This document shows, one piece after another, positions 1-64,000 of a DNA stretch of 64,000 bases (positions within the stretch are counted from its first letter, which is position 1; every line of letters begins with the position of its first letter). Made by a program: the position numbers and the translations under genes. The DNA lies in the NCBI GenBank assembly GCA_019614645.1, contig JABWDB010000001.1, forward strand, positions 20,129,501-20,193,500. Reading direction: 5' to 3'. The notes under the pieces are model-generated. The model was given only the letters and a program-made list of their open reading frames with translations. It did no database searches and was not told the origin of the DNA. The DNA is from Stratiolaelaps scimitus (Eukaryota > Arthropoda > Arachnida > Mesostigmata > Laelapidae).

Positions 1-3000
1 TGCGGATGCGGCCTCGGGGTGGCATACACACTGTTAATACAACATTATCGCTTATAGGGGACATAAGGATCGTGTAAATACGGCTATGCAATCATGGTAT
101 GTCCCTCGTTCTTGGGAGTCGGTACAGATTCCACTCGTTTTTGCTACTATTACCACACTACTACTGCTGCTGTCATCGGTGAACAGAGCAGTACTTTCGC
201 AATTGTGTGCAGCCTTCGCAAGAACAGTTTGTCTTGCCCGGCTTACCAGTTTGGAAGTGGTCAAAATCAAAAGATGCTTTGTTGGCTGTGAGCCGAAATC
301 ACGACTGGAACAACCTCCTCAAAGACCCAGGCGATATTTCTCAGAAATCACCAAATCACATCGTCTAATAGCTATTTTTACCAGAATTGACGACATTTGT
401 GGCTGAATTTCGCTCACCGGGCTCCCTATGTCCGCTGAAATCAGTGTGGAAGAAATGCATTTCCCTTCATTGCATTTTGGAGAAGACACATCGAGAAGAC
501 ATAACGTACTTACGATTATCACGAAGAATGAAATAAATAACATTATTAAAGACAATCAGTTCAGTAAACGATGGTATTCAATGCGCGTTATAAATGGGAA
601 AAGTGCTATCGGACCCGACATTGGCTGGCGTGGCTAATCGGTTGAGAATCGTACGTATCCAACGTGGTATGGCTGAAGGCATGCCATTTTTGTATACGAA
701 AATATTGGGAAATGACCGCGGGTCATTATCAGCGTATCTGTTCCTCTCAGCTCGGCTGGAATGAACGCCGTCGAAAAAAGCGCTAGACTGGACACATCAT
801 TTGCGGTTACGCTTTCGGCTCTGTGAATAATTATATTAAACAAAAAACACCATTCAACGGCTACACCAACATTCCTCGACTACAGAACATATTGCTCCCA
901 ACGAGCTTCCCTTACGACGTATTTGTTTTATCACGCATAAAAGCAAAGCTGGGAAGAAAACTGGAGAAATGTTAAAATGTTCGATATGTGAAAAGCTAGC
1001 TGAGAGGATTTGACTCTCAACAAAGTTGGTTGACAGACAAGCATCTGATACGAAAGCTGCCATGGTATACTAAACGCAGCTGCAATGGTTACATTGGAGT
1101 GTAACGTTCTCAGATGAAGCTACACATTTTCGCTTCATGAAGATGGTTCAGCGGTACTGCTTTATTTATTGATGGCACTTTCCACATTTTTCGAACTAAA
1201 AAATATATTTCATTGACCGCTCTCCTCAGTGCGTTCGTCGACTCTCTCACCTATTTGATATATTTGCGCGCATATTTCCTTTCGGCAGCAGGATGGATCA
1301 GAATGACGTTGATGTTGTTCTGGTTTATATACAGAGTGATCCAAAAGTCGTTGTCTCATTAAATAGTAGGTTGATCAGTACTAGGCTCGTAAACTCCGGG
1401 TTTCACAAGTAACTATCAATCGACTGTATTTTTTCAGCTAGTTTTCTCTCGTTTCGTACATTCGCTCTGCTCTCGCAGCCGGTTTATCACTCTTCGAAGG
1501 ATATTACGTGTGTGTCATGCTATTCTGTTCTGCTAATAGAAATACATATATATGTATATATTCTTATGTTTTAATGTAATAATGTATTAATATTCTACAA
1601 CGGTGGGCAGGCATGTCATTGTTAGGGTGGTATTTGTCTAATTTACCATGTTGGGCCTACAATTCATTAAGGAACATTCTGTCTATTTATTGGGAACGGA
1701 AATCATTTAATATATTGTGGCAGCCCCTCACGCTAGGAGAACCGGCCATAGGCAATGAGACAACGCAGACATATACAGATGGTTCGGAGAGTTCAGCAAA
1801 TCTTTGGGCGACTAAGCAAAGCTTGACGATGTTGAAGGTAAAATTCGGTGAATTTTCCTTTTTTCCCTTTATCGGATAGATATGTAGACATGAGGAAGAA
1901 ATCTTCGCGAAAATAAACCTTTGAGGAAAGCAAACTGTGCTCAAAATCCCATCAGCGTTTCAAGATTTTCACTATAGTTTGTTGCCTTCCGGAGTAACTT
2001 TCTTACGATTCGCTTCTCCGTCCTTTTGATATAGCATATGCGGTTCTACCCAAATATGTAACAGCGGAAAAGCAAAGCAAGAACAATGACAGGTATGACT
2101 ATCTTCGTAATCGTCAAATTTTAGTTAGTCTACCATAGGATTGCCTACTCCGAACGCTTGCGTCCCTATAACTTCACGGATAATTTCCCATACCAACCAG
2201 TATAAACAGTAACGTCCAGCCGCGCCAAGAGATAAGCAATCAGAGACAATACCAGATAGCCCGCCAAGCGACAGATTTTTCCATAAAGAAGATACTGAAT
2301 CGTGCGCAGCAAGTGTAGGGTGTACGCCTGGACGATAGTATGTTTATTATAATAATATTATTAGTATTATTATTCATATGCCATTAGTATCTTAAAAAGT
2401 GAAACAGTATAGCACTAATCGACTGTTGCCATGTTGGTATAGCATCTCTGATTATAATCTTTGTGCTCACTTAGAAATAGGAAGGGGCCGACCAATGGCA
2501 TATGTGCAGCTCTCAGTTCTTGACTTGTCAAGAAAATCACTCATGACCCAAGTGTCCTATCCTACACATACGCCTCCTTGTGTGGATTTCGCCAAACCTG
2601 ACTCATGTCTTGTGCTGATTCGCTTCAGTGAACAGGAGTTGGCCGCGATCTCTTTCATTGTTACTGTAGAGTTGTTTGTATTGATAATTTTCTGCCGTCT
2701 CACGGTAAACAAGCATTTGTGTACTCGTATCAGACTCCTCTTCGTAGTCTTGGCAAGGGTGGTTTCGAAGGTTGCGGGGCTGTCTTATCGATGAGGCCTG
2801 ACGCAATCCCGTTGAAGCGAAGTGGAAACCTTCCTTTTGTTCTCTCTGATCCCAATGTCCCTTCTGTTTGCGTTTAACTCAACCTCGTTCGTCCGTTGCC
2901 CTATCTTGTATTTCCTTTTCTAGCCTTTCGTTAGTTTGACTATTTTCCTCTGCGGAACGCCGCGCCTTAAACTGTCGCTATAATTGCAATGATAATAGCT

Positions 3001-3899
3001 ATAAGCGACGGCGCGTTTGGCACAAATATTGGTTGGTTGTCTATGTACTTTTGTGTAATTGGTACCATTCTGTATTGATACCATACATGTGATGATAAGA
3101 AATGCGTGAGTCGCTGTCAACGTATTCTGCTTTGTCTATTTCTAGTTCTGACTTTTGTGACGTGTTGTGTAATGTACACGAGCTGTGTTGTGTAAGTGTC
3201 TGTTCGGCAGGCAGCAAGAGGCAAAATAAATTTTGTTCGGTATTCTCTCTCTGGTTCGTATTCTCAATTTTGAATGCTTCTTGTATAATCAGCGTTTGCC
3301 GGGATGACCTGTTCAGAAGATAAACGTTTGTAACACTTTCTATTCGCATGGCTAAGCTATGTTACTTTATCGATTGTATCATATATTGATTAAACAAAAA
3401 AGTAGACCAGCAATTACAACCTCGCTAGGTATCGTATAATCTAACTTAAGGGTCGTAGTTTCGATTGCTTCATATCGCGAAAGCAGGATACACATATTTG
3501 GAGCATTTACGAGGCATCATTTAGACAGTTCTTGTACTAATCAAGGCGACTACCCCCGGCTAGTTGATTTACGAAGGCCACTATTTCAGAGGCTGGTTGC
3601 ATTGCTCATGCGGTCATTCTTATTTTGTACATCATAAAAAACATGGATAACCTTCGAAGAAAACGTCATAAAAAGGTAAAATTTTATCCGTTTATACTGA
3701 AGCATTTTGCGCAAATCTCGCTCAGGGTTCGTTTAGTTTCCTAGGCTAGACATGAACCGAGAACCAGAAATGTAGTTTAGTGCTGAAAATCACCGTTCCG
3801 TGATCAAATCTTTGGTTCGTGGAGTATGAAACTCTAATGAAATTTATGGAAAATTGGTTAGTATGTTAGACATGGAGACTTACACCTGGCGAAACATTC
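1..3899. other. Non-coding stretch, no gene seen
   Basis: Only short, low-quality open frames occur on both strands, none with flanking splice sites, a signal peptide or a recognisable domain. The one protein-like trace is a Tc1/mariner motif near 1096-1140, listed separately. Small AT-rich tracts occur near 1545-1600 and 2340-2375. Confidence 0.5.
1096..1140 (+). pseudogene. Tc1/mariner-superfamily transposase fragment
   Basis: Translation beginning at TGG near 1096 reads WSVTFSDEATHFRF, which resembles the conserved F-S-D-E block around the second catalytic aspartate of Tc1-like transposases. The frame closes about 30 residues later and no terminal inverted repeats were located, so this is at best a decayed fragment. 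The match is short and could be chance. Confidence 0.3.
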
Positions 3900-4660
3900 A
3901 CTCCTGGTGTAGTCGATTTAAGAGAGGCGACTGGACTCTTGGATTCCACAGATGAGCTGACTGAATTTCAGAGACATCTCAGGAACGAACGAATTGCAAC
4001 GATTACCTTAGCCTTTGAGCAAACTCGAAGTGGGACTATATACTCTTTCTCGGTCTATTCTGGAATTCCGCATGGCATGTCACGAGGTTATAACGAAGAC
4101 ATTGAAAGTGACCAAAAAAATGCAGTCGCCCACGAATTGATTCCTCCGCAGATACAAACATATGTGGCCTCCTCTTCAAGCCACTTAGAAGACTGTAAGC
4201 AACAAAACAGTCGGCTAATGCGCACTGTTGCGATCGACAAGCCTTCTGTGAGTTTGTACAGGCCACCCGAGAAGGACCGAGCAATAAAATGGTTTCGAAA
4301 TGCCGTTCCCAGTGGTAGTCCCGAATGAAGTTGGGGTCAAAGTGATGATTACATCTGCTATGGAGGTTAACGGCATTTGCTATTTTAAGTTACTGCGTAA
4401 AAACGCAGACGCCAGTGCAACCTGTATCTCGAATCGCTGAAAAGACTCATGGACAAATGTCATGGGAATTGAAAGCACGCAGCATGGCTTCTCGATGAGA
4501 ACGAAAAAAACCTTACCGTACGGCTGCAATAACGAACTGGATGGAGACCAACAACATTTATCAATGAATACAACCTGCATATTCTCCAGATTTAAGCCTT
4601 TGTGATTATGGCTGCTCCCACGCATTAAAAATGGCAATAGGGGATGTGCACATTATGCAA
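3900..4660 (+). pseudogene. Decayed mariner-like transposase relic
   Basis: Near 4570-4632 the plus strand reads QPAYSPDLSLCDYGCSHALK, matching the conserved P-x-YSPDL-x-P-CDY block near the third catalytic Asp of mariner transposases. Upstream, near 4333-4385, VGVKVMITSAMEVNGICYF resembles the preceding transposase strand. The pieces lie in different frames separated by stops, so the copy is dead. Terminal repeats were not identified, so the limits are approximate. Confidence 0.45.
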
Positions 4661-5730
4661 ACATCACGTTGAGTCGGAAAGTTAGCGAGAACTAAATTAG
4701 GAATGACAACGCAAATGAGAAGTATACCACCTTTCAGAAGCTCCAAGAGCGGTAGCTGCGGTGCGTAAATCATAGAGGAGAGCATCTCCAATATATCCTA
4801 AACGAATATAGCTTAAGTTTTTCTGATTAAGAGTTATCGAAACGTCTCCGATGCACAAAGTAGTTCCGAACTATAAATAATTAATGGTGTACACGAGATG
4901 GGCATATTGATTGGTTATTGTACCATGATATTTACCTATTTCTTATTAGAAGTTTGATATGAACACCATATTCTAAATACACAAGGTAATATTTGACTTG
5001 TGCTCGTTGTAACGTCTTGAGATTTTGGAGAAGTTCACCTGTAACCTTGTGAGATTCCGGAGACTCTTTTGCCTTGAGCCCAATTCGAACTGTTCATGTG
5101 AATATCGCAATAATGTTTGCGTCACGTATCATGTTGGAGAAGGCACTCGATCAATCTGATCGACCCAGCTGGTCCGCCAACAAATCCAAAAATGTGCATT
5201 CGTAGATGCGTCCGTGCTTTATTGCTCTGACCCCTACATGTTTTACTGTCTTTACCGTTGTACCTACCTTTTACTAGGCACCTTGGTATATATGACACAA
5301 TAGCGTGTAATGAAATGAATATTTAGGAGAATATCACATCCTTCTCCGACAATCAACCTAATGCATTTGCGTTTTTGTGCAAAGGGGATCGGATCGTCTA
5401 AAGTGTATGGAACTTTATGAAGCAAATATGTCCCTGCACATGTAACAGTGGCTTATATAGCTATTATAATGATCACTGACAAGCACCTACCACAAAAGCT
5501 GCAGTCCGGACAATTGCGTTTCATGCACTTTGTCCTGGCAAAACAGCACATAAAATTCTTCATTCTCGGCTATTCAAAACGGTGTCGACATGACGATTTG
5601 CAACGGAGTTGCTGTTGATTTTTCGTGGCAGCCATCCATGGACGCACCAACAAATATACACATACATAGAAACATGCGTCTGGGGCGTCCATGGCTTTCT
5701 ATATGTACGAAACGACTAGCTTGACGCGCC
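4661..5730. other. Non-coding stretch
   Basis: AT-rich sequence with only short chance frames. I see no coding exon, RNA gene or repeat boundary that can be supported here. Confidence 0.5.
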
Positions 5731-6720
5731 TACATGGCTGTTGCCACCGCCGCCAACGCTGTTGCTTTGGGTGCCAGTGAGAGCGGGCTGGACTACGGCT
5801 ACGAATCTGAACGCTGCAAGCCGTTGCGGTTCCTGATCCTCTGCCCACCCTGCCTGCTGGCCAACCTCTGGGATCTTGATTCGCTGTCACTGCCTTTAGC
5901 AAATGTGGCCCTTGTTGTTGTTGTTGGTGGCAAGACTAGCTGCAGCGGCAGCGTCCGGCTTCTGGACCGTTTTGCAATCGTTCTCGCCACGTCAAGTAAG
6001 CGAAGCAATCCAGTTGTCGGTTCGGACAACGCACAGTGTGAAACGTAGAGATGCCATCAAACCGCACAGACAGCAACAGCAGAAGCAGCGGCGGAAATAA
6101 GAATCAGTGTAGGAGACCAGTTCTCGCGGCCAGTGCACGTCCTACAGTTGCGCCTATCACCGGCTGATGGCAGTATGGTTGAAAGCAGGGCCGCCTTGCC
6201 AGCTACCTTCAGTTGCCAACAGTGGACTGACCAACACCCGACGGCAGACTCACCACACAGGGAACGAAGCGAATCACTCGAGATAGAATGGGCCAACTTG
6301 ATATAGCCAGGCAGACTCCGGCCATTTGCTCGTCGAGCAGGCCACGCATCGAGCCCCGCCTCACTTGGACTACTTGGCACCAACAGGTGGCCGCGATGGG
6401 GCCCTCTCAACCTGAGACTCTGCTTGATAAGTCCGACAACGGCTTCTGGGACGCTGGATTCCGAGGCCCCAACTTCCCCGAACATTGCCAGCTACCGTTC
6501 GAGCTTCTAGTGCTACAGCTGCAGCCAAATTGGATCAGAGCAAGTGGTTGCGATGACTCGCAGAAGCGTGCTGGGTCATTTCGTGAGCCTCGTACTACCC
6601 ATGCCTTCCGCATAGCCACCACAGCAGTACCACAGCCACATCAGAAATACAGCTACCATATGGGCACGCGTAAGGACGGACGATCTTTCCAGACGATAAA
6701 CGCCACGGCTGCTACGTAAA
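5730..6720. other. GC-rich island with overlapping open frames
   Basis: This kilobase is clearly more GC-rich than its surroundings and has open frames of 60-143 codons in several frames on both strands. That pattern reflects base composition rather than several genes. It may be a promoter or 5' exon region: a plausible signal-peptide exon with a good donor lies at 5903-5995 (separate entry). Poly-Gln-like CAG runs occur near 6066-6085. Confidence 0.35.
5903..5995 (+). CDS. Candidate first coding exon with signal peptide
   Basis: From ATG at 5903 the frame reads MWPLLLLLVARLAAAAASGF and continues for 31 codons to CAA followed by GTAAGC, a good splice donor, at phase 0. The peptide has an N-terminal hydrophobic core and an Ala-rich region with a plausible signal peptidase site, as expected for a secreted or membrane protein. 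No matching acceptor exon downstream could be identified, and a different frame (from 5734) is also open across this segment. The product is unknown; this is only a candidate. Confidence 0.3.
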
Positions 6721-7360
6721 GATTTATTGGAAATATACGCTGATGCTTGGATAACATGCGGCGAGAGATGGATCAGGAGGCAGCTAAACACAAAATATAC
6801 AGTATTAGGTTGCACCTAGAGATGGAAATGCAGATAAAGTATCAAGGACACCCTCGACTTGACTGATCGTTTTCTCGTCACGCTATGTATTAGGCGCCAT
6901 ACGAAATTTCCAGAGGAAGAATTTCTTCAGTTTAAGTTTGAATATATTGATAGACAAATTATTTTCTATGATGCTAGGGATACTGTTCCACATGTCAACG
7001 AAGTGAATACCATAACTATGTTAGTGTCGAACAATTGTTTTGCCAATTGGCCATTTGACACTTGGCTAATTCGAGCGTGTCGTAGGTAATAAGATTTATC
7101 AGGTTACGGAATATTGTGACGGAATCAAATTTTAAAGAACATCAGTGTTTAATCTTTAAAAGCGATATTTGTCAGATAGAGATCTCCTCTACCACTAAAA
7201 GCGACTCTTGTATAAAAACAAACTCAACTGAGGCATGCCGTGATTACCCTAGAATTATAACCCTCTGATTGAAAAGTTGTGATAAAGTTGCTGTGGTCGT
7301 CGCTAATCGTTGGAAAATAGAAATGCAACCACCTCGAATGATTCAGAATTTTGTCAGCTA

Positions 7361-7860
7361 TCCAGTGATAACAATAACAAGTTCGTCTGTTTCGTGCAGG
7401 ATGACAGACTGTAGCGAGTCATGTCGGGGCCCAGCCGCGAAATCATGGAGATCCAGCAGCGTGGTTTTCTTTTCGTTGCGTTGAAAAACGGATGCTTTTG
7501 GGAAGGTCGAGAAAATTTGGAGGATTCTCCGCGCTCCGGAAGTCCATCGACGGCGACTACGGACGAAAACATTGAGAAAGTTTACGCACACCTCGCTACT
7601 TGTTTCGCGATTTTTACAACAACTATCGATGCAAGTGTTACCGCAGCCCCTTATTCGCCAAATCTGGCTCCCTGTGACTATCTCCTGATTTCAAATTCAA
7701 GCGGCAGCGCGGAAGGAGCTAAAGCAGATACCACAATCGGCCTTTGTAAAATGTCTCGAAGAATGAGGAAAAAGGGTATCGTAGGTGCTTTGCAGCCGGA
7801 GGAGACAACTTCGAAGGGGACAAGTGCAATTTTGATGATGAATAAACATATAACAGGTTC
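7361..7860 (+). pseudogene. Internally deleted mariner transposase relic
   Basis: An open frame from 7421 contains SPRSGSPSTATTDENIEKV, typical of the linker after the N-terminal helix-turn-helix domains of mariner transposases. It jumps directly to PYSPNLAPCDYLL at 7648-7690, the conserved C-terminal block with the third catalytic Asp. The region between, including the first two catalytic aspartates, is missing. Further on, near 7779-7835, FAAGGDNFEGDK appears in a shifted frame, matching the usual mariner C-terminal GGDYFEGD-like motif. Internal deletion plus frameshift means a dead copy. Confidence 0.65.
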
Positions 7861-9955
7861 AGTACAACTTTATCATTACTTTTTAATCATAGTAGTATAT
7901 TTCTCGTGAAGGGGAAGCTCCTGTGGTGACTTAACCTCGGGAGAGCGGCATTGTACTTTTGCAAGATGCCGCGCAGGGCAAAATTGATATGGACAAGCAA
8001 AGTGAGGTTATTACTGAATAGACAGAACGTCCACGAAATGCTTGGCGGAAACAAAAATTTCTGAACACTGTCGTTATATGGGTAGCCAGTGCTCCCAAGC
8101 AAATGACTTGCCAACTAGACTTACTTGTAATGCGTATTTAAAAGCGTCCATAACGTTCCTACCCTTCCTGGACTTTCATTGATAGATGGCCCCCAACTGA
8201 TCTCCCATCGCACTTCTCGGCATTTGCCAGTTGCTCATCCATTTTTGACTACCAGAAGTGTTATAAGGAAAAATTCATATCTCGCTAGGTATTGCGACGT
8301 TGTTGACTCATATCACGTGGACTATTTTTACCTTATGTCTAAATATAATAGAATACGTTTAGATATGTCGCAATGTGGGGATTGAACCAGTGACCCATTA
8401 CTTTTTGGCTAGAAACCTATCTCTTCAAGGCATCGCACGCCATCTAAACAACTTGTTATCCCACTGAAGAAAAGCCCATTTTAAGCTTTGCTAGCTTGTT
8501 GCATAACGCACAAGCGAATACGCAAGCGGGCATAAGCTACCGAGTGGGTGTGGGCCACAACGTACCAGGAAAGTATCACAGATGTGAGGCTTGGCCTGCG
8601 GTCAGGCACTTAGCAATTGGGGTCTTTACAAAACAAAACGAAGGATTGTTTCATCGCATCTTTATATACAGGAGGGGGGACTGTAGGTTTACAGGTTTCA
8701 CAAAGGTGGGTTTTTAAACGAAGCCAAAATAGACAAAAATAGGCTTATAGCTGGGGAAGAAGAAGGCTTCTTGTTGATACAGACAGAATATATCGATAGG
8801 TTAACAATTGCTTATAAATAAATACGATACAGAGATAACTTTTATTAAATCGGTAAAAGGGTCGTGTTTATCAGCCTGTACGTCATAACATGAAAAAGTG
8901 TCTGTTGCGGCCACGCGATAATGAAAGCGAGGTTTCACGTATCTATAATAACACGATTTCTGTAAAAAAACGTATGACTATTGAGAGGAATATCGCATGT
9001 TTATAAAATTCTAGGTATCATCATGAAGGTATAAACTGATTCTCATAAATTTTACCTGCGTATCCTAATTGCACATAAATCACTGTTAAGCTATTCATTT
9101 CGACATCTGCATGAACTGCAAGCCCATTTTTCCCAACTGTAAGCCTCGCTTTGCTCCCCCGTGTTGGCAGCTGATATGAGTGTTGAAAATAGCTGATATA
9201 GACCAAGTATTCAATTGCTTTCAAACCAAGAGATATTTGTGAATCATGAATATTTACGCAGCGATCAGCCAATTAGGTCTAACGAGGAGCGTGCTGTTAA
9301 ATGTTCTGAGCAGAAACAATTTACGTGACATCCACCCATATGCTTGCAGCAACAAGCAAACTATGCTCTCTACAGGAGTTATAACACTTGGCTGAGTAAT
9401 TATAATGGCGAAGAACTAGCTTGTCTCAGGGTTTTGGTAGCAGAAAAGTTCCAGATTGAAAATTTGGCAGGAGGTTACCGGTTAGGATGGACGTTTTGAA
9501 TACCTTCAACACTTGGTAACATCACTGCATTCTGCAAAAGTAAGCGAAGAAATAATCTTTATTATATCAAGGAAATATACGAGCCCCGCGTTATTATATA
9601 TAAAGCATATATTATAAAGCATTTACATTGTTATTATTATAATTATTATTCTATATTCCACATCATTAGTTTAAAATGCAGTTCCATTATATAGTGCTGG
9701 TATTATATAAAGCATTGTAGACATCGAGGTGTTATAAATACCTTCGAATGAATTAGTTTAACAACTTAAACCAACCTGTGGCACATCATTGTGAAAGTAT
9801 AAAACGTTTGATAGTGACCGCGGACATTATTCGATTTTTAATGTATGACAACAGTGAAATTTTCATAGACCACAGTTCCTGTTTGCTCCAGTTTTCTTAG
9901 AAATGACATTCAACTATTATTATATAACGTCTCTGCTCAATCTTCACATGTTCAG
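7861..9955. other. Non-coding stretch with one tRNA-like repeat
   Basis: AT-rich DNA with no supportable exon. A tRNA-like repeat on the minus strand near 8365-8450 is listed separately. Confidence 0.45.
8365..8450 (-). repeat. tRNA-like SINE head or tRNA pseudogene
   Basis: The minus strand contains GGTTCAATCCC (plus 8377-8388), a close match to the RNA polymerase III B box, preceded at tRNA-like spacing by GC-paired sequence. A full cloverleaf could not be drawn and no functional anticodon arm is evident, so a decayed SINE or tRNA pseudogene is more likely than a working tRNA. Confidence 0.35.
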
Positions 9956-10111
9956 GGCGAAAAAGTTCGACTAGATCCTGAAGAAGATCCTCAGCAAGGC
10001 CATCCAGTGCTGATGGAGGTGGACAACAACGTAGTTCTTCTGGTCGTCGCTATAGAACACGCACATATTACCTCAAAAGCAAACGTCCTCGAATCGGCAC
10101 AGTTAAGTTAG
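9956..10111 (+). CDS. Candidate isolated coding exon, unknown product
   Basis: A pyrimidine-rich tract ending TTCACATGTTCAG (to 9955) looks like a splice acceptor. It is followed by 51 open codons beginning GEKVRLDPEEDPQQGHPVL and ending at TAG at 10109-10111. The amino-acid mix (acidic, then a hydrophobic strand VVLLVVAIEHAH) is protein-like, which is unusual for this AT-rich area. No partner exons were found, so it could be the last exon of an unseen gene, a relic, or chance. Confidence 0.25.
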   Translation, partial: GEKVRLDPEEDPQQGHPVLMEVDNNVVLLVVAIEHAHITSKANVLESAQLS

Positions 10112-11345
10112 TTCCTTATTGTTTGAACTCTACCAATGCGTATCATTCCTCAAAACCCACTATACAGGGTGTACGGAAGGCGAACACGGGTTCAATAGCA
10201 GTGAATGAAATGAGACACTACGACTTCATTGTACTAACAGAGATGTGGGCTGAAGCCGATAACATCAACGACATATTACAGAACATCCTGAATTGGTCAG
10301 TCTCCATGAGTCACCCAAGGAAATAATCTAAGCCCATTCTAATTTGTGGATCATCTTTGTTCTATCTGGAACGCGGCCTCTTTAACCTGAAGCTATAGCC
10401 TACAGCCAGATACGCCATCTAACGTAAACGCAAATTCTCCGAGCTAAGTCACAGCCAATATTTAACGCCCACGCAGGTGTGCCATCTAGTTCGTTTGAAG
10501 ATGTCTCATGTCAGGAAGCTATAATGAACTGGGTCTGCTCAAGGCTATCTACCCGAAGAGGTTACAGCGGCTTCACACGACAAGCCACAACAGCCTTGTT
10601 TAGTCAGCTGCCAGTACACCACTCTTCACTAGAAATCTCCAGCGCCAGTTTAACCAGTTGCTAAGGAACACTTATCAAGAGTATTAATCGAATCGGGAAG
10701 CGAAAGTGTTAAACACTGTCTCGCATTGCCACAACCCCGGACCGCAAGTTTGAACAGGTGACAGAGTCCAAATCGTCACCTTACATTACGACATTCAAAG
10801 GGTGGGATTCATTAGGCCATTTGCCACAAGAGCATTTTCAAATCCCGCACGCGACCTGCACCGGTGTTTAACAAGCATCTGGCTTCCTGACGAAAATCTT
10901 CTCATCTGATCTTATTTTTGTATATGTGTGCACCTAACTTGAACAATCAATTTCTTTAGTGTAGTTGTAATAGGGTGCTAGTTACCAGCATCGAATTTAG
11001 TTCTCGCTAAAAAATATTAAAGAATATTATTACATCACGGTGCGGGTACATACAGCTGTCAGGACGAGACATGGGTCAGCCTGTATAAGGGACCGGAAAT
11101 AGATCAAGTGATAGAGTGGCTTCGACCAGGTGAACAGGCGATGGCGGCAGCAGTGCCAAATAGATTCGAGCCTGAAGTAATGGTTGCACGTGACATATAT
11201 TTCAACGGAACTTGGTACTACGAGATTTTGGGCCCAAAAGAAAAAAATTCCCCCCCATTTAAGCCCGTGTGACTAACGTTGCTTCCGTCAGTTAAAGAGG
11301 GCTATAGGTGGCCAAAGATATGCGAACATCAATTTACTCCGAAAG
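10112..11345. other. Non-coding stretch
   Basis: Only short frames without splice context. The frame at 10123-10326 contains DFIVLTEMWAEADNI, which faintly recalls a LINE endonuclease segment but is too short to assign. Confidence 0.4.
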
Positions 11346-11584
11346 AGTCTCATGCTGGACTGCTGGACCGGAGGGACGCGGGTTCAAATCCTGTCATACG
11401 CGTAGAATCTTTGGAGTTCTTTATCATCTTTCTTTATCTGAAGATTCTCGCCAGGTACGAGGAAGGAAGAGAATAAGCAAAGGTGGTCCCGACAGGTCCT
11501 CATAGTAATACCTGAAAGGTTAAGAGCTGAGGCCTGTCACATAGGGGAACAGCTGAGGGTCAGCTCGAAAAACAATTATAATTA
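11346..11584 (+). repeat. tRNA-derived SINE (family 1) with 12-bp target duplication
   Basis: A 239-bp element flanked by a perfect 12-bp direct repeat (TTACTCCGAAAG at 11334-11345 and 11585-11596). It has a tRNA-like head with a B box (GGTTCAAATCC, about 11380-11390), a core with a stretch of CTTTATCTGAAGATTC, and a tail with AGCTGAGGGTCAGCTCGAAAA. A second copy with the same architecture lies at 41280-41515 and a truncated one near 15809-15882, so this is a dispersed family in this genome. Confidence 0.8.
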
Positions 11585-11932
11585 TTACTCCGAAAGGCCT
11601 TAAATGACGAGGTTATAAATGGGAATACTTAGCCGTCAGACGGCTGCGAGAACTCTGGGACCAGTGTATAAATGAAAGAGGTGTATACCTCTAACTCATA
11701 CTAAAAAATCTTTTTTCAACTTACATAGTTTAACCAATTTTTGAAATTTATGTGTCTCATTTTTTTGGATCAGTGTAATATATACAGTTTTGTCATATAT
11801 ACAGATCGCACAATTATGGTAAAATAGCGACATATCCTATAACATAGTTGATTGTAAAATTTCCCAAGCAGGTAAATATTGAACACCAAAATTATGCACA
11901 AACAGATCTTAGGGAAAATCATTAAGTTTCAA

Positions 11933-12184
11933 TCAAAATACACGAATCTCTCGAGGCAGAGAGCCCCAGACGGCCAGGAGGCAACGAGCGAGACCATGCC
12001 GGCTTACATCTTTAGTGGCAGATGGCATCACAAACTCGGTTGACCTACGGGTAGTCCTTCTCATCACCGGGAAGACAGGGAAGGCAATATCATATTTAAT
12101 AGTACCTTTTGATATTTTAAAGGCGAGGTGCGCTACCAGGAGTGAATACAGCACCCTCAGTTTAGGCAACTCGAACATCTTCAT
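11933..12184 (-). pseudogene. C-terminal fragment of a LINE reverse transcriptase
   Basis: The minus-strand frame reads LPKLRVLYSLLVAHLAFKI, then RTTRRSTEFVMPSA and RCLLAVWGSLPREIR. This order (LP-x-L, Leu-rich YK-like helix, R-x-TR, then W-x-x-LP-x-x-I) is the characteristic C-terminal end of many Jockey/CR1-type non-LTR retrotransposon polyproteins. No catalytic YADD segment is present nearby, so this is a truncated relic. Confidence 0.45.
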
Positions 12185-13004
12185 GGTGTCAGCAACGGAC
12201 TCCGTACGTTTACCGAAGAGATGCGTTAGCTGCTAGCATTATGGCTAGATGTTGCAGTTATGCGTATATCTATCGGGAAAGAAAAGGATCAGGAAAACGA
12301 AATGCTATGCTAAACGCATCTGAATTTCCTGGCTAGAATGAGGTTTACGTGATTCGCTCCGACGGTTCACTTGAATGAGATCTACTCCTCAAACTTCCGC
12401 TTATCTAAAGTAGGTTTGTACTGCCCTAGGTTCTGACTTATATGTATGCTAACCAGCAATTCTCAGCGGCGCAGTGGTACAGCTTTCCCGCAAACAGACG
12501 CTCCATAAAACGAGCATTTGAAATACGTGAACTATGCAACTTGTTCCTAGATGATGACGAACCAACTTTCCTGCGCAACTAGAAGATATAGGGAAACATT
12601 ATATATATTTATGTATATATGTATACATTTTGTACTACCGAATGAAACTGTAAGTCTGGACTTCGAAAATCAACTTGCTTTCTATTCTATTACATAATAT
12701 TTTTCAACATAGAATGGGTCACCTCAAAGTCTGGTTGGATATATCGACACGATACTATTATAACCTTTATGTAATGTATGCCTTATTTCCTTTTGGCAAT
12801 TCAAACAATTCGTCCCCTCGGCGTTCTCTGATCTTATCGTCATCATCACGTGTGTATAGGGCGATCGTGTTTCTTCACTAAAATGTCTATACACAAGCTG
12901 ATCTCTAGAGAGAAAATGACGGCAACTTATGCAGCAGCGTCACTCGAATAACCCACAGAGAGAGAGAGGGCGCTGTCGTCGATTACAGGACAACAACACT
13001 AGCA
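12185..13004. other. Non-coding stretch ending in a short GA repeat
   Basis: No supportable exon. A short (AG)n tract at about 12955-12968 sits just upstream of the candidate exon at 13005. Confidence 0.4.
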
Positions 13005-13180
13005 ATGAGCATGGAAGAGTGGTATACCTATTTACAACGAGCACGATCCAGTGAGTTGTTACTCAGTTCCGTTACGAGACGATGCCATTGGATTGCTTGC
13101 CAAGTGGACCGCTTGGGCTACGACTCTCAGCTCATTCATTGGAGGGTGGCAAACGCAGCTTCACGGCGTAGATGCCAGGG
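13005..13180 (+). CDS. Candidate first coding exon, unknown product
   Basis: From ATG at 13005 there are 58 open codons beginning MSMEEWYTYLQRARSSELLL, ending at phase 2 immediately before GTGAGTC, a consensus-quality splice donor (exon end AGGG at 13177-13180). A GAGA tract lies about 40 bases upstream. The peptide is rich in charged and aromatic residues with no recognised domain. No downstream acceptor exon was identified, so the gene is unproven. Confidence 0.3.
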
Positions 13181-14240
13181 GTGAGTCGGAGCGAGAAGAG
13201 GGGAATTTCCACTATTAGCGATAGTAGCGATTCGCGGCCGATGGCGTCGAATGGCGTACGGAACCTCTGGCTGATACACGTTCACGCGCAGAGTGGAAGT
13301 GGCTGCCACGCGATAACGTGCGAAGTTTTTCCACTGTGTTTCTTCGACGAGCGCTTGTGCGAGTAACGATCTCCACCCCGTACGTCACCCCTGGTGGCTC
13401 TCGCGACTTCATCTGCATGATTGTCGAGGATCGCCGACCTACCGAGTATCGTAGAGGCAGCGCAGTGTGTGCTAACGAACATACAATGCTAAGATCCGGT
13501 CAGTCGGTCGTTTTTGCCATTGTCGCACTGCATGTTAACATATGCTGCCTCTCAATACCATTGCCAAGGCAACCGTTTCTGCAATGCAAATTCAACTACA
13601 GGTTTAGCTTGTCTCCTTCACACGCTTTATAAATTGACTCAAATACGTTGACATTAGGTGGCCGAGGTGGTGGCTGAAAATATGCGTCCACTTTTGAAAC
13701 AAACGTCTCAATCTGAGAAATGATAGGCCAATGTATTATTGAGCTATCCGTCTGCTTGGACTAGTCGCGATCGTGGCCCGCTGCTTCGTCCAGTCGTTAA
13801 CTCGTGCAAACGAATGTAATATTGCCAAATGTATTTCGCAGACATGTACACATTCTCTTATAGCCGTATGGATAAAGTACGCAATTAAGACACCGGATAT
13901 TCTCGGTTCCTCTCAGGTCTAGCAGGCCATTTATAGCCTCTTTCCCCGCGAACAACCTCGCAAACAAATGATTTCAACAGACGCCTCGCCGAAACTCTCA
14001 CCAGTCTAACTGTGGACCTGCCGTACACCGAGTGTATCCAATAAAAATAGGTCGTTACATTAAATTGCAGCGGAAAGCTCTACTGCGCACCCGTGATTCG
14101 GCATCTTTTTGAGGCCAGAGCTAACAAATCCTATTGCCAAATGGTGTGTAAAAATTCTTGCGGAGCAGTTGTAAAACCGTCTCCTCCATATAGATGTGCT
14201 CCCTGGTTGCTTTGATCGCTCGGTATATGCGCATGCTATG
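13181..14240. other. Moderately GC-rich non-coding stretch
   Basis: Overlapping open frames of 60-104 codons occur on both strands at 13172-13632 with no splice signals that fit together. I cannot support a gene here. Confidence 0.35.
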
Positions 14241-15350
14241 ATCTAAATGGCTAGAGAACACGGAGCCGGGAGAGATGGACGATTCGGGCTGCGTCCGCGT
14301 ACGATTCTCGGTGAGGAGATTTCCTCCCTCTGTGTATGAGGTGATAGTTGTGAGGCAATCGCCTCGAGAATAGTACCAAGTTGCGGGGGAGTTACGGGCT
14401 TTGGCGGGCCGGGTACGGAGGCGCAGAGAGAAGACGTCATGGGAGAGGAACAGTCACTGTGACTTCGCGGGAATGGCGGCGCGGGGGTACGTCCTCTTCT
14501 TTTTCTTTTTCTTCGTCCTCTTCTTCAATGAACGAACGAACGAATGAATGAATGAATCCCTCAGTCTCGCCTTCGTTTACCGCGCGGGGTGTGATGCGCC
14601 TCTTTGCGGCGAAGTTCTTTTTCTTGTCTAACCACTGTCGGGCTGAAGCTTCTGTCCTTCGAACCTCCTCCCGTCCTGTTCCGACCCATCCCTGATGGCC
14701 CAAGAGACGAGCGAGAGCAGCGGGGAGAAGAAGTCGTCCTGTATCACCGCCGCAACGAATGGAAGGAATTGAAGCCACCGCCAAGATGGCACGGCCGAAC
14801 AGTGCTAGTAGCTCGAGCGGCGGCAGTGGTGGCAGAAGCCTCCACCGCAAATTGCTCCTTCAATCCTTCACAGTTCCAATGCGGCCGGACGCGCGGTTGC
14901 GAGGACGCAGCAGGACTAGCGGATGGAGTACGGCATAGGGAGAGAAAAAGAAAGATAGGCGACCGACCGATCGCAGACGGACACAGAGCCAAAATACGGG
15001 AGACAGTTAGAACGGGAGCTGGTGGCCATGCTCCCAGCAGATTTTGCACTGGATCACAGACACAAGCAACTGAGGCCGCCGGGCCCACATTTGAAAGGCC
15101 ATCCGTCGAAAGTCAAGGGCTTCGAGGACCCCCAGAGGTTCGCACGCCGTACAAAAGAAAGGCTGCTTCGAAGGGGGTTGCAGAAGGGTGACGTGGGGAT
15201 AGGAGGTTCTTGGACGATGAGAAGGAATAGGAGTGGGCACATGAAGAGCGCCTTGTTCCTTCCAAGTGCATATCTAACTGATCGTCTGTTTGGCAGCACT
15301 GCGTCTGCAGCACCAGAGGAGAGCCAGCCGCCTGTCTCAGAGTCGTAACG
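14240..15350. other. GC-rich island, possible promoter or 5' exon
   Basis: A strongly GC-rich kilobase with long frames in several readings, including one of 195 codons at 14604-15191 that opens with TTG rather than ATG and shows no domain. A frame from ATG at 14759 gives a Ser/Gly-rich 59-residue peptide containing RSLHRKLLLQSFTVP. A mixed polypyrimidine tract (14495-14525) and an imperfect GAAT/GAAC repeat (14527-14556) are present. This looks like a promoter/5' UTR region or CpG-type island; no CDS is assigned. Confidence 0.35.
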
Positions 15351-15794
15351 ACCAGAATTCAACGATTTACTATTGCTGCTGTCGCAGTTACGGCAGCTGC
15401 TTTTCTGCTCTCTCGTCAAGCTGAGCACTCGTTACAATGAAGGAATCAGACCGAGGCTCAATTTTGCGTAATTATCGTCGGCCTATCTGTGGGAGCCTTC
15501 AAAGTGAATTCACCCGAAATGTGGTGTCCGGAAATGGGCCAGTATTGAGGTCGAATGCAAAAAATATCTGTGTATGTTCCTTCTATGAATGGCAAGTGTT
15601 CATGCACAATTTATTCCAGTTATTATCAGAGGTCGGTGCACGATGCATTAACGTTCTGCCCATTGGAATTTTACTGTTCGAGTGATAGGCCTTTGTTAAC
15701 AGTTGAGTACATCGTGATTTTTACAATTGTTGAAAATATGATATACGAATTACCTGAAACAAATCTCTATCAACTGGACATACTTTAGGACAAG

Positions 15795-15896
15795 TACGAG
15801 TGGTCTCAGCTGTTCCCCTATGTGACAGACCTCAGCTCTTAACAGAACAGCTGAGGGTCAGCTCGAAAAAAACAATTATAAATACGAATGGTCTCA
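15795..15896. repeat. 5'-inverted, truncated SINE (family 1) with target duplication
   Basis: A direct repeat of 14 bp with one mismatch (TACGAGTGGTCTCA at 15795-15808 and TACGAATGGTCTCA at 15883-15896) flanks a short insert. Its first part (about 15809-15842) is the reverse complement of the family-1 SINE segment around GTTAAGAGCTGAGG, and its second part (about 15845-15882) is the SINE tail in forward orientation. This head-to-head arrangement within one insertion is the footprint expected of twin priming during LINE-driven retrotransposition. Confidence 0.6.
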
Positions 15897-16189
15897 AATC
15901 TCAAACGAAGCAGAATGCAATTCTGAAAACGTTAAATTCAGAACACTTCCTTCAGAGATCTGGATCCTAGTCACACCAGTACCTCCATCGCGCAGCATGC
16001 ATCACCGAGCATAAGCTAAACCGTCCCATGGCAAATCAGCCCTAACGCTTTCGTTGTCCCCGCTGCTCGTTGTTAAGCACGTTGTTAAACGCAGGATAAG
16101 TAATTCGTAATTATTTGCTAGGAGAAACATAATCTACAGATTTATCACAAGCACACATATGCACATGTGTACGAGCATTTGTTTAAGTC

Positions 16190-16195
16190 TTTATT
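16190..16195 (-). terminator. Poly(A) signal AATAAA of the Pro/Tyr-rich gene
   Basis: The minus strand reads AATAAA about 104 bases downstream of the TAA stop at 16299, a typical spacing for a 3' UTR. It supports the stop codon as the true gene end. Confidence 0.5.
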
Positions 16196-16298
16196 TCTTA
16201 ATATTAGATCGGCAACATTCGCTGTCCTCAGTCGGATAACGATCCAGATGTCGATGGTCTACTCTGAGTTCTTCCTACCTCTTTAACGCACTGGTACG

Positions 16299-18065
16299 TT
16301 AGGATGGTGTGATAGCAATCCGCGTTCGGTTGTACGTCGCGGGTACAGCGTGGCCAACATTCACAGGGATTGCCCTTGTCGTGTGGGCCGCTTGCGCGCT
16401 GCTCGATGGCGTTGTCATCCATGTAGCTGCTGATAGGTGCTGTTCCGATGTTCGCCAAATGTTGTTAGTAACCGTAACATTGTGTGCTGTCCGCTGGGCT
16501 GAGGTGCTATTCGGCGAATCCCTCATCAAAGTATAGTATTGCTCATTTGCCAGCGAATCATCATCGAATGCTACAGCGTCATCATCGTTGGTCACGAGGA
16601 CCTCCTTGCGTGCTGTATCGTTATACTGTGAGAACGAATACGCTCGATATGAGCGGGGGTCAAGAGGATCGTAGCGCAACTTGTCTGCCAGATGTGCTCC
16701 GGCCACATATCCCGATCCGAAACCGACGAGAGCACCGACGATCGCTGACGATTGTCTGCTCTTGTCATCAGCAGGAGCTGGCGTTGCGTACGGGTGGGGA
16801 TTCGCGTACACCGGAAGTGGTTGTGGAAACTGATACGGAGCAATATAGTGGCTAATATACGGCTGATAGACATTCGGATTAATCTGATAATAATTGTACA
16901 CTGGAATCGGCGTTGGCGGCGGGTAGTAGATAGGGTATCCTGTGCTGTAGTAGGGTGCGTAGTACGGAGGCGGCGTATTGGGCTGATAGTTTGGGGGCGG
17001 CGTATTGGGCTGATAGTTTGCGGGTGGCGTATTGTAGTGCGGGTATGTGGGGTACTGTGGGGGCGGATTATTTTGGTTATAATTAGGTGGGGGGGTATAC
17101 GGCGACGGCGTCGACGTAGGTGGTGGCGTGGCGGGGTAAACAGGATAGTGAATCGTGGGATGTGGCTGCTGCTGCTGTTGTTGTGTTGCCCAAGGATAGG
17201 GATTTGGATTGAACGTCGGATTTGGATAGAACTGCGTTTGTGAAGGAGGAGTGTATGTTGGCGACGCGTAGACAGGCCAAGCTGTGGTGTGCAATCCAAC
17301 GGGACGGTAAACGGCAGGCGCTATTCGTATTGGACTCATCGTCGTTGGCCGAACTGAAATGTATAACAAGAATAACAGCAGATAAATGAAAGCGTGCCTC
17401 GGGTAATCATGGCCACCTATCGAAATGTTCTATCTTGTGCTATTGCGGCTATTGTATAACAATGGGCTCGATGTAACATGTTGGGTGTTTTCTGCTTGAT
17501 TACTTGACTGAGATAGACTAAAGAAGGGATTCCACTGGCTGCAACACCAACTTCACCCACCTTCATTAGATCACCAATGGTCAGCTGGCAACCATTTTTC
17601 CGGGCAAGTTCACGCCTTGTATAACAAAGCTCACTGACGCAAATGAATCAGATGTCTCTGGCCTTTTGAAATCTCACAATCTGGCCTTTATCTCGCTGTC
17701 TAGCGGAACATTGCCATGAACACAAAACTGTTATATATTTCGCATTAGACATAGACTACTTATATAATATCTCTTACCATCCGGATATTCGGTGAGAGAG
17801 ACTTTCTGTTATATTTTAAATATATCTTTCAATACTGAAAGATAGACTCTAAGCTTGGAATAAGTCTCTCCACCTAAAAACCAATTCTCTCTGCTATATA
17901 CGTCAAGGCACGAAGTTCTCCAGGAGAACATTATGTCTGGCGTTATTTCTATTACAAACCTCGTACTACAGGATTGCCGATGACAACAACTTGCTGAGGA
18001 TATCGAGAGTGAACGGGCGAAGTTAGCGCCGCCGCAACGGCCAGAGTCAGCTGGTATCCCTTCAT
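16299..18065 (-). CDS. Secreted Pro/Tyr-rich protein with glycine-rich segment
   Basis: Two exons: 18065-17960 (donor GTTTGT, phase 1) and 17353-16299 (acceptor after a pyrimidine tract ending TACATTTCAG), giving 386 residues. Exon 1 begins MKGYQLTLAVAAALTSPVHS, a clear signal peptide probably cleaved near residue 20. Residues about 50-225 are Pro/Tyr/Asn-rich with a Gln run (about 93-98), PPPNYNQNN-type units and a tandem NYQPNTPPP repeat. A hydrophobic glycine-patterned stretch, AIVGALVGFGSGYVAGAH (about 239-256), resembles a glycine zipper. The tail is Asp/Ser/Thr-rich with several N-glycosylation sequons. The role is unknown: composition suggests an extracellular structural, cuticular, salivary or cement-like protein, by inference only. 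The long same-strand frame at 16592-17299 is a shadow. A poly(A) signal follows the stop. Confidence 0.75.
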
Positions 18066-20755
18066 ATTTCGTCGCAAAAATGGCAAATCCAGTACACACG
18101 CGTGCAGCGTTACTGCATGCCCACTTCACACAGTCGATGGCCGTAAGGGTGGCTAGTCCTATTCCATCACTATTTCACTAGCAGGAAGCTCCCTTCCTTG
18201 CGTTTCTTTGTCGAGGTCTATACAGTCTTACGAGGGGCTGAGCGTGCCACAGGAGTTGTATTCCGCCAGCTGACCAATAGCCTTTTCGGGACAATCCATA
18301 CGAATGGAGCATTTCGCGTGGGTCAGTCGATATAGTCTAGAAAATAGAACAGACTTCTGGAAGTCCCTAAACACGATGTTGTCATGTGCTGTATTTTACC
18401 CGTTAGGGATACGAAACCTTGCAGACAGATTAGATGAGGTGAACAATATATTTTCAATGTTGGATGTGTTGTCCGCAGTTGTAGTCGATCGCATTCAAAT
18501 ATTACAGCTGGATCAGCTCAATGTCAGGGACAGTAGATTATCATACATTATTGGGTACAACATTTCGCAGATGATGTTATCAACGACATTTTCATCTTAC
18601 ATAATAGTCCAGATTTCAGTCCCAAGCAGGAGGGTCAGTTGATAATATAAGGCTATAATTGAGTGTTCACGTTTGTTGACAACCTTGCCCAGAATCACTT
18701 CCGCATTATATATTGACACATCAAAAGGAAGTTTGGCCAGAAGTATTATGATCGAACAGATTTTCAAGACCAGACTTGTCTGATACATCCGTTGTCAGTC
18801 TATTGGCCTTGCCTACACATTCAGCTTGTGTTCATTGAGGCAACATGATGCTCCGCTTGCTCTGTAGTATCCATGACGTGACTCAAGCACTTCTCGTAAA
18901 CAGTGCTCGATATTGTTTGCACCTGCTTTGGCAGTCGTGACCCTTCTGATAAAGTTCCCCTAGCCTTGTTTCTCTCTCGCTTTTGATTCTTGGAAGGTTG
19001 TCAAACGGCCACGGACCGAGCGCCGTTGCTGAAGCTACGCTACAAATAGTTCCTACTGAACTAGAGGACGCGGGCACTCGACACGCATAGGGAGAGAGCA
19101 CAGGATAACATGCTAGTGGATTATGCAGGGGCATCACTACGAATCATGCATCGAACTATTTTCGACACACAGTTCATTAAAGTGTAGACAGAAACAAGTC
19201 GTGCTTCCTCTTTGCTTGAATTGAAATGAGTCGATTTTGAAGCTGCTGGCATTTGATAGTTTGTACATACATATGTAATAGAATCGTATTGCTTTTTATT
19301 TATAGTGATGTACTCATTTACTGTATGAGTTATCTGCATGTAATCTGCAAAGCATATATATCGTTCTGCACGCGTAAACTGTCCTGCCACAACAATGTTC
19401 CATAACGGCCGACGGATAACCCCTCAGCGGTAGTTTCGAGTATACAGCGTCGCTTATAACAGAAAATCAAGATTAAAGTTAATCATTATTTTCTCTCTCT
19501 CTCCATTACTCTCTCTCTCTCTCTCTCTCGCACTTTCGAGACTTCCCTTCGCTTCTGTCAGATGCGAGACTTTCACATCGTCGGTGACTATTTGTCTAGA
19601 GTCTGCTTTCCGGAGATTGATGTTACTGCTTCCTCTCACAAATTAGCCTGCTAATAGGATGACTCCGTCATCGAAGCTCATTCCGGCTTCTATGCGAAAC
19701 TCTAGTATACCGATAGCCCGCTGAAGTTTCATTGCTGAGTAGACTTTTATCTTTCAGTTCGAGCTGCACCTGAGCCTCACTGATCACAATCACCAATGAA
19801 GCTCTCGGATAGAGTATTGCTGAAAGTTGCCTCGGACGAATGCAACTACACCCATACTGCAATATAGAGAAAGGAAGACAGATTTAGAAAGGCCTATATT
19901 ATTGCTTGGTTTCCATCAATCCATCAATCTCGTACATGATATAACCCACACGTCGGCGCTCTCCATTCCCACTTCTATGAATGGTAATCAAACTTGTAGC
20001 TCTTTGAAAGAATTTCTATCTATTCGAGCGTTTATTGCAGAAGCACAGGGCCGATTCCGTGTTTAGCGTTGACTCAGTGTACGTACCGTACCTCATATCA
20101 TAAATCTAAGCTCATTCATCTAAATCGAACATGAAATGCAACAGCATAAATAGTATCACTGATAAACAAGCCAAGTTAAACGTAAAGGCGTAATTGGCCT
20201 TTACACGATTGTGAGTTAGTCAACCCACAGTATCCTCCCTTGTTGAGGGAGGATAAGAGCAAGGGCCAAAATTGAATGTAACACAGAAACTGAACGTCGG
20301 CATTGATCAACGATTTGACTGTATCGCCCTCGATCTACTCAATTATCATGGTGGGCTTTAGAGGAGACACCGGTTTTATAAATAACGTCCTATACGGGTT
20401 AAGTGATTCATTTTTCGTGTGCGGTTTCCTCGAACAAATCATCTTATGACTGAGTATTTTGTGTATTACACTGATTCAACGTCATGATATATATTAATGT
20501 TAATATTGGCCCTAATAGCAACTATGGTTGCACGAGACTACGTCAATCCGTGTGCACTTTGTGAAATTGACACGTGAATTTCTTTTGATTTCACTTGCCG
20601 CCGTTATCGCGAGGATAGTTCGTCGATGCGGTACATTTCGACGTCAAACCAAATATCACCGGATCACTTTTCACGGAGCTTTTCACAACGGCCTGTTGAT
20701 ATTTTCTAAGTTGACACAATAAACGAGCACGCCGAAACGAATAGGAGAGACGATA

Positions 20756-20757
<2 letters not shown>
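18066..20757. other. Non-coding stretch
   Basis: Contains a (CT)n tract at about 19493-19530 and scattered short frames. The longest frame, 112 codons from 18304, has no domain or splice context. No gene supported. Confidence 0.45.

Positions 20758-20834
<77 letters not shown>
20758..20834. repeat. (TA)n microsatellite
   Basis: About 75 bp of nearly pure TA dinucleotide repeat, visible directly in the sequence. Confidence 0.95.
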
Positions 20835-20837
<3 letters not shown>

Positions 20838-21089
20838 CATAAGAGGGTGGATGAGAATGACATTTGACGATGTGACTGGTAGTCAGTTAGAGTAGTGACA
20901 GTCGTGTAATAGTCAGATCCTTGACAGGTCCTTGAATAAATGTTGCTACAAAGTGCTACCTAGACCTGACGAAGTAAAGCGAAGCCAACTCAGGGTCACC
21001 TATAGTAGAAGTAGTTGTGTTGAAGTAGTGATGGGTCTATTCGTCACCGAAGTCAACGTAAACAGTCTCGGAACAGTTGAGCAAAAGAG

Positions 21090-21300
21090 AGAACGAGGGA
21101 GAGAGAGAGAGAGAGAGGCAGATACACGACTGGTGTTTAGCGGGTGCAGGTCTCGCACTTCCAGTCAAACACCAAAGTATGAGGCCTGAAGCGGGTGCAT
21201 AATGCATTTTACAGTTACTCCCCTTCAAAGAAAAGTTGTGTAGTAGTGACTCCAATCGCCCTTCTCTCTCTCTGTCTCCCTCTCTCTAGCTTCCTCCTCA
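21090..21300. repeat. (GA)n and (CT)n simple repeats
   Basis: A GA run at 21096-21117 and CT-rich runs at 21262-21290 on opposite sides of about 150 bp of unique sequence. They border the GC-rich island that follows. Confidence 0.7.
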
Positions 21301-22960
21301 TGAATAGTAGTCCTAAACACGGTATAATGCCAACTACCTCTACACCCAGCGCCTCGTCTTGTTCCACAAGCCCGGCCGGCCCCTCGCTGGCGACGTCAGT
21401 GGGTGGCAGTCCCAAGCCTTGCCTAGCTTTTACTCGGTTGACAAACGCACAGCCTCCAAATACATGTATTGACAGGTGCACATGCATGCATGAAGCTGTC
21501 CGTCCGATAGGCGCCGGTGCGTTCGTGTAGATGGACGGATGTGTGCATGGGTCCTGTTGTCCTTTTAGATCTCATATACGGCCCGCGCCGCCAGCGCAAC
21601 CGCTACCAAGTGGCCACGGCCACCATAGCGTCCTGGTTGGCTGATGTTAGCCATTTGGCGCGCTCTGTGCCGTATGCGGCACCGCGTACCCGCTTTGCAC
21701 GCGCTGCACGTACTGACGCGTGCATGCAGCAGGACAACCAAGTGTAAGTTCCTCCCCTTTCTCCCAGTGGGCATCATGGTGCGGGTGCCGCTTCAGCGGT
21801 AGGCAGGCGCCTAGCCTAAGCTTAGACTTGTACCAGTCAGAACGCACGAGTCGAAACCTCGCACAATTGTAGCACTGTTGTGGCACACACACACACACGG
21901 GGCCGGCAGACAGTCGTGCGCAGTCGCATCAGACCCCCAACGAAAAAGGGACGCGCGCCGCCGAGCCAGTAGACGAAAGGCAGATAGCGGCCGCATCAGA
22001 ACTGCTGGCGCCGAAACACCAACATCGGGATCGCCATCACCAGTCACCTCTACTACTACCAACAACATTACAAGCAACAACATTACGACAGCAGGTGGCG
22101 CCAACTAAACCAACTATAGTGTTCGTGCTCTTGGGATTCTGTCAGCTTTCTCGGTCTCTCTCTCTCTCACTTCTTGTCGGTCTGTCTGTATGTCCGCCTT
22201 GTCTTCTGCGGCTGTCGTTGTTCGGCTTGCGCTTCGTTCCTTGTACTGTTGCCCCTCTCATAAGATATCTCGATTGCATCTAACAAACTCAGTTGCTCAC
22301 GCACACACAGCCTCAGTCTCGCTTTCTCTCTCTCTACTTCTTTCCTCTGTCGTTCCCTCGTCTCTATCCTCGTCGCTCCGGTCGGTACTCGGAGCAAGCG
22401 AGGACACCAGCCACCTAGCCGGCCGCTCGCCGTGAAGCCGCGCTCGTTTGCAAGTCATTCGTAGCAGTAGCAAGCGACCTCAGTACGCTCGGGCCCGTGT
22501 GGTGCCAGGCGGCTGGCGCTCTGCCCGGCATAGCTGCGGCGAAACGCTTCCCGCCGCGCTCGTCGCTTGCCAAGTGGGACGAAATGCATCGCACGTATCG
22601 TGCGGTAACGCCAGCGGTGAAGGCAGAGGAAGTAGTAGCAGCCGCGGCCGCGTGTCGATCACCGCCAACGCGAGCCATCTACCCAGCAGAGCAGGGAGAC
22701 GGCAAGTAAGCAGACAGAGAGGCGTGAGAAGAAGTGTGGAGACCGCGTAGTGCTGGACCCCACGGATACGGGAGCCAGCGAACCCCATCCACCATCACCA
22801 CCACCACCACCACCATACAATACCATAGCATACCATACAACCAAACGCCACAAACACTACCATGGCATACAACCTGCTCCTTCTTGTTCAGGTGCTTAGA
22901 GACGATGCAAAAGAACCCTGAGGAAGGTTCCTACGGATAACAGGGGGGAACCGTTCGGAG
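21300..22960. other. GC-rich island, possible 5' UTR or promoter region
   Basis: GC-rich DNA with many overlapping open frames on both strands, plus (CA)n at 21885-21898, CT-rich runs near 22158-22172 and 22318-22335, and a CAC/ATAC tandem tract near 22793-22835. A good donor, CAA followed by GTAAGC, lies at 22705/22706 and closes two overlapping frames. A pyrimidine-rich acceptor TTCTTGTTCAG precedes an ATG near 22905, but that frame stops after 11 codons. The pattern fits a non-coding first exon and intron, but a CDS cannot be fixed. Confidence 0.35.
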
Positions 22961-22989
22961 TCACATACGCCAGCACATATGGCTTTCAT

Positions 22990-23046
22990 ATTCTCTCTCT
23001 CTCCTCCCTATCTCTCTCTCTCTCTCTCTCTCCGCCAGTCTCTCTA
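22990..23046. repeat. (CT)n microsatellite
   Basis: An interrupted CT/TC dinucleotide run of about 55 bp. Confidence 0.85.
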
Positions 23047-25180
23047 ACTCTTCCTTCTATGTCTCATCTTTTGGAGCTAATATGTATGGGGCCAACAAGT
23101 AGGATAACATCACAATATCTAGCCGCCAAAACAGCCTCGGGAGTTCGCTGTTTAGTTAGATAGGGGGAAGGGTAAATAGGTCAGACCTCTTCAATTGGAT
23201 GAAGAGCATTCTATTCGAGATGCAATAAACATACGTGGTATTCATAATGTATATAAATACGACTGTCATAAAATAATCGAGGACCAAATAATAAGTGAAC
23301 TTGTTCATTACTGATCAGGGTTACACGTTGCTTGGATCACATGTAGTGATAGCTTGTTCTTTGTTAGAAGTTTCGCCTTCACTGCTGAGATAGGGCCAAC
23401 ATGTGCAGGCATATCGGACGGTACGCAAAGCACCGATAATGAAGGAGAGATGGGTAATTTATCGCTATTCAGTTATGTAGCTGTGTTTAAGCTCAAGGTG
23501 ATTAAGCTAGCCAGGTTTCTTGTTTACAATGCACTTAGTGGAAACACGTGAACTCGTACGTGGAGAACTTATCTGGACCACAAACTTTGGGCGTCTTCGA
23601 AATGTTTCTTCTATAAATCGCGTATATATAGCAATGTCGTTTAGTTGTTCTGATCACATTCGCCGCATGCCCATATGGCCTGCTGCGATCATTCAGCTCT
23701 TTAACGATACCACGCACGAGTGAATCCCTAAGCTCTGTGTGTAAGCAAACAGCTTCTCGCAAACAGTGGATTTGCGACACGCTTTGCCACGCGAAGCAAC
23801 AGAAACGCTGTGCAGAACAATGTGAACATTCAAGTACGTCGAAATTGTGACTGGTGTGGAATACAGATCATGAACTGATTTGTATTCCTGCGATCTATGT
23901 TTACTGCTTATCAACTATAACATTTCCCAGTTCTAATGAAGTGATGCAACGTATTTGTTTTGTTAACAATTATACTGCAGTTGTCGCAATGAGAGCTGCA
24001 TCGATCATGTTCTATTCACTACGATGAGATTGGGTAAACATTACGTTAGGTAGCAACGCAGTGACAGGTAATAATGAATGCAGCAAGTTGGGACGTTCTT
24101 CTACCGTCACCGACGGCAGGAAATGCAGAGTTTACTACCAAGCCTGTTATACAGACGCCATAACAGCTACTCGATCTCAAAATAAAGCCGTGTAAGGCTG
24201 TCCGACGTGGATACTACTCTAGCTAAGATGCATTAGTTCGTTTTCGGAGTAATGGAACGCTAGTGAAACTAGCGCAGCGAAGAAAGCATAGGGTGAAGTC
24301 TAAGAGCTGTCGCGAAGGTAGAAACAGATTACGGTTGGTCCAATGAGGCAGGTTGCCATGCTGGGGGCACGCTGGGGCCCGGTGGGGTTTAATTCTAAAA
24401 GCAGTGTCTTACGGCTATCCTGCTTATCTCAAGTAGGCTTTTAGTGACGCGCAGGATTCGTTGAAGCCTTGCGGCTGGTGCCAGCCAAACTCCTGCCACT
24501 ACCTCATCATTGGATCCACCGGGCTATCGGAAAGCGTCGTTCGTCTTAGATCCTCTCCTCACATTGACTACTCAAATGCGCCAACGAATAGGCCAGGCCT
24601 AACGTTTCTACATAGATTTGAAAAAAAATGTTATGCTCAAATCACAGCGAATGCGTGCTAGGTGATTTCATATTTGTGAAGTATGGTATTTCGATGGGAA
24701 ATTGATTTCTTTGCAAGGCCTGACAGACTTAGTTGCCTCGTCTGTCAAGTGTCAGGAATCAGATAGATCATTTTCCTGGTTCAAAAGTATTTGAGTGCAG
24801 GAGAACAATATGGAAGCAGACCGCGCCTGTACATTTAACCTTATGAAATTAGTATCGGCCTAATGTGGTAGTCGAATTGTGTGAAGGAGATTTTTGGACA
24901 AGCGATTCAAAAGCTGAAGGCTATCGGTTGTATATAGGTGCCTTTAGTTTAACGCCTGTGATCCCTTTCACAACGAAACAAAATCCTTGCTTTGCTTCAA
25001 CAATACGTAACAAGCACGTATATTCTTAAGGACAAATCACACAACAAAAAAAAAACACATCATTATAATAAAGACAAAGCCGACCGTCAGCTTTTGTGCA
25101 ATACAGAACAGTGTTAGCTATACACATCGGTTCACTCAGACCCTTCGATAGGACACGTGTTCTAGGCACACGTTTGTGTT
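23047..25180. other. Non-coding stretch
   Basis: No exon with coherent splice sites, no recognisable repeat family and no RNA gene found. Confidence 0.45.
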
Positions 25181-25464
25181 CGAGAGTGCGTTGCGTGTCA
25201 TCGAACCAGGCCACGAACGTGAGTTGCGCCCTCCGGGGTCCGTCTGGGCCCTTTAATTCGCTTCCTCTCTCGATCTCTCCTTCGGTAACATAACGCTCGC
25301 GTTGGTGTGCATTCTTTCGGTTGCTCGTCTCTCCGTCGTACTGCAGCAGAACTGCTGCAGTACATGACGGAGTACAATACCGCCACGGCCCTTACCAACC
25401 GAGTCGGTAACGTGGTGGCAAACGCGCTCCGTGGACTATCTCATCCCTAAAAAGAGAGAGTCGG

Positions 25465-25506
<42 letters not shown>

Positions 25507-26300
25507 AAACGAGAAGCAGAGATGATCTTTGGTCTTCTCCTCTTTCAGCTGCTTCCAAGGATTCCTTTCCCTTTCCAGATGTCGTCCATCCTGTGTGCTT
25601 TGTTCCATTACTTCCGCAACATTAAACCTCGGGACGCCGCGCTCTCCAGGACCCAAGGGGCCGAGGCGAAGTCGATCGACCGACCAACCAACGAACAGAC
25701 TGACAGACGGTCCGAGCTCTCTGTGGACGAGGCTGCCTGGACAACAGCTTCGGACAGCAGGGCCAAGCAAGGGCACCGAGCAACAAAAAATGAAGAACCA
25801 GGCAAATGAACGGACAAACGACGCAAGCACGACGATGCAACGATGGCGCCCGCTGGACGCAGATCGAACAGTCGGGACGAGACACGGCTATTGCAGCGGA
25901 TTCCGCTGCTGCCCCGAATCCGCAGACTTCGAAGCTGTGGAAACGCTCGTTTCGCAGTAGCAGCAGGACAGTGCGTCCGACGTCGAAGAGGAAAATATGG
26001 AAGAAAAATATGATATGTTGCGGTGATGGTCGGGTTCTCTGTCCTCGCCGAGTTACGGATCTCTGCCTGTGTGCGTGTCTAGGTTGAGATGGGTTAGAAC
26101 GGACCCTGTCATGCCTAGGCGCATGGCGAGATCGTCGGAACGCACTATGGGTATGTACATCAAAGAGGACGTTAGAAAGGTTGGATGCGAACGTGGCAAA
26201 TAAACGGCAAGGCCAGGACAGGCAGACAATTGAGACACTCGCTGCCCCAGCAGCGCTGATGTTTAAACGGTCGAATAGAATGAGAGGCAACCATCAATTA
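25180..26300. other. GC-rich island with (GA)n tract and palindrome
   Basis: Contains a GA run at about 25468-25503 and a palindrome centred at 25350/25351 (GTACTGCAGCAG at 25338-25349 against CTGCTGCAGTAC at 25352-25363, with further partial pairing outside). Long frames exist on both strands, including 222 codons on minus at 25622-26290, but they overlap, have low-complexity composition and no domain. Possibly a promoter or 5' UTR region. Confidence 0.35.
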
Positions 26301-26619
26301 GGTAGTATTATTAGCAGCTGACTCGAAACTTGCACACTTTCGCGCAATGAAGTTCGTGTCGCTTCTCTTTGAACTCGAGATCATCAGGACACGCGAGGCG
26401 TCTGAGCGTTTCTTCATTTTCATTGTTCTGTAAATACACGTTGTTGTCACATCTAAATCTGTATTTACAACGAAAAGAAAATATCGTTCCACGAAAACTT
26501 ACGAGAAAAAAGAAAACAAAAAAATCCGTCTTCGTTGGACTGGCCGGCTAACGCTAGAATAAAAGCTAAGGCAAAGAATAAGTCAGATTAAATTAGATTG
26601 ACGACGATGCGGCTATTTG

Positions 26620-26715
26620 TCAAATAGAGCTAGAGGCCCCGACCGCTGGATGGTGTTGTTGGGCCGACAAGAAGGACGTACGGCTTAGGTTCAAATCCTG
26701 CCGGATGCGACGAAT
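26620..26715 (+). repeat. tRNA-like SINE head
   Basis: Contains a B-box-like GGTTCAAATCC near 26690-26700 followed by GATGCGACGAATATTTGGATTTCTTTATC-like sequence (split for brevity) that parallels the core of the family-1 SINE at 11346. A diverged copy with unclear ends. Confidence 0.4.
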
Positions 26716-29700
26716 ATTTGGATTTCTTTATCAACTGTCTTTATGCGTGCATCTTGCTAAGTAAGATACAGTTGAAAAATAAAGTGAAGGTGGCTCTGAC
26801 ATATCGCTACAATAGTATAATAAATATGGCGGACCTGGATTGCGCCGCACTCGAATTTGGGCGTGTCGTACGCGGTGTACGTTATTTTGCAGCAAGTATT
26901 TACACCAGCTCTTTCTGCGGTAAGATGGGAGCCAATGTACCGGATATTCTAGCAGCTGTTGAGTGTTATGCTGGAAGTCAGAGAAGAACAGCTTAAGGCA
27001 ACGGCCGCCACGACACTCGACACATTTCCGGATCTAATACGAGGTTTTAAGCCATATCATGATGTGGACTTCGTTATACCGTTACGTCTGCTGTTCGGGA
27101 TCTGGCGTTCGGAAACGTTCACACGAAACGAAAGCATGTTGACGCAGACGTTCTAGATATAATGTGTTTAGCTGCCAGCCAGCTTCTGTATCAGTCGGCG
27201 TGCCGTTGTTGGTGTTACTCTGCCCGTCGCTTAACGACCGCCCTAGAGAATGAACGACTGATTTTTTGGTAGCAGACTTACTCGCAGGGTCCCACGGTGG
27301 CGCAACTGCGCTCATGACCTTGCCTAGTTTGCTGTTGCTCTGTTTTTGCTGTAAGTCGGATAGATGGATGGACTCCTCGCCAGCGTCAAAACGAGTGCTG
27401 TGGATTGTGCTAGATAGGACTCCGCAGTCGTAAAGCAGATGCAAGAGGAACTAGCGCAAGAAATCAGCTTCGCAAGAATGGCGGTGTCGGCAACATTTCA
27501 CGCTCGGTCCCAATGCACTTCTCTCGGCTGACTTGATTGTGACGGTGTAATCAATTCCCACTGGTTTTCGTGAAGCGCCTCGGTACCAAGTTAAATAGAG
27601 GTGTCGACGTTGGGATTACCAATGAAACGCGGGCTTTCAGTATGTGTCTGACGCTAGGCTAAATCGCTGTGGTGTACTGTTACAACGAACCTGAATGAAA
27701 ATGCATAAGGAAGAAAACAGTACATAAGCATGTGACATCCCACTTATTGAAAGTTGCAAATATATAAAAATTACAACGCAGCACCAAATTATACAGACAC
27801 ACATAAAATAGATAAGAACGAAAGGAATTTCGTAATAGTCAGCTTGCCTTTAGATAAGTGCAGGTCGGAACTCCCTAAACCCACTTGTTTCACATATTCG
27901 TATCGCTCCATGGTGCGTTTTAAGTTGCATTCTACAAACTTATACTACAATGCAATCTGTGTGGAAAATCATCTACTATCGTACATCTACCGTCGCAACA
28001 ACTAGCCCTAGTTGAGGTGTACTTAAAAATTCACTTTATTTCTGGCTATGATTCCCATTCGGCTCATACTAATTAGCGCAAACGCGCAAATAAAAAGCGT
28101 ATTACAATTAGTGAACGACCGAAGCCACCCGATAGTCGCATTTGATCATATCGTGCTACAATCTCATTTGTAAAATGCTTGTTTTGATGTCGTGGCCTTC
28201 CACTCCTGCGCCGTGCTACGAGCTAATATTAATTATAATTCACTGATTGCTCAATCTACCCAAAACAAGCCTTGTCTTAAGGGGAGACCCTTCAAACAAA
28301 AGTGTTTGACATCTTTATGAAGCGTCATTATTCCTCACTTCCCGTGAAGACCCTACCGTCTTGCTGATTGCTCCGACACGTATTAGCTAATTATGACCGA
28401 GCAGAAAGTCATGTGACATCACTACTAGTCGTAGTGTTTACCGTAGTCAACGATATGCCTTGATGGCAGAACGCAATGGGATAACCCGGGAGCCAAAACC
28501 GATACTCTTATATGACAGCCAGCGTTCTCGAATTGAACGAAGTTCGGTCAGCTGACGGCCAGTCCCTCTGACGGATTCAACCGAGGGACCACTGCGCCGT
28601 GACAACAACGACGCCGACGACGTGCAATAGCGAACAAAGGCTAATTATATGGAGACATCAGTACAAATACAAAATGATATCGCTTACAGTAGAAATATAC
28701 GATAGAACAAGCACGCGGTGGTGGCGAAAAAAGAGGAGGTAGTGTAACCTCGCTGTGTAACCGATCAGACCAATCTCGGAAGCGAGAACGATCTATTCTG
28801 TTCATGTAACACGGCGAGTAGCCGGATCCATGTCCACCGTATGCTGCTTGGCAACGACGTATGATACTACCACACCCCACAACAAAACAACAACTGCAGC
28901 ATTCGAATATAACGATAACGCTTATGTTGTGCCGGTGTTCACGGAATTTCGATTGTAATTCATTGCGTAGGCTTATAGCATGATTTAGTCTATGTTAATC
29001 ATTATCATGAGGATAATGTTTTTAGTTCCTGTTTTTAGTTCAATCATTATACGTTGCAGTTCGAGGACAGCTTGCAAATCATATGTGGACGAATTGAGCC
29101 TTCTGGCAAGGTTCTATTCCAAAAGATGAGAGTAGCTATTATATAAATCCCAGTTCGTAATTGCCCTATAATGCGTCGATTTAGTCACTTATTATATTTG
29201 TCGATTGGGTTAGGAAAGTGTGCATCGGTTTTGCCCCACACAAGCAAAGTTGTATAATATCAAATCATTATAATGAACAATTATAATAAGCTGAACAAAG
29301 CTCAAATTACGAATACCGCTGGAAAGCTTGTAATTGTAAATCGATTCGACGTAAAAATGAGCTCATTGCGTTGAAATCCTGGTCGGATATTTATCTGCTT
29401 CGCTTTTACTAATATCATATCTGTCTTCGAGATAAATTTATTCCGGACTTTTATTCAATTCAAGTCAAGGTCACCTTTATTGCACTAGGCGGTGAGGTGC
29501 AAAATTCATTCACAGGTTCCTAACATATCCACATCTCATTCATTACATGTTTTACTACGTTATGTATTTTGCTAACCGATAATAGATAAAATTAATAGGT
29601 AGTTTAGATTCGTTAGTAGTAGTTATGCTTACTAGTAGTAGTGCTACCACCTGCTGTCATAGAAGGGAGACCGTTGAGGGTCAGCTACAAAACAAACAAC

Positions 29701-30119
29701 GAATTGCTTACAACTAAAAAGCACGTGAGAGGTACGTGGGAGGGATAACGGAGTCGATTATCCAGTTTTTCTCACGTGTGTCTGATTCGATTCGAGTGCC
29801 CAGTTCGTTGGGAAGTGACGTAGTCACGTTAACGTAGCCCACAAGCTATCCGACTCGAATAAGGTTATTAACCACCGCCTGCTAATTGCCGTTCAGACGC
29901 TCTTTCTTCCGGACAAAGACACGACGTCGCTTATGTGTTTTAGACCAGAGTTGAACTGAACACTTCAACAGTGCGGCGGTTTTTGTCGGCGTGGCTCGAA
30001 TTAATTTCACGTTTGACTGAACTTTTCAGCTTGGTCTTCAACCGAGCTGAATCGAAGGCGTTGAAACCTTGCTTGTATCGAGCAGTGTGACTTGTCGGTT
30101 AGGCTAGGGCGCACAGACG
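26716..30119. other. Mostly non-coding stretch
   Basis: A plus-strand frame at 26826-26996 beginning MADLDCAALEFGRVVRG is protein-like but has no splice context. The remainder is AT-rich with no supportable gene. Confidence 0.4.
27282..27315 (-). CDS. Candidate short first coding exon
   Basis: On the minus strand ATG at 27315 sits in a fair initiation context and gives MSAVAPPWDPA before a strong donor GTAAGT at phase 1. The frame is open both upstream and through the donor (120 codons at 27082-27444), so it could also be a chance frame. No continuing exon was found at lower coordinates. Confidence 0.2.
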
Positions 30120-30819
30120 AACATGACGGGTCCGCAAAGGGGTCATTGGGGGTCCTTCGAGCAGTTAGGCTTGCTGTTCCAGAGCATTGGAACGGGACAT
30201 ACGTCTGATGGGATGGGGGAGATTTGCTTGAAGCAAAGTGAGTGCAGTCGTCGCTGCCGCCGGAGCCAAAGCACGGAGTATGTATGTTCGGGTACGCTCG
30301 TGTCGATCGCACACAAACAACTTGCTAATGAAGTCGTTAATTGAAAGCGTCCGAGCCTCTCTGTAATTGTCATGTTACGGGGAGACGTGAGAAGGACAGA
30401 TTTGATGCGGAAGAGCCTAGCTGCTTCATCGTCATCGACAGCTGAGCGATGCATGAGATGAGTTTGAATCGCTCTTGTAGAGACAGTCGAGACTAATTGA
30501 AAATGTGCCCAGTTGAACGGGGCTGACGAAGGGGATACGCTGCCCCACAATGTCCTCATTGCACTCTACGGCGTTCACCACTTATGCTCCGTAATTTCGT
30601 TGTCTCGGAGAGGTGCAGGTGCTAATCGGTTTGCGGATGCGTCTCAAACATTTTTGGGTTCGTAACTGTGCGGGGCAGACGGAAAACAGATGGTCTACTT
30701 TTTCTTGTGTTTACTCAACTAATGAGCTGGATACCTTTCAGAATATTTTCGAATACGCAGGGATAGCTCTGAAGAGCGGCCAGAGGGTGGGTTAGTATAA
30801 CGCTGTTGAATACGCTGAA

Positions 30820-30970
30820 TGTTGAATATGTTGGACTCAGCTACTTTACTATTGTTGAGTAACTTCGTTGCTGAACGACTGACTCACAGCACAAAGGGAG
30901 TCGTAACATTCTGGAACACAGCGGGGCGGCGGGAGGTTAACGATACCATCAAACAGTTCTGTCTTATCGA
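30820..30970 (+). pseudogene. Possible LINE C-terminal relic
   Basis: The plus frame near 30870-30965 reads LTHSTKGVVTFWNTAGRR followed by VNDTIKQF, which loosely follows the W-N-x-L/A-P...V...F pattern at the C-terminus of non-LTR retrotransposon polyproteins. Short and diverged; low certainty. Confidence 0.2.
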
Positions 30971-31320
30971 GTATTCTGTGAGGCGAGTGACAACATTACA
31001 AAGTGTTTTGTACAGACAACATAGTAAATTGACCTTTCATGATAACGTTTAGTGATATGAACGATGTGGTGAAACAGCACTATTTTAGATAGACGCTCAT
31101 TAGTAAAATGTAACCCAATTGCTTTCCGTATAGTGTCATAAACAATGAACACATGTTGTTATGTGGGCGATGAGGCGTTGCAATATCGCGATAGGCGTTG
31201 CAAAGAAAACCAACTTGTATTTTGTATCCGCCCTTGAATACTGGCCAATGCAAATATTGTCAATTGCAAATATTGAATACTTATGAAATTTGTCAACGTT
31301 AAGGCCAATCGAACCGAGTT

Positions 31321-31323
31321 TGA

Positions 31324-31354
<31 letters not shown>

Positions 31355-31356
31355 GT
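31321..31356. repeat. (CT)n microsatellite
   Basis: An interrupted CT run of about 35 bp, read directly. Confidence 0.85.
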
Positions 31357-31624
31357 GCACGAATTGTATGTAACATTTTAGCCAGCCATTAGCAACAATA
31401 TCACGCATTTGTATTTGCTCTTGAGCGTTTGTGTTGTCGTATCAGTGGCTGCCTTATATATAAATAATATACATATATCTATAGGTCTGTTCGTTGATTG
31501 AGCCACATCACTTCTCTTTTTTATTTCTCTTACCTGAATCTCAGCGGACTTTCCATGGCCGGCCTCGGTAATAATGATGGTGCTGGTCATACGTTCTCCA
31601 ACAGACCCATATGATGACAGGGTA

Positions 31625-31700
31625 ATGTTAGCCATATTCCAGCCAAAGCGCGCTTTCAGGGGATCGAACCGGCAATCACAAATTGTGGTTATGCTGTTCG
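31625..31700 (-). repeat. tRNA-like SINE head or tRNA pseudogene
   Basis: The minus strand has GGTTCGATCCCC (near plus 31660-31671), a near-perfect B box, with tRNA-like sequence upstream. No convincing cloverleaf with paired acceptor ends was found. Confidence 0.35.
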
Positions 31701-31813
31701 TAGTTCCCATGGCAACAGCACTCAACTAGATGCGTATTAGCCACTCAGGCCACGCCGTCACAGATCACCTCTCTGCTACCACTATCACGATATTACCTCT
31801 ACAACTATTATTA

Positions 31814-31942
31814 ATGATGCTGCTGCTGCTGCTGCTGCTGGCTCCTGTTTCTGCCGTTGCTTACGCTATCGTCTGCGCTTCGGTTGGCCACTGCTGGCAG
31901 AACGTAGCTTTCGCTGTGTGCTTGTCTTCGGGCCGCGAACAA
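31814..31942 (+). CDS. Candidate exon with CTG-repeat signal-like leader
   Basis: ATG at 31814 opens MMLLLLLLLAPVSAVAYAIV, the Leu run being encoded by a (CTG)n repeat, and continues for 43 codons to a possible donor (CAA then GTGAGC) at phase 0. It resembles a signal peptide, but a CTG repeat can create such a frame by chance and no partner exon was found. Confidence 0.2.
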
Positions 31943-33399
31943 GTGAGCCATTGCCCTGGAGGGCTCATCACGGCTCTGAGCTCGCGCAAACATCGGCTCT
32001 CAGCCGATAACGAGCCGTGCTAGTCGCCGGCCGAGTCACGACGATGTGGGCAAAGCTCACACACTCAGGCGCTGTAGGGATCTAGGATCGAAAAAAAGAA
32101 GCAAAAGATAGGATCCTCTGTCTGAGATGGACTTGATGGACGTGGTCGTTGGGGTTGGCGAGGGACCCCTCTGCCGCCTCGGTCGCTCACTGCCGTAAGG
32201 CCCCACTGGCAGCTTCCTTTTCTGACAGATTCCTATACGCGGACAGGCGAAGCCAAACTCGACCCAGTCCTGCTCTCTAGCCGATGCGATTGCCCCACTA
32301 CGCAACCCCTTTAGCATCCCAATTCTTCTCTTACGAACTTTCTCGTAGGCTTTGTCCTGAGCTCCCTCTCTGTTAATGATTCACGACGAGCCAACACCGA
32401 CGAGGTCACTGCAGAAGAATCAAGAAGACTTCGAGAACCGGAAGGTCAGAGGAGGGAAAGATCCAAAGGAAAACCTCCCGTACTATGTGTGCGCTATGAC
32501 AAACTCCGCATAATAACAGCCGCGGTGAGCGGATACAGTACACAATCGAGCATGCTAAACAATCCTCATATAGGTACATAATATATATCTAGGTTAAACG
32601 TCCACGCTACTATACTTCATAGTTCAAGTGCTATTCGCTTAGTTCGCTGTCCGAGCGATCCACTCGAACGGTAAGAGGCCTATCGGAGCTAAGTATCATG
32701 TGCATGCGTAAGTATCGATTCTTTGTAGTATGAAACATACATTTGGCTGAGTCAGCATCATAGACACGATATAGGCAATTTGAGGTAAGTAGAACCGCAA
32801 TTTTTTAAAATACATTTCGTATCATTTCTTTCCGAGGTTGCCGTGCAGGTGTTGTTAAATGCACGCGGTTTTTGTAGACGTATCTACTGTCGATGCCTGC
32901 AACGTGGCATATAAGAGAACCTGAATGACAAAAAAAACCTTTAATTCTACCCAAGAGTACAATCGGACGGGATAACAATGCAGTTGCGAAATAACAGATT
33001 CGGTTTTTCATAAAAAAAAAGCCACATGCCTGAGATAGAGCCAACAACATTAGGAGATCATTCCGTGTCTGTTGGTAGCCCTGCATTAGATGTTTAGGAC
33101 ACCCCGTCATGAACAACGCTGCACATGCGTACATATTCACTGAGGCGCAACTATCCAACCAAGGTATCCTAGGTTCGCCGCTTTTCGTGTGCGACTTTCC
33201 TGCTCATTGAAAGCCTTGTACTTCTTCACGACTTGGGATCCCTTTTGTACTCGACTCTTGACTCATCCAAAATTAACTGATCTATACAGAAAACATAATC
33301 GTAATTATTCTCAATGCGTACGAATTGTACAGAAAACCCAAACTGTGCATATGATTCCGGCGAGATTTTCATTCACCAGCCCCACGCCACCATATTGTG

Positions 33400-34430
33400 G
33401 TCTAGCGAACAACGGTGACCAGAAAACACAGTGCGCCACAGCGCTGTTACGGGTCCTTCGTGTCTGTCGGCGGCAGCGGCCCCCGCGACGATGGCCGCCG
33501 CGGTAAAAACGGAAATAAGAAAGGACGACTCCCGCTACGACTTTTCGTCGTTCGACGCCGAGCCGGAATGAGAACGCGAACTCAGGAGAGAGCCACGAGA
33601 AAGGAACGGAAGGATGGGGAAAGAGCAGCAGAATGGCGAACCTGGCAGCGCATGCACACGAAACTCTTCAAAGGAGCCGGTAGCCGCGCCGCCGATAGGG
33701 TGGCAGCAGTGGCGGGCGCTCGGCGAGCAAAAAGTTGTTCGCCCTGGGGCCACTGCAACGAAGCCACGAGAAATACAAGAAGAAGAAGAAGAAGAAGCTG
33801 GCGAACCCACTGAACTTCCTCGCCCTTGCACTCGCAACCTGTCTAAGTACCTATATGTCCGCTCCCTGCTGCCCCCCTTGGTGCCCAACTTAGCCCAACT
33901 CGACCCCAACATATCGAGTTGCCGATATCGCCGATGAGGCGCGGCAGACCATCGAGCATATGCACTATGAAGGAAGAATGGCGAGCGGTAAGGAAGGTCG
34001 GAGCTTGAGACTAGCATAGCACTACTCTTGCCATGCTATGCTGGAATGAGTGGCTGTTACCCTCGCATTCATCTGAAGTTCTCGACAATCTGCTGACGGA
34101 CGGACGGACAGACTGACTGCTAGCTCAAAGGCGGCTAGTATCTGATTGGATCGAACGGAAAACTAGGAGTTTACCCCTAGGCGGTATCATAGCCGCGATT
34201 CGCCCGCACCCAATGAGAGACCGAGAGCCGCCGCGGCCAGACAAGAGGCTCTACTAGCAAAACGGCACACAGCGACCACTAGCAAGCTAGCTAAAACAGG
34301 GGTGACCCAGACAGCCGTCGAAAAAAATCGATCATGGCGAACGAGAAGGGATACCCCTATTCGCGAACCGAACGAATGAAGCTGGCGGACGGGTGGACGG
34401 TCGGGCGGTGCTCTGCTCAGTGACAACAGA
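33400..34430. other. GC-rich island with open frames
   Basis: Several overlapping frames. The most protein-like is plus 33614-33937 (107 residues), with a Glu run encoded by (GAA)n at about 33776-33795, but it lacks splice context or a domain. A possible promoter or UTR region; no CDS assigned. Confidence 0.3.
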
Positions 34431-36197
34431 AAAAAAACTTGTCCTACCGATCTTAATGAGCAACGGCAGAGGTATTTGGAATTTGATGGGGCGAAACCTA
34501 TTGATTTATTAAAGCAAAGTCGAAATTTTAAAACAAGAACTGCGATGTGTTGGAGCAGCTTATTTGCCGAGGGGTGTTCAAGAATCTTATGGTAAGATGG
34601 ACTTTCTTTGGAATTGCATGTTAATGGCGTGTTAAGAAAACCGAACGTGCATGCTAACAGAATTGAACTGTACGGGAACAGCAAGGGCAATTCTGACGAA
34701 TTAGAAGATGAACGAACTTGTTGCTGCACAACGGACACTGTTTTGACTGATCAATGTAGATGCATTAAATCGTTTACAACAATATAGTCTGTTCTATAAG
34801 CCCAGACAGTCATATGCTTTGTGGAAAAATAGCCATTTGGGAAAATAGCCAAGCTGACATGGGAAAATGCGTGTCGGTGTAATGTATGGAATCTTTTTGG
34901 ACTTTTATTTCGCGTGACTACTTAAAATAGATGCATAAAGTTTTTAATCTCTCGTCATAATGGCGTGGTAAAAGCTGTCTATGACAGATAGCTTGTGTTC
35001 ACTTACTAAGTCCGTAAAGACCATGTTGACACCCTCTTTATATATATCCATACAAACTTTCAAACTGGTGCTGACCAAAATGAATCAAAGCTCGGTTCGG
35101 CCTTTCGAACATCCTAGTCAACGATCTTTTTGATCGACTGAAGAAAGTACACACCGAGAAAGATATCAAATGCTACACATTCCCTTATAAGCTATTGTAT
35201 GGCTGAGAACGCGTTGGAGTCTCGAGGGAGAGGGAGCCAATTCTGTTCCATCCTCAGTATGGAAGTTTGGCGGCGCACTCGACTGGCAATTCATTCAAAG
35301 CTCATTCGTGGCCAAAGGGACAGTTGAAATCTACTGAGAATAATAATCAATAATGGGCTTTCGTTTCCGGCTGAGAAGTTCTTGTTCCATGAGACTTCTC
35401 TCGGTACTCAGTGCCCACATGGCCTACGCAATACCAAAGGAAATATCGGAAGGGGAGAAAAATCCACACCTCCCTGAGGCCACGGCAGGATTTGAGCGAG
35501 GCAACCTGGGACATACCCCAATGCTAGTCTTTATTTATCCAAGCTGTGTGCCTATGTACTGCGACGTTGCCGCCTTAGCTATCGCGGGAACCGGCGATCA
35601 GTATTCAATAATATTCTATAAGCATTCGAGAGCCTTTAGCTCAGCTAAAACTCGAATGTCAGGTTTTCCAGTCGGTTGGTGGCGGTTCAAGTCGTCTAAA
35701 CAAAATCACAAAATCTCTCAAAGCACTATCACGGCGCTACAAAACGAAACGTAGACATTTGACGAGTATTTTTAGTTAACCTTTATTAGATGATGTTCAA
35801 CTCAAGGTTCTGCGGAGGTTAGAACCAATACTGAGCGCGTTGGAGTTCTCGCCTCCGCTGAGTTCAAATGCACCTCACGTCCCCGCATTCCGCAGGCCAC
35901 CGACGGATTTGTGCTCACTCGTAATTCGCCCATTGGCTCATAATGCATCGTGCACTTCATGTTAAGATTTCTAAGCTTCGCGGGTACTGAGCTGAAAGTC
36001 TACGCATAAATATAGGACGACCTCTATGTCGTATGCGCCGACTGATCCGTAAACGAAGGAATGCCGTCAACTCATACGGGCTTGGCGTATGCGTCACCAA
36101 TAGTTCTGTCATAGCTCGGTAGTTTTACTAGCAGCCCACCAGTAGCTCATAGAAAACGAAGCTATCGCCGACCGCTCGATCGAATCAGTCGAGAGAT
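34431..36197. other. Non-coding stretch upstream of the kinase gene
   Basis: A 133-codon frame at 35353-35754 has no domain. This is presumably where the promoter and 5' UTR of the kinase gene lie, but no core promoter element could be fixed. Confidence 0.35.
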
Positions 36198-39100
36198 ATG
36201 CCTCAGCCGATGTTGACGGAGGGCATACCACAGGACGGTACGTATTATTAGTTCTATGCGTAAACGTCTGGAACAATGCGGGCTCCTATTCGGAAGAATC
36301 GAGAGGCTTTTCTTTTTGTTCGTGTATGAGTGCCTCGTTACTCAGCACTTGACAATTTCGTCTCATACTTTGTTCGCCGATTGCCGGCTGAAAATTATTT
36401 CTCAATAAGGATATGCGTACGTAGTGGCTTTACATCACGTCAACGTTGATCGATTTAGCTTCTGGCAGCTGGCAAGTTGTCGTAAGCAAATCGATCATAA
36501 AGAATTAATTGTGACGCGTATACGTCGGCTCCGTTCGATTTTGTTTCTCGGAGGCTCTCAAGCCATCAACTACGGGTTTGCTGAGAAGTTTATTGAAACT
36601 TCTCAGCTTCTCTTAGTCTGTTAATTTCATTGCACGTGGCTTCGTTGGCGCGCTCCATGGGTATGCCAAAGAGCCATTATAGCTGTTTACCAGACGTTAT
36701 TTTACGTTAATTTGTACACTTGTTTCCGGGAACTTCGCCCGATAGTACTTCCATTTATAGAGGTAGTCAGATCTGTCACGTAATTGACCTTATAAGCGGG
36801 ATACTTTGCTGGTAAATGGCGGATTATGACATAACATGGCGCATTCTAGATGCAACTCAGCTATTGTAATGGCGGTATTTGTTATAAACCGAAATCATGT
36901 ATTATATATATATATATATATTATTTATGCAACGATTATATATATATATATATTCATATCTTTGCGTAACTGGCAATGTATTTAGTATTTTTGTGCGCGT
37001 ATCCAGACCATGATAACACAATCGTTTAACGACTGAACGCATATCAAGCTAAAATAGGTCGCCTTTTGTTACATTCCAGCTGCGTCGCCTCTACAGTCTC
37101 TCCCAAATGTCTCATCAGGTAGGGCCTGGGCCTGCAGACCTTCGAAGCATGTATTACACTTGCCAAGGATGAGAGTGTTTTGTCAACTTTCCTTGATTGC
37201 CCAGTTTGCTGGCAAACATGAGAGGCCAATTACGTGTTCTCTAATACTATCAGTATCCACCGTGATTACCATTGTTTAGTTATTAATGTGAATTATGATT
37301 GTTCTTATCAACAATTTCAGATGCCGAGCTTGAAAGGGAGTGGGAAATTTTGGGTGTACTCGGCCCCCTTACAGCAAGTAAAAGATCTGCCGCTCTCTTG
37401 TTGGTCATAAACTTCATGCCTAGGTGAGCTCGCCGGCCTCTGGTCACGAATGTTAAACCTTGACAAAACCCTTTTGAGATAGCGTATACCAAATCAAACC
37501 TGTTTTTATTCTTTCTTTTTCCCCAGTGTTGCAAATATCAGTTCTCTATATCAGCAGAATATAACCTCTCAGTATTGCCGGGAGAGATACTAAAATTGGA
37601 TCATCCATAGAACCTAATTAATATTTTAAACGATTTGCGGGTCCTCTATTCGGCGATTTGTTCTTCAACGCATGCGCTTCAATGTTAATATTACAATTAC
37701 AAATACACTACAAGCGCAAAAAACGAGCTGGCTTTCGTATACGTTTGCATTGTTTCTCTCCACAGGGTGTTGCACTCTTGTACAGCCATGCTGCGGGCTT
37801 TCATTCCGATGGTTAACAAAGTTCAGCTGGATGAAACACCGCGACAGTTTTTTGTCAAGGAACAAAGTCATCTGACTGCATTGCGTCTTCTCGGCGACCT
37901 CAGAAAGTAGGCAGCGACGGCCACCATTTACTTTGTAATACAGTAGACGTATTTATTACAATGTGATGCTTGCTAACCAGGGTGATTTTCGCCAAATATT
38001 ATAGTGTTCGCCTTTTCGTGAGGCAAGGCAAGCAAGTTTGACAGTATCGATTAGCATTGATGGAGTTAGGCATGAGAGACGTCAAAAACAGTGAGACCAA
38101 TGGGTGAATCAGTGATTGTTATTATTATTGGATGTACGCTTCCAGGCTAAAGTTGGACTGTCGCTCGCTGGACAAATCGCTAGAGAACCTGGTGGCCTTA
38201 CAGGAGTACGTCACAATCGACGCACCGATTGCTGCCAAAGAGGTAATAGACTCAGGGTCTGCTTGTCCAACTAGCTCTTGCAAGTGCGAGTGTTGTCTCG
38301 GAATTGCCGACGACCCACACCAAATATTCTGACATATTCCAGATTCTTCGAATGTTCTGCCCACGGAGGGTGTACGCAATATATGCAACTGAACCGTTTG
38401 TCTTTTGCTGTTGCGGTATGTTCCTTGTAGGCCGTGTGCGGGCACGTGGTTCGACTCTCATTGTGTGTAGCCGAGCTGCAAGAATGGCTTTCGCGCTTGG
38501 CAAATGAGATTCCCATCGACTGGGAAGCAGTGACTAGCCACACACTGAGCTGTTTTCGTAATGATACTCCGAATGGTGAAAATCATAGAGCACAGTACAG
38601 CCCTATCTCTGACCCCTCGGAATTGGTTGTCCGACTCAGTGACTTTCAAATCAGCAAGCTTATAGGTAAGTACGTGGTACGCGGTGCTAATGCTGGTTTT
38701 CTCGTAGGATGTCATCGCATAGACATTGGCTTTTACACCCTCTGCTAGTTGCTCTTTCATTGTGCAAATTTCATCAATCTCTAATCATTTTTGACCCACG
38801 GTGGGGTTGGCTACTTGGAAAGGATTTGTAGTAAAATACCCATATGAAATATTTGGCCTCGTACCCGAGAGTTCACTCGAACCTGACGTAGCCAGATAAA
38901 TGTCCCTGTAAATCGGTTATACAAGTTTAGGCCAAGGCTTCATCTTGAGGTGAAGGTAGGTCCTAAGGAAGCGTTTAATAAGTGATCTGTGCCTACCGTA
39001 TCCAATTCACATTAGGCGCGGGAGGATTCGGGATGACTCAAAAGGCCACCATTGGCGACATCGAAATGATCATAAAGTTCGTTCCATCTAACAAGGTTGG

Positions 39101-39291
39101 TGTATTCAACAATAAGAAACATGCCATAGAGACAAAAGTCGTAGGCGATAGCTTCTAATTCGTCATCCTCAGTGTTTTCATAATATATATTAGGAAATTA
39201 CGATAAAGCTTTATTTGTTTATTAAAGGAATGTTAATGTTAATGTTATTAATTAATTAATGCTAATGTTCTTGTTAGTGTCCCCAGGGTTC

Positions 39292-39328
<37 letters not shown>

Positions 39329-42300
39329 ATGGACAAGCCTGTACTACGTTACAATAATGAATCTAGTCCCCAACTGAGAAGACAGGTCAATTACGACGCT
39401 CATGATTACATGTTTCCCTTGAAGGTAGGCGTTCCGAGGTTTGCATGCATCGACAAAGTGGTTGCGTGTGTCGTCAACCATCCGTGCTTGGTAAGCATCT
39501 TTGCGTGTTTCGCAGTACAGGACGCCTTTGTCACGTGCATGGAGTACGTGCGTGGCGTCGATCTCCACAAGGTACTCAAGATCTCGAAGGTGTTCCCCCG
39601 TGATGTCTTGCAGCTGGCAACTGCTCAGCTCGGCCTTGCTATTCAACATCTACATTATAAAGGGTTTATTCATCGTGATGTGAAGGTGCTTACACGAGTT
39701 TATTATAACAACAAGACCACTTCAATCACTCAACATATAATCATAGCATACGATTTGAAATATCAGCACGAAATTTACTCCTTACTAATATTACTTGAAG
39801 GATATAGAAAGTCACCTTTACGGGGAGAAGACTTCATACCGTTGTATCCTGCTTCCCGTTACTGCATGGCGCCGACAGGACTTCCTATATATGAATATTC
39901 ATTAAGTTATTAGATAAATCCTAACATACATGTTTGGTCAGCAGCCGATGGTTGGTTTGCAAAGTAAATCTGTCAAAAACACTTACGTGTGGCTTCGATC
40001 TGTTCCAACAGCCTTCCAATGCAGTCATTATGCCCGACTGCCGCGTCAAACTGATCGATTTCGACACGGCCAAATTATGCGAGGGCCGGTACGTAAGTTT
40101 GACTGCCTATTGGCGAAACACCGCTCGAGAGATTGGGGACCGGGAACATGCTGGCACGTTGCACTTTTACGCCCCTGAGGCAGTTAAAAAAGAGCCGTAC
40201 GGGAGGTCCATTGATTGGTATGTACCGTGTTCTTATGAAGGCGCATTCAGTTGGTGCCGACTGTAGAAGAGTATCGCGGCACTTGCGCCGGCATTTGTAG
40301 CCGTTCAGTATTTGTTCTGTCCGAAGATGTATGTTGACGAAAAGTTTCAGTAGATGGAATACTTCATTGAAAGAAAGAGATCTGCAGGAGAGATCTACAT
40401 TCGTTCAACAAAATCAAAGACAATAATAATCATTCTTGTTCGTATGATATATTTTATTATTATTATTGTTCATAATAAATTGCACTAGGTGGGCCCTTGG
40501 CGTGACGATGTTCCAACTGGCGAATGGATGGATACCCTTTCGCAAGACGAAAGTAATTCGTCAACTCCGGGACCGAATTTGTCAGGGTCTGTTGAAATGG
40601 AATCCTGTGGCTCATCTGCTACCTGAAGACAAGGCCCTCATTACAAGCCTGCTTCACCGCAACCCACAGGGTACCACTATTTCGGCCAACGAGCATCCAT
40701 CCTAGGTGATGTGGGTGATACATGCTTTCCTGTGCTGTTTCATTGTCACGATTTGCAGTAGGAAAACTGGCAACCTTTTCTTCTACGAAAATCATAATCT
40801 GACAGAGGAACTTCAATTATTACTAAGCTTACAATGTTGCTCATAGTTTCCGCATCGTCAAATGTGTAAATCTATAGTGCGCACTACAGCCGCATGTGGA
40901 ACAGGCAATACTGATAGGTAGCCACGTCAGAAGTTCTTCAAACTTCTAATACTTCGTATCCTCGACAATCTGTAGTCTCTCCAGATATGTCCCACTGGTC
41001 GAAATGACTGACCTCTGACGAAAATGGCCGATAAAATTACAGCTCGCCTCTGCAGCCGAAACTATTCTGACTTTCAAAAGCATCCATCATTCAAGGGTAT
41101 CAACTGGCAGCACCTGGAAAAGGGAGACATCCGAATTGATTTTCCTACCGTGAGAAGGTGCATGGCACCTTCAAAGGATTATCTAGGCCAGTATTCGCCG
41201 GTGACATCGCCCGAGGCTGAGAAGAGGAAGCAGAAGTTATTTAGCGTGGATGTCTTCAAGGTTAGTAACCCTTCCAAGGGTCTCCTCGATGGTCTCGTGT
41301 TGAGCGTCTTGGACTGCTAGACCGGAGGGACGTGTGTGTTGCGTTCAAATCCTCTCAGGCGCGGAGAATCTTTGGGAGTTCATTATCATCTTTCTTTATC
41401 TGAAGATTCTTGCCAGGTACAAGTAAGGAAGAGATGGGTCCTCGTAGTAATACCTAAAAGGTTAAGAGCTGAGGCCTGTCAGATAGGGGAACAGCTGAGG
41501 GTCAGCTCGAAAAGCAACCCTTCCAAGGCTCGTGCAATGATGTGTGTTGGAACTGTGGTGCGGATGGGTCAGATCTTTCCTCTGTTTGCAATTTTGATAG
41601 TATCGTAGTATCGGTTTTGTTTGTTCGGTCTAACTTGTGGAGAATTCTTCACGCTTCAAGTGTTTGATTGAGCTGTGCAGCTGCTTCTAGTTAGCGTCAT
41701 GTAGAGAAAAATGTCGACATTTATATAACAAAAGCGGGAAAAAAATAATCAATATCAAATCATGCGGATTCGTATAGGAGGTGAAGGAGCACCATAAGTT
41801 GTACACGTTCACAACGCGACGTTTCCAGGAGTGTATTCAAAAACACCGAGCTGGTATAGTCGTCGAAGCCGAGGACCTCTTCGAGGAACCTGAACTTCTG
41901 ACAAGTCCTTCGCTCCAACTTGCGATGTCAGCTGCTGAAACATGTCAGGTAGCGATTTAGTAAGCTCGAGTTAATGTATCAGCAAACCTTACTTAATCCG
42001 AACCACAATTCGTAGAGCGAGCAAAGACGAAATTGCCTATCGGCGTTGGAGAAATAACGATGACAACCTCTGATCTCACAAGATAGGCCGCAGTTTCGTG
42101 TCTCTATTCCTAATTAGATATTAGTCGTTTACTGAGAGTGCTAATGAAGCCACAAATCTCAGTATGGTAATGACCTCCCGTGAGTACCACAATTTCGTAA
42201 AAAAATTTCCAACGATAGGGGTTTCCGTTCGCAAACACCGTGTGGAAAGTGAATTAACCAATCTTCTCATTTATTTCATTTACTACGCTAATAAGGCGAT

Positions 42301-44273
42301 TGAAGTTCGCATAACGTTGGTTGGTAATTGCCCTCTACCAGAGGGAGCTGGCTTCGACGTCATTAAAGAGCCCTGTCTGTCAGGAGCCAAACTTGATATC
42401 GTTCATAATGTAGTGGCAGGATCGCCGGCACAGCTCGCAGGACTCTATCGCAGTATGTATTTTCTTATTTGGGCAAGTGAGCATAATTGATAACCCACAG
42501 AGTGCCGGTTGTTTCCGCAAAGCTTCAGCCCGTATATAGATTTTCTAACTATTTCGGAGTGGACTACGACCTGCAAGACAGTCTCCCCTAAATCGCGGAA
42601 GACCCTTATACAGTTTTATATACCTTTAAATGGTTAATTTTACAAGAACCCTTGCTGGGTATCATCATCGATACTTGATAACTTGCTCAGTCAAGTCTGC
42701 TAGTTACCTCATTTGACAAACGCGGTAATCACGGGTCTGCAGAATATGCAGAATTCTAGTTAGAATTCACTCATAACTTATAGTGTATGCTAAAGAAAAT
42801 GTTAGGTTAATCAAGGAAACATGATGATTCCAGTTTAGTAAGAAAATTTGCGTTTGTTAGGCGATATCATTCTAAAATGGAGAGAAGCACGCGTATCTAG
42901 CACCAGCCGAGAACTCCGTCTCCAGGTTTCATCTTTAGGAACCCTAAGAGCTATGAAGTCGAGACGATTTAAAAGGCTCTTATACAACTTGCCAAGGATT
43001 CAAGTACAACGTAAGTGTTGCCATTCGTAATTGTCATATAGGCTATGGTTATACATCACTTGAATGCTTCGTTGTAAGATCGTTTTTAATCGTCTTTCAT
43101 TGCTACCGTATTCTGATTGTGTTGAGCTGTCGTTGTTCGAAATATTCATTGTAGATATCGCGTGTTTGCTGTGATAGCTTCTCCCGTTTGGTAGTATAGA
43201 GTTGAGCCATGTGCCCAGAGCCATCCGTCCCAGGGATAAAACCTTGGGAATCATTTCAGTACGGTCTCTTCGTCGCAAAGCTGCGAGCACCACCAACTGC
43301 TCGGCTGACTTTGGGATCATAGTCGGCGTGGCGCGATTCTGGAACGCGGCACATCCTGCGAGCCAAGTGCTCGTGATCGTTCAAACGATGCATGAAATGG
43401 ACTCACACCCTAGGGTAAGTGGCTCTTCTTTACGATCAACATAGCTTTGCCACTGAATTTGAGGCGGATCTTCTATAAGGGAACGTTATCGAATAGTCGG
43501 TGTCCTTAATACGGGTCTAACACGCTTGCAAGCATAAATTACATTGTCCGCTTAATATATCTCTCAATGCGACACACCCGTTCAGGTCTTTCCGGGCGAT
43601 GTGATCACAGAAATATCTGCGAAAGCTGTCCCGGACACGATCACCCAAGATGTCATGGATAACTTCAAAAGTTCTAAGGAGTTCCTTTTGGTGAGTCGAA
43701 TTGATCTTGAAACAATTTAGTTCTGCTCAGGGTATCGATTCCGAGAGCAGTGAAATACATCGCACCCTCTAGACCCTTGGAGATGTCTTAACCGACAAAG
43801 GATTTTAGGAAGAGTAACAGAGCAAGTCCATCTGAATGCGATTGTTCTGCGTTGCACGGTCATCATATATACATTGAATTACTAATCGCATCCTGCGAAA
43901 AAATATACCACACTTATAACATCAGGGATTATAAGTGTGGTATAATTTACTTACGCCCAAAATGGTGGGCGTAAGCTTGCCGCTCATTTATTTTCTGTTA
44001 ATCAAATAATTCAGGAGAATAAACCCTTCGGTGCGATAGCCCAAGTTATTATAGTTTCAGCTTTATTTATCTCCTCAACAGCTCCAGGTGGCACCAGTGT
44101 CGGGCTTGCGGATACTTCGCGGCGGATACGGGTCCAGTGGGGCCGAGGAAGTAGAACGACTCGAAGACGAACTCATTGAAAGGATCAAAATGCCTGGCAA
44201 TGGAATGAAAGAGGGATCAGTGTACCCATCAGGTTTCAAACTCGATGACGTTAGCCGTTCAAGCACACTTTGA
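36198..44273 (+). CDS. AGC-type (MAST-like) protein kinase with two PDZ modules
   Basis: Seventeen phase-consistent exons: 36198-36237, 37080-37118, 37321-37423, 37766-37906, 38146-38242, 38431-38665, 39016-39095, 39338-39685, 40012-40217, 40489-40670, 41043-41260, 41778-41948, 42296-42452, 42861-43010, 43200-43414, 43586-43690, 44082-44273; 892 residues. The helical N-terminus (1-210) is unrecognised. The kinase domain runs from about 211 to 540: glycine loop GAGGFG (219-224), lysine in MIIKF (239), catalytic loop HRDVKPSN (357-364), metal motif DFD (377-379) instead of DFG, APE (415-417), then SIDWW and a C-lobe ending HPSFKGINWQHL, typical of AGC kinases. The T-A-R-E segment before AGTLHFYAPE recalls MAST kinases. 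PDZ-like modules follow at about 620-700 (VVAGSPAQLAGLYR) and 735-830 (FPGDVITEI). Ser/Thr phosphorylation with PDZ targeting is the inferred role. Exon 1 is the least certain; exon 8 could begin at 39287. Confidence 0.82.
36901..36953. repeat. (TA)n microsatellites in kinase intron 1
   Basis: Two TA runs separated by about 20 bases, between exon 1 and exon 2 of the kinase model. Confidence 0.85.
39295..39326. repeat. (TA)n repeat at the exon 8 acceptor of the kinase gene
   Basis: A TA run of about 30 bp separates a good acceptor (CCCCAG at 39281-39286) from unmistakable coding sequence. The reading frame stays open through the repeat, so it could encode alternating Tyr-Ile, or the exon may start after AAG at 39337. 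Confidence 0.8.
41280..41515 (+). repeat. SINE (family 1) in kinase intron 11, 13-bp target duplication
   Basis: A 236-bp element flanked by a perfect 13-bp duplication (AACCCTTCCAAGG at 41267-41279 and 41516-41528), starting only 19 bases after exon 11 ends. It has a tRNA-like head (GGACTGCTAGACCGGAGGG, B box near 41341-41352), the shared core CTTTATCTGAAGATTC and the tail AGCTGAGGGTCAGCTCGAAAA. It is in the same family and orientation as 11346-11584, inserted in sense orientation in the gene. Confidence 0.85.
43904..43975. repeat. Two adjacent perfect hairpins in kinase intron 16
   Basis: The first stem is TATACCACACTTATAA (43904-43919) with its complement at 43929-43944 (9-base loop). The second is CTTACGCCCA (43950-43959) with its complement at 43966-43975 (6-base loop). 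Both are perfect. They may be remnants of a small foldback element. Confidence 0.7.
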
Positions 44274-45650
44274 TATTAGCTCAGGAATCTATGATAAAGC
44301 CCAGCCGCCGTTGTCGTGACACTCGGATCTCATAATGGCGATGTTCACGTCAGAAATGAAGTGTGCTGTTCGCAGTGCAGCTTGTAATGTTAAATATTTT
44401 GTCCAACGTGCCTTAAGTTTTAGATGTTAACTACGTACTGCTTCGAACGCAGTGAGCGCTAGTAAATTTCGTCTTCCAGTTACATCGGCCCAGTTTTCTT
44501 TTGGTACGATACGCTGTAGTCTTCACCATGAGCTAGTGTTACGATTGTTATTTGCTGCATATGTCTGGCTATACTAATACTAACATCCTAGTACAAGTAG
44601 ACATTTTCCCAAAAATTCTACGACATATATAACGGACTCCTGAACGCGTCGACGTAACCGTTCGGAATGCTTTTCTTCGTCGAATTTGGAATATTGCTCA
44701 ATTCGGCAGTGGCCTGTTCTCGTCATTTAGCATGAGCAGGCCGAATCATAGATCAGAGTACTTCCAATTGGAATCTTGTTGCACTTCGCAAAGCAAACCC
44801 TTGGTAGCAGTAGCAGTTTAGACCATGCGACAGATACCATATTGACATCATTATTTTATATCATGTACAGCAGAAGGTTTAACGTGATTTATGTATCCGC
44901 AGTCGAAACTTGTAGTAATTCGGATATTTGTTATTTTAACGACAGTGAAGTGTATTACGCGGATTGTATATATTTTTTCCTTCACTAAATTTCACCTGTT
45001 CGAGCCATATCATCTTAAACACGTCGGAGAAGAACCGATACATGTCATCGTCACCGACATTGGTAACGGCGAACAATCCCCAACTCAGAAACAAACGACT
45101 TTGACTGTTGAACCGTCGGGTCTGTTATCTTAAAGGTATATCGATAACCGCAGACTCGTGGCCTAGAAACACCATACTGGGCGCAAGTTACGAGTTACGC
45201 GTTAGTGAACGGCCTCCGATACGTGGATCTGCAGTTACTAGGCAACATTTCACGCTGGCAACGCTGCTATAGTCGCTTGTGTCATGATATGAGTCAAATT
45301 GAATGGGTTATCACCTGTCAGTTTCGTGCAATCTGGGAAAATTGAACAGATACAAGCAGGGACGCGTCGGAGCCGCTCTCTCTCCGATAATCGACTTGGC
45401 GACAGAAGGAGGCCAAATTGACTAAGATGTCAAATCACATGGCCCTGTCTTCCGTGTCGCATGTGGTTAATTTACCTTTAACCACATCTGTGTTGTAAAC
45501 CAACAAATTACGCTTGGGAGCCAATTCAGAATGCTTCCCCAAGACCTTGCCAAACACGCAGCGACGCTAACAATTGTAACCATTCTGATTCTACCATAAC
45601 ATAACTGTTATCGTTTAAACAAATCCTAACCAATCTCAGTTTTCGACCGG
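44274..45650. other. Non-coding stretch downstream of the kinase gene
   Basis: Expected to hold the kinase 3' UTR, but only a variant poly(A)-like GATAAA near 44291 was noticed. No other exon is supported. Confidence 0.4.
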
Positions 45651-45664
45651 TCCGAGTTCTTCAG

Positions 45665-45760
45665 TTGAGTATTTTAGCACGACGCCACTGGGCTTCGAGC
45701 CCGTGATGAAGCCGTGTGTGCCTTGCAATCAGTTCGATCCCCACCATTGCAAATTTGAAT
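45665..45760 (+). repeat. tRNA-like SINE head
   Basis: Contains AGTTCGATCCCC near 45731-45742, a B-box match, preceded by GC-rich paired-looking sequence (GGGCTTCGAGCCC). Probably a decayed SINE or tRNA pseudogene. Confidence 0.35.
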
Positions 45761-45976
45761 TTAAAAGGGGTCCGTCTTGTGAATCAATACCGAAAATTTA
45801 CAATTGATTACACCTAAAAACATGTTAATTAACGTGGAGCACGTCGTTTTATTTAGTGAAGAGCCGGGAGTACCCGACGACGTATCAATTACACATTATG
45901 ACACTTGCACTTGTTTCACTTGCATGAGATTAATTTAATCAGGCTTCGTATGGCTTCTCACAGCGCACCAGACAGC

Positions 45977-46099
45977 GTACCGACCAGTTCTAAGATACAG
46001 TGCCAGTTGTTAAGTAAACCAAAGTCCGATTATAATAGTTAACATTAGGGGAGCAAATATTCGAAGTGGAGCTTACTGTATCTTAGAACTGGTCGGTAC
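45977..46099. mobile_element. 123-bp inverted-repeat element (MITE-like)
   Basis: Perfect 25-bp terminal inverted repeats (45977-46001, beginning GTACCGACCAGTTC, against 46075-46099) enclose 73 bp of unrelated AT-rich sequence. Size and structure fit a miniature inverted-repeat transposable element. No clear target-site duplication was seen, so a foldback origin is possible. Confidence 0.55.
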
Positions 46100-46204
46100 A
46101 GAATACGCGCCATGAGATAACCGACCACATTCACTCGGACTAATTCTAGCAAAAGGCAGCACAGTTGTCAAGGAAAAAAAAAGACGCCAGCACGACTTCT
46201 GCCT

Positions 46205-46285
46205 AACGCAAATCGAACTCTGAAATGGATTTCTCAGTTGACTCAGTTACGCTAACGCTAGCCACGTCGGCGCTCTGTGACGTTA
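46205..46285 (-). repeat. tRNA-like repeat
   Basis: The minus strand contains GAGTTCGATTTG in B-box position after GTGGCTAGCGTTAGCG-like sequence. Diverged; probably a SINE remnant. Confidence 0.25.
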
Positions 46286-46726
46286 TCTGCCCAGTGCCTT
46301 AGTAGAGAAGGCCATAGAACATCTGACGTATGAAGACACAGAGCGAGGTTGTCGCCCTAGAAGGTAACAAGGAGAGTAAATTTTCAATAAAATTTTTGTT
46401 TTTTGAGATACAACAGTGTTTAGACATAATAATAATAATTTGTTGTTGGATCACTATGGGATCAAAGATTATCACGTTTACCGGTACACACGTGACTGAT
46501 TCGTGTGAAATAAAGAGGACGTTTGTAAACACAAACAATATGCTTTAATATATATCGCTGATATAGCTGATATTTAATTTCATATGACTGTGTCTCTTAA
46601 TTATATACAGTAAGCAGTGGGTAGTGTGCCAGGCCAAGACCGGCATGGCCAGTTTCCCCGAGGGAGGGATCATACTCTCAAGTGATCTTCATAACGAAAA
46701 CAATCTTTATATGGACTGTTGATGAT

Positions 46727-47028
46727 ACTCGGGAGATTTATTCATCGATTTATCATTGAGAGACCGCCCGCCCTATTCAAATATGGGGCAGCGTTGTGTT
46801 ATCTAGGTGTATTTTATTGACACGAGCTGTGTATAGGGTTATGTATATGTGATATCGGGATAACTGTTTATCATCAACAGTCCATATACAGTTATCCCGA
46901 TATCACATATACATAACCCTATACACAGCTCGTGTCAATAAAATACACCTAGATAACACAACGCTGCCCCATATTTGAATAGGGCGGGCGGTCTCTCAAT
47001 GATAAATCGATGAATAAATCTCCCGAGT
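46727..47028. repeat. 302-bp palindrome with 141-bp arms
   Basis: The left arm 46727-46867 and right arm 46888-47028 are reverse complements over essentially their whole 141-bp length, separated by 20 bases. The spacer (46869-46888) is itself the exact reverse complement of the 20 bases just left of the palindrome (46708-46727). Transcripts would fold into a long near-perfect hairpin. The layout suggests a replication template switch rather than a transposon. Confidence 0.85.
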
Positions 47029-47890
47029 TCTATCATTTCACTGGGCCAGTGGAGACAATGGATTACGACGCGCTATAGTGACATTACATTGCGGCATAAT
47101 CTGTCCACTGGGATGGCATAGATACAACATAGTTGAATGATAGGGTCTCCGGCGAAGCAGGGGTCTTCTTTAGTGAAATCGAAGTCTACAGCTTTGGCAA
47201 CATTAAGCTGTATCCAAAATAATGACCTTCATTGAGTGACCTCTAGAGGTCATTTTTTAATCGAATGACATATTTTGTTCCACCGAAGTATAGTACTTAC
47301 CAGCCAAGCTGGACTACAGAACTATAAAAGCGTCACGGTGGTTGATCCGAAACATGTTACCAAATAGATAATGTTTCGCAAAAAGTATCATTCACAAAGT
47401 ACACTCTGTACTCGGTAGAACAGGAGGTAGGCACACTTCAGTGTATAGGCAAGTCTCAAAATACGAATAAAGTCTACAATGAAGATCTTCGCTCCGCACG
47501 TCACGATTATATATATATATATATAATATATATGTTATTCCTATCGTGAGGGTGTATGCGTGATAAACAATCTGGTCCATACACGTCTAGTTTACGTTAG
47601 ACACAAAATATCACTTTCTGCAGCCTCACAGAAAACCACATTCTGTTGGTAGCAAGCTCCGATCACCGTTCAAATACGACGATGTGATGACCACTGCCAG
47701 CCTCCTCGCGCTACATTGATAACAGAGTGATGACCTGAACGAATTCGAACATTGCAAAGAACCGTTCAATATTGTACGTACCATCAATCAAATAAAGATT
47801 TGCCCCGGTTCTAGGTTGCGGTTAGCTGAAAACAGTGTTTTCAGTTGGTCAATAAGTTATTATCGAGCTATTTTATTCTTATCGCACAAG
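47029..47890. other. Non-coding stretch before the duplication
   Basis: Contains a (TA)n tract at about 47507-47534 and no supportable exon. Confidence 0.45.
47872..47877 (-). terminator. Poly(A) signal candidate for GT31 copy A
   Basis: The minus strand reads AATAAA about 150 bases past the copy A stop at 48029. It lies just outside the region shared with copy B. Confidence 0.4.
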
Positions 47891-48028
47891 CCTCGTGGCC
47901 TTAGATCGTTGGAGTTACTGTCGTCCAACGATCTCGAACGACGATGTGTGCCGATGGCTGCAGTTGAACGATACTGGAAATGGTGATAAACGGCAGACCG
48001 AAGTCTACGAAATCTGTCACGGCGCAAG

Positions 48029-51000
48029 TCAAGCCCGGGCGACACAGGAGCAGACGTTTAATGTACAGCGGCGTACGGTAGACGTGAGGGTTTCCCAAAG
48101 CAGTCGCATTTGTGAAACTGAGATGTGATGTGCTGCTATGATATTGTGCATGTCGCAGGGATTCTTCAAGCTAACGAAGAATGTAATTACGAAGAACGGT
48201 CGCGAAAAACAGAACCAAAGACGCAGATCAGGTCGGACGTTAGGTTACAATAACGCATCTCGCAGTTAGCTGCAGATTGCCGTCACGACTTTAATGACAA
48301 GCAACGGAGGTGCCTACCTTGAATGTGCTATCGCATTCTAGGCTATGTATGATCGATGTCAACGAAGAAAGAGAGAGAGATGGGTGCTTAGTCGAAGCTT
48401 ACTCTAATAAGACGAATGTCTTTGAGTGTTGAGTTGAGTTAGCTGCGGTTAATTGGCCGGAAATGTCTCGGTTAGTAAAGATTGCAGTGTTACTGTTGGA
48501 TTTGGTTACAGTGTATCCAGATCTCGTTTCATATTTGCCTATTTTGATCTAAATCGGTTAGGCCTTTTTCTCAGTTGTCACTTTGAGAGCTTTGCCCAGC
48601 CTCACGTTTCGAAATTTGTGTTATTCCGCCTTCACATACTTAATTGGTGATAAAGATATTTTACCCAAGGGGCTCGATGCCGGTGAGATTAACCAGTGGT
48701 ACTCGAGCTTTCGTAGCCAGCATTCCGGTTACGAAGACGTCCTCCAAACTTAACGGACGAGTAGTCAATGCCATCTCGTATAGAGGGCTTAACGCCTGCC
48801 CGGATATAAAGTATAAGCAACCTGAAATAGCCGACATAACAAAGAACTATTATCGCTTAGGCCAGATTTTACTCACTGCCAATTATTTTCCAAGAATTCA
48901 TGTCAGGGCGAGTACACATTAAGACTGTTCGTGCCGTCATATGAGCTGCTCCTTGAAGCGTACGTTAATCTGATATAGAGTAAATGCCTCATATGTGTAT
49001 TCTTTGTAACGATTTGTTGAAATATAGGGGGTAGTATGCTATCGTATGTAAAATCTTAGATTAGAACTAATTGTCGAATTTTTTTAGGTTCTTGAATGCG
49101 AATAGCATTGAAGTAACGATTACGAAATTCGTATTAACATAGCAGTTTCAGTGTTTGGAGAAGATAAAAGGCTGAAACGAGCTATAAAAGTGTCACAGAG
49201 TTTAATAGTTACTCTATGATGACAGCGGAATATTTGATATTTCTCTCCAATAAGCTAGAACCGTGGTAGAGTAGTAGTAGTGGTAGTGATAGTACCCCAG
49301 TCGCAGTACAAATGAGTGAAGTACATCAAGCGACTCTTATTATATACCATAGCAAGTCAAGGCTCGCTATCAGTCAACCATGACTGCTACAATTTACGCA
49401 GTAAGTGCAAGTGAAAGCGCATCATTATTTGAACACAGGCCACAGTACGGTGGCTGGCGTAACATTCTCACCTATGACAAAATCAGGATACATTTTCTCG
49501 GGGTACTCTTGTTCCGATACAGACCACTTGTCATTCCTCATTCGACGCGGAGCCTGATAATAAAAGTGGAGTTATCCACACAGATTTAGTGACGAGTTTA
49601 GTGATTTACTCAAGTATCAGGGGGCGTAAGGGATGGGAAATTGAAGGTGAGTTTGTGCTTTCTTTCGTTTTCTGTGACAGAGAACGCCTTATATTGAACA
49701 CCCCTCCCCTATCGAGTTTCAACTGTGAGACTGACTCCTGTCTAATGCTATGGCCGACCTATCCATTCAACTGTTGCCCCACTTAAGGTTCATACAATAG
49801 GCCCCGATCTTCAGTGAACAATAGCGTTAGCCGTCAGCGCGGTGGCCTGCACGGCGAAGTCTCTCTGGCTGTAAAAAGCCGCAAGCCGCAGGTTCGAGCC
49901 ACGCGACATAACATTTAAGAGAACTCAAGCGTTGTAAAACTGCAGTTCCTTTAATAAACAAAGTGAAAACCGACAACCTATACTACATATCCTGGGAGGT
50001 GTCCCAGGTACACAGTTTGTTGGGTCATAAAGGTGGCCTCAATGCGCTGTGAAAAACGTATGAGTTCCCGGTAAAAAACGGAAAAACGTATGAGGTGCCG
50101 GTAAGACAGAGTATTCATTTGTTCTTATGAATATTATATTCATTATATATGCAAAAGCAAATTAGCAAAATATTAATAATACTAATATAAATATTAATTA
50201 ATAATAAATCAGATATTCAACAGGTAACACTACCGCTTGAGCCAAAGCGGATCCAGCAACAAACGATGTCGAAATCTTGTCACGCAATGCCTCCAAGTCG
50301 TGGCGCATCCTGGCTACATTGACTATCGTGTCATCGTCTGCCTTCACCTGCAAACCCATAAGCAGGGTAATGGTTATATATTAGCGCCTTGAAGGAACTG
50401 CAGTTTTGCAATGCTTGTATTCTCGTATATGTCACCTTGCGGGGCTTGAACCTGCGGCTTTCGGATCTTTACAGCCAGAGAATTAGCTGTCCAAGCCACC
50501 GCGCAGACGGCGTGCTGTAAACCATATCCATAATACGTGTTCACGGATGTTGATGTCAGAGCGTACGAAATTCACAGAGTGTGTGACATATTCACATTGA
50601 GTGATGGAAATTTGTAAACTTCCCTTCCACTTTAATGAGATATTTTCATTCAGGCTTTTTTAGGAGACAAACGCACTGTGCAATCAATAAATAAAAGATC
50701 CCGTTAGTAACGACAGTAAATTAGTGATCTGAAGGTACAAGACAAACCAGATACGTCAGCCGATACTGGGAAGCCCAGCGAAGCATAAGGACACTTTTTA
50801 TGGTCGCATTCCGAAATGTGTCTCTGAAGTCGAATTGGACAATATCGCCAAATCGGACGTGCTCTTCTTCCAGTGTTACCTGTAGGTGGCTAAGGTTATA
50901 TATAGTAAATGATAGTGAGGTTCGACGAACCGACACGACAGCTTCGGAAAAAGGTAGTCTCCAAACGACATCAATCATATCCTCAAATCAGAGTGTTTGA

Positions 51001-52096
51001 GAAAGAAACTAAACAAATAAACCGCTCTCGTGTATTTTCCCGGTAACTTGTTCACATATATATAGTATTCAGGTGGCTGGTAAGTAATGGCTTGATTAAA
51101 ACGATTTCTATGCTTCAATTAACACACCGTTGTGGTATCACATTTATTGATTAATTGATTGTCTACATCCCATCATTTACCTGTCTGGGACTCGTCCGAG
51201 AATGAACACGACTCTGGCATTCACTCCATTTAGCTGCTTGGCCCATGTTTGTCTCACGGTATCACGTCGAAGCTTATTGTTAACCGCCGAGGTGACCACA
51301 ACCAGATACTCAAGATTGTCATATGAACCATTTGGTTGCAACAACTGCCTGTAGTCATAGACATAACTGCAAAGCACTATCGCGTTGAGTTAACAGCTCA
51401 TATATATATATATATACATATTAAAGTGACATAATAGTTGGGAAATGTGGTGAATATCTGCAGTTTGAACATTCGTTTGATAACAAAATACGCACAAATC
51501 AGGCTGACTAAATAGTAAACACTCATCATTATTATTCAATTCAAGGACAACATTTTACACACCGGCGTCTTTGAAAAGAAAACATCAAATGTCGAAGCCT
51601 CACATTTATATATATATATATTATATATAAATTTGAGGCTTCGACATTTGATGTTTTCTTCTGTTTCTGTAGATGATAGAATGCTGGAGGACGATTCGGC
51701 GACTGTAGAAAGTGGTAATGCCATCTCTTCACAAGATACCATGACGGACTCCGCCTGCTCCCCCTCTCAAATGCGTCACTAATTATTGTTTAAGAGGGGG
51801 AGGGGGAGCAGGCGGAGTCCGTCATGGTATCTTGTGAAGAGATGGCATTACCACTTTCTACAGTCGCCGAATCGTCCTCCAGCATTCTATAATCTATGTA
51901 GCACAGCTGGAGATGGGATTGGAGGGCCGCGACAAGGGGCCGAAGGCAGATGAGGGTCGGGCCAACGGGTCCCCCCGGTGAACTCTCACTCTTAGCTGAG
52001 GATGGTATGGCTCGTGATTAGGTGGGGAAGGGGACCGGTAGGCAGAATTAACCAGCGGAAGAAGCGGGAGACGTGGTCGGCGACCTCCCGCTGTTC

Positions 52097-52127
<31 letters not shown>

Positions 52128-52837
52128 GCTGATATGAATGTCTGTCTTCAACTCCCAATAATCCAGCGGCTTGAAGCAATTCTGAAGAGTATACTGCTTA
52201 ACATGTTAACTGTTCTTTTGCAATAGCCTCAAATCTCCCAGCACCTGATTGAGCTGTTCAGCCAAGAATACGCTGTGTAGTTTAAGCTCCCCGGGACTGT
52301 AGCGACGGAAGCAACTGGCTCCTCCACAGACAGGTACCGCGATACCTTATATTTTATGAAAGTAACATACATAGCAAATACAATTAGAGTCATTTTTTAA
52401 GTTGAATAAGATAGATATAATGTCACCGGTCGCTGAACATTTCACTGGTGGGTAGATACACGAATCAATTAAGAACAAAAACATTATCTTCTACTCAATT
52501 ACAACGACGTCCGAAAAGAGCATTCGCACAGAGCGGAAGAGTGTGTACATGCTCGACAGAACGAGTGAAACTTTTCTCTAATTACACAGTTTGAATGTAG
52601 AGCTTACCTAAGTTTATTACACATTTATTCAGATATCTCTATTCTGGCTTGGATATATTTGCGAATATTTCAATGAATGAACCACAGTCGCCACGCATAG
52701 CTGCCTATCTCAACTGATATTCTCACCTGATATTCGCTTTCGACTAACAGCAAGACGCAATAGAAGAACACTGCTCCAACAAGACATGTCCAAATTAAAT
52801 GCTTTCCTCTCAAATACTTTGACAGGCCACAGTTCAT
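48029..52837 (-). CDS. Beta-1,3-galactosyltransferase-like GT31 enzyme, copy A
   Basis: Eight exons on minus, all GT-AG and phase-matched: 52837-52727, 52345-52245, 51366-51181, 50889-50748, 50347-50234, 49553-49472, 48821-48665, 48170-48029; 344 residues. This is the typical layout of a type II Golgi membrane enzyme: short cytoplasmic tail, one transmembrane helix (LIWTCLVGAVFFYCVLLLV, about 14-33), a stem with sequons, then the GT31 domain. Family signatures are YLVVVTSAVNNKLRRDTVRQ followed by TW (exon 3), FGDIVQFDFRDTFRNATIK (exon 4), the metal-binding KADDD (182-186), YPDFVIGGCLYFISG across exons 6-7, LEDVFVTGML (271-280) and a Cys/His C-terminus (NPCDMH, AAHHIS). It should transfer a sugar, probably galactose or GlcNAc, in beta-1,3 linkage onto glycans in the Golgi; the exact substrate cannot be read from sequence. 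The ordinary open frames here are single exons running into introns. Confidence 0.9.
49829..49960 (+). repeat. tRNA-derived SINE (family 2), unit A
   Basis: Contains an A-box-like GTCAGCGCGGTGG, a B box GGTTCGAGCC and a tail CTGCAGTTCCTTTAATAAAC. It lies in GT31 intron 5, antisense to the gene. The same insertion is present in unit B (56756-56888), so it predates the duplication. Confidence 0.7.
50392..50520 (-). repeat. SINE (family 2), inverted copy in unit A intron 4
   Basis: The reverse complement shows the same CGCGGTGGC head, GGTTCAAGCC B box and GCATTGCAAAACTGCAG tail. Unit B keeps only the tail-side end (about 57322-57342) joined directly to downstream intron sequence, so the element was removed there by a deletion of roughly 185 bp. 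Confidence 0.65.
51576..51896. repeat. Two large hairpins in intron 2 of GT31 copy A
   Basis: Hairpin 1 has 27-bp perfect arms (51576-51602 and 51634-51660) around a TA-rich loop. Hairpin 2 has arms of about 97 bp (51670-51766 and 51800-51896) with only a few mismatches. They abut each other and are absent from unit B, so they arose or were lost after duplication. Confidence 0.85.
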
Positions 52838-53783
52838 TATTTGTCACGGAGAAATTCACTCACATAGATTCAGACAGCCGGATGATTGTCTCGGACCGCC
52901 TCTGACCGCCACCATAGACAGGCCTGAGTATATGTTGCTCTCTATGTTGCACCCACTAGTTCATAAAACCGCTGGTCTGAAAGGTACAACTGAACATTTG
53001 GCTGGAAAAGTTTTATAATGTGGATCCGTGTATTGTCAGAAATTCGAAAGTAAATCCACATCTGGACAACTGTGTGCGTTTCCTGTGTGATGACAGACAC
53101 ACATGCTGCTCCATGGTGCTTGTAGTATCTGTTCATCAGATGTGCAGGAGGCATAGAGCAGCACAACTGCTGTTTGTCAGTTGACTCAGCCTGGCGTTCT
53201 GAGGGCATAGAGGATAGTTCCACTAGTAACTAATTCTGCACAGCTTGTTAACACCAAGAGACAAACCGCCTGCCTGCGGACCGATAACGCCGGTCGCCCC
53301 TGTTAATTCCCTGTCCAACTTCTATCCATTCCACGGCAAGGCTCGTAGTATGGAAATAAGAAGCGTGTTGCATTCTATCCTGTAGCATTGGCAGTCACAT
53401 TCGGGCAAGCCATGAAATCCATAATGGGTAAGACCTTCCCAATGCGTGAGGTTAGACCTGTATATGTTTTCAGCACAATGAATATGTCATATTTATATTA
53501 TTTTACTTATTTATTCAATATCTCTCGAATATCTCAGGTTTTAGGTATGTCCTCTTTATTAGTTACATAACAATGCTACTTAGTAACACCAAAGATAGCT
53601 GGCAAAATCAATGTTACTTAGAGCACGTCAAGGCTATGACTATGATACTAATATCCATAGGAATGTGCTCTCGATTCCAAAAAAAAATTCGAAAAAATTC
53701 AAACGATTCAAAACACAGCACTATCTGGGTGATTGGAATTGTGAGGGGGTCGATATTGACATCGATGGATTGAGTTGGGGTAA

Positions 53784-53786
<3 letters not shown>

Positions 53787-53822
<36 letters not shown>
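53787..53822. repeat. (TA)n microsatellite in unit A
   Basis: A TA run of about 35 bp; unit B has only a short interrupted remnant near 60414-60430, so the repeat expanded or contracted after duplication. Confidence 0.85.
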
Positions 53823-53823
<1 letters not shown>

Positions 53824-54614
53824 CAAGTGAGACTAAATTTGTCTACGAGATCATTTTGTATGACTAAATCATCTATAGGAATCGTCGTCACAATACTATC
53901 CCATCATCTGCCGCGCACCTGCAGTCGAGAATAAAATATCAGCGACCTTTATTGTTAATAATGGCGGTATTCGTGCGTGTGAGTCTGATGCGGCCTCCAT
54001 CAGATGTTCAGAGTAATCCCATCTGAACAATTTGCTAAAGGTATATATTATACCAGGAGGGCTAGAGATTTAATAGACAATGCATGTCGTTACACGTGCA
54101 ACTTCGTTGCCAGCAACGTTTAGCTGGCCACCAGATGTCGCTCACACTCATCAAGGCAGAACCTCCTGTTATTATGCTAAGGATCAGCTATGGAAAAATA
54201 CATCTATGATATACATAGAAACACAAAATACTATCTATTTAGGCTATTCTCGTACAATTAGTCGTACTTACATTGTGACCTGATTATACTTAACATGCGC
54301 AACATATTAAAACACATTTTGCAGTAGTTACATCACCTCTTTCAATATGGCGACCCTCCCAGCAGATCTCACTGATTTATTCCTTAGCCCGTTTGTATTG
54401 TGTGGTACAACGCTAATTTGTTCGCCACCGTATTCCACTGATTCACTAGACATCGATCATCCTTGCTAGATCGCTGGCCCGTCTTATAATATAACCTTAA
54501 GATTTAATATCACCTTAAGAACAAAGGCACGTTTTTGTTGACATCCTCCTACTCTCCCTCTCCTGCTGCAAGACACTGGTCTATGTCAAACAGTTGCACT
54601 ATAACAATGGATGT

Positions 54615-54817
54615 TTAGAAGAACATGTTCTTAATTTTCACTCCCATTTCAATCGAAACTGTTGTTGTATCGAGTTTAGTGGCTGGGGAGTTGATAACGG
54701 ATGTCATGGCAGCATCCACAACGGGGTCTACGCCCATTGGGTTCTCTAGGACCAATTCGAAATCGTGTCCTAGGCAATCGAGAGGCCTTTTGATAACGCA
54801 TAGCATTGCTTCTTCCA
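54615..54817 (-). CDS. Candidate terminal exon, conserved in both units (A)
   Basis: After an acceptor-like CAG the minus frame reads EEAMLCVIKRPLDCLGHD and continues to KNMFF and TAA at 54615-54617, about 67 codons. The unit B counterpart (61656-61858) stays open with the same stop, with 4 amino-acid differences and about 3 silent ones. No known domain. It may be the last exon of an unrecognised gene, or an open frame kept by the youth of the duplication. The plus-strand frame over the same bases is also open. Confidence 0.3.
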
Positions 54818-55049
54818 CTGCGATTCACCGCTTCCCGGAGTCGAGGAAATTCTCCTTATCGGCGGCAACGCTTTCTGTTCTATTACTGTCTCGAGGTACC
54901 TTTGTGGCCTTGAATCGTTGGGGTCACTGTCGCCCAACGATCTCGAACGACTGGGCATTGCTTGATGTGTGCCGATGGCTGCAGTTGAACGATACTGGAA
55001 ATGGTGATAAACGGCCGACCGAAGTCAGCGAAATCTGTCACGGCGCACA

Positions 55050-58000
55050 TCAAGTCCGGGCGACACAGGAGCACACGTTTGATGTACAACGGCGTACGGT
55101 AGACGTGAGGGTTTCCCAAAGCAGTCGCATTTGTGAAACTGAGATGTGATGTGCTGCTATGATATTGTGCATGTCGCAGGGATTCTTCAATCTAACGAAG
55201 AATGTAATTACGAAGAACGGTCGCGAAAAACAGAACCAAAGACGCAGATCAGGTCGGACATTAGGTTACAATAACGCATCTCGCAGTTAGCTGCAGATTG
55301 CCGTCACGACTTTAATGACAAGCAACGGAGGTGCCTACCTTGAATGTGCTATCGCATTCTAGGCTATGTATGATCGATGTCAACGAAGAAAGAGAGAGAG
55401 ATGGGTGCTTAGTCGAAGCTTACTCTGATAAGACATTCGAGTGTTGAGTTGAGTTAGCTGCGGTTAGGCCTTTTTCTCAGTTGTTACTGGATCGGGCTTT
55501 GTCCAGCCTCACGTTTCGAAATTAGTGTTATTCGGCCTTCACATACTAAATTGGTGATAAAGATATTTTACCCAAGGGGCTCGATGCCGGTGAGATTAAC
55601 CAGTGGTACTCGAGCTTTCGTAGCCAGCATTCCGGTTACGAAGACGTCCTCCAAACTTAACGGACGAGTAGTCAATGCCATCTCGTATAGAGGGGTTAAC
55701 GCCTGCCCGGATATAAAGTATAAACAACCTGAAATCGCCGACATAACAAAGAACTATTATCGCTTAGGCCAGATTTTACTCACTGCCAATTATCTTCCAA
55801 GAATCCATGTCAGGGCGAGTACACGTGAATGGTTAAGACTGTTCGCGCCGTCATATGCGCTGCTCTTTGAAGCGTACGTTAATCTGATATAGAGTAAATG
55901 CCTCATATGTGTATTCTTTGTAACGATTTGTTGAAATATAGGGGGTAGTATGCTATCGTATGTAAAATCTTAGATTTGAACTAATTGTCGAATTTTTTTA
56001 GGTTCTTGAATGCGAATAGCATTGAAGTAACGATTACGAAATTCGTATTAACATAGCAGTTTCAGTGTTTGGAGAAGCTAAAAGGCTGAAACGAGCTATA
56101 AAAGTGTCACAGAGTTTAATAGTTACTCTATGATGACAGCGGAATATTTGATATTTCTCTCCAATAAGCTAGAACCGTGGTAGAGTAGTAGTAGTGGTAG
56201 TGATAGTACCCCAGTCGCAGTACAAATGAGTGAAGTAGACTGAAGTAGAATGAGTCAACCGACTCATTATATACCATAGCGAGTCAAGGCTCGCTATCAG
56301 TCAACCATGACTGCTACAATTTACGCAGTAAGTGCAAGTGAAAGCGCATCATTATTTGAACACAGGCCACAGTACGGTGGCTTGCGTAACATTCTCACCT
56401 ATGACAAAATCAGGATACATTTTGTCGGGGTACTCCTGTTCCGATACAGACCACTTGTCATTCCTCATTCGACGCGGAGCCTGATAACAAAAGTGGAGTT
56501 ATCCACACAGATTTAGTGACGAGTTTAGTGATTTACTCAAGTATCAGGGGGCGTAAGGGATGGGAAATTGAAGGTGAGTTTGTGCTTTCTTTCGTTTTCT
56601 GTGACAGAGAACGCCTTATATTGAACACCCCTCCCCTATCGAGTTTCAACTGTGAGACTGACTCCTGTCTAATGCTATGGCCGACCTATCCATTCAACTG
56701 TTGCCCCACTTAAGCTTCATACAATAGGCCCCGATCTTCAGTGAACAACAGCGTTAGCCGTCAGCGCGGTGGCGTGCACGGCGAAGTCTCTCTGGCTGTA
56801 AAAAGCCGCAAGCCGCAGGTTCGAGCCACGCGACATAACATTTAAGAGAACTCAAGCGTTGTAAATCTGCAGTTCCTTTAATAAACAAAGTATAAAACCG
56901 ACAACCTATACTACATATCCTGGGAGGTGTCCCAGGTACACAGTTTGTTGGGTCATAAAGGTGGCCTAAATGCGCTGTGAAAAACGTATGAGTTCCCGGT
57001 AAAAAACGGAAAAACGTATGAGGTGCCGGTAAGACAGAGTATTTATTTGTTCTTATGAATATTATATTCATAATATATGCAAAAGCAAATTAGCAAAATA
57101 TTAATAATACTAATATAAATATTAATTAATAATAAATCAGATATTCAACAGGTAACACTACCACATGAGCCAAAGCTGATCCAGCAACAAACGATGTCGA
57201 AATCTTGTCACGCAATGCCTCCAAGTCGTGGCGCATCCTGGCTACATTGACTATCGTGTCATCGTCTGCCTTCACCTGCAAACCCATAAGCAGGGTAATG
57301 GTTATATATTAGCGCCTTGAAGGAACTGCAGTTTTGCAATGCTGGAATGATGGAAATTTGTAAACTTCCCTTCCACTTTAATGAGATATTTTCATTCAGG
57401 CTTTTTTAGGAGACAAACGCACTGTGCAATCATTAAATAAAATATTTCGTTAATAACGACAGTAAACTAGTAATCTGAAGGCACAAGACAAACCAGATAC
57501 GCAGGCCGATACTGGGAAGCCCAGCGAAGCATAAGGACAGTTTTTATGGTCGCATTCCGAAATGTGTCTTTGAAGTCGAATTGGACAATATCCCCAAATC
57601 GGACGTGCTCCTCCTCCAGTGTTACCTGTAGGCGGCTAAGGTTATATATAGTAAATGATAGTGAGGTTCGACGAACCGACACGACAGCTTCGGGAAGAGG
57701 TCGTCTCCAAACGACATCAATCATATCCCCAAATCAGTTAGTATGTGTGTCACGATAACTATTACACGACGTCATTATTATTATTATTGTTCATGCATTT
57801 GAAAAAGAAACTAACCCGCTTTCGTGTTTTTTCTGGTAACTTGTTCACAGATATATAGTATATATAGTATTCAGGTGGATGATAAATTATGGCTTGATTA
57901 AAACGATTTCTATGCTTCAATTAACACACCGTTGTGGTATCACATTTATTGACTAATTGATTGTCTACATCCCATCATTTACCTGTCTGGGACTCGTCCG

Positions 58001-58720
58001 AGAATGAACACGACTCTGGCATTCACGCCATTTAGCTGCTTGGCCCATGTTTGTCTCACGGTATCACGTCGAAGCTTATTCTTAACCGCTGAGGTGACCA
58101 CAACCAGATACTCAAGATTGTCATATGAACCATTTGGTTGCAACAACTGCCTGTAGTCATAGACATAACTGCAAAGCACTATCGCGTTGAGTTAACAGCT
58201 CATATATATATATATATATATCTTGAATCTCATATCATGAAATTAATATATATATATATATATATTAATTTCATGATATGAGATTTTAGGTCCACTTTTA
58301 AGATATTTAATTAAGTACAATCTTAGCCCTTCATTGTATAAATAACTCTGCTGGGTAGAAGAGGCTCTGAGAGGAAGTGAGAGTACGTCTAACAACGTCA
58401 CAGAAGTGGGTATTTGCCAATTGTGGCCCGATAACAAAAACATATATATATATATATATATTATAGTACAATAATTAGTGACATGTTTGACGACGACATT
58501 GTATCAGGACAAAGTCGTGGTGCCGAGGGAAGCTATGCCACTGCCATTACCATATGTACTACAGCTGGAAACAGTCCTGAGGGGCTAGGCAGAAGAGGGC
58601 CGGGCCCAGCCGGGTCCCCTTTCTGAACCCGACATTCTGATCCGTGATCAGGTGCGAAGGGGAGCAGCAGGCAAAATTAACCAGAGGGAAGAAGCAGGGG
58701 ACGTGGTCGGCGACCTCCCG

Positions 58721-58763
<43 letters not shown>

Positions 58764-59481
58764 GCTGATATGAATGTCTGTTTTCAACTCCTAATAATCC
58801 AGCGGCTTGAAGCAATTCTGAAGAGTATACTGCTTAACATGTTAACTGTTCTTTTGCAATAGCCTCAAATCTCCCAGCACCTGATTGAGCTGTTCAGCCA
58901 AGAATACGCTGTGTAGTTCAAGCTCCCCGGGACTGTAGCGACGGAAGCAACTGGCTCCTCCACAGACAGGTACCGCGATACCTTATATTTTATGAAAGTA
59001 ACATACATAGCAAATACAATTAGAGTCCTTTTTTAAGTTGAATAAGATAGATATAATGTCACCGGTCGCTGAACATTTCACTGATGCAGATTTATAGATA
59101 AATGAATCAGTTAACAGAAGCATTATTTTCTACTCAATTACAACGATGTTCGAAAAGAGCATTTGTACAGAACGGAAGAGTGTGTACCTATTCGACAGAA
59201 CGAGTGAAACTTTTCTCTAATTACACAGTTTGAATGTAGAGCTTACCTAAGCGTATTACACATTTATTCAGATATGTATTATCTCTATTCTGGCTTGGAT
59301 ATTTGCGAATATTTCAATGAATGAACCACAGTCGCCACGTATAGCTGCCTATCTCAACTGATATTCTCACCTGATATTCGCTTTCGACTAACAGCAAGAC
59401 GCAATAGAAGAACACTGCTCCAACAAGACATGTCCAAATTAAATGCTTTCCTCTCAAATACTTTGACAGGCGACAGTTCAT
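55050..59481 (-). CDS. Beta-1,3-galactosyltransferase-like GT31 enzyme, copy B
   Basis: Eight exons with lengths identical to copy A: 59481-59371, 58981-58881, 58168-57983, 57635-57494, 57275-57162, 56480-56399, 55728-55572, 55191-55050; 344 residues, all splice sites and frames intact. The transmembrane helix, the RRDTVRQTW block, KADDD, EDVF and the Cys/His tail are conserved. Differences from copy A include Gly to Arg at residue 4, Asn to Lys in SAVKNK, His to Arg and Arg to Lys in exon 4, LT to PA just before the DDD strand, QA to HV ending exon 5, and changes in the last ten residues. None hits a signature residue, so both copies look functional. The canonical AATAAA seen past copy A lies outside the repeated block; here the nearest similar hexamer is AATAGA at 54879-54884, so 3' processing may differ. 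Confidence 0.9.
56756..56888 (+). repeat. tRNA-derived SINE (family 2), unit B
   Basis: The counterpart of 49829-49960, nearly identical, in intron 5 of GT31 copy B. It has GGTTCGAGCC as B box and a tail CTGCAGTTCCTTTAATAAAC. Confidence 0.7.
58226..58285. repeat. Hairpin in intron 2 of GT31 copy B
   Basis: AATCTCATATCATGAAATTA at 58226-58245 pairs perfectly with its complement ending at 58285; the middle is a TA repeat. The same intron of copy A has unrelated hairpins, also next to TA repeats. Confidence 0.85.
58725..58757. repeat. (TA)n microsatellite in intron 2 of copy B
   Basis: A TA run just before AAATAAAGCTG; the equivalent tract in unit A is at about 52098-52121, shorter. Confidence 0.85.
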
Positions 59482-60432
59482 TATTTGTCACGTAGAGATT
59501 CACTCACATAGATTCAGACAGCCGGTTGATTGTCTCGGACCGCCTCTAACGACCAAACCACGTGTGGGCAGTGTTTTTTTATTGGTAGGTGTTGTTCTAT
59601 GCTCGCCGACTATGTAATGAAACCGCTATTTTGAAACGCCCAACTTGATCATTTGGCTAAGGAATTTCCATGATATATATCCGTGGATTGTCACAAATTC
59701 ACAAAGTAAAGCCACATCTGGACGGCTGTGTTTGTATTTCATATGAGATATCAGTCGAACATCTGTGATGCCACGCTGGAATTTACTTGACTGAGTCAAT
59801 CGAGACTTGGTCAAGTGACTCAACCTGGCACTCCGGGTAAGTAGAAGCTAGTTCTACTGGAAAGTGCTTCTGGACAACTCGTTTCTACCAGACGACAAAC
59901 AGCTGCCTGGAGACCGATAACGCCGGTCCCTCCTGTTAATGCCCTGTCTAGCTTTTATCCGTTCCACAGCAATGCTCGTAGTCTGGAAATAACAAGCGTG
60001 TTGCATTCTATCCTGTAACATTGGCAGTCACATTCGGGCAAGCCATGAAATCCATAATGGGTAGGACCTTCCCAATGCGTGAGGTTAGACCTGTATATGT
60101 TTTCAGCACAATGAATATGTCATATTTATATTATTTCACTTATTTATTCAATATCTCTCGAATATCTCAGGTTTCAGGTATGTCCTCTTTATTAGTTACA
60201 TAACAATGCTACTTAGTAACACCAAAGATAGCTGGCAAAATCAATGTTACTTAAAGCACGTCAGGGCTGTGACTAGGATAAAAATATCCATAGGAATGTG
60301 CTCTCGATTAAAAAAAAATTCGAAACAATTCAAACGACCCAAAACACAGCACTATCTGGGTGATTGGAATTGTGGGGAAGTCTATATTGACATCGATGGA
60401 TTGAGTTGATGCGTATATATATGTATATATGC

Positions 60433-60696
60433 TTAACGTATGTGCAAAATGAGTCTTAATTTGTATATGAGGTCACTTTGAGTGACTCGATCATCTACGG
60501 GAATCGTTACCATAACACTATCCTCGTCATCTGCCGCGTACCCACAGTCTAGAATGCTCCCGTCAAAAAAATATCGATTTTCAGGTCGACGATGAGAACC
60601 TCTAAATTCGTTTATAATTATTACGGGCAAATCAGGCATGACATGTTTGGTACATTGCGCAGTGGCCATCATATTCTCAAAGCCGGTATTATACAC
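60433..60696 (-). pseudogene. Open frame in unit B, broken in unit A
   Basis: An 87-codon minus frame containing DCGYAADDEDSVMVTIPVDD. The corresponding unit A sequence (about 53825-53940) is roughly 80% similar, lacks the first part and is frameshifted with a stop after GIVL. No domain is recognised. It may be a decaying exon upstream of the GT31 gene or chance. Confidence 0.25.
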
Positions 60697-61123
60697 CCTT
60701 ATTGTTACCCATATTGGTGCGTATCAGCCTGATGCGGCTTCCATAAGACGTTCCTTGTTTCTTCAATGAAATACGCCACAGTATAACGTGCTGCTAAATA
60801 TATGGAGAAAAACACTAACCTTATTTAAAGAAAGGGCCCGCATGACGGTGCCTTTTTGCCTATTTAGATAAGGCACGATTATCACAATGTTCTCTGTTGA
60901 GTAATCCCATCTGAACAATTTGCTAAAGGTATATATTATACCAGGAGGGCTAGAGATTTAATAGACAATGCATGTCGTTACACGTGCAACTTCGTTGCCA
61001 GCAACGTTTAGCTGGCCACCAGATGTCGCTCACACTCATCAAGGCAGAACCTCCTGTTATTATGCTAAGGATCAGCTATGAAAAAATACATCTATGATAT
61101 ACATAGAAACACAAAACACTATC

Positions 61124-61270
61124 ACCGTCAGCGCAGTGGCTTGGACGGCGAAGTCTCTGGCTATCGGAAGCCAGAGGCCGCAGGTTCGAGCCCTGCCATG
61201 TGACATAAAAGAGAGCTTAAGCATTGTAAAAGTTGCAGCTCCTTCAATAAACCAATAAACCTTTACCTTT
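61124..61270 (+). repeat. SINE (family 2) private to unit B
   Basis: An insertion of about 147 bp flanked by ACTATC (61118-61123 and 61271-61276). Unit A has a single uninterrupted ACTATC at 54230-54235. The element has GTCAGCGCAGTGGC, a GGTTCGAGCC B box and a tail CAGCTCCTTCAATAAACC plus TTTACC repeats. It therefore transposed after the duplication. Confidence 0.85.
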
Positions 61271-61655
61271 ACTATCTGTTTAGGCTATTATTGTACAATT
61301 AGTCGTACTTACATTGTGACCTGATTAGACTTAACACGCGCAACATATTATAACACATTTTGCAGTAGTTACATCGCCTCTTTCAATATGGCGGCCCTCC
61401 CAGCAGATCTCACTGATTTATTCCTTAGCCCGTTTGTATTGTGTGGTACAACGCTGATTTGTTCGCCACCGTATTCCACTAATTCACTAGACATCGATCC
61501 CCCTTGCTAGGTCGCTGGCCCGTCTTATAATATAACCTTAAGATTTAATATCACCTTAAGAACAAAGGCACCTTTTTGTTGACATCCTCCTACTCTCCTT
61601 CTCCTGCTGCAAGACACTGGTCTATGTCAAACAGTTGCACTAGAACAATGGATGT

Positions 61656-61858
61656 TTAGAAGAACATGTTCTTAATTTTCACTCCCATTTCAATCGAAAC
61701 TGTTGTTGTATCGAGTTTAGTTGCTGGGGAGCTGATAACGGATGTCATGGCAGCATCTACAACGGGGTCTACGCCCATTGGGTTCTCTAGGACTAAGTCC
61801 AAATCGTGTCCTAGGCAATCGAGAGGCCTTTTGATAACGCATAGCATTGCTTCTCCCA
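61656..61858 (-). CDS. Candidate terminal exon, conserved in both units (B)
   Basis: Unit B counterpart of 54615-54817: the frame (x)GEAMLCVIKRPLDCLGHD to KNMFF-stop is preserved. The upstream acceptor dinucleotide AG is kept although the context changed (TAG for CAG). Product unknown, no domain; see the unit A entry for alternatives. Confidence 0.3.
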
Positions 61859-62016
61859 CTACTATTCATCGCTTCCCGGTTTCTTGCCTTCCTCTTTGCG
61901 GTATGTCGCAATTTTTGTCGCAAAAATATAGTAGAGTGTTAATTTAGGAAGTGGTTGCTATCGGTGTCAGCTCGAACACCTGACGAAGGGGGAGTTTTCT
62001 TTATTACTGTCTCGAG

Positions 62017-62909
62017 GGGCGTTTGTCTAACGTCCGGAACTAACGCCTTTTTTTATTTAATGAAACATACAAAAAACCATAGAAAAGTTTCATAAGCGTA
62101 AAGGAGATACTATTTATATTTAGCTTTCTTTAGTGAATCACTCTTGTCGAGTAGGTATTTCAGTAACGAATAACAGGCCTGACCTCCTAATGGATCACAA
62201 AGATATCAATGGGTTCAACATGACCACAACTCGAGAAAAGACGAGTTTTCTTGTACGTTCTCGGTGGAGAACTGAAAGACTGCTCATCACAAGACGATTA
62301 TTATTATATAAATAACTCATAGGAGCAGTGTGTAGATTTGCAAGGTTATCCACATCACTCGCTAGATGAGATATGCTGAAGTGTGGCACCATGTAATTAA
62401 TTGACAAGGAAAATGGTTATGGCCCACGAAGAACCCTACTATAGTGAACAATGCATTCGACTAGTCTTCAACGGTTTGCTTTATTTAAGGTAGCCTTCAG
62501 ATAATCATTATTATACATACGTTTATCTACCAACTGAGTGAAACAATTTGCATCTTGAATCGTAAGCGCACAGACAGCTTCAATATTACCCATGTGACTG
62601 GCGTAAAAAGTACATATATAAGAAGCTGTAGCCGCCCTGGTGTGATGACCATCAATCTTCCAGCACCATCAAGGTATAGTAAACAGCTCGGTATATTCCA
62701 GATTTTAAATATGTATATATTTTTAAATATATATATAATATATGCACATACATTTACTTCAATATATCATCTTTTGACTTCTCTGGGAAAGCACGTGTAA
62801 TATTATATTATAACATATCAATATATAATACGGTGTTGTGTAGAATATAGCGTATCTATTTTTAATAGAGTCCTATAGTAGGATTGTTTTTCACGTGCAG
62901 TTGGCCGAA

Positions 62910-62943
<34 letters not shown>

Positions 62944-64000
62944 TGTATGAGTATGTGATTGTGGTAAATAGCTGTTACTATTTCACTCATTTTTGCTTGT
63001 ATTATCATTCCTTACCGCACACCATGCCTGTAATAGGTTCGTGTGTGTGTGTATATAAGTTTAGATACACATCAATTTAACAGTTCATCGTTAAAAAGTA
63101 CAAATCCTTATATATATATGTATATGTATATATATATGCGTATATGCATATATATACACACAGATCAAGGAACACTTGCGGATTTTGGTTAAAAAATAAT
63201 GTATTTTGGATATCCGATGAATACAGACTCGCCCCAGAGGCGGCGTCAAGATGTTCGCCTCGTTCGTGATGCATAGAGCGATATCTTTATTCACTCGGGT
63301 CATGAATGAACTCGAGACGAGCCCCCAGTGCCATCCCGTTACAGAGAAGGACACCTTCGAAGCTTGGCTTACTCATTCCTTATCTCTATTATCGTTGCTT
63401 TTTTTTATTGTCACATATTGATTGACCGTGAGAGGGTAGACGAGTTGAATTTATTTCGCGTACTGTACAAAACGAACCAGCGAAAGGACGAGGCGTATCT
63501 CATATCTGGTGGTGACGACTCTGACATATCATTCAGTCTGCTTCGAGCCATATGAACCTCGGTAGGAAACAAGAGACATTTTAGGCTTGGTCAGCGTCTC
63601 GAGGTACCGAGGCTTCGAGTCTAGGGGGTGCAGTGTTATGCCGGGGTGGTTTCGCCGTTTCCTTTTGCGTGGTCATGAGGTACACTCGTTGCACAGCATG
63701 CGGGGAATTTAATGAAATCATAAGTTAACGCATCTCACAGAGTTTTTGTTGAAAAATAATTGTGAACACGATGTAGGTCTAATGACATCCTGAATATAAT
63801 GTTTGGCCTGAGAAGGTTGAATGATGACCTTCACGCACACCTGTACCTTACACGTCACACATACACACGATTAAGCGTATCGGAGTCACCGGCCGACAGA
63901 ATCAAAAATGGGCGATGCTAATTAGTGGTAATAACAATAGTAATAATAATAACAACTTTATTGAGAAACGTTTAAGCACAATACCGTATCGATAGGCGTA
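62017..64000. other. AT-rich right flank, no gene fixed
   Basis: Contains (TA)n tracts at about 62700-62745, 62912-62941 and 63108-63160. A minus frame (63091-63354) and a plus frame (63328-63555, ending with an acidic GGDDSDISFSLL stretch) are protein-like but lack splice context. One may be an exon of a gene running off the window. Confidence 0.35.

Follow-up and report, generated by a model that had tools for sequence, protein, structure and literature searches.

A very probably genuine and fairly young tandem pair of intact GT31 glycosyltransferase genes in the mite Stratiolaelaps scimitus

Two closely similar GT31 glycosyltransferase genes lie side by side in Stratiolaelaps scimitus, which raises the question of whether they are a true duplication and, if so, in what respect the copies have begun to differ: dose, expression or chemistry. 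Self-comparison of the window (the whole stretch of DNA that was analysed, 64,000 nucleotides long) shows two adjacent direct repeats of about 7 kb each, here called units A and B, with a single junction between them and unlike outer flanks, the arrangement of a tandem segmental duplication. The original prediction had placed such repeats at 47893–62016; the repeats are there, with their limits slightly inside that span, at 47895–61879.

47895–54838, minus strand: unit A, from self-BLAST blocks, with ends set by local alignment
54839–54903, no strand: junction spacer of 65 bp, from local alignments, without a convincing match to either outer flank
54904–61879, minus strand: unit B, from self-BLAST blocks, with ends set by local alignment
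50415–50596, no strand: 182 bp found in unit A only, from unit comparison by local alignment
61124–61269, no strand: insertion peculiar to unit B, with ACTATC on its flanks, from self-BLAST and local alignment

The insertion in unit B contains a short interspersed repeat about 78–79% like 49831–49959 and 56758–56886. For the 182 bp found in A only, a deletion in B is more likely, because B retains the initial part of the repeat at 50389–50511. A tRNA origin of the short interspersed repeat, at which a stretch that we took to be box-B-like had hinted, was rejected: ARAGORN predicts 0 genes in the window and Rfam gives no tRNA match, so the repeat is kept unclassified. Tandem duplication as an event is ordinary, and we regard the locus as a tandem pair, very probably genuine and fairly young, whose two genes are both intact; about 7 kb with one complete GT31 gene would have been copied head to tail, locally, in the Stratiolaelaps lineage.

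Each unit carries a complete eight-exon gene on the minus strand, a strand absent from the original prediction.

48029–52837, minus strand: GT31 gene copy A, a 344-residue open frame with GT-AG introns, PF01762 at 2.1e-39
52837–52727, 52345–52245, 51366–51181, 50889–50748, 50347–50234, 49553–49472, 48821–48665 and 48170–48029, minus strand: exons of copy A
55050–59481, minus strand: GT31 gene copy B, a 344-residue open frame with GT-AG introns, PF01762 at 2.6e-40
59481–59371, 58981–58881, 58168–57983, 57635–57494, 57275–57162, 56480–56399, 55728–55572 and 55191–55050, minus strand: exons of copy B

Completeness, exon lengths and splice sites are all as predicted: both frames run from ATG to stop, the exons measure 111, 101, 186, 142, 114, 82, 157 and 142 bp in either copy, and 14 of 14 introns are GT-AG. 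The forecast of about 12 differing residues had the right scale and missed the count, which is 13 of 344, with 26 of 1035 nucleotides differing. Against a cut-off of 23, the GT31 profile (Galactosyl_T, PF01762) scores 135.8 and 138.7 bits over profile positions 2–194/195, and both copies have KADDDT at residues 182–187 and LEDVFVTG at 271–278, which correspond to the metal-binding DxD motif and to the E-D-V region, both typical of GT31. The top hydrophobic window, calculated from the sequence, starts at residue 14 and spans 19 residues with a mean hydropathy of 2.6 in both copies, and the same five sequons occur in A and B. We propose that the product of either copy is a type II membrane protein, a Golgi GT31 enzyme that would probably attach a hexose or an N-acetylhexosamine through a beta-1,3 linkage; the solved relatives (n = 6) include both galactosyl- and N-acetylglucosaminyltransferases, and acceptor choice in the GT31 family is hard to predict from sequence.

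Elsewhere in the window, at lower coordinates and on the strand opposite to the GT31 pair, exons of a protein kinase gene lie at 39278–40702 (plus strand), where three open stretches match PF00069: one at 9.5e-12 and two, both under the cut-off, at 5.1e-6 and 3.7e-4. The Pfam scan covered 10 of 186 open stretches, among them a 376-residue one at 16302–17429 (minus strand), rich in proline, tyrosine and asparagine by eye, which has no Pfam match at E ≤ 0.1. Peptides from 7361–7906 resemble what we take to be remains of a mariner-type transposase; two of them, scanned against Pfam, gave one unrelated weak match (E 0.053). The segments 11356–11575 and 41310–41517 form a dispersed direct repeat, about 220 bp long and 82% identical.

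How old the pair is depends on which part of it is compared. Alignment of the units and a dN/dS estimate, both proposed in the original prediction, give dN 0.0167 and dS 0.055 (NG86, pooled coding sequence), with 14 differences at 788 nonsynonymous sites and 12 at 244 synonymous ones; so few replacements have P 0.0099 under neutrality, a value that pools both branches, and the pooled copies look to be under constraint. Noncoding sequence differs at 232 of 4542 columns (5.1%) when 51426–52012 and 52898–53360 are left out as the most diverged patches, in agreement with dS, and at 572 of 5391 (10.6%) when both are included. The predicted recency thus holds for the average, with the qualification that the divergence is a mosaic, so that the average may understate the age. 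Divergence ranges from 1.3% in intron 5 (9 of 680 positions) up to 15–25% just upstream of the start codon, with 27 of 290 differing in intron 3 and 10 of 218 in intron 4; intron 3 against intron 5, a pair chosen after inspection, gives P 1.6e-8. Three aligned blocks, which together have 117 differences in 3230 columns, contain an identical run of 226, their longest; 52 of 2000 shuffles reached that length. The segment 54011–54235 is 99.1% identical to its B counterpart. Partial gene conversion between the units fits this mosaic: it would have made some stretches alike and spared others, among them the region ahead of the start codon, and the 5% would then be a lower bound on age. Regional mutation rate or regulatory constraint could be another source of the pattern. 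A direction of conversion would call for a third sequence to set it, beyond the two units.

The first of the two most diverged patches lies in intron 2 of copy A.

51426–52012, no strand: intron 2 stretch of copy A without a clear counterpart in B, containing inverted repeats at 51576–51660 and 51670–51896

These inverted repeats are 95% and 90% self-complementary, and those of copy B are shorter and elsewhere positioned (58202–58285). A search for RNA genes in 47000–62500 returned 42 Rfam matches at E ≤ 5 and none at the gathering score; the top matches, all below that score, are microRNA-named and lie on the intron 2 inverted repeats.

The second patch bears on what the duplication may have done to expression.

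52898–53360, minus strand: diverged stretch upstream of the copy A gene, beginning some 60 bp ahead of the ATG, with a B counterpart at about 59542–59993

Mismatch in this patch is 15–25% per bin, as against 5% and 2% in the adjoining downstream and upstream bins, and 52860–53440 of A is 73% identical to B overall. Such divergence is not confined to the patch beside the ATG: values of 5–22% recur farther upstream, at 53601–54010. A genome search for a donor, made with 52860–53440 of A by a method that skips simple repeats and very common words, returned the two units only. At the other end of the genes, the units stop 134 bp (A) and 146 bp (B) past the stop codons, which gives the two genes unlike 3′ flanks; the duplication would have cut about 140 bp past the stop codon. 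Within 600 bp of the stop, the first A[AT]TAAA, which we take to be a poly-A motif, lies at +152 in A and at +542 in B. On account of the diverged upstream region and the different 3′ flanks, a difference in expression would be the likeliest functional consequence, rather than one in chemistry. That both genes were retained purely for dosage, as equivalent copies yielding more product, seems to us unlikely, if still deserving of weight: the purifying selection seen in the pooled comparison and the retention of all splice sites and all five sequons in both copies would suit it, while strict equivalence sits badly with the strongly diverged upstream patch, the unlike 3′ flanks and a replacement record that is uneven between the copies.

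This unevenness appears when the replacements are polarised with a Varroa jacobsoni protein (P0001) as the sole reference. Eight of the 13 (residues 4, 155, 165, 177, 217, 218, 237 and 335) are derived in A and one (178) is derived in B, or two if the poorly aligned residue 344 is counted; three (100, 134 and 257) have no assignable direction. A split of 8:1 gives P 0.039 and one of 8:2, calculated by hand, gives P 0.11, so that, with one outgroup, the asymmetry between A and B appears marginal; branch lengths in the protein tree are 0.025 for A and 0.0092 for B. P177, D237 and S335 are shared by B, Varroa and two multi-exon paralogues, and are changed in A. Against this, the A residue at 165 recurs in 12 of the 19 other rows of the tree alignment and the one at 218 in 3 of 19. 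We propose, from these alignments, that copy B may be nearer the ancestral protein and that A gathered most of the replacements, as it would have done probably under relaxed constraint. Copy A might also be decaying into a pseudogene, and the replacement-rich A branch, with residues 177, 237 and 335 lost although B and three relatives agree on them, would speak for it; set against an A frame that is open, with 7 of 7 introns GT-AG and the motifs kept, such a path looks decidedly unlikely.

A shift in chemistry had been suggested by a cluster of changes in exon 4, just before the DDD strand. The cluster is borne out for nucleotides, with 9 of the 26 differences in this exon (P 0.0059 alone, 0.035 over eight exons), and falls away for residues, with 5 of 13 replacements (P 0.024 alone, 0.11 over eight exons). 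As a sign of altered donor or acceptor preference it is weak, because the exon 4 differences include three synonymous ones and the adjoining intron 3 is also elevated; a regional excess explains it more simply than selection on the strand that precedes DDD. That its changes in exon 4 and around 217–237 might have given copy A a preference for another donor or acceptor is in our judgement improbable. Eight of 13 changes derived in A would accord with such a gain, as would the change at proline 177, which precedes the first D of DDD by seven residues and is kept in B, Varroa, the two multi-exon paralogues and the intronless paralogue L005; against it, the DDD and EDVFVTG motifs are unchanged, the excess of exon 4 replacements is not significant over eight exons and comes with a synonymous and intronic excess, and residue 177 is variable in distant paralogues, one of which (L007) has leucine, as A does. 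An expression difference would be at least as likely as such a substrate shift.

Since the duplication is read from assembled sequence alone, it might also be two haplotypes of a single gene placed in tandem. Assemblies can contain false duplications, and PurgeHaplotigs drops whole contigs, not tandem copies within one. In the passages of the assembly description that bear on this, PurgeHaplotigs is recorded as applied (PMC7936031), which would leave tandem copies within a contig; the same passages nonetheless make this artefact, the alternative that the original prediction had feared, very unlikely, because they give a heterozygosity of 0.062–0.068%, some 75–82 times under the lower noncoding figure of the 5.1–10.6% range, and PacBio reads with a mean of 12.60 kb and an N50 of 15.53 kb at 152x, lengths near that of the 14 kb array, and one unit moreover has its own insertion with a flanking repeat.

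Taken jointly, we think it probable that a GT31 segment of about 7 kb was duplicated locally in this lineage, that copy A has since been less constrained, that conversion between the units has been partial, and that the likeliest difference between the copies would be in expression. A more specific idea, offered as a long shot, is that conversion keeps the coding part alike while the upstream regions escape and diverge fast, which would be turning the pair into a single enzyme whose two genes differ in the regulation of their promoters and 3′ ends, the specificity of A drifting as well. In the published literature we found no work on tandem duplicates that joins ectopic gene conversion to promoter divergence, none linking glycosyltransferase family 31 to tandem duplication, none on a galactosyltransferase of Stratiolaelaps scimitus, none on a tandem galactosyltransferase in Varroa destructor and no mite study of 3-galactosyltransferase gene family expansion, the last search giving a plant paper only.

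The pair belongs to a larger set of GT31 genes. In the S. scimitus genome searched (426,401,914 bases, 145 contigs), where the window occupies C1:20129501–20193500, the family search gave 37 matches and the protein search 62, counted by exon and not by gene. By our own grouping of these 62, at least 8 further loci, seen as separate exon matches on both strands, form a cluster at C1:19459807–19582234 (L027, L028, L062, L065, L066), and a further multi-exon locus lies at 0.905–0.910 Mb on C54. Two loci of the cluster are mirror copies, within 19495241–19506630 and, inverted, 19537539–19527659, with blocks 95–100% identical and gaps between them; the outer block, of 3132 bp, is 99.87% identical. 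At C6:9493967–9494875 (L005, L031) there is an apparently intronless GT31 gene with a 398-codon open frame, 40% identical to copy A; it groups with multi-exon genes in the tree and may be an old retrocopy. Identical exon lengths, considered as proof of recency, were discarded in that role: two distant multi-exon paralogues, L061 (C54) and L062 (C1), keep several exactly. Their exons 3–8 were modelled with phase and with length modulo 3 as imposed constraints; both models agree with A and B in exons 4 (142) and 7 (157), and L062 also in exons 5 (114) and 8 (142), which makes an old exon layout probable. The models depart from the pair in a longer exon 3 (both) and a longer exon 8 (L061), and the proteins are 45% (L061) and 44% (L062) identical to copy B.

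Among solved structures, human beta-1,3-galactosyltransferase 5 (PDB 8zwp; the molecule name is that of the entry, the species we take to be human) is the best of the six relatives, matched over residues 91–328 at 6e-28, a distant likeness from which the mite donor and acceptor are not readable. Far closer is P0001 of Varroa jacobsoni, named beta-1,3-galactosyltransferase 5-like in its source, which is 51% identical to copy A with 100% covered and is the sole close protein among the 8 and 23 found by protein searches (the 23 by profile search). The protein tree was built from 21 sequences: A and B, 17 S. scimitus paralogues (two of them the models of exons 3–8) and two named mite proteins. There P0001 is sister to the A/B pair with support 93/97, slightly too low for the star that the tool awards; the pair itself is starred, at 100/100. 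The proposed comparison of copy number in relatives is answered in part: one Varroa protein cluster was found (4 member sequences, 2 contigs), sister to the pair, where S. scimitus has two copies, although a recent Varroa duplicate could be hidden, because the clustering threshold is 90% identity and a hit depends on shared words. If this account is true, a biocontrol mite carries a young GT31 gene pair in which early post-duplication changes can be read against one known relative in Varroa.
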